Source of the DNA: a virus
Reading direction: 5' to 3' (one strand)
Length of the DNA: 29,796 nt
Virus record (IMG/VR): IMGVR_UViG_3300042691_015436
Span: 1 to 29,796 of that record
The translations under genes and the position numbers were made by a program. The notes beneath the pieces were generated by a model. That model did no database searches and was not told the DNA's origin. It was given only the letters and a program-made list of their open reading frames with translations. Shown here in pieces: positions 1 through 29,796 of the stretch (within the stretch, counting starts at the first letter, position 1; each line of letters begins with the position of its first letter).

Positions 1-5
1 GGCAT
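1..5 (-). CDS. Start of next fibre-cassette gene (only first codon and part of the second visible)
   Basis: An ATG reads leftward from position 5 and overlaps the TAA stop of the preceding gene in a TAATG junction. Only ATGCC is visible, so the second residue is proline and nothing else can be said. The same stop-start sequence is used at 8102-8115, where it does start a real gene (an MSYIG-type fibre protein). I infer that the cassette continues past the window edge. Two other genes here also start M-P in the same kind of setting. Product unknown. Confidence 0.4.
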
Positions 6-388
6 TAGCTAATCTCTTCAAACGATGAAATGAAATGTAGACGATTGTTTGCATCACCTTTTACTTTGATGTGATCACCTTCTTCTAGATAAAGTGATTT
101 TGAAAGAATGTCTAGTGATGATTTGGCAGGTACAGTAACTACGTTTGCAATAGCATATGTTGAGTTACCTAAACCTGTGCTTGTGTTTTGTGCGCCAAAC
201 TTAAACAGTTCTACTGATACATTACCAGCATTTGTTCCGTCAACATTAGACACAATCAGTGTGTTAATTTTAAATACTTTGTTTGAGTTGACAGGATTAA
301 CAATCACTGACGATGAAACTGTTGTAACGTTGGCAACATTACTTTTACCTCTAATATCTGTTACGCTAACAATGTTTGGCGCTGCCAT
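5..388 (-). CDS. Small beta-rich fibre-associated structural protein (127 aa)
   Basis: Complete 127-residue protein rich in S, T, N and V, with no signal peptide or membrane segment. The C-terminal part has the pattern of a small phage beta-sandwich protein: a run ending in LYLEEGDHIKVKG, then a short strand and the ending SFEEIS. The 114-residue protein at 8104-8448 has the matching pattern (LVLEPGDYLQV, ending SLEIS), so I regard them as divergent paralogues. The start is set by a very good ribosome binding site (GGAGG at 396-400), which lies inside the last codons of the upstream fibre gene. It overlaps the next gene through TAATG. Probably a virion fibre or decoration component; exact role unknown. 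Confidence 0.7.
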   Translation of the reverse strand: MAAPNIVSVTDIRGKSNVANVTTVSSSVIVNPVNSNKVFKINTLIVSNVDGTNAGNVSVELFKFGAQNTSTGLGNSTYAIANVVTVPAKSSLDILSKSLYLEEGDHIKVKGDANNRLHFISSFEEIS

Positions 389-391
389 TTA

Positions 392-847
392 TTAACCTCC
401 GAATATGATCGAGCCAACTAAGCCCGAACTTGTAATTTGTGAATTTGCTGCTGATGAAAATTTTATTGGTGTTATAGACCCATCTACCAACTTTGGCGTT
501 GTTACAGCACCATCATCTATTTTTGCTTCTGTTACGGATCCATCTGCCAACTTTGGCGTTGTTACAGTACCATCAGCCGGCACTAATGTTGCAATAACAC
601 CATTGCCTAAATGATGAACAACAATATTATTTGTTCCCGAAGCAGGTGCTACAGTAAAAGTAATGTAATCACCATTTACTGTATAATCAACAGATGGTGC
701 TTTATATACACCACTGATAAAAACCAAGATGGATGCAGGTGATGCTGGTGCAAAAGTTAATGGGCCAAAAACTGTTGTCCCACCATCCCCACTTAAAGTA
801 TCGACGGTGAATGGTACAGAAGTAACTTGATTGCCAATATATGACAT
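392..847 (-). CDS. MSYIG-type tail fibre/connector protein with DG-repeat tail (151 aa)
   Basis: The N-terminal ~80 residues match a domain common in marine phage fibre proteins: MSYIGN, then FTVDTLSGDG, then ILVFISGVYKAPSVDYTV, then a strand ending in NNIVVHHLG. Residues ~88-135 form short repeats of the type DGxVTTPKLxDGSVTxxKI, with a period of about 10-11 residues, as seen in trimeric beta-structured fibre shafts. The 182-residue protein at 7556-8104 shares the N-terminal domain. A good ribosome binding site (TAGGAAA) precedes the ATG at 847. It lies between the possible chaperone gene and the small beta protein. Probably a fibre or a connector between fibre parts; the partner is not visible. 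Confidence 0.75.
   Translation of the reverse strand: MSYIGNQVTSVPFTVDTLSGDGGTTVFGPLTFAPASPASILVFISGVYKAPSVDYTVNGDYITFTVAPASGTNNIVVHHLGNGVIATLVPADGTVTTPKLADGSVTEAKIDDGAVTTPKLVDGSITPIKFSSAANSQITSSGLVGSIIFGG
396..400 (-). promoter_or_regulatory. Strong ribosome binding site GGAGG
   Basis: On the minus strand GGAGG sits 7 bases before the ATG at 388. It is embedded in the last sense codons (GGA GGT) of the preceding gene, whose stop is at 392-394. It supports the chosen start and suggests coupled translation of the two fibre genes. Confidence 0.75.
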
Positions 848-858
848 TTAATTTCCTA

Positions 859-1278
859 TTATTCGTATGTAGGTCTTACTGGCGGATCACCTTCTGGTTT
901 GGGAAACTTATCATTCACTTCTTTTAGTGATGTGTAAAATGCAGTCTCTTTGCCAGGTATTGCACCAGAATCAATTGCTTCCCATAGATTGTTAATTAAA
1001 ACTACAATATCAGGATAGTTAGCAGCACGATCTACAAAGTGTTGCCAATATTCAATGAACTTATTCTGATATTCTAATTCTTTAAAAATTTCTTCTTTTG
1101 TTGGGGGTTGCGTTCCCGCCTCATCTTCCCAACGTGTAAATTCAAAATGCCCACCTGATGCAGACATATCATATCTTGCTGTTGGTCTTAGTGCTTTGAG
1201 AGCAGTATCGATGCCACATACAAGCTTATTGTTATTACCAATTAAAAATTGTGCATAAGCAATTTGTTCGTTATTCAT
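859..1278 (-). CDS. Possible fibre assembly chaperone, XkdW-like (139 aa)
   Basis: A 139-residue soluble protein whose composition differs from its neighbours: it is charged, with W, Y and E, rather than S/T/N- or G-rich. The middle has W-x-D/E-E followed by QPPTKEEIFKELEYQ, which recalls XkdW-type phage proteins and other small tail-fibre accessory proteins in which a tryptophan and a PTxEE motif start a helix. The rest is predicted helical (EYWQHFVDRA, IVVLINNLWEAI). Such genes often follow the fibre or adhesin they help assemble, and this one follows the 1404-residue adhesin candidate. It has its own late promoter motifs and a strong ribosome binding site. The family assignment is weak; the chaperone role is inference from composition and position. 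Confidence 0.55.
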   Translation of the reverse strand: MNNEQIAYAQFLIGNNNKLVCGIDTALKALRPTARYDMSASGGHFEFTRWEDEAGTQPPTKEEIFKELEYQNKFIEYWQHFVDRAANYPDIVVLINNLWEAIDSGAIPGKETAFYTSLKEVNDKFPKPEGDPPVRPTYE

Positions 1279-1282
1279 TCAC

Positions 1283-1290
1283 TCACCTTT
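1283..1290 (-). promoter_or_regulatory. Strong ribosome binding site AAAGGTGA
   Basis: On the minus strand AAAGGTGA ends 4 bases before the ATG at 1278. It is one of the best Shine-Dalgarno matches in the window and fixes the start of the 139-residue gene. Confidence 0.7.
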
Positions 1291-1300
1291 AAAATAAAAA

Positions 1301-1308
1301 TATTTATA
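1301..1308 (-). promoter_or_regulatory. T4-type late promoter, exact TATAAATA
   Basis: The minus strand reads TATAAATA, the T4 late promoter core recognised by the gp55 sigma factor (established for T4). It lies in the 49-base gap between two genes, 22 bases before the ATG at 1278. Initiation about 6 bases downstream would leave a short leader containing the AAAGGTGA ribosome binding site. It should drive the 139-, 151- and 127-residue genes. Confidence 0.7.
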
Positions 1309-1318
1309 CTTCACAAAA

Positions 1319-1326
1319 TATTTATG
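1319..1326 (-). promoter_or_regulatory. Second late promoter-like motif CATAAATA
   Basis: The minus strand reads CATAAATA, one mismatch from TATAAATA, 18 bases before the exact motif and directly after the stop of the 1404-residue gene. The two together form a tandem. This copy may be a weak second promoter or a decayed duplicate. Confidence 0.4.
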
Positions 1327-1327
1327 T

Positions 1328-4300
1328 TTATTTTTCTATGTTAGCAGGATACCCACCCTGTTTCCACCATCTAAATGAAACTATACCAGAACCACCAGTA
1401 CCACCAGTTCCAATGCCAGTGGTTGGAGACATTGTTGCTGGTGCGCCACCACCGCCACCACCAGAATTATTTTTACCATTATCACCAGCACCCGATGTGC
1501 CAGGCAATCCACCACCATATGCAGCACCACCAGCATTAGGTGTGTATGCTGAAGGTGTGCCACCAGCACCACCACCTGCGTAGAGCGCTGCCACACCATT
1601 ACCTGTAGTAAACGTGGTAGAAATTCCTATACCACCAAGACCAAGTGTTGGAGCGCCAGGAGCAACTGCTCCACCTCCACCACCACCGCCTGCTGTACCT
1701 GTGACTGTTGGCGAACCAGCAGCGCCAGCGAAACCAATAACTTGTCCTCCTGGGAAAACACCACCACCAGAAAACGTTTCTGATCCTCCACCACCACTTC
1801 CATAAGGTAAACCTGTTTGGCCAGCACCAAAATTTCCACCACTAGAACCACCTTCTGCATTCCAATCTAAAGGTGTGCTTGGACTTGTAACAGTTGTGGT
1901 ACTACCTCTTTGTGCTGGTGAGCCTGGTGCACCACCTGCACCACCTGCACCGATTGTAAAGTTAAACACTTGTTGTGGTGTAGTTACTGGAACACCTGAT
2001 GATAATCTCCAACCACCAGCACCGCCACCACCACCTTTATAATAATTAATTCCACTTGCCCATTTGATGTAAATAGCACCGGCACCACCATTACCACCTT
2101 GTGCGCCACCACCGCCACCAGTTCCAGAAGTTCCACTAGTACCACCACCGCCGCCACCGCCACCAGTTCCACCAGCACCAGCGGGTGCTCCACCACCACC
2201 TCCACCAATTGTTACACCAAATGTTGGGAATGCTACACCAGCACCACCAGCACCACTCGGCGCACCAACTCCAGTTGGAGAAGTTGCTACGCCACCGCCA
2301 CCGCCACCAGAAGGCCCTGAAGGACTTGGTACAGAACCACCAGATTGAGCAGGTGAAACACCGCCAGCACCAGATAGGCCTGAAGGACTTGGAGCAAGAT
2401 ATGAATCGATAGCTGGAGAAGAAACAACTCTACCAAAAGCACCGCCACCACCACCACCATTACCACTTGTAGCATCCATCCAGAAAGGCGGACCAAAACC
2501 AGAACCTCTACCACCACCTTGTGCTGTTGCTGAAAAACCAGGTCCCACTATAGAAGAAGGATTGCCCTCTTTGTATCCATAAGGACCACTTCCAGTTCTA
2601 TATCTTAAAACTACAAGTCCCGAACCACCAGCACCACCAGTTGAGTCTGCACCTTGTGGACTTGAACCACCACCTCCTCCACCACCTGATCCATTAGTTC
2701 CTTTACCTTTTTCGGAAGCACCACCAAATCCAATTGAACCACCTCTACGACCACCAGTACCACCACCACCAACATTACCAACGCCGAATGATGGGAAGGA
2801 AAATCCTGTACCACCTAAACCAAAATTAGGATTTGTGGCAAGACCTGGTTGACCAGCGCCGGACATACCACCACCACCACCACCAGCACTAAAGTTTGAA
2901 GCAGGTGATGGATTTACGTCACCAGAATTTCCACCAGCATATCCTGGAAGAGATGTTCCAGAATTATCATTACCACCACCAGGCGCACCATTTCTTTCAT
3001 CACCACTGCTTCTCATGGCACCGCCACCACCGCCGCCACCGCTGGAAGCAAGGAATGGCCCTATATCAGAGGAACCACGACCACCACCTGATGCTGAATA
3101 TGTAGTGCCTGGTTTTTCAAACGTTGAACTTTGACCAGCCTGAATACCACCATCACCATAAGGACTTGTTGGAGACAATGATTTACCACCAGAACCAACT
3201 CTAACGTTCCAAGTTTCACCTGGACTTACTGGCACAAAATTGACAATTCTAAACGCACCAGCGCCACCACCTCCACCACCGGCAGCCGATCCCGGAGCAC
3301 CTGGATATGGATTGCCTGCTGGAGAACCGCCGCAACCACCACCACCGATCAATAAAAGATCGACGAAGTTTACACCAGTTGGAACTGTCCAAGTTGTTTT
3401 AAAATCACCAAAAGGTTCTCCTGATGATCCTGGTAATCTAGTACCACTATTAGGACCTACTGAATTATACGGACCTGTTCCACCAGCACCGAATGTTATA
3501 AGAGTTTCACCAACAGTACCGTACTGTGTTCCCAAACCACCAGAACCTACTCTGATGTTGTAAACATCACCTGGCGTAACAGGCACAAATGTTCCTGTAG
3601 TATAATTTCCAGCACCACCGCCACCAGAACCAGGACCTAAACCACCAGCGCCACCACCACCAACAACAAGATAATCGATATAGTTTACACCAGCTGGGAC
3701 TGTCCAAGTTGTTGTAAAATCTCCATCATTTGAAATGCCTGGAACAAAGTTTGGAACTCTAGCACCAGGACCCACACTTCCAGTATTTGCTGCTGGATGA
3801 GTAAAGTTAGTAGATGACACAGGAGTGGGAGCATTACCTTTAGATGCTCCGCCACCACCCCCACCACCAATTGAAAGAATGTCTAACAGCGTTACACCGG
3901 TTGGAACTGTCCACGAACCCGATGTTGTAAATGTTTGGAATCCAGAATTTTGATTTACTTCTGGATAAGGAATTAAAGAACTTACATCATAACTGATTAC
4001 GACAACACCCGAACCACCACTTCCGGCAACAGCACTTCCAGCCGAACCACCGCCACCACCACCAGTATTATTGTTTGCTGTAGCTGAAGTATTAGCACCA
4101 CCCCACTGGAATGCACCTAAACCAGGATCACCTGCTGCACCACCACCAGCGTATCCAGTATTAGCACCAGATATTGTTGACCAAACTCCAAATCCACCAG
4201 AGAATAATCTATCACGTAAATCTGTGCTATTGCGACCTCTACCACCAGCGCCACCACCGCCACCAGCACTTGCTGGACGGCCGTTTCCACCATCATTACC

Positions 4301-5542
4301 TTGTGCCGGTGCACTTACATATGGGCTACCAGAGTATACACCCGAGCCACCAACTAAAGTAGGACCGACAAAGCCTGTGCTTGCTCCACCGCCAGAACCA
4401 CCATTACCACCGTTACCATTAGTCGCACCACCACCGCCACCATATGCTGTGACTGATACACCAGGTCCGACTAAAGTAGAATTAGTTCCTTGAGCACCAG
4501 CGCCAGGACCACCAGCACCACCTGCTCCGACTGTTACTGCGTATGTGCCACTTGGTGTAACAGGAACACCATAAGATAATACAAAACCACCAGCACCGCC
4601 ACCACCACCGTTAGTAGCAGCAGAAGGTCCGAACCCACCAGCGCCGCCACCACCAACAACAAGATAGTTAATTCTATCAATACCTGTTGGTACAACATAC
4701 GATCCAGAATCATTAAACACATTAACAACTGTTCCAGCAATAAAACTAGTAGTTTGATATCTTATGACTACTACACCAGAACCACCAGCAGCACCTTGAA
4801 CAGGTCCACCAGAATCGGCACCACCACCGCCACCACCGGTAAATTGTGTTCCATTTGTAGTAGACAGTGCAACTGTACCACCTCCACCACCACCAAAAGC
4901 ATTAGCGGGAGCATTAATACTACCACCACCGCCGGCATACCCTACAGTAGTTCCTGTAATTGAAGAATTTATACCCACACCACCTAAGGGTGTGCCACCA
5001 GCACCTCCAGCACCTCCACCACCACCAGCAAAATTACCACCATTATTTCCTTGGCCAGGTGTTCCAGTGCCTCCTGTATTAGATGGTCCCGAACCACCAC
5101 CACCAGAACCACCAGCAGCACCATTACCACCACCAGCAGGATTATTTTCTACACCACCACCAGCACCACCACCTGTAGTCGTGAAAGAGAGTGAGGGAGA
5201 AGTAATTGAAGAACCTGCACCAGATGTAGCACCAGAACCATCCATTGTTCCAGATCCACCACCACCAACAACGACAGATAATGTTGTGCCAGGTGTTACT
5301 GTAGCAGTGCCCGTTAATAATCCACCCGCACCACCGCCACCTGCGTTGTGGCTACCTGATCGTGATCCACCACCCCCACCACCACCACCAACGACAAGAT
5401 ACTCAATGGAATTTACGTTTTGTGGAACTGTCCAAGTTCCCGAACCTTTGAATACAAGTATTTGTGCGTATAATACTGTAGGTCTTTTAATAAGACCATA
5501 TGAAAGAAATGAACCACCACCAACACCAGCTAAAATCGGCAT
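1328..5542 (-). CDS. Giant polyglycine repeat protein, candidate receptor-binding adhesin (1404 aa)
   Basis: A 1404-residue protein, about 40% glycine by eye, made of repeated glycine-rich units. A full unit opens with SGxWTVPxGVxxIxYLVVGGGG, has a middle strand like VPVTPGxxYxVxVGxGG, and closes with GGSGVVVIRY. Opening motifs lie near residues 32-48, 276-297, 536-559, 607-629 and 712-734. Closing motifs lie near 252-264, 506-519, 966-984, 1149-1169 and 1379-1399. Units 3 and 4 lack closings and the last two lack openings. Residues 1-31 (FLSYGLIKRP) may be the attachment part, and the end carries FRWWKQGGYP. T-even adhesin gp38 of the S16 type uses stacked polyglycine helices with loops that bind receptors; the same principle is inferred here, but this protein is several times longer. 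The start overlaps the previous stop (TAATG). Long proline-rich frames on the other strand are shadows. Confidence 0.8.
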   Translation of the reverse strand: MPILAGVGGGSFLSYGLIKRPTVLYAQILVFKGSGTWTVPQNVNSIEYLVVGGGGGGGGSRSGSHNAGGGGAGGLLTGTATVTPGTTLSVVVGGGGSGTMDGSGATSGAGSSITSPSLSFTTTGGGAGGGVENNPAGGGNGAAGGSGGGGSGPSNTGGTGTPGQGNNGGNFAGGGGGAGGAGGTPLGGVGINSSITGTTVGYAGGGGSINAPANAFGGGGGGTVALSTTNGTQFTGGGGGGADSGGPVQGAAGGSGVVVIRYQTTSFIAGTVVNVFNDSGSYVVPTGIDRINYLVVGGGGAGGFGPSAATNGGGGGAGGFVLSYGVPVTPSGTYAVTVGAGGAGGPGAGAQGTNSTLVGPGVSVTAYGGGGGATNGNGGNGGSGGGASTGFVGPTLVGGSGVYSGSPYVSAPAQGNDGGNGRPASAGGGGGAGGRGRNSTDLRDRLFSGGFGVWSTISGANTGYAGGGAAGDPGLGAFQWGGANTSATANNNTGGGGGGSAGSAVAGSGGSGVVVISYDVSSLIPYPEVNQNSGFQTFTTSGSWTVPTGVTLLDILSIGGGGGGGASKGNAPTPVSSTNFTHPAANTGSVGPGARVPNFVPGISNDGDFTTTWTVPAGVNYIDYLVVGGGGAGGLGPGSGGGGAGNYTTGTFVPVTPGDVYNIRVGSGGLGTQYGTVGETLITFGAGGTGPYNSVGPNSGTRLPGSSGEPFGDFKTTWTVPTGVNFVDLLLIGGGGCGGSPAGNPYPGAPGSAAGGGGGGAGAFRIVNFVPVSPGETWNVRVGSGGKSLSPTSPYGDGGIQAGQSSTFEKPGTTYSASGGGRGSSDIGPFLASSGGGGGGGAMRSSGDERNGAPGGGNDNSGTSLPGYAGGNSGDVNPSPASNFSAGGGGGGMSGAGQPGLATNPNFGLGGTGFSFPSFGVGNVGGGGTGGRRGGSIGFGGASEKGKGTNGSGGGGGGGSSPQGADSTGGAGGSGLVVLRYRTGSGPYGYKEGNPSSIVGPGFSATAQGGGRGSGFGPPFWMDATSGNGGGGGGAFGRVVSSPAIDSYLAPSPSGLSGAGGVSPAQSGGSVPSPSGPSGGGGGGVATSPTGVGAPSGAGGAGVAFPTFGVTIGGGGGGAPAGAGGTGGGGGGGGTSGTSGTGGGGGAQGGNGGAGAIYIKWASGINYYKGGGGGAGGWRLSSGVPVTTPQQVFNFTIGAGGAGGAPGSPAQRGSTTTVTSPSTPLDWNAEGGSSGGNFGAGQTGLPYGSGGGGSETFSGGGVFPGGQVIGFAGAAGSPTVTGTAGGGGGGGAVAPGAPTLGLGGIGISTTFTTGNGVAALYAGGGAGGTPSAYTPNAGGAAYGGGLPGTSGAGDNGKNNSGGGGGGAPATMSPTTGIGTGGTGGSGIVSFRWWKQGGYPANIEK
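1345..5445 (-). repeat. Polyglycine unit array with GGT/GGA codon runs
   Basis: The gene is a long array of diverged direct repeats, visible on the plus strand as dense runs of accacc and ccacca. Unit openings lie near 5398-5445, 4650-4715, 3865-3935, 3655-3720 and 3340-3405. Unit closings lie near 4749-4785, 3985-4025, 2590-2645, 2036-2095 and 1345-1405. The spacing is uneven, which points to past unequal recombination. The low-complexity triplet runs (for example around 5365-5395) could also slip during replication in steps of one codon. Confidence 0.75.
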
Positions 5543-6198
5543 TATGTTAATCCAAAAATAGTATTAGAGAATAAAACAAGGTAAGAATTTGTGGCTCTCT
5601 TAAATATAGTAACACCGTATAAGTTGGTTTCCAGATAACTGGTTGGATATATTGAAGATAAGGCAGCAAATGATGGTGTCGTATTTCCAGCATAGAAAAT
5701 AATATTACCACCAGCAATATCTGGATTTGCTCTATTTGTATTAATATACCCACCATCAATCATAAGGTTTGCTGATGCTCTTCCTTCAGCAACATTATGT
5801 CGTAGTGCTATTACGACTGAAACTGTATTACCAACTTGAACGGCTGAATCAAAAGTTGTTGTGTTATTACCACGAAGATTAAATGTTACGTTACCAGTTG
5901 TATTTGAACTAAAATAATATACAGTAGTATTTAAAATATCTATATTTAAATTTGTAGTTCCACCTGCACTTTTGTTCCCAACAACAGCAGTGTTTATATT
6001 TAATGTTTCACTAACACGTGATACAGATATGGTTAAATTTGATGCAAGTACGTTTGATGTGATTGTTCCACTGGCAAAATTATTTACACTGATTGCGTTT
6101 ATACCAATCTTAGGTCCAGTTACATTCAAATCAGCAATGTCTGATGTAACAACATTACCATCAGCAATAGCACCAGTTATAATTCTTGTTAAAGGCAT
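5542..6198 (-). CDS. Tail fibre-like protein (218 aa)
   Basis: A 218-residue protein. Residues 1-75 have short alternating repeats of the fibre-shaft type (ITGAIADGNVVTSDIADLNV). Residues ~78-215 form a beta-rich domain ending in YGVTIFKRATNSYLVLFSN. Endings of this form (a strand, a short turn, then a V-F/L-F strand) are common in fibre-like proteins of marine T4-like phages. A good ribosome binding site (AGGAAAA) precedes the ATG at 6198. The stop overlaps the start of the giant polyglycine protein as TAATG, so the two are translationally coupled and may form one fibre: this protein as the base, the glycine-rich protein as the tip. That pairing is inference. Confidence 0.7.
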   Translation of the reverse strand: MPLTRIITGAIADGNVVTSDIADLNVTGPKIGINAISVNNFASGTITSNVLASNLTISVSRVSETLNINTAVVGNKSAGGTTNLNIDILNTTVYYFSSNTTGNVTFNLRGNNTTTFDSAVQVGNTVSVVIALRHNVAEGRASANLMIDGGYINTNRANPDIAGGNIIFYAGNTTPSFAALSSIYPTSYLETNLYGVTIFKRATNSYLVLFSNTIFGLT

Positions 6199-6226
6199 TT
6201 AATTTTTTCCTATTGTTCTTGAATAA

Positions 6227-7192
6227 TTATCCAGTTACCACAAACGTTCCAGTTGAAGTAAACGCATGAATAGTCCATCCCGGTCTAGATGTAGTATCAA
6301 CAGTTCCACCTAGTGCTATTTGTTCGCCAGGATAAGCAATTAAAGCAATACCCGAACCACCATTTTGATTGACATTTGGAACGGCTGGAGATTCTTCCAA
6401 ATCATTTCCGCCGCCAGCACCACCACCGGTATTAGTAAGTCCACCTATACCAGGCTTTCCACTATAACCACCACCACCAACACCACCAGAAGCGCCGCCA
6501 ACTGAACCGTGAGCGCCGCCACCACCACCACCAGCAAAAAATCCTTTCCCTGTAGAAGGCGCAGGTGAATTTGATGCGTCTGTTCCATAACCAGAAAAAT
6601 CACCTAATAATAATCCAAAACCACCAGGACCACCACTTCCACCACCAGATTGATTTCCACCTACCGAACCCGCACCACCACCACCATTATAAGGATCAGT
6701 TAAAGAACGACCGGCATTACCACCTCTATTTCCTTGTGAATCTGTGTTAGCAGTAACACTGTCTGCATATCCAGAACCACCCACACCTTCACCATTACCA
6801 CCACCGCCTATCGCACGTGCAAATTCACCAAATTGAGCAGAAGTGATTGTAGTATTTGATCCCCGACTGCCGTTAGTACCACCACCACCAACTGTAATAG
6901 TATATGTTATTCCAACATTTGCTAAAAATTCAGGACCGTTTATACCTCTCGATGATCCATTTGCATTAGTTAAATTAGTATTCGCACCAAAATACAAAAG
7001 ACCACCAGCACCAGCACCACCACTTCTTTTATTACCAGAAGAACCACCACCCGCAACCATCAAGACTTCAGCAAGTATTGTGGGTGGTATACGTGTAGGT
7101 ACAGACATTCTATCTCTAGATATAACATTTCTAGAAATGGGCAACTGTTTTCTATCAGTCGTTTTAGAAGTTTGAAGTCTACGTTGACTCAT
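6227..7192 (-). CDS. Glycine-rich fibre protein, one polyglycine unit (321 aa)
   Basis: A 321-residue protein. Residues 1-38 are basic and non-repetitive (MSQRRLQTSKTTDRKQLPIS) and may serve for attachment. From residue ~39 a glycine-rich unit begins with ILAEVLMVAGGG, has the middle strand ITYTITVGGGG near 95-105, and closes with GGSGIALIAYPG near 277-288. The last residues read GWTIHAFTSTGTFVVTG, which resembles the opening of a further unit that stops before its glycine part. It is therefore homologous in build to the 1404-residue protein but has one complete unit. No clear ribosome binding site precedes the ATG at 7192. Probably an adhesin or fibre component; the receptor is unknown. Confidence 0.72.
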   Translation of the reverse strand: MSQRRLQTSKTTDRKQLPISRNVISRDRMSVPTRIPPTILAEVLMVAGGGSSGNKRSGGAGAGGLLYFGANTNLTNANGSSRGINGPEFLANVGITYTITVGGGGTNGSRGSNTTITSAQFGEFARAIGGGGNGEGVGGSGYADSVTANTDSQGNRGGNAGRSLTDPYNGGGGAGSVGGNQSGGGSGGPGGFGLLLGDFSGYGTDASNSPAPSTGKGFFAGGGGGGAHGSVGGASGGVGGGGYSGKPGIGGLTNTGGGAGGGNDLEESPAVPNVNQNGGSGIALIAYPGEQIALGGTVDTTSRPGWTIHAFTSTGTFVVTG

Positions 7193-7203
7193 TGCAAATT
7201 ATT

Positions 7204-7542
7204 TTAATAAACTTCTGTACCAAATGCTGTAAATGTTAAGAATGAACTATTGGAGTTCACTGAAATATTTGAACCAGCATTCATGGTTATACCAAGTGTC
7301 AGAGTTATTGTATCTCTAACCGGACAATTTACACGATAAGCAATAAAGTTTGAATTTGATACAGCAACACCACCAACATTAACAGCAATACTGAATGAAT
7401 TGCCAGTTCCTTCTGTCTCATTTCTACTTGCAATTACGATAGAAGAAATGATAGCCGAGTTACTTGATGGAACTGTATATAATGTTGTTAATACATTTGC
7501 AGTTGATACGGTTTGTCCTAATATTCTATATGATCTTGCCAT
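7204..7542 (-). CDS. Small beta-sandwich phage structural protein (112 aa)
   Basis: A 112-residue protein of a type I recognise from many marine phages, usually unannotated. The pattern is YRILGQ, then TLYTVPSSNSAIISSIVIASRN, then FSIAVNVGG, then NFIAYRVNCPVRDTITLTLGI, then a final strand FTAFGTEVY. It reads as a compact beta-sandwich. A good ribosome binding site (AAAGGAAAA) overlaps the stop of the preceding gene and supports the ATG at 7542. It shares a general plan with the 114- and 127-residue proteins of this cassette. Probably a fibre or decoration subunit; its partner is not shown by the sequence. Confidence 0.75.
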   Translation of the reverse strand: MARSYRILGQTVSTANVLTTLYTVPSSNSAIISSIVIASRNETEGTGNSFSIAVNVGGVAVSNSNFIAYRVNCPVRDTITLTLGITMNAGSNISVNSNSSFLTFTAFGTEVY

Positions 7543-7555
7543 TTGTTATTTTCCT

Positions 7556-8104
7556 TTACATTCCACCAAATAAAAACACATCATCAAAAATGTCTGGGGG
7601 TGTCGCTATAGCATTTCCAGTAATTGTACTATTTGCTATTAAATTACCTGTTATTGTTCCAACAGCAATAGCATTTCCAGTTACCGCCCCATCTTTAATC
7701 AGATTCCCAGATATTTGATTTACAGCTAATTTATTTCCTAAGATAGTATTAAACGCAATTTTATCATTTGTGACGGCACCAGTAGCAATTTGAGTAGTTC
7801 CAATCGATCCACCTAAAATTTGACTTTGGCCAACTTGATTGTATGTTACAACAACGGGAGCAAGATAACGAACTGAAATATTATTTGCGCCATTAGAAGG
7901 AGGTTCTGTAAAAGTGATTATACCATTTAGAACGCTATAAGCATCTGTAGGTTCTTGTAGAACACCATTAACAGTAACTTGAACATCGTCAGCATTATCA
8001 AGGTCTCTTGCCAGAGTAAAAGTGGTACAAGCGCCAGTACCACTAAATTTTTCTACTTTAAGTGTAAATGAATTTACATCTGGACCGTTACCAATGTATG
8101 ACAT
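7556..8104 (-). CDS. MSYIG-type tail fibre/connector protein with TGN repeats (182 aa)
   Basis: The N-terminal ~95 residues are the same domain as in the 151-residue protein at 392-847: MSYIGN, FTLKVEKFSGTG, VQVTVNGVLQEPTDAYSV, ITFTEPPSNGANNISVRYLAP. Residues ~105-168 are short repeats of the type ITGNxIxxGxITGNLIA, typical of an elongated, probably trimeric shaft. The last residues (DIFDDVFLFGGM) are hydrophobic and acidic and could be a tip or docking peptide. Start and stop of the two genes overlap as TAATG, with TGGAG as ribosome binding site. It is paired with the 114-residue protein in the same way as 151 with 127, but in the opposite gene order. Confidence 0.75.
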   Translation of the reverse strand: MSYIGNGPDVNSFTLKVEKFSGTGACTTFTLARDLDNADDVQVTVNGVLQEPTDAYSVLNGIITFTEPPSNGANNISVRYLAPVVVTYNQVGQSQILGGSIGTTQIATGAVTNDKIAFNTILGNKLAVNQISGNLIKDGAVTGNAIAVGTITGNLIANSTITGNAIATPPDIFDDVFLFGGM

Positions 8105-8448
8105 TAGCTAATCTCCAACGATGAAAGAATAACATCAGCAGATGATGCTATTGATGAGTTAACCTGTAGATAGTCTCCAGGTTCCAAAACAAGTTTTTGA
8201 TCACCCCCAATCGGAACTAAAGCACCGCCAGGAGCAATCGTTGCGTTTTGAACTATGTAAACATTTGGTGCTGAAGAACCTGAACAAGTCAAAAACACAT
8301 TTGCTGAAATTGGTGACGTAGTAATATTTGAAATTGTCATACCAATTACGGTTGCTGATAGTGTGCCACTGCCAGCCGCAACTGCGTAAATGTTTTGAGC
8401 GGTTGTTCCCACTGCTTTCAAAACGTTATTTTTAAAAGTATTAGCCAT
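8104..8448 (-). CDS. Small beta-rich fibre-associated structural protein (114 aa)
   Basis: A 114-residue S/T/V/A-rich protein. It has a predicted beta-sandwich plan: a strand VLKAVGTTAQNIYAV, a central VIGMTISNITT and a C-terminal LVLEPGDYLQVNS followed by VILSSLEIS. The phrase LxPGDYLxV is common in small phage structural proteins that coat or connect fibres. It appears to be a paralogue of the 127-residue protein at 5-388, with the same type of ending and the same TAATG overlap with the following gene. A late promoter-like motif (8471-8478) and a strong ribosome binding site (AGAGGA, 8453-8458) precede it, so it may head a transcript for the fibre cassette. Confidence 0.7.
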   Translation of the reverse strand: MANTFKNNVLKAVGTTAQNIYAVAAGSGTLSATVIGMTISNITTSPISANVFLTCSGSSAPNVYIVQNATIAPGGALVPIGGDQKLVLEPGDYLQVNSSIASSADVILSSLEIS

Positions 8449-8452
8449 TTAT

Positions 8453-8458
8453 TCCTCT
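8453..8458 (-). promoter_or_regulatory. Strong ribosome binding site AGAGGA
   Basis: AGAGGA on the minus strand lies 4 bases before the ATG at 8448 and supports that start. Together with the upstream AATAAATA motif it gives this gene a complete set of expression signals. Confidence 0.6.
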
Positions 8459-8470
8459 GTTTTTCGTCAG

Positions 8471-8478
8471 TATTTATT
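8471..8478 (-). promoter_or_regulatory. T4-type late promoter-like motif AATAAATA
   Basis: The minus strand reads AATAAATA, one mismatch from the T4 late core TATAAATA. It lies in the 29-base gap between the 316- and 114-residue genes, 22 bases before the ATG at 8448. This is the same spacing as for the exact motif at 1301-1308, which raises my confidence that it is used. Confidence 0.55.
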
Positions 8479-9428
8479 TAACCTAGAGCAATAGCAAACG
8501 CAATTGCTGAGTCGATTGCCGAAGTGATATTGCTATAGATAGCAGTATTGGCGTCACCAACAAGTAGTGTGATATTACCAGTGCTTGTGTTTAGATTTGA
8601 TGAATTGACTGAACCAGCAACACTTAAATCATCAAAACCAATAGTATCTAAAGTAACGTTTCCTGATATGGTCAGATTACCATAGATGAATGTGTCACCA
8701 CCAACCCAAAGATTACCAGTAGTGTTGATTGATGTTACGTTAGACCAAACGTTAATAGAACGTGTTGTCAGCAATCCATTTGCCGTGATGTTACCTGATG
8801 CAAAGTTTATGTTGGCAATGTTTGCATAACCACCAGCATTTTCCCAAGCAATATTTGCATTAGGTGCTGTTATTCTATTATACAGAATCGTTTGATTGGC
8901 AACAACTAAATTGCTTGTAACGTTTAAACTTGATATGACATTGCCACTCAATTCAATATTTGTGAGATATGTGCAACCAGTTACATTTAATGTATCGGCT
9001 ACAGCAATTGAACCTGCAACGTTTAAATCATCAAAACCAATAGAGTCTAAAGTAACATTACCTGAGATTGTTAAATTACCATAGATGAAAGCATCACCAC
9101 CAACAGCAAGATTTCCAGTTGTATTTACAGCAGCAATATTGGAATTGACTGTGATGTTTGAAATTGTTAATGTTCCGTTACCTGCAATATTACCACTTGA
9201 GAAGGAAACGTTAGCAATATTAGATGAATTTGCTCTTAGTGTATTAACGTTTGTGTGATTGTATACGTTAAGTGAAGAATTCGCACCCCCAATAATAATT
9301 GCCGTGTTCATTATGAATGGCGAACCATTCACCCCATCGGTTAAATTATTAGCTAAAGCTACAAGAGTAGATGTTGTCGATAACCACTCTTGAAAGGTAT
9401 TTGCTGTCGATAGTTGATTAATTGCCAT
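8478..9428 (-). CDS. Tail fibre protein with internal duplication (316 aa)
   Basis: A 316-residue protein. Residues 1-45 carry a fibre N-terminus of the kind seen in marine T4-like phages: STANTFQEWLSTTSTLV, then ANNLTDGVNGSPFIMNT. After it come N-, S- and T-rich short strands (NLTISGNVTLDTIGFDDL, NTTGNLWVGGDTFIYG) that read as a beta-helix or beta-roll shaft. Residues ~71-141 and ~203-273 are two copies of the same ~71-residue segment. The C-terminus is short and hydrophobic (SAIDSAIAFAIALG) and could mediate trimerisation or docking. Its start overlaps the end of the 79-residue gene by 11 bases (ATGGCAATTAA). No chaperone or adhesin tip is visible in the protein itself. Confidence 0.78.
   Translation of the reverse strand: MAINQLSTANTFQEWLSTTSTLVALANNLTDGVNGSPFIMNTAIIIGGANSSLNVYNHTNVNTLRANSSNIANVSFSSGNIAGNGTLTISNITVNSNIAAVNTTGNLAVGGDAFIYGNLTISGNVTLDSIGFDDLNVAGSIAVADTLNVTGCTYLTNIELSGNVISSLNVTSNLVVANQTILYNRITAPNANIAWENAGGYANIANINFASGNITANGLLTTRSINVWSNVTSINTTGNLWVGGDTFIYGNLTISGNVTLDTIGFDDLSVAGSVNSSNLNTSTGNITLLVGDANTAIYSNITSAIDSAIAFAIALG
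8610..9218 (-). repeat. Direct duplication inside the 316-aa fibre gene
   Basis: The segments 9006-9218 and 8610-8822 encode matching stretches. Both contain YGNLTISGNVTLDxIGFDDL with related sequence before it (NTTGNLxVGGDxFIYG). The DNA is also clearly alike (for example ttaaatcatcaaaaccaata in both). They are about 183 bases apart, so this is a duplication with a spacer rather than a tight tandem. Confidence 0.8.
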
Positions 9429-9657
9429 CTGGTTTTCTCATTTCTACTAAGTTACGAAGAAGATGTTTTATCTCTCCAATATCTTCTTCCAACTTATTGA
9501 CTTTGTTTTCTAATTTAATTTTTTCTTCTATTTCTTTATTCTTCATTTCAGATTCAGCATAATACGTTTTTAGTTCCTCTATATCAGTATTTAATATAGC
9601 ACCTGTATCTAGATCACGATACAGGTGGGTGTGTCCTTCTATTTGAACATATGGCAT
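9418..9657 (-). CDS. Small conserved phage protein with coiled coil (79 aa)
   Basis: A 79-residue protein. Residues 1-27 carry a motif I recognise from small proteins of marine T4-like phages: YVQIEGHTHLYRDLDTGAI followed by LNTD. Residues ~28-72 are highly charged with a heptad-like pattern (ENKVNKLEEDIGEIKHLLRNL), which suggests a coiled coil. Function is unknown. It sits between the DUF4815-type baseplate protein and the first fibre gene, overlaps the fibre gene by 11 bases, and starts one base after the stop of the DUF4815 gene. A structural linker or assembly factor is possible, but this is a guess from position and shape. Confidence 0.7.
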   Translation of the reverse strand: MPYVQIEGHTHLYRDLDTGAILNTDIEELKTYYAESEMKNKEIEEKIKLENKVNKLEEDIGEIKHLLRNLVEMRKPDGN

Positions 9658-9658
9658 A

Positions 9659-12600
9659 TTAATTAGTCTTAGGAATAATTGTTCCAGTTAAAGTCGTTTC
9701 TGGTAAAGCAACCACACGAAGTTGACCAAACTTAGGAACAGAAACCGAACTTGAACCATACAACACGACTTTAATTTGGAAAACACTAAAGTCTCTATGC
9801 GGTCCAGTTCCAGAAGCCGAAGTGTATCTAATTCTATTAGCAGCTACACCAGAATCTTGTTCACCAGGAGCAAACGTAGCCTCAAAATAATCACCTCTAG
9901 ATGTAGAGAAGATATTTTTAGTATCTGAAAGTTCAGTCATCAATAACCAATTGTTATCGTCAAACTTACTTGGATCAGATTCAGCCAATACCTTATACCA
10001 AACAAGAACACCAGAACCAGGTGGACGATATAAATCCATGTAAACACGGAAATCACCAGCGTCAAAACCAGTAGCAAGAGGTACTCTCTTCGTAATGTAA
10101 CGAACGTTCGAATTACCACCTGATGCCTTATCTTCACCATTGTATACAACTGTTGCTGTTACAGGACTACCGCCAGTAGGAGCGGCAACCGTAATAGTAG
10201 GTGAAGTAATGTATAGATTACCAGGATTATCTAGTACGATTTTATCAACGATGCCTGCTGCTGTTACATTAGCATAAGCATTTGCTGTACCATCACCACC
10301 AGAGCCAATAGTAACTTTAGCATTTCCAGTGTATCCCGAACCACTATTTGTGATTTGGAATCCAGAATTTTGTAGAGGTAAATTATTAATTTTGTTTTCA
10401 ATCGTTAATAGATTTAAACGATTAACATCAATCATCGGAGAAATATCACGATTAGTTGATGACAAAATTACACGTAATTGGAATGTACTATTTCCTGTTA
10501 CTGTATTTAATATTCTTCTACCATAGTTATCGACATCAGTTTCATAATCTTCATTTGGAATTATAGGCAGTAATGTATGTTGACCACCAGACTGCATTTC
10601 AGAAATGAATTCATATGAAATGTTAGTATTGGCAATAACAGCATCGGTTGACATAACTTGTAAAACATCGTACACAGAATTTGAAGAGTATGCTGACATG
10701 TCTGCTTCCAAGTAACCATATCCAACTTGATCAGTAAACACACGTTTCTGAATAGCAAACATCAAATCATTTTGCTGATCTGCTGTCCAAACAGAACCAT
10801 TCTGTGATAAGAACAGAGAACCTGTATATGGCTGCTCAGATATCTTTGCACCTCGACCATCTACTGCAATATTTGTGTCATTGATACCCGCAATAAATGC
10901 TTCATATCCTGTACTATTAGACAGAAGAACAAAAGAGTGTTCACCTGGCAATAGTAGAACTGGAATATCAAACTTGAATTCGGTATATCTTGTTGAGTCT
11001 GTAATGCTTGGTGTCAAAGAAATATTAACTTTGTCTGGTGTCAATACTTTTTCAGCATATGGATAAATCTGAGTTGCTGAAGGATATCCATTTACAACAG
11101 GACGAATTTGACATGTTACGGATTCAGTTACATCTTTTGTCTTAAAGCAAACACGAATAGAATCTATAACAACACCTTGTGGATATTGAGCACCATTTAC
11201 CAAGAATGTTTGGGCAAGTGGGTCAATGTATCGAACAAATTCGGTTGTAGTTGTAGTTGATGTATCTGTGTCAGAAGCACGTGTTGTGGCAACAAAACCT
11301 TCTGTCACTTGTCTACGTGTTACGTTTGGCACAAATACAGTTATAGATGTTTCTTGTTTTGTTTGAACAATACCAGAAGCATAGAAACTCGTATCACCAT
11401 TTGTACGTGAGTTTTCTAAGTTACCCACTTCATCATCAATCAGTCTGAACAGTTTTTCACCAGTTCTGAACACACCATCTGGACAGTTGAAGATACCAGC
11501 ACATGCGCCAAATGCATCAGTTTCAAGTAATCCAATAGAGTAATCTGATGTTGTATCTGGTGTTGTAGTTAAACCATCTACAGTAGCAACTCTTGTTGTT
11601 GAATCATATTCTGTAATTGTTCCAGATTGGCCAGCACCAGTATTACGTAAAATATAAAGTTTTTGGCCAACATAATCACCAACATTCAAAGCACCAGCAG
11701 CATTAAATGCTAGGGTAATTGTTTTTACTGTTGAGGAAACGGATGTGCCACCCAATGCTCTTCCAACACGATGATACCAACCAGCAGCACGATAAGTTTT
11801 ACCGGATCTATCACCAACTACCCAAATGCCATTTGTCAACAGTTGATTCCAAGAACCAAATGAATTAAATGCGGTTGGTAAACTTACAAAGTAACCTCTA
11901 TTTCCCGAAGTTAGAACCATACCGGCAGTTCCAATTAAGGTGTCTGATGGCTGTCGTGCTGTATTTGAAGTAGCAGCATATAATTTTACTGTTTCTTGAT
12001 TGGAAAGTGTAGTATCAAATTCTAATTTTGAATTCCAATCTTCCCATGCTATAGATGAATTATCAGGATTTGAAGTGAACGCAAGACTATTTAAAACAGA
12101 AATATAGTTGTCAACTTTTGTGGCATCGAAGAAAGCATGTAATGAAGTAAATGGTTTAAATTTCTCTGCCAGAACAAGAATATTCTTCTGTCTCATGTAA
12201 TGCACAACTGTCAAATCAATTACACGATCACCAAATTGTTGTGTTAGTTGTTGAGGAACAATTTGAGCAAGAACACCTGTGCGTGAAACTTGTAGTCTCT
12301 GTGAAAGTGAAGCACTTACTGTAGTTGTTGTAGTAGTATCTTCAACTAATGCTGCTCTAGTGCCTCGTCCTGTTGCTTCATTACCACTTGCATCAACTCT
12401 ACTTCTTCTTTGAACTTGATCAACATCGGTAACCGAAGCACTAACTTGAAGGCTAGAAGTCCACTGTGTATTCCATGCACCCCATGTTGTGCTTTGAATT
12501 GATGACCATGCATCACGGGCAGCATTACCACCAGTTAAATCAATATTTTGTGCTTCTCTTCGATCATCTGTTTTCCAAACATCAGATGGAGGATCAAGTT

Positions 12601-15600
12601 TAACAGAACCCAAATAATTGATGACATTAAATGGGTTTACATTAATCGCTTTTGATGCTTTATTTTGTTGTATGAATGTGGTGTTTGTAGAAGCAAGTAA
12701 TAATACAGGTCCATTAAATTCTACTTGACTGTTGTTTACCGAACCACTAGAAACTAATCTTGTTGATGCAATATTATAAGAACCTCTACAGACTCTTGTT
12801 ATAATATCGATTGCAGCATTAAAACTAGGATTGGTAATATCAGATCCCGTTTGATCAGAGAATGAATCAACAAAAATACCGTTCTTAGGACGATTGATGC
12901 CATTTGCATCTCGAATTGTACGGTCGTTTTTATTAATGACAGCAAGTTCGGCAATAGACAATGAAGTATACAATTCGAGATTTTGAACACGCTTATCTAA
13001 CTTAGCAATATCTCTCATTGTATATCTACGGTTATTGTAGATATCAATTTGTGTTGAATAAACGTTGTACAGATATGGTGTATATCTTAGTATATACAAC
13101 GTCATAGCATCATCAGGTTCTATTGGAGGAACTGGATTGACGCTTGAAACACCCTCTAATATCTGGAAAGAACGTGACTTAGTTAATACTACACGATCAA
13201 TACGTGGTAAATAATAACCATAATCCGTCACGATTTCAGTTTCGGGTGAAGAAATTTTTGTGCCAATATTAGCCTCATCAGCATCCAATACAAAATTGTT
13301 TGCTGTAAATCTATCAGTCAAACCTAATGAATTGGCATCTCTGCGAACTGGTCTAAAGTCAAGGTAATCAGAAAGTTTATACAAGAAACCATCTTGTGAT
13401 CTATAAATTGGTATTAAACCATAGTCTATACCATCACCACCGTTTTCTTGTGATCCTAAACGTGTGTACGAATCGACATCAAAATAACCAGCACCAGTAG
13501 ATTTAAATCTATCGTAACGAACGAGTAATGGTCCTCTTGGGGGTGTTTGGCCAGGTTTCAGAGTGATCGATGACCAATCATAATATGAATCTTTTTGACC
13601 CGTATCTAAACTATATCTTGAAGTTACGTTGATATAGTTGCCATTATTGTAATTTGCGGTACTAACTGTTTGTCCAGAAAAATCAAAGATAGCATTAATA
13701 GCATATACATCTGAAACAAATAGTGATTGTGGAACACCCTCTCTCTTAACCAAGAAAGATTCTGAAATAACTGTTTGTCCATCAAGAGAAGAGACATATA
13801 CAGAGTTATTTGGTGAACCGAAGATGTTATTTGCTCCACCACCAGCCGGATCAACTAAAATTGTATTTGCTTTGATAAATGTTTTAGTTTTCGATGTTGG
13901 ATTAGAAGCATTAATTGTAGCAAAAACGTTCGCAGTCATGCCTGTAACAGCCTGAGCAACAGTAATTGTACGAGAATTAACATCCACACTTGCTCTATCG
14001 GCAGGTATTGTTTGACCTCTAAAATATGGACTTGTGCTTGGGTCAGCAACAATTACTCTATAATAACGATTGAAAGCATCTTGTGTTGTGGCTGGTTGTA
14101 GCGACTCTCCAGTTCCATATGATAGTGCCGAAGATGTTGTTCCTGTGAACACCACACCTTGATACAGTTTAGTATATGAGTATGAAAAATCTGCCAATGT
14201 ATTATCAGCAACATTACTTTCACCAACTTTAATTAATAGTGGCTCTTTACGTCTTTCTTGAATAGAGAAAGGTTGGAATAATGGTTGATTTTGAGAAATG
14301 CCATTAATACCTTTTGACATATCTTTATTCATGTCACTGATATTTGCTGAAGCAATTCTATGACTTGTAGCATTTATTCTTAATAAAGATTCAGCACTAA
14401 AAATTGTCGTATCAATAATCGATCTCCAATTTGTCGTTGGAGCAGCTGATAATGGCGGATCGATCTGAGCAACATGACCTGATACGGTGCTATACGAGTA
14501 TCCAGGATTAGGACCAGGCACAGTAATAACAGCAGCAGTTGTCAACACAAAAATTAATCCAGTTGTCGTTCCTGCTGTAGTTGTTACACCCGAACCGCCC
14601 GGTGTTGTTGATAGTTGTGCTGCCGTAGTTGATGGGGAACCAATAACATAATATGTTCCGGCAGCTAATCCAGTTCCAGAACCAGAATTAGTGCCAGTTA
14701 TAACTACAACGTCACCAACTCTAGGTGCTTTCGATAAAGCAGTAAATGAAATCTGTCCTGCTGTACCTGTTATTTGAACTGAAGCAAGTGTAAGAGTTTC
14801 AACTCTATCAGCAATAATAGTCGCTGATGTTACACCATTCGTAGCATCAACGAGATATGTCGTTGGATTACTATAACCAATAATTCTACCAGCAAAAGTA
14901 AACGTTAATCCAGTTAAAGGACCCGAAGCAGTTGTAATTGCCGCACCACCAGGTGTTGTTGATAAAGTAAAGTTTCTTGATCCGTCCGTTGATGTGATAA
15001 AATAATTGGTTGCTACACCAGTATATCCAGTAATCGAGCCACTTGTTCCACTTGGGGGATTGCCTGTGATAGTTACAACTTGACCAACTGCCAACGGAAT
15101 TGGTGAAGGAGCACAGAAGAAACTGCCTGCTGATCCCTGAAGAGTATAAGTTAAACCGGTTGGTGTTCCAGCAGTCGTTACAATTGCTGCACCAGTAGCA
15201 TCATCAACTAATGTAAATGTTGTGGTTCCATTGGTTGCTGAAATTCTATATGCTTTGGGGTTACTATAACCAGTGATTGAACCAGTTCCACCAAAAATTC
15301 CTGAAATAACTAATTTTTGACCGACAAATAAACCATCGGTAGTACGTGCTGTACAACTAAATTGTCCTGCTGTGCCAGTAATAGCAACACCTGCTAATGT
15401 CAATCCTGTTGAACCATTACTGGATACTGTTGAGAGTAATTGCGTTCCAGTTTCAGAACCACTAATAGTAATTGATTGACCAGTGTAAATTTTTTGATCA
15501 GAAGCCGCAGTAAAAGCAAGTTGACCAGAAGCGCCAACGATGGTCGCAGCAGCACCAGCTAATGAAGTTGTGGTCGATACAAAACTATCTGTAATTAATC

Positions 15601-17080
15601 TAGAAATATTGTCGGCGGGATCAGTAGTACCACCAACGAATCTAATTGACATACCTTTATAAACACTAGTATTTGTCGCAAAATTTGCTGGCAATAAAAC
15701 TGTACTCTTTGAACCACCAGCCACGTTATAACCATATCCACTATTAGCACCAATAGAAACAGTGTTTACGTCTGTTAGATATATCTTGTACAAGTAGTTG
15801 TTACTGTCTTGTACATTACCAGAAGCAGCATAGAACTTTTCTAGTTTTATTTTTGCAGTTCCAATTGTGGCGTTTGCTAAAATGTTTGTGTTAGCAACGC
15901 CAGTAGAAGTGTAAGGAATCTGTCCCGTATCAATTGCCAAAATCGCCACATTGTCGTATTGATTTGAAGCAAAGTTACCAAAGTAATTATTTGCAATCAA
16001 ATAATATCCATAAGATGTAGGAATTCTTTGATTATTAACGGAAGTAATTTCTCTTGGCTTTGGAACAGTTAAAATAGTAGGTGCTGCTGTTTTAAAATTA
16101 TATCCTCTGATATAAGCATTACCAGCACCCAATGAAATGTTTACACAAGCTGAGTTTGATGTTGTTTCAGTTAATGCAATTTGGAAGTTGTCGATAACGT
16201 AATCGCCAGATTCATCATATGTACGACGAGCAAGTTCATCGACAATCGGTCCGTAAATTGGTGTTTGAATAACTTTTTGAGGTGTACCATCCGAAAATTG
16301 TGCCAATTCAATAAACTTTGTAAGATCGGTACTATCTAGAGCACGACTATCTAGAGTTAAGTTAATCTTATAACGATCAGCACCAGGTGCCTGGAAATTT
16401 GATGAACTCTGTGCGGGATCTAATAAAGATGTATCTTCTGTGTAATCAATGATATCTTCAGATACAACAAAACCAATTAAACCATTACCATTCGCAGAAT
16501 ACTTGCTTACAGCGATAGACTGTGGTTGATTTTGGACAAAAAAACCATCGTAATAAAAAACACCAGATGCTACAGAGAATGCTTTTGAATTACCATAAGC
16601 ATTTGTTGATGCTGCATTTGCATAGTAAGTAATTGCTGTAGGATCACTATTTGATGTATAGATTGTTTCACCGTCAGTAAAAGGATCTCCATATGACTGT
16701 GTAATAATAAAAGTGATCGGCTCACCTCTAGCCTGATTTGCTCCATATGCTTTTAAGACATAGGCACGTTTAGTTCCAGTAGAATTGACAATAATCTTTT
16801 CATTAAAATTATTTGCCGAAATATCAGAACCAGAATAAGTAGATTGAATGTTTATATAATTACAATTTTGAATTGTAATCTGACCACCAGTAACTATCGA
16901 ACCAGTTTTGAAAATATGGTCGCCAAATTTTTTGATTTGATCTTGTAGATTGGTTTGAATTTGTGTTAATTCACGGCCCTGTACAGCAAACCCAGGCTTG
17001 AACAAAGTTCTATAATAATTTTTCTGTGGATCAAAATCATCGTAATAAGGATCAACATTGAAATTCGTAGTTAATGGCAT
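9659..17080 (-). CDS. DUF4815-type giant virion structural protein (2473 aa)
   Basis: The N-terminus has the signature of DUF4815 proteins of marine T4-like phages: YYDDFDPQKNYYRTLFKPGF, then AVQGRELTQIQTNLQDQI, then FGDHIFKTGSIV. Residues ~515-852 hold an array of ~80-residue repeats. Around residues 1350-1500 come conserved segments such as YTMRDIAKLDKRVQNLELYT (a short coiled coil). Residues ~1950-2110 include FVRYIDPLAQTFLV and a beta-sandwich-like IDSIRVCFKTKDV. Near residue 2247 a GSGY-type repeat precedes a C-terminal domain (RVYMDLYRPPGSGVLVWYKV, EATFAPGEQ). It takes the place of gp9/gp10 after gp8, so it is probably a baseplate-to-fibre adaptor; that role is inferred from position. 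A good ribosome binding site (AGAGGAT) precedes the ATG. It is the longest gene in the window, with no visible frame disruption. Confidence 0.82.
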   Translation of the reverse strand: MPLTTNFNVDPYYDDFDPQKNYYRTLFKPGFAVQGRELTQIQTNLQDQIKKFGDHIFKTGSIVTGGQITIQNCNYINIQSTYSGSDISANNFNEKIIVNSTGTKRAYVLKAYGANQARGEPITFIITQSYGDPFTDGETIYTSNSDPTAITYYANAASTNAYGNSKAFSVASGVFYYDGFFVQNQPQSIAVSKYSANGNGLIGFVVSEDIIDYTEDTSLLDPAQSSSNFQAPGADRYKINLTLDSRALDSTDLTKFIELAQFSDGTPQKVIQTPIYGPIVDELARRTYDESGDYVIDNFQIALTETTSNSACVNISLGAGNAYIRGYNFKTAAPTILTVPKPREITSVNNQRIPTSYGYYLIANNYFGNFASNQYDNVAILAIDTGQIPYTSTGVANTNILANATIGTAKIKLEKFYAASGNVQDSNNYLYKIYLTDVNTVSIGANSGYGYNVAGGSKSTVLLPANFATNTSVYKGMSIRFVGGTTDPADNISRLITDSFVSTTTSLAGAAATIVGASGQLAFTAASDQKIYTGQSITISGSETGTQLLSTVSSNGSTGLTLAGVAITGTAGQFSCTARTTDGLFVGQKLVISGIFGGTGSITGYSNPKAYRISATNGTTTFTLVDDATGAAIVTTAGTPTGLTYTLQGSAGSFFCAPSPIPLAVGQVVTITGNPPSGTSGSITGYTGVATNYFITSTDGSRNFTLSTTPGGAAITTASGPLTGLTFTFAGRIIGYSNPTTYLVDATNGVTSATIIADRVETLTLASVQITGTAGQISFTALSKAPRVGDVVVITGTNSGSGTGLAAGTYYVIGSPSTTAAQLSTTPGGSGVTTTAGTTTGLIFVLTTAAVITVPGPNPGYSYSTVSGHVAQIDPPLSAAPTTNWRSIIDTTIFSAESLLRINATSHRIASANISDMNKDMSKGINGISQNQPLFQPFSIQERRKEPLLIKVGESNVADNTLADFSYSYTKLYQGVVFTGTTSSALSYGTGESLQPATTQDAFNRYYRVIVADPSTSPYFRGQTIPADRASVDVNSRTITVAQAVTGMTANVFATINASNPTSKTKTFIKANTILVDPAGGGANNIFGSPNNSVYVSSLDGQTVISESFLVKREGVPQSLFVSDVYAINAIFDFSGQTVSTANYNNGNYINVTSRYSLDTGQKDSYYDWSSITLKPGQTPPRGPLLVRYDRFKSTGAGYFDVDSYTRLGSQENGGDGIDYGLIPIYRSQDGFLYKLSDYLDFRPVRRDANSLGLTDRFTANNFVLDADEANIGTKISSPETEIVTDYGYYLPRIDRVVLTKSRSFQILEGVSSVNPVPPIEPDDAMTLYILRYTPYLYNVYSTQIDIYNNRRYTMRDIAKLDKRVQNLELYTSLSIAELAVINKNDRTIRDANGINRPKNGIFVDSFSDQTGSDITNPSFNAAIDIITRVCRGSYNIASTRLVSSGSVNNSQVEFNGPVLLLASTNTTFIQQNKASKAINVNPFNVINYLGSVKLDPPSDVWKTDDRREAQNIDLTGGNAARDAWSSIQSTTWGAWNTQWTSSLQVSASVTDVDQVQRRSRVDASGNEATGRGTRAALVEDTTTTTTVSASLSQRLQVSRTGVLAQIVPQQLTQQFGDRVIDLTVVHYMRQKNILVLAEKFKPFTSLHAFFDATKVDNYISVLNSLAFTSNPDNSSIAWEDWNSKLEFDTTLSNQETVKLYAATSNTARQPSDTLIGTAGMVLTSGNRGYFVSLPTAFNSFGSWNQLLTNGIWVVGDRSGKTYRAAGWYHRVGRALGGTSVSSTVKTITLAFNAAGALNVGDYVGQKLYILRNTGAGQSGTITEYDSTTRVATVDGLTTTPDTTSDYSIGLLETDAFGACAGIFNCPDGVFRTGEKLFRLIDDEVGNLENSRTNGDTSFYASGIVQTKQETSITVFVPNVTRRQVTEGFVATTRASDTDTSTTTTTEFVRYIDPLAQTFLVNGAQYPQGVVIDSIRVCFKTKDVTESVTCQIRPVVNGYPSATQIYPYAEKVLTPDKVNISLTPSITDSTRYTEFKFDIPVLLLPGEHSFVLLSNSTGYEAFIAGINDTNIAVDGRGAKISEQPYTGSLFLSQNGSVWTADQQNDLMFAIQKRVFTDQVGYGYLEADMSAYSSNSVYDVLQVMSTDAVIANTNISYEFISEMQSGGQHTLLPIIPNEDYETDVDNYGRRILNTVTGNSTFQLRVILSSTNRDISPMIDVNRLNLLTIENKINNLPLQNSGFQITNSGSGYTGNAKVTIGSGGDGTANAYANVTAAGIVDKIVLDNPGNLYITSPTITVAAPTGGSPVTATVVYNGEDKASGGNSNVRYITKRVPLATGFDAGDFRVYMDLYRPPGSGVLVWYKVLAESDPSKFDDNNWLLMTELSDTKNIFSTSRGDYFEATFAPGEQDSGVAANRIRYTSASGTGPHRDFSVFQIKVVLYGSSSVSVPKFGQLRVVALPETTLTGTIIPKTN
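14530..15545 (-). repeat. Tandem ~80-residue repeats inside the DUF4815 protein
   Basis: Copies lie near 15137-15380, 14890-15136 and 14530-14775, with a shorter relative at 15390-15545 and a fragment between the last two full copies. The plan is GTAGQFSC, VGQxVxITG, GSITGYSNPxxYxI, TNGTTTFTL, and GGAAITTxxGxxTGLTFT. Units of this kind are frequent in structural proteins of marine phages. The fragment starting IIGYSNPTTYLVDATNG keeps only the middle of a unit, which points to deletion by recombination between copies. Confidence 0.75.
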
Positions 17081-17090
17081 TTAATATCCT

Positions 17091-18950
17091 CTAAAATCTA
17101 ACAATAAGTCTTATATTTTCTGCTTGTCCATCGTAACGTTGTGTGGCATTGTCATTCTCAATATACACCATGTCTCCACTATACGGTTCAAATTCTGGAT
17201 TACCAGCAGAAACAAGCAGTCGTTGGGTGCTAGAATTTGCTCCAACAACTAAAACACCACTCTCAAATGTACCTTTTGCTCCAGTTATTTTTACTTCATT
17301 TGAAGTTTGATATAAAACAAAACCTGAAGCGGTCGCTGTTGCTGGGCTAGTTCCCTGATATACAAACTCATTTAAGGAATAAGAACCACCAGCAACAAGT
17401 GTCAACAACGTTGTCTGAGAAATTACAGAATTAGCATTTGTTGGGCTGACAGGTAAAGACTCACCATATTTATACGGGTTTACGAAAACACCATACTGTC
17501 TAAACGTAGTGTTTGATGGTACTTTACCACCCTCGGTAGAATCAATTTCACCCATTCTTACACAAACCATTACACTATTTGCTACTAATTCTTTAGCAGG
17601 ATTATTTGCATGGCCATACTTCATGTCCATAATGGCTCTGGCAGTTGCGTTCGATCCTGTGCCGTAAACAAAGACATTTGCACGTGAGTAACCAGTTCCA
17701 ATAGTGGTAACTGTGATTTTTTCTATTCTACTATCTTTAGTGGTTGTTACAGTAAAGACAGCATTTGTATTTGAATTTGATGTAGCAGTAAAGATTGCGT
17801 TGTTCTCATAATATCTCAATGCTGCAACATTTGCTATTGGACTAACTGTGTGAGAACCAGCCGAGTAAATAGTGACGTTTAAAACATGTCCCGTAGAGTT
17901 TACAAAGACACGTGCGTTCGGCAAAGCAAATGAAGTTCTATCAGTTTCTTTTGACGTATTATAAAATTGAATCCAGCTATTTACTGCTGTTGCACCAGAG
18001 TTTACTGTTATAGATGTGACATTGAAGGTTGATGTGTTTATTACCGCAGCTGCGATGGTTGATGTACCATCTCCATCTACAAATACCCTTGTTGTAAGTT
18101 GGGCTGCCGTCTGTGCGGTGTTTCCACCACCAGAACCAGTAGTTCCTGTTGACAATGTAAGTTGTGGTTGGCCATCAACAATTCCAACACTGGTAATGTA
18201 TGATCCTACAGTAATTCCAGTTCCAGAAATTGACATATTGGCAGCAACACCATCAGTGTTGGCCAATGTAAGTATTGTGCATCCAGGTGAAAATGTGTCA
18301 ATAATTCGAATAACGTTTTCTCTATAACCAGAACCTTGATTGGTCATGACTATAGTTGTCAATTCACCATCAATTACGTCTAGAATACTTGAACCATAAT
18401 CTAATTGATTTATTGATGTTGGAACGGGAATCCATTCATCAGTTAAAAATTTATTTGATGGTTTTACATTATACATGTACTTCCAGATATATCCATCGGA
18501 AGTTGCGATGTTACCATTCGAAGATGTGTAATCACCACTTGGCTCTACTGTGGATAAAGCTGATCTGTTGTTCGACAAACATTTATAAACGTTTCTACCA
18601 GATGTTATAACATAAAACGGGTTTACATCATTATCATTATCGGGTTCAATCAAATTTTGATAATCAGTCAGATCATCATACTGTTTGTACTTTTTACCAG
18701 AAACCCAATTAACTCTAGGAATAACTAATTCAACATCATTGCCCGTTATTTTTTTAGCGGCGTACATATTATCCCAGGCTTCTTTTTCATCAAAAATACT
18801 GTCCGTTACGCTTGATGGGCTGGCCTCATTCGGATATTGAGTGTGTTTGCCTATAAAAACATAACCCACTTCTGGTGAAGGTTCATAGAAACCCTCTTTA
18901 AATTGTACAGCGGTAATATACGCTAGTGATTTAGATGTAACTGATGGCAT
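17091..18950 (-). CDS. 8: Baseplate wedge protein gp8-like with repeat insertion (619 aa)
   Basis: The N-terminal ~200 residues match T4 gp8: VGYVFIGKHTQYPNE, EAWDNMYAAKKITGNDVELV, IPRVNWVSGKKYKQYDD, PFYVITSGRNVYKCLSNN, TSDGYIWKYMYNVKPSNKFL. The last ~150 residues also fit gp8, ending DMVYIENDNATQRYDGQAEN then IRLIVRF. T4 gp8 has 334 residues, so residues ~205-465 look like an insertion. They hold two GxGY motifs (~202-213 and ~413-431) and one module (~312-400) that also occurs four times in the gene just upstream. In T4, gp8 is a dimer in the wedge joining gp6, gp7 and gp10. The gene lies between the gp7-position and DUF4815 genes, with 10 bases to the latter. No clear ribosome binding site precedes the ATG. 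Confidence 0.9.
   Translation of the reverse strand: MPSVTSKSLAYITAVQFKEGFYEPSPEVGYVFIGKHTQYPNEASPSSVTDSIFDEKEAWDNMYAAKKITGNDVELVIPRVNWVSGKKYKQYDDLTDYQNLIEPDNDNDVNPFYVITSGRNVYKCLSNNRSALSTVEPSGDYTSSNGNIATSDGYIWKYMYNVKPSNKFLTDEWIPVPTSINQLDYGSSILDVIDGELTTIVMTNQGSGYRENVIRIIDTFSPGCTILTLANTDGVAANMSISGTGITVGSYITSVGIVDGQPQLTLSTGTTGSGGGNTAQTAAQLTTRVFVDGDGTSTIAAAVINTSTFNVTSITVNSGATAVNSWIQFYNTSKETDRTSFALPNARVFVNSTGHVLNVTIYSAGSHTVSPIANVAALRYYENNAIFTATSNSNTNAVFTVTTTKDSRIEKITVTTIGTGYSRANVFVYGTGSNATARAIMDMKYGHANNPAKELVANSVMVCVRMGEIDSTEGGKVPSNTTFRQYGVFVNPYKYGESLPVSPTNANSVISQTTLLTLVAGGSYSLNEFVYQGTSPATATASGFVLYQTSNEVKITGAKGTFESGVLVVGANSSTQRLLVSAGNPEFEPYSGDMVYIENDNATQRYDGQAENIRLIVRF
17750..18015 (-). repeat. 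Copy of the NARVFVN module inside gp8
   Basis: This segment encodes the order VNSWIQF, then NARVFVNSTGHVLNVTIYS, then YYENNAIF, then NTNAVFTVT. The same order occurs four times in the preceding gene at 19039-21171. The DNA is still related (for example acacgtgcgtt within the conserved centre), so it spread by duplication rather than by convergence. Confidence 0.8.
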
Positions 18951-18955
18951 AATTT

Positions 18956-21900
18956 TTAATTAAAGATTGCTGTTTGTAAGTTTGCGGTTTGCGTAAACGC
19001 CCCAGCCTTTGCTGATAAAATAGCATTATCATAAACAACTGTAAATACCGCATTTGAATCAGTGTTTGATGTTGCGCTGAAAACTGAGTTATTTTCAACA
19101 TATCTCAAACCAGAAATATTTGCTATAGGTTCTGTGGTAAATGTTCCTTTAGACGAAACTGTAACATTTATCACATATCCAGCGGTGTTTACATAAACAC
19201 GTGCATTTGCCGAAGATGCCTGTGTACCATAGAAAGTAATGAAACTATTTACTGTTCTTGCTCCAGCATTTGCGGTGACACCAACAACTCCAAAATTATT
19301 TGCTCTAATCGTTGGTGGATAATAATAACTACCATTACTTGTAATTGTTACGTTACTTATTGCCCCACTTGCATTTACTGTGTACGTACCAATTGCTGGA
19401 ATATTAGATTCGACAAAATCAACGTCAATAATTGCTATTGTTTCTGTATTTGCTACACCAGCAGTTGTAAATACAGCATTCGTTAATACATTACTGTTCG
19501 CAGTAAATGCTATGTTTCCAGTATAAAGACCATTTGCTGTTGTTGAAACAACCAAATTGGCCAAGTTACTTGTATTTGAATTAAATGCTAAACCAAATCT
19601 TGCGCCTATCGCAAGTTTGTTATCACCAGCAACTTTACCTTGTGTGACACCATTGAAATGATACAACACAGGACCCATCGTAATCGTAAACACAGCATTC
19701 GTATATGACTGGGTACTAATAAAGAATCCATTGGAGCCGTTTGCTGCCGCCAATCCACCTTCGGCAACTGTGGCTCCATCATTGACATACTTCAAATCTG
19801 TATAAACATTCGCCCCGTTCGGACCACCAATGTTGGTATTTAAATCTGTGTATATGCCATTAGCATATAGTGTTACATTTTGAACATAACCAGCAGTATT
19901 AACAAATACACGGGCGTTTGCTATATTAACAGCGGCATCTGGAGTTCCATACGAGAATGTAATCCAGCTATTTACAGCAACAGCACCAGCATTTGCTGTT
20001 ATAGATTCAACCGCTGGATAGATAACAATATTTTGTCCGTTAGCATATACTCCAGTGCTATTTATTTGTACTCTTATAATCGAACCTGTTCCATTAGCAA
20101 ATACTTGAACGTTTGCTGAACTTTCAGCAGCACCTAAACCAGAGTTTACATTTGAACCACCATTTACAATCTTTAGATAACCGTTAGAATAACCACGACC
20201 ACCAAAGTCTGGAACATAAGGTAGAACTTCTGTGATAGAAACAGGTACACTATTTGCTCTTGCAGTGGGCGCACTTCTATACAGTCCAGCATTTGCAACG
20301 GTGATACTACGAATTACACCGTTTGCTGGATACACTTCAATAGTAGCATTTGCATTAATTACAGGATCGCCACCAGAGAAAACAACATAACCATTACTAT
20401 GACCGACGCCATTAAGTGTTGGTGTGATTGCTGCCACGGAAGTAATGTGAATTGGATATGAGTTTGGTATACCAACTAAGGCGCCATTTGTTGTTGGACG
20501 ATATGCTGGTATAATTGTAAACACAGCATTTGTGTACGAAGAAGTTGATATTGGTGTTGTATTTTCAAAGTAAATTAAATCTGTATAAACATTTGAAATT
20601 TCTGGTAAACTAGAGTATGATCCATTTGCATAGATGGTTACATTTTCAATATAACCTTCTGTATTAACAAACACACGTGCATTGGCAACATTTGCTGTAG
20701 CACTATATCCCAATATTCCTTTTAGATTAATCCAACTATTGACACCAACAGCGTCAGAATTAACAGTAATACCACTCACCAGAGTTGAGTTAGCATATAA
20801 GCCTCTATCACTAATCGTAACTCTACGAATAGAACCATTTGATGGGTACACTTCAACAGGAATAATTGCTCGTTGATTCGTATAATTAAGTGGCGTGATA
20901 GTAAATACAGCATTCGTATATGATGAACCAGCTATAATTGCTGTGTTTTCATAATACGTTGAACTTGTGTATACGTTTGAGATGGACGGTGGAATGAAAT
21001 ACAAACCATTCGAATAAACGGTTACATTTTCAATATAGCCTTCAGTATTAACAAACACACGTGCGTTAGCAAGAACTACGTTACTTGCTCCGACTGTACC
21101 CATATTGCTTGTGAATGTAATCCAACTGTTGACACCGACTGCTCTAGCATTTGCTGTTATCGAAGCAATACCAATATCATTAAACAGCATATACCCATTT
21201 GAGTGAGCAAGTCCAACATTCTGTACGTTTGTTGAGAAGATTACCGTATTTGGATTTGTGTTTGGTAACAATGAAACATTCGATTCATACAGGCCTGAAT
21301 CACTTACAGTAATCGAGTCTGTGTTAATTGCCCCATTACTTGAATATACATTGTAAGATATGCTAGCTTCTCGAAGGGGTGCACCACCAACTGTTATAAA
21401 TTTACCTTTTAAATATCCTTTACCACGATTTGATGAGGATATTGTATTAGCATAGAATACTAAATGCGGATCTTCAAAAGGATCGGCAAATGGTTTGACG
21501 GAATACAAACCACCTGATGTTAATGTAACTCTTCTTAGAGCACCATTTGATGCATAAACTTCAGCATTTGCGATTGCTGGAATACCTTCTTCGGAGTTTT
21601 TAAATAGAATTATACCGTTAGAATATCCAGAACCATTATAACCAGGTCGAATTGAAATATTTGTTATTCTACCGCCACCATTTGAAAATATTAAACTTCC
21701 ATTTGAATATCCAGATCCGCCAGTAACAATATTAATGTTTCTAATATTATCTGTAGTAATCAAGTAAGTATTGCTTATAACTGAATTTACTGTTCTAGTT
21801 TCACCATTAACCGAAATGTTTGAACCGATAGAGAAGATGCCTAAAGATATTGCTGTGTTAAATTTGGTGTTGACACCGGTAACAACAACACTTCCATTTC

Positions 21901-24295
21901 CAACATTTACACGGCCACCAATTGTTTTATACTGATTGTCTGTTGTATGATCTTTCTTTGTTACAATGATATCATCACGCTCTATAGTTTGAGTTGTTTT
22001 ATATTCAGAATAATTAACAAAACCTACAGGGTGTAAAAGTTCTTTTAATAGTTTTTTGTACTTAAAAAATTCAGTTTTTGATGAAATCAAATATGAATAG
22101 TCAACATAATAATCTTGACCTTGTATTTTTCTTTCCGTAGATGAAATAATCGAATCTGATGTTGTCCATCTGCCATCAGTTGAAATATATGATTGCTCAA
22201 TTTCGGCTTTAATTTTTGCCCCAGATGCTTGAGCATTTGAACTTTGAATCGAAAGTGCAGGAATAAATTCATATCCAGAACCGGGATCGACAACATCGAT
22301 TGATATGATTGATCCAATTACACCATTACCAGTGGGCAACAGATTTTCACCATCAGAAGCAATCGATTTTATTTCTACACTTGCTCCTGTACCAGTTGCC
22401 GACTGAACCGAAATTGCAGGGAATTTTCCAGGTACGTATCCAACGCCACCTAGAGGTAAATAATTATAAACACCTAGTTTCTGATTTGTATGTGTTCTAG
22501 TAAATGGATTGGAAGCAACACCATCCACATCTTTAACTGATAAAACAGTATCAGATGTAATCGTAGCAACCATTCTAGAATCACCATTTACATTGATTAT
22601 ATCACCTGGTTTCAGATCATTAAAAAATGAGGTGCCCGTTCCCTGTAGAGTTGATGTTGGTGGTGCACCAGATGTTGATACTGTTCCAGTTATTCTTGAG
22701 TTTGCTAAATCAATTCTTGTGATTTTTCCAGTGCCATCAATTTTACCAACTATAGCAGCTGCACCATATCCAAATGTCATTGGGGGATTTGCACCAAAAA
22801 TGACCTCATCACCAACTACATAATTTTGTCCACCATCATTAATCTTAAAGTCGCCTATTGATCCTAAACTTTTTATTGTTCTAAAACTTGTATTCGGTCC
22901 ATATTCAGCACCAAAAGCATCCAATACAGCTGGTAGATTTAACGGTGCAGTAGTTGAAAGAATCTTAACGTTTGTTATAGGTCCAACTTGTAATGTTGTA
23001 AACGAAAGAGCATCAATAATACGAGTGCTCGCATTTTCACCAGTAGGAATTTTTGAGCTTGAAAAACCGTAATCAGTACAACTGATAAGAGTATTGGCAG
23101 CATTTATACTTCCATTAAATGATGCAATAATATCAGTAGCAATTACAAAACTATTTGCTGAATTTGCGCCAGAAGTATCAATACCATCAACAACGGCATT
23201 GATACCATAAATACCGTTTCCTATAGGAACGATAGGTGAAGAGTTTGTGAATATTGCCCCACCAACATTTACCAAAACACTAGAAAGAACCCCTGTAAAT
23301 ATTTCTGAGACAGTTGCTATTGCATTTGACGTAGCATTCCCACCAAATGCAACTATCTTATCTCCTACAGCGTAACCACCACCAGATTCAATAACATTAA
23401 TTTTTTTAACTACAGAAAAAGTTGAAGCACGAATTTCAATCAACTGTTCATTGGAATCGATGATTGGAATGGATACTATTTCACCATTTAAAAATTCACC
23501 TCTTAATGATTTCAGATTAATTAAGAGTTCAATAGGCAAACCTAAGTTAAAAGTATCAGAAATAATTCTGCGATTTGAATCTTCAACGATTGCTGAAGCA
23601 CCAGACTTCAATCCTGTCACTTTACGATTTGTAAGTAATTTAAAATCAAAGTCTACGTAAGTAACAGAAACTTGTTCACCACCTACTGGTGGTCTAAAGA
23701 AAATGAGTTGTCGATATTCTTTGTTGATATAAAAATCAACAAGATTAATTTTTTCTACACCATTCACCCTTACAATAACATCTTCAGACCCAACAGGCTG
23801 TGCTAATACAAAAATTGTTGTTTTACCGTCACCATCATAAACAGAAGAAATGTCTGCGTTAATTCTAAGTTTATTGTCAACTGTCCATTTACTTGCCGAT
23901 GCTTTTAGAACATTATTTTTAGGCAATACTACTTCAATATCTTCGCCAAAAACTAATTGGAAAAGTAATTTGAAGGAATTTTCAGCACCTTTAGTTTTGT
24001 ACAAATCAACAAGATGTTTGAATAGAAGTGCTTTGTTTGACTGAACATCAGCTGGAATTAATAAACCGTATGTGTTGTAGAAACTTTGTTCAAACTCATC
24101 TATCGAATCATCGACATCTTTAATCGTGCGTAAATTTTTGGCAGCAGTTACCAAATCATTTTTTTCTGTGCCCTGTTTTTGCTCTAAGAATTCGTAGTAT
24201 GCTTCCAAAAACGCAATGAACTTTGGATATTCATCACGTACAAATTCAGGAACTTGACGATTTACAAGTAAAGAAGTTTTTAAATCAGTAGTCAT
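18956..24295 (-). CDS. Large baseplate wedge protein in the gp7 position (1779 aa)
   Basis: The gene lies between gp6 and gp8, where T4 has gp7 (1032 residues). The N-terminus is of a type common in marine T4-like phages: TSLLVNRQVPEFVRDEYPKF, IAFLEAYYEFLEQKQGT, then LFKHLVDLYKTKGAENSFKL and LFQLVFGEDIEVVLP. A second conserved block near 735-765 reads EFFKYKKLLKELLHPVGFVN YSEYK. GxGY-type repeats run between and after these blocks. From ~780 on, almost everything is repeats: SNGxLxF units, VYPSNGxIRRVT units, and four copies of a VNSWI-NARVFVNT-TNAVFTI module (residues ~1041-1134, 1171-1262, 1428-1538, 1668-1752). The long tail may form a beta-rich arm. The gp7 identity rests on position and size and is inference. 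The start overlaps the gp6 stop (TAATG) with no clear ribosome binding site, so translation is probably coupled. Confidence 0.78.
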   Translation of the reverse strand: MTTDLKTSLLVNRQVPEFVRDEYPKFIAFLEAYYEFLEQKQGTEKNDLVTAAKNLRTIKDVDDSIDEFEQSFYNTYGLLIPADVQSNKALLFKHLVDLYKTKGAENSFKLLFQLVFGEDIEVVLPKNNVLKASASKWTVDNKLRINADISSVYDGDGKTTIFVLAQPVGSEDVIVRVNGVEKINLVDFYINKEYRQLIFFRPPVGGEQVSVTYVDFDFKLLTNRKVTGLKSGASAIVEDSNRRIISDTFNLGLPIELLINLKSLRGEFLNGEIVSIPIIDSNEQLIEIRASTFSVVKKINVIESGGGYAVGDKIVAFGGNATSNAIATVSEIFTGVLSSVLVNVGGAIFTNSSPIVPIGNGIYGINAVVDGIDTSGANSANSFVIATDIIASFNGSINAANTLISCTDYGFSSSKIPTGENASTRIIDALSFTTLQVGPITNVKILSTTAPLNLPAVLDAFGAEYGPNTSFRTIKSLGSIGDFKINDGGQNYVVGDEVIFGANPPMTFGYGAAAIVGKIDGTGKITRIDLANSRITGTVSTSGAPPTSTLQGTGTSFFNDLKPGDIINVNGDSRMVATITSDTVLSVKDVDGVASNPFTRTHTNQKLGVYNYLPLGGVGYVPGKFPAISVQSATGTGASVEIKSIASDGENLLPTGNGVIGSIISIDVVDPGSGYEFIPALSIQSSNAQASGAKIKAEIEQSYISTDGRWTTSDSIISSTERKIQGQDYYVDYSYLISSKTEFFKYKKLLKELLHPVGFVNYSEYKTTQTIERDDIIVTKKDHTTDNQYKTIGGRVNVGNGSVVVTGVNTKFNTAISLGIFSIGSNISVNGETRTVNSVISNTYLITTDNIRNINIVTGGSGYSNGSLIFSNGGGRITNISIRPGYNGSGYSNGIILFKNSEEGIPAIANAEVYASNGALRRVTLTSGGLYSVKPFADPFEDPHLVFYANTISSSNRGKGYLKGKFITVGGAPLREASISYNVYSSNGAINTDSITVSDSGLYESNVSLLPNTNPNTVIFSTNVQNVGLAHSNGYMLFNDIGIASITANARAVGVNSWITFTSNMGTVGASNVVLANARVFVNTEGYIENVTVYSNGLYFIPPSISNVYTSSTYYENTAIIAGSSYTNAVFTITPLNYTNQRAIIPVEVYPSNGSIRRVTISDRGLYANSTLVSGITVNSDAVGVNSWINLKGILGYSATANVANARVFVNTEGYIENVTIYANGSYSSLPEISNVYTDLIYFENTTPISTSSYTNAVFTIIPAYRPTTNGALVGIPNSYPIHITSVAAITPTLNGVGHSNGYVVFSGGDPVINANATIEVYPANGVIRSITVANAGLYRSAPTARANSVPVSITEVLPYVPDFGGRGYSNGYLKIVNGGSNVNSGLGAAESSANVQVFANGTGSIIRVQINSTGVYANGQNIVIYPAVESITANAGAVAVNSWITFSYGTPDAAVNIANARVFVNTAGYVQNVTLYANGIYTDLNTNIGGPNGANVYTDLKYVNDGATVAEGGLAAANGSNGFFISTQSYTNAVFTITMGPVLYHFNGVTQGKVAGDNKLAIGARFGLAFNSNTSNLANLVVSTTANGLYTGNIAFTANSNVLTNAVFTTAGVANTETIAIIDVDFVESNIPAIGTYTVNASGAISNVTITSNGSYYYPPTIRANNFGVVGVTANAGARTVNSFITFYGTQASSANARVYVNTAGYVINVTVSSKGTFTTEPIANISGLRYVENNSVFSATSNTDSNAVFTVVYDNAILSAKAGAFTQTANLQTAIFN
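19039..21171 (-). repeat. Four NARVFVN modules in the gp7-position protein
   Basis: Copies lie near 20893-21171, 20510-20782, 19680-20012 and 19039-19290. Each encodes VNSWITF (or VNSFITF), ANARVFVNTxGYxxNVTxY, a linker with NVYT or NISG, and TNAVFTI. The third copy has an extra segment before its TNAVFTI end. DNA similarity is obvious (gtattaacaaacacacgtgc in the first two copies). Shorter SNG-type units lie between the copies. Confidence 0.85.
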
Positions 24296-26352
24296 TATGT
24301 TGCTTGCAGAGTTGTACTAATTGAAGTAGGATCGTTCTCATCAATAGTTATAATATTATTTTTGATTGTACTTAGTATGCCTTCTTCAGACTCTATTGAA
24401 ACTCGAACGTCACCATCAACAGAGTCAACGTCTTTGATTAGAATATTGGATATTGTAACCACACCAGTATCATAATCTATTGATCCGGCGTTTTCATCAA
24501 CAACTTGACGTTGTGCTAGATTATCATAATATACAGTACGAATAGTACCAACACGACCATCAATAACTGCCGTAGCAGATGCTCCATATCCACCTCCACC
24601 TGTGATTGTTACAGTAGCACGTGTGTAGTCGATGCCACGATTAGTAACGTCAATACTTTCAATTCTACCATTGACAATAACGGCAACAGCATTGGCTGCT
24701 TCGCCATCTCCAGATATAGTTATAGTAGGTTGACTAGTATAATCTTGTCCCGGATTGATAACTTTGATTGAACTGATACCAGAAAATGATTGGGGTATTT
24801 CATCAAATTGTACTTGACGATCTATACCCTCAGAATCAGCCACAGTAAACACTGTGGATTCCAATTTGTTTCCAATCGTTCCTCTACGTAGAGGTACGCC
24901 AAAATTTATGGTATAAGGTATAGCAGCTGTCACATCTGGTGTAAATCTTTTTTGTACACGGGTGACAATCGTGCTACCCAGAATTGCATTTCTGTCTACA
25001 GCATCAATAGCATCTTGTACTCTAGACTCGACAAACTTGCCAGAAAATTTATCTAGATATGTTTCTTTGTAACCTAGAATTGCATTTTTAATTGCTGTTT
25101 TTAATTGTTCTTCAGTTAATGAAGTTTTATTTTTGTCGTAGCTAACATCAGCAGAAATCAACAGATATAGAAACTCTGGATCACGAATGATAGTTTGTAC
25201 AGCAACAACTGCTTTGGGTTTAATTATTTCATCAATAATTCTTTGTTTCTCTGTATCTGACAAATAGTAATTTTCTTTTGGTTTCAAAGCAACATATACA
25301 GTACCAAAGGTTGGAGGTGTTTCCTCTTCGCCACCCCAAACTGATACGGAAGTTACGGCAGGATAACTTTTCTGAATATACGTTTCGTAGTCTTTAAATG
25401 TAACCAAACGATTCTGAGTTGTGAACTGCAATGGAGCAGAAAATTTAATATTATCAACTGATTCTCTTTCTGAACCACCGGAGGCCTCACTAACCGAATC
25501 AATTACAAAATCCGATAAAGAGTTTCCTAATGAGTCAGCAAGTGTTGCAGTTGCCACAAAGGTGTTTGCTTTGTTTGCTAAAGTGCCATTTGTAACTAGA
25601 TACGTCACATCAACCACAGCACCGTTATTTAAACTTTGACCGATTACACCGTTTCCAAAATAGATAGCGTACTTTTGTCCACGATTTTCCTGTAAGTAAA
25701 ATACTTTAGAAGTGGTAGTAGTTTCTGATGCATCAACCGCAAGAGAGTAAATACTAAAGTCTGTATTTGTTGAAGATGTTCTGACCGAAACTGATATGGT
25801 AGTCGTATCAATATTTGTATCAGGTAAGACAAACAATTGTTTTGGATTTGTTTGTTGATCATGGGTAAAGGAGTATGTTACCAATTGACCTTCATATATC
25901 GGTAAATTTAAAAACGTAAAATTCGTGTTGGCTTTAGTTGCTGTCTTTTCTTCAAGTGTAACAAAGTTATAACTCACACCATCAATTTCATTTGATAAGA
26001 ATGAAAATCCTTTTGGTATAGTTACAGTAGATTCTGTGTTAGATGCTGTGTTAGCAGTAAAATTAATTGTCGCAACTGGAGCTTTGCGTGAGTAAGGAAC
26101 ATATCCCAAAACTTTAGCATGAGAGATGACAGAATCACGAAGCAGAGCGGTGTCCATGAATGCTTCATTGGCAACCATGTTCAAGTAGTAAGCTTGATAA
26201 TGAGTATTATAAGAAAGAATATCTAGCAGTACACTTAAACCAGAACCTTCAAAGTCATAGTCTGTGAATTCAGATTGTGACTTTAGGTATGTCTTTAAAT
26301 TTTCTTTGATTTGATCAAAATCAAGTTCAGTAACTCTTAGTGGTTCAGCCAT
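24295..26352 (-). CDS. 6: Baseplate wedge protein gp6-like (685 aa)
   Basis: Length and motifs fit T4 gp6 (660 residues). The N-terminus reads DFDQIKENLKTYLKSQSEFT, DYDFEGSGLSVLLDILSYNT, HYQAYYLNMVANEAFMDTAL, LLRDSVISHAKVLGYVPYS, which is the most conserved part of the family. A baseplate-J-type middle follows (VTFKDYETYIQKSYPAVTSV). Residues ~527-607 carry GxGY-type repeats (INPGQDYTSQPTITISG, VTNRGIDYTRATVTITG). The C-terminus (GSIDYDTGVVTISN) is typical of this family. gp6 forms the ring that links the wedges and changes shape when the tail contracts. One base separates it from gp25, and its stop overlaps the next start. Confidence 0.93.
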   Translation of the reverse strand: MAEPLRVTELDFDQIKENLKTYLKSQSEFTDYDFEGSGLSVLLDILSYNTHYQAYYLNMVANEAFMDTALLRDSVISHAKVLGYVPYSRKAPVATINFTANTASNTESTVTIPKGFSFLSNEIDGVSYNFVTLEEKTATKANTNFTFLNLPIYEGQLVTYSFTHDQQTNPKQLFVLPDTNIDTTTISVSVRTSSTNTDFSIYSLAVDASETTTTSKVFYLQENRGQKYAIYFGNGVIGQSLNNGAVVDVTYLVTNGTLANKANTFVATATLADSLGNSLSDFVIDSVSEASGGSERESVDNIKFSAPLQFTTQNRLVTFKDYETYIQKSYPAVTSVSVWGGEEETPPTFGTVYVALKPKENYYLSDTEKQRIIDEIIKPKAVVAVQTIIRDPEFLYLLISADVSYDKNKTSLTEEQLKTAIKNAILGYKETYLDKFSGKFVESRVQDAIDAVDRNAILGSTIVTRVQKRFTPDVTAAIPYTINFGVPLRRGTIGNKLESTVFTVADSEGIDRQVQFDEIPQSFSGISSIKVINPGQDYTSQPTITISGDGEAANAVAVIVNGRIESIDVTNRGIDYTRATVTITGGGGYGASATAVIDGRVGTIRTVYYDNLAQRQVVDENAGSIDYDTGVVTISNILIKDVDSVDGDVRVSIESEEGILSTIKNNIITIDENDPTSISTTLQAT

Positions 26353-26353
26353 T

Positions 26354-26776
26354 TTATCTTATACGTTCTAAAAAGAAATTAATCGTTATTGGGTTTGATA
26401 AGTTCACAATAAAAAACGTCATCGTGACTCTGTAACCATTCTCATCTGGAGCAGGTATAGCAACAACAGATTCAATTCTAACTCTAGGTTCATAATTATT
26501 AATTACATCCATCAAACGTCTTTCAATAGATGCACCAAAAACTGAATCTACGGGTTCAAACAAAAGAGCACGAATTGATGAACCTATCTCTGGTTGAAAG
26601 GGTTTTTCGTAAAAATTAGTGGATACAAGATTTTTTACGGAGTTTATAATTGCCTTTTCATTAAAATGACGACTGACATCCTTTTTTACAGGATGAACGG
26701 TAAAGTTTAAATCTAAGTCTTTATAGGTTCTCTCTGCCTGAACTGAGGGAACGTTGGATGTTATTGTCGTAGCCAT
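26354..26776 (-). CDS. 25: Baseplate wedge protein gp25-like (140 aa)
   Basis: The length fits T4 gp25 (132 residues) and the gp25/gpW family. Typical parts are LDLNFTVHPVKKDVSRHFNE, AIINSVKNLVSTNFYEKPFQ, PEIGSSIRALLFEP and a near-C-terminal NYEPRVRIESVVAIP. The EPR motif is the family hallmark and is intact (EPRV). In T4, gp25 joins gp6 and gp53 and helps start sheath assembly. It lies directly before gp6, as in many T4-like marine phages, whereas in T4 it is encoded elsewhere. A GATAAATA late promoter-like string lies only a few bases before the ATG. Confidence 0.93.
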   Translation of the reverse strand: MATTITSNVPSVQAERTYKDLDLNFTVHPVKKDVSRHFNEKAIINSVKNLVSTNFYEKPFQPEIGSSIRALLFEPVDSVFGASIERRLMDVINNYEPRVRIESVVAIPAPDENGYRVTMTFFIVNLSNPITINFFLERIR

Positions 26777-26788
26777 CTTTTATTTATC

Positions 26789-27739
26789 TTAGTCTCCGAT
26801 GAATACTGTACCCGAACCAGTCTCAATCTTATCACTTCCTGCCGAATTATTATCGAAATGTCCACCAGTTCCAGCGTCACCCGTATCAACAGTATCATCA
26901 ATACGAGCAGCACCTTTCGTTCCTTTATTGAGATTGATTGTCTTACCGTTTATTCTTATGTCACCTGTAACATTTAAATCATAGTCTCCATCAACGTACA
27001 TCTTAACATCTCCCTGAATGTAAATGGAATCATCACCAACAACCACAGTAAATTTATCTTTTTGTATTCTCTCTGATCTTGAACCGTCTGGTGCCCACTC
27101 TGTGTATGATCCCGAACGATGATATAAGTGAACACGTTCTGCGCCTTTTGTATCATCAAATTCTAATGCGTGTCCTGACTCAGATTCATATACATTATTG
27201 TATGGATACTTGGCAGCATAATATGGTGCTGGTTCAACTTTACTTGCTCGTTTTGCTTTCTTTGCTGCTACAATTTCTGATGGATAATCTGAATCGTTTC
27301 TTGCCAATCTTGATGTAGTCGGCTCATCTAACTTGCGTGGATAATTTGTCGCAGACTCATATGGTTTTACTGGTGCAGCAGCAACTTCTGATGGAGTTCT
27401 TGAATCATTAAACCCTTGTTGATAATTTGCAGCAACAAGAGGTATACTTGGCAACACACCAAGAATAATAGGCTCTTGAGCATTTTCACCATCAACAAAA
27501 AAACCAAATACCATATTACCTTCACGTGGTGGATATGGATTATTATTATTCGTTGGCAACGCAGATTGTGCCCAAGGCAAAGAATCAGTTGGTAACAGTG
27601 CCTTATTATCTGTGTGCCATCCAACGCAACGAACTTTACAACGGCCTAATTTTAATGGGTCGAAAATTTTTTCGACAATACCAACCCACCAGACAAAACC
27701 ACCTTTGCCAGCAAAATCTTTATTATCAGTAGCTTCCAT
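26789..27739 (-). CDS. 5: Central spike protein gp5-like without lysozyme domain (316 aa)
   Basis: Residues ~14-105 match the OB-fold domain of T4 gp5: WWVGIVEKIFDPLKLGRCKV, RCVGWHTDNKALLPTDSLPW, GNMVFGFFVDGENAQEPIIL, GVLPS. T4 gp5 (575 residues) has a lysozyme domain next; here there is only a ~60-residue linker. From ~178 the spike part starts (YPYNNVYESESGHALEFDDT, ERVHLYHRSGSYTEWAPDGS) and runs into a short beta-helix (VKMYVDGDYDLNVTGDIRIN). The end, GSGTVFIGD, may be a capping tip. The protein should sit under the hub and puncture the outer membrane. The start overlaps the preceding hub gene by 14 bases, which fits co-production with its partner. Confidence 0.9.
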   Translation of the reverse strand: MEATDNKDFAGKGGFVWWVGIVEKIFDPLKLGRCKVRCVGWHTDNKALLPTDSLPWAQSALPTNNNNPYPPREGNMVFGFFVDGENAQEPIILGVLPSIPLVAANYQQGFNDSRTPSEVAAAPVKPYESATNYPRKLDEPTTSRLARNDSDYPSEIVAAKKAKRASKVEPAPYYAAKYPYNNVYESESGHALEFDDTKGAERVHLYHRSGSYTEWAPDGSRSERIQKDKFTVVVGDDSIYIQGDVKMYVDGDYDLNVTGDIRINGKTINLNKGTKGAARIDDTVDTGDAGTGGHFDNNSAGSDKIETGSGTVFIGD

Positions 27740-29072
27740 AATTGTCTATAGCCTTGTTTTGCTCTGGTGTGCTTTGTGGTACAAAATCTGTTTCGTTAGA
27801 TGTTGTTGCTAGTTCTAAAATTGTTTCGTGTATGTCATACTTGATAACATGTCTTGCAGCAATAATCAAATACTTTCCACTCAATGAACGATCTTCATTC
27901 TCTGAGCCAGACTCTTTCTTTGAAAAATCTGGAACACGAACATTTAAATTAAAGCCTGATGTAAGTTGAAAATTACCAGGCATTACAAGTTTGATTCGTT
28001 TGTTCATCAGATTCGCAAAGATTGCCTTTCTTGCGAACACAAAATCTTCTTGAGTTTCTACCTTAGAGATAGATGTAGGATCATACTTCTTAATATAGTT
28101 ACTGTTCTTTCTATTGGCGCCAAAGATACTTAACGCTTTTCTTGCGTCATATGTCTCTGTTGCCTTTTCACCACCACGATTCTTTGATTGAGAAAAGTTT
28201 GCGGTATCATTGCCATGTTCCATTGCATTGTAGTGATCTTCAAATCCAATTCTTTTATTCTGAATAGTTCTTGTCAATGGGTCAAATCCAATGAATGTGC
28301 CAGCAGCAACACCTTCTCTTGTTGTTTTTAATTTGTCTGATTGATTCACCACTTCAAAGTGTCTTGGGCTTAACAAATCTTGTGCAGCATTAGTCTCTTC
28401 AAGATTCTTTGCTGGAAACTTTATCTTAAACAAATAGTCAGCAGATAAAAGATAAGACAGTGATGTATAGTTATACCCCAAGTTATTCTCAAAGAAAACA
28501 TAATTAGGTGAACGCTTTTGATCTATTGAACGCTTCGCACACCATTCGATTGCTTCTATCGGCTTTAGATTTGGTATTACAATGTCACGAATGCCTGTTG
28601 TTTGTTGAAACACTCCACGCAGTTTTTGCTCAGGTACTTTAAGATAGTTTACCAATATCTTTTTGGCTGCATCACTATAAGTTGTTTTATATGCCTGATT
28701 AATCTTCTGTTGTTCTGAAAAGATAAACTCGTCAGATACAAACTCTAAAGTATAAGTTTCAGAGTTCTGTTCTATTGTGGCTCTATTTGTTTGACGATAG
28801 ATTCTGAATGCTTTCTTCAAACGAAACGATTCCGAATCTGTATCTTTACCAATGTTTACCAGAAGAACCTCTGATCCATCAAATAAAAGTTTAGACGATA
28901 AACCAATCGAATCGATGATAACTACCGCACCAGTCATGACCGGTGACAAAAGAGAGTCGAATATGTTTAGTTCTTGAAACAGTTTGGATATATCAAGTTT
29001 GCCAGTTTTGGTTATTATGGCAAGTTCGTTAAGACTAAACTTCGATGGGGTTTCTGGTAAATTAACTGCCAT
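27726..29072 (-). CDS. Baseplate hub protein, gp27-like (448 aa)
   Basis: A 448-residue protein compared with 391 for T4 gp27. Sequence similarity to T4 is not obvious, but the layout fits hub proteins of the gp27/gpD type: an N-terminal beta part (LFQELNIFDSLLSPVMTGAV), a helical middle (YSDAAKKILVNYLKVPEQKL), IVIPNLKPIEAIEWCAKRSI followed by SPNYVFFENNLGYNYTSLSY, and a C-terminal beta part (GKYLIIAARHVI). It lies between gp53 and gp5 and overlaps gp5 by 14 bases. In T4, gp27 and gp5 form a complex, so position supports the call. The start overlaps the gp53 stop as TAATG. Confidence is high for a hub protein and moderate for gp27 itself. Confidence 0.75.
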   Translation of the reverse strand: MAVNLPETPSKFSLNELAIITKTGKLDISKLFQELNIFDSLLSPVMTGAVVIIDSIGLSSKLLFDGSEVLLVNIGKDTDSESFRLKKAFRIYRQTNRATIEQNSETYTLEFVSDEFIFSEQQKINQAYKTTYSDAAKKILVNYLKVPEQKLRGVFQQTTGIRDIVIPNLKPIEAIEWCAKRSIDQKRSPNYVFFENNLGYNYTSLSYLLSADYLFKIKFPAKNLEETNAAQDLLSPRHFEVVNQSDKLKTTREGVAAGTFIGFDPLTRTIQNKRIGFEDHYNAMEHGNDTANFSQSKNRGGEKATETYDARKALSIFGANRKNSNYIKKYDPTSISKVETQEDFVFARKAIFANLMNKRIKLVMPGNFQLTSGFNLNVRVPDFSKKESGSENEDRSLSGKYLIIAARHVIKYDIHETILELATTSNETDFVPQSTPEQNKAIDNYGSY

Positions 29073-29734
29073 TATTCTTTAGAGTTTATGACTCGTTTAA
29101 ATTCATCCATCAAACCAGACTGTGATGCAAACTCGGCTCGTAACAATTTAATTCTTCTTTTGGATTCATTAAAATTAATCTCATAGTCATAATATGTTTC
29201 AGTTTCTTTTGAAATTGTCTGTGTTACTTGAGTGCCATTTTTTAAAGTGTAAGTAGAAGTTGATGTTATAACGTTTGTATACGTGTTTGCATCTAACTCT
29301 ATTTTTTCTTTAATTGTGTCTTTTGTAGGATTGTTTGTAACTCTTGTAACAATTTTATAGTAAGACTTTATGTTTGCCTGCGACCAAATTAAACCCGTTT
29401 GCGGTGTCGTGTTTGCTGCACCACTTGCTGAATACTTGTCATCAATATATTTTGTTATTGTTCTCTGATCAAGAGGCCAATCAAACTGAGGATCAATGAT
29501 ATCATTGAACATTAAAACAATCCAATGCTTTTCTGGAGAACCATAATATTTGTTGGCAATTATTTCTGGTGTATCACCATCTTGTATATCATATGGATAA
29601 AAGATACTAGAGTTTTCTTTTAATTCTGTTTCAAATCCAAAACGTGCAATAATATTAGTTACAATATCAACAGAGTTTCTTCCATCAGATAAAGAATATA
29701 AAGTTTGTGGAAAATAGTTAAAATACTTTGCCAT
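29072..29734 (-). CDS. 53: Baseplate wedge protein gp53-like (220 aa)
   Basis: The length (220) is close to T4 gp53 (196). The N-terminus reads MAKYFNYFPQTLYSLSDG, then VDIVTNIIARFGF. A LysM-like part follows: YPYDIQDGDTPEIIANKYYG, then SPEKHWIVLMFNDIIDPQFD and WPLDQRTITKYID, which is the signature of this family. The C-terminal ~70 residues are charged and end in FASQSGLMDEFKRVINS. In T4, gp53 clamps neighbouring wedges together around the hub. It is the first complete gene of the window in transcription order and is followed by the hub and spike genes. Confidence 0.92.
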   Translation of the reverse strand: MAKYFNYFPQTLYSLSDGRNSVDIVTNIIARFGFETELKENSSIFYPYDIQDGDTPEIIANKYYGSPEKHWIVLMFNDIIDPQFDWPLDQRTITKYIDDKYSASGAANTTPQTGLIWSQANIKSYYKIVTRVTNNPTKDTIKEKIELDANTYTNVITSTSTYTLKNGTQVTQTISKETETYYDYEINFNESKRRIKLLRAEFASQSGLMDEFKRVINSKE

Positions 29735-29743
29735 AAAATATCT

Positions 29744-29796
29744 TTATTTAAACTTATTTGTGATGTAATCGACAGCTTGCCCAACTCTTGACTCAG
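29744..29796 (-). CDS. C-terminal end of an upstream structural gene (partial)
   Basis: One frame is open from the window edge to a TAA at 29744-29746 and encodes ESRVGQAVDYITNKFK. The gap to the gp53 start is 9 bases, which fits the packing of this cluster. Neither of the other two minus-strand frames leads to as close a stop: one ends further from gp53 and the other has no stop before it. In T4-like phages a baseplate or tube-related gene could precede gp53, but 16 residues are too few to identify the protein. Confidence 0.5.
   Translation of the reverse strand, partial: ESRVGQAVDYITNKFK

Follow-up and report, generated by a model that had tools for sequence, protein, structure and literature searches.

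Baseplate wedge proteins are commonly regarded as conserved machinery. The closest described counterparts of the proteins considered here are those of phage T4, in which gp7 and gp8 lie at the periphery of the baseplate and gp8 contacts gp10, gp7 and gp6 (PMC3004832); the gp8 numbering of PMC10966104 is unrelated to the gp8 discussed below. A second point of comparison is provided by the Ig-like domains found on tail, baseplate and capsid proteins of phages (Fraser et al. 2006, cited in PMC9022992).

The stretch of DNA analysed here (the window, 29,796 nucleotides) is a 29.8-kb virus fragment that carries a T4-like baseplate gene cluster on its minus strand, with matches to wedge and tail families as well as a gp5-like and a gp25-like protein. 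On this strand, gp6 (24295-26352) is followed by a baseplate wedge protein of 1779 residues at the gp7 position (18956..24295), by gp8 (17091..18950, 619 residues) and by the next long protein, a PHROG_358 protein of 2473 residues (9659-17080). The gp7-position protein matches PHROG and Pfam baseplate wedge families and aligns through its residues 10-124 with residues 648-760 of T4 gp7 (E 1.3e-5); nothing aligns with T4 gp7 beyond these ~115 N-terminal residues. The wedge protein gp8 matches PHROG_438 (E 1.3e-72) and T4 gp8 (1n7z), the latter both by profile (E 1.1e-12) and by Foldseek (E 5e-7), and the profile alignment agrees. On the basis of these T4 matches, both proteins can be considered homologues of T4 gp7 (via the N-terminus only) and gp8, which are the identities given to them in a preliminary description of this DNA. 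T4 gp8, however, is 334 residues long and, in place of the ~297 residues at aa 179-475 of the window gp8, has a stretch of only ~49; in this alignment, the longer region of the window protein holds GxGY repeats and the module described below. The gp7-position protein consists of a backbone of ~850 residues followed by a C-terminal repeat array of ~920 residues.

The two proteins carry copies of a module of ~95 residues, which we call the VNSWI module. It comes in a short form and in a long form with an extra LRYYEN...TNAVFT tail; charged residues are scarce in it, and Asn, Ser and Thr are abundant. The gp7-position protein contains four copies, all on the minus strand: copy 1 at 20876..21169 (aa 1043-1140), copy 2 at 20486..20779 (aa 1173-1270), copy 3 at 19661..20011 (aa 1429-1545, with a ~20-residue insert inside) and copy 4 at 18995..19288 (aa 1670-1767). 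The fifth is inserted in gp8 (17742..18035, minus strand), where the gap relative to other gp8 proteins spans aa ~306-403 and the copy was placed at aa 311-408. Blastp aligns the two proteins with an E-value of 4e-26 and, within the window, gp8 used as a query matches four distinct stretches of gp7 (E 5e-22 to 4e-9). The gp8 module is 47-52% identical to each gp7 copy over 89-92 aligned residues, and pairwise amino-acid identity among the five copies is 41-61%. Judged from these alignments, the resemblance is far above chance and establishes homology: the module shared by four gp7 copies and one gp8 copy was correctly recognized in the preliminary description, and the background-level similarity that would have spoken against it was not seen. 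The motif order proposed there (VNSWI, NARVFVN, NVT, TNAVFT) was also recovered, in copy 4 in the degenerate form VNSFI, NARVYVN, NVTVSS and SNAVFT.

The gp7 copies are part of a larger array of beta-repeat units, hereafter SNG units (18959..21718, minus strand; aa ~860-1779), which forms a nearly unbroken run of ~60-residue units. A repeat profile built without the VNSWI copies matches gp7 at aa 888-937, 958-1018, 1028-1106, 1123-1185, 1200-1234, 1296-1356, 1366-1433, 1437-1484, 1621-1669 and 1679-1727. The same profile detected all five modules (E 5e-8, 9e-6, 1e-4, 0.008 and 0.04), the best E-value among 500 shuffled control sequences being 0.37. Moreover, direct comparison of the repeat profile with the module gave an hhalign score of 55 (E 1e-11), against 15 or less in 100 column permutations. 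Thus, the module is one subtype of the array repeat. The array is also strongly variable among relatives, which are metagenomic contigs, some of them probably versions of one phage: array-less gp7-position proteins measure ~835-860 residues and others 1340-2319 residues. Among near relatives the length extends from ~840 to 2319 residues, with modules in the extra C-terminal part, although not all of these length changes are shown to be array changes; up to nine module copies are present in gp7 of relatives (L009 and L017).

The gp8 copy forms a discrete insert of ~98 residues, and a gap was found at this site in 31/31 aligned gp8 relatives. Most of these relatives have a gp8 of ~520-540 residues that shares both end parts with the window gp8, and L011 and L015, the closest of them, are 74-81% identical to it along the flanks of the insert. 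The preliminary description placed the insertion between conserved N- and C-terminal parts of gp8, which holds given its absence from 31 relatives and the conserved flanks, but this is incomplete, since the insert lies inside a GxGY repeat of gp8 itself. It splits this native unit between predicted strands at aa 299-305 and 408-416, leaving an upstream half (17997..18089, minus strand; aa 288-318, gp8-GxGY profile E 2.3e-8) and a downstream half (17622..17765, minus strand; aa 396-443, E 1.6e-19). The aa ~306 site is occupied in the window only. A second site, at aa ~105, is empty in the window and holds a short module in L008, L011, L015, L087 and L090; L011 and L015 have none at aa ~306, and L109 has a GxGY-like stretch in extra sequence near this second site. 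Gain or loss of inserts in gp8 is therefore more rapid than divergence of the backbone. The gp8 structure model was good overall, with pLDDT below 50 at the insert (aa 308-405), because no other alignment row covers it.

Repeats of the GxGY type are not restricted to gp8. They are also present in gp6 (24508..24837, minus strand; aa 506-615), where they are homologous to the native gp8 repeat (hhalign E 1.3e-13), and cyanophage metaG-MbCM1 has them in gp7, gp8 and gp14. SNG units matched the gp6 GxGY profile with a score of 25 (E 1e-4; permutations up to 18.7) and the cyanophage GxGY profile with a score of 24.7 (E 4e-5; permutations up to 14.0), a weaker link than that between module and SNG units. 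Compared directly, the VNSWI module and GxGY profiles showed marginal similarity, the scores being reached by 1, 1 and 8 of 100 permutations. It is therefore likely, but indirectly so, through the intermediate SNG units, that the VNSWI module belongs to the GxGY-type family. The carriers had been described as neighbouring but unrelated; neighbouring they are, yet gp6, gp7 and gp8 already have a GxGY-type beta-repeat in common, from which the module is apparently derived. The GxGY-type repeats of cyanophage-like T4 relatives (gp6, gp7, gp8 and gp14; PHROG_438, 460, 701 and 3465) resemble the module in protein set, in tandem arrangement and in element order: a hydrophobic strand, a Gly-rich turn, an A-x-A-x-V strand, an NG turn, an I-x-x-V-x-V strand and G-x-Y-x-x-P. 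They differ from it in that the module reads VNSWI at the first GxGY turn and, in its long form, adds a ~35-residue tail (LRYYEN...TNAVFT). A literature search returned no paper naming the GxGY-type repeat as a domain, and we know of none.

A structure model of a two-module gp7 segment was all-beta (mean pLDDT 68, pTM 0.43), the strands of module 1 having pLDDT values of mostly 76-94, and a beta fold is thus predicted for the module. With this moderate model, a fold search returned no PDB relative at E <= 0.001. In BFVD, the best named Foldseek match was a cyanophage gp14 neck protein (E 5.9e-4), and the matches included GxGY-containing cyanophage proteins (E 5.9e-4 and above) with low TM-scores. 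Searches of the copies against Pfam, PHROGs, PDB sequences and PDB folds gave no convincing match, so that no described domain explains the module, for which the preliminary description knew of no function. Three candidate identities were rejected because the other copies did not share these better E-values: FKBP_C (E 9e-4 in 1 of 40 module rows), phrog_31253 (5e-5 in two rows) and phrog_1980 (7e-5 in one row). Among isolate phages, tblastn searches with copy 1 and with the gp8 copy, the low-complexity filter being on, gave no match at E-values of 1 or less, and only the gp7 N-terminus matched isolates; in cellular genomes, none of the pattern matches to the module was confirmed.

The copies had been thought to result from a recent spread by duplication, their DNA being still similar. 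At the DNA level the copies are no more than 55-64% identical, and in each of the ten window pairs synonymous codons coincide just as often as codon usage alone would give (for example, 21 of 47 codons shared between the gp8 copy and copy 4, with 21.5 expected), in a test that takes codon choices as independent. The DNA resemblance therefore reflects conservation of the protein. Moreover, copies 1, 2 and 3 group in the tree with the copies at the same positions in L011, L013 and L015, to which they are 66-70%, 69-75% and 56% identical, respectively, close to the 71-72% identity of the gp7 backbone to these relatives. Most of the array therefore dates back at least to the split from L011, L013 and L015. 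Copy 4 is an exception, with 65% identity to the terminal copy of L008 and at most 50% to the copies of L011. Tree support near the gp8 copy is modest (0.72-0.84). Chance-level codon agreement and the counterparts of copies 1-3 elsewhere thus rule out a recent duplication in the window genome.

In two relatives, the codons tell a different story: the gp7 and gp8 copies share 42 of 60 codons in L087 (29.1 expected) and 34 of 48 in L090 (22.6 expected), both significant excesses, so that copying between gp7 and gp8 took place more recently there. In the pair L036/L037, synonymous divergence is higher in the array (dS 0.41) than in the backbone (dS 0.14), a pattern that recombination in the array would be expected to produce. 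The module is not restricted to gp7 and gp8, nor to the C-terminal part of gp7: in L087-L091 it was found in the PHROG_358 long protein after gp8, in L020, L121 and L148 within the N-terminal half of gp7, and in L019, L021, L119, L132 and L156 in a small protein of ~220 residues starting with MSLWG, whose sole PHROG match has no assigned function.

Across eight phage pairs, dN/dS, obtained by a simple Nei-Gojobori count, was 0.06-0.22 in the array and 0.03-0.22 in the backbone. By this measure the array is under purifying selection and, its values being like those of the backbone, the modules are maintained. The idea of a mostly neutral repeat expansion, with repeats that multiply and relocate through recombination and persist without serving any particular function, agrees with repeat recombination and with extensions that range from none to ~1500 residues among relatives, but it is highly improbable, given dN/dS values that match the backbone and positional counterparts of copies 1-3 kept in L011, L013 and L015 despite 25-45% protein divergence.

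Surface decoration best accounts for an element that is optional, placed at termini, hairpins and loops, variable in number, mobile between genes and under purifying selection. We hold with roughly even confidence that the module is an exchangeable beta-repeat of the virion surface, decorating the periphery of the baseplate with no role in core assembly. Decoration of the baseplate edge was one of the three meanings offered in the preliminary description, beside lateral contacts and a common ligand, and the peripheral position in T4, the variable number and the mobility of the module make it the best functional guess; by analogy with T4 gp7 and gp8, the modules would be exposed at the surface. 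The module may then be a specialised long subtype of an all-beta repeat family carried in several tail proteins. In gp7 it is part of a C-terminal tandem array joined to a complete wedge protein of ~840 residues, and in gp8 a single copy sits, in register, within a predicted beta-hairpin of a native GxGY repeat. Copies would arise and move by repeat recombination within genes, between structural genes and between phages, and would land where an extra bead can be accommodated, namely at the C-terminus, in hairpins and in loops. The decoration could provide more reach, weak multivalent contact with the cell surface or stabilisation of the rim.

A more specific possibility, which we consider unlikely though worth weighing, is that the wedge proteins bind a receptor through an array of carbohydrate- or envelope-binding modules, whose number tunes avidity. 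The strong variation in copy number (up to nine in L009), the scarcity of charged residues together with the many Asn, Ser and Thr, the predicted beta fold, the peripheral location in T4 and the apparent recombination in the array would all suit such an adhesin; however, profile and structure searches matched the module to no carbohydrate- or receptor-binding family or structure, and dN/dS in the array is on the low level of the backbone. An adhesin that chases its receptor would be expected to show diversifying selection, and the purifying selection seen here counts against decoration and adhesion.

Less probable still is a lateral pairing of the gp8 copy with gp7 copies, by edge-strand or module-module contacts, that would tie gp7 to gp8 and join neighbouring wedges into an outer belt and thereby strengthen the baseplate or gate the hexagon-to-star change. 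The carriers do touch in T4, gp8 contacting gp7, gp10 and gp6 (PMC3004832), the modules of L087-L091 are on gp7, on gp8 and on the long protein encoded next, and the selection is purifying. Nevertheless, the two sites of the gp8 copies would put the partner in different positions, in many relatives modules are present in the gp7 array and absent from gp8, and modules are also found in a small protein that is neither gp7 nor gp8. Slightly more doubtful again, a single interchangeable beta-module could be the common coupling or adhesive unit of gp7, gp8, the next long protein and the small protein, so that an outer belt around the baseplate would be built and re-tuned by moving one domain between genes.

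All together, the module is one form of a beta-repeat that aquatic phages gain, lose and exchange among several tail proteins, probably as a surface decoration. Domain traffic between adjacent T4-like baseplate structural genes is hereby documented in environmental phages, with codon-level evidence in two relatives, and a wedge protein can almost triple in length through a repeat array under purifying selection. The outer parts of the wedge proteins would here act as swappable decorations, and the module profile can be used to annotate large "hypothetical" extensions in aquatic myoviruses.

Known phage Ig-like domains (Big_1, Big_2, I-set and FN3) offer the nearest parallel in use. According to PMC9022992, they are likewise beta domains added to several classes of virion proteins, at termini or in inter-strand loops, with a mosaic distribution and a surface position. 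In contrast, the module has no significant Ig or FN3 match by profile, nor such a structural match with a model of moderate quality: no Big, I-set or FN3 profile matched gp7 or gp8 up to E 1 in Pfam, and the 40 module rows gave isolated chance-level matches only. The module also differs in its tandem-repeat origin, and a frameshift arrangement was not seen. Membership in the Ig-like family is thus unsupported, but in its addition to one virion protein after another the module would be used in a manner comparable to these domains.

In two metagenomic contigs of related phages, L036 (gp7 locus 3160-7854) and L037 (712-5406), the gp7 backbone was almost identical (dS 0.14), whereas the C-terminal repeat array was far more diverged (dS 0.41), as were the parts formed by VNSWI modules, predicted all-beta units of ~95 residues (dS 0.67). 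Because the array and the backbone differ in this way, the sequence comparison suggests that array segments have been swapped between phages. A single VNSWI module was present in a small protein with an MSLWG start (~221 aa in L019, L021, L119 and L132; ~223 aa in L156), whose sole PHROG match, at the C-terminal end, was phrog_26159, a family of unknown function.

The long PHROG_358 protein (2473 aa; window 9659-17080, minus strand) carries internal repeats of a different type (e.g. ...GSITGYSNP...TTFTL...ITTTAGTPTGL...), apparently in tandem. Its residues ~2239-2304 match phrog_460, a profile that also matches gp6 and gp7 in their GxGY beta-repeat regions.

Two proteins encoded downstream of the baseplate gene cluster (window 1328-5542 and 6227-7192, both minus strand) contain glycine-rich stretches, VVGGGGGGGG and VAGGGSSGNKRSGGAGAGG, of the kind found in the tips of phage tail fibres or adhesins.
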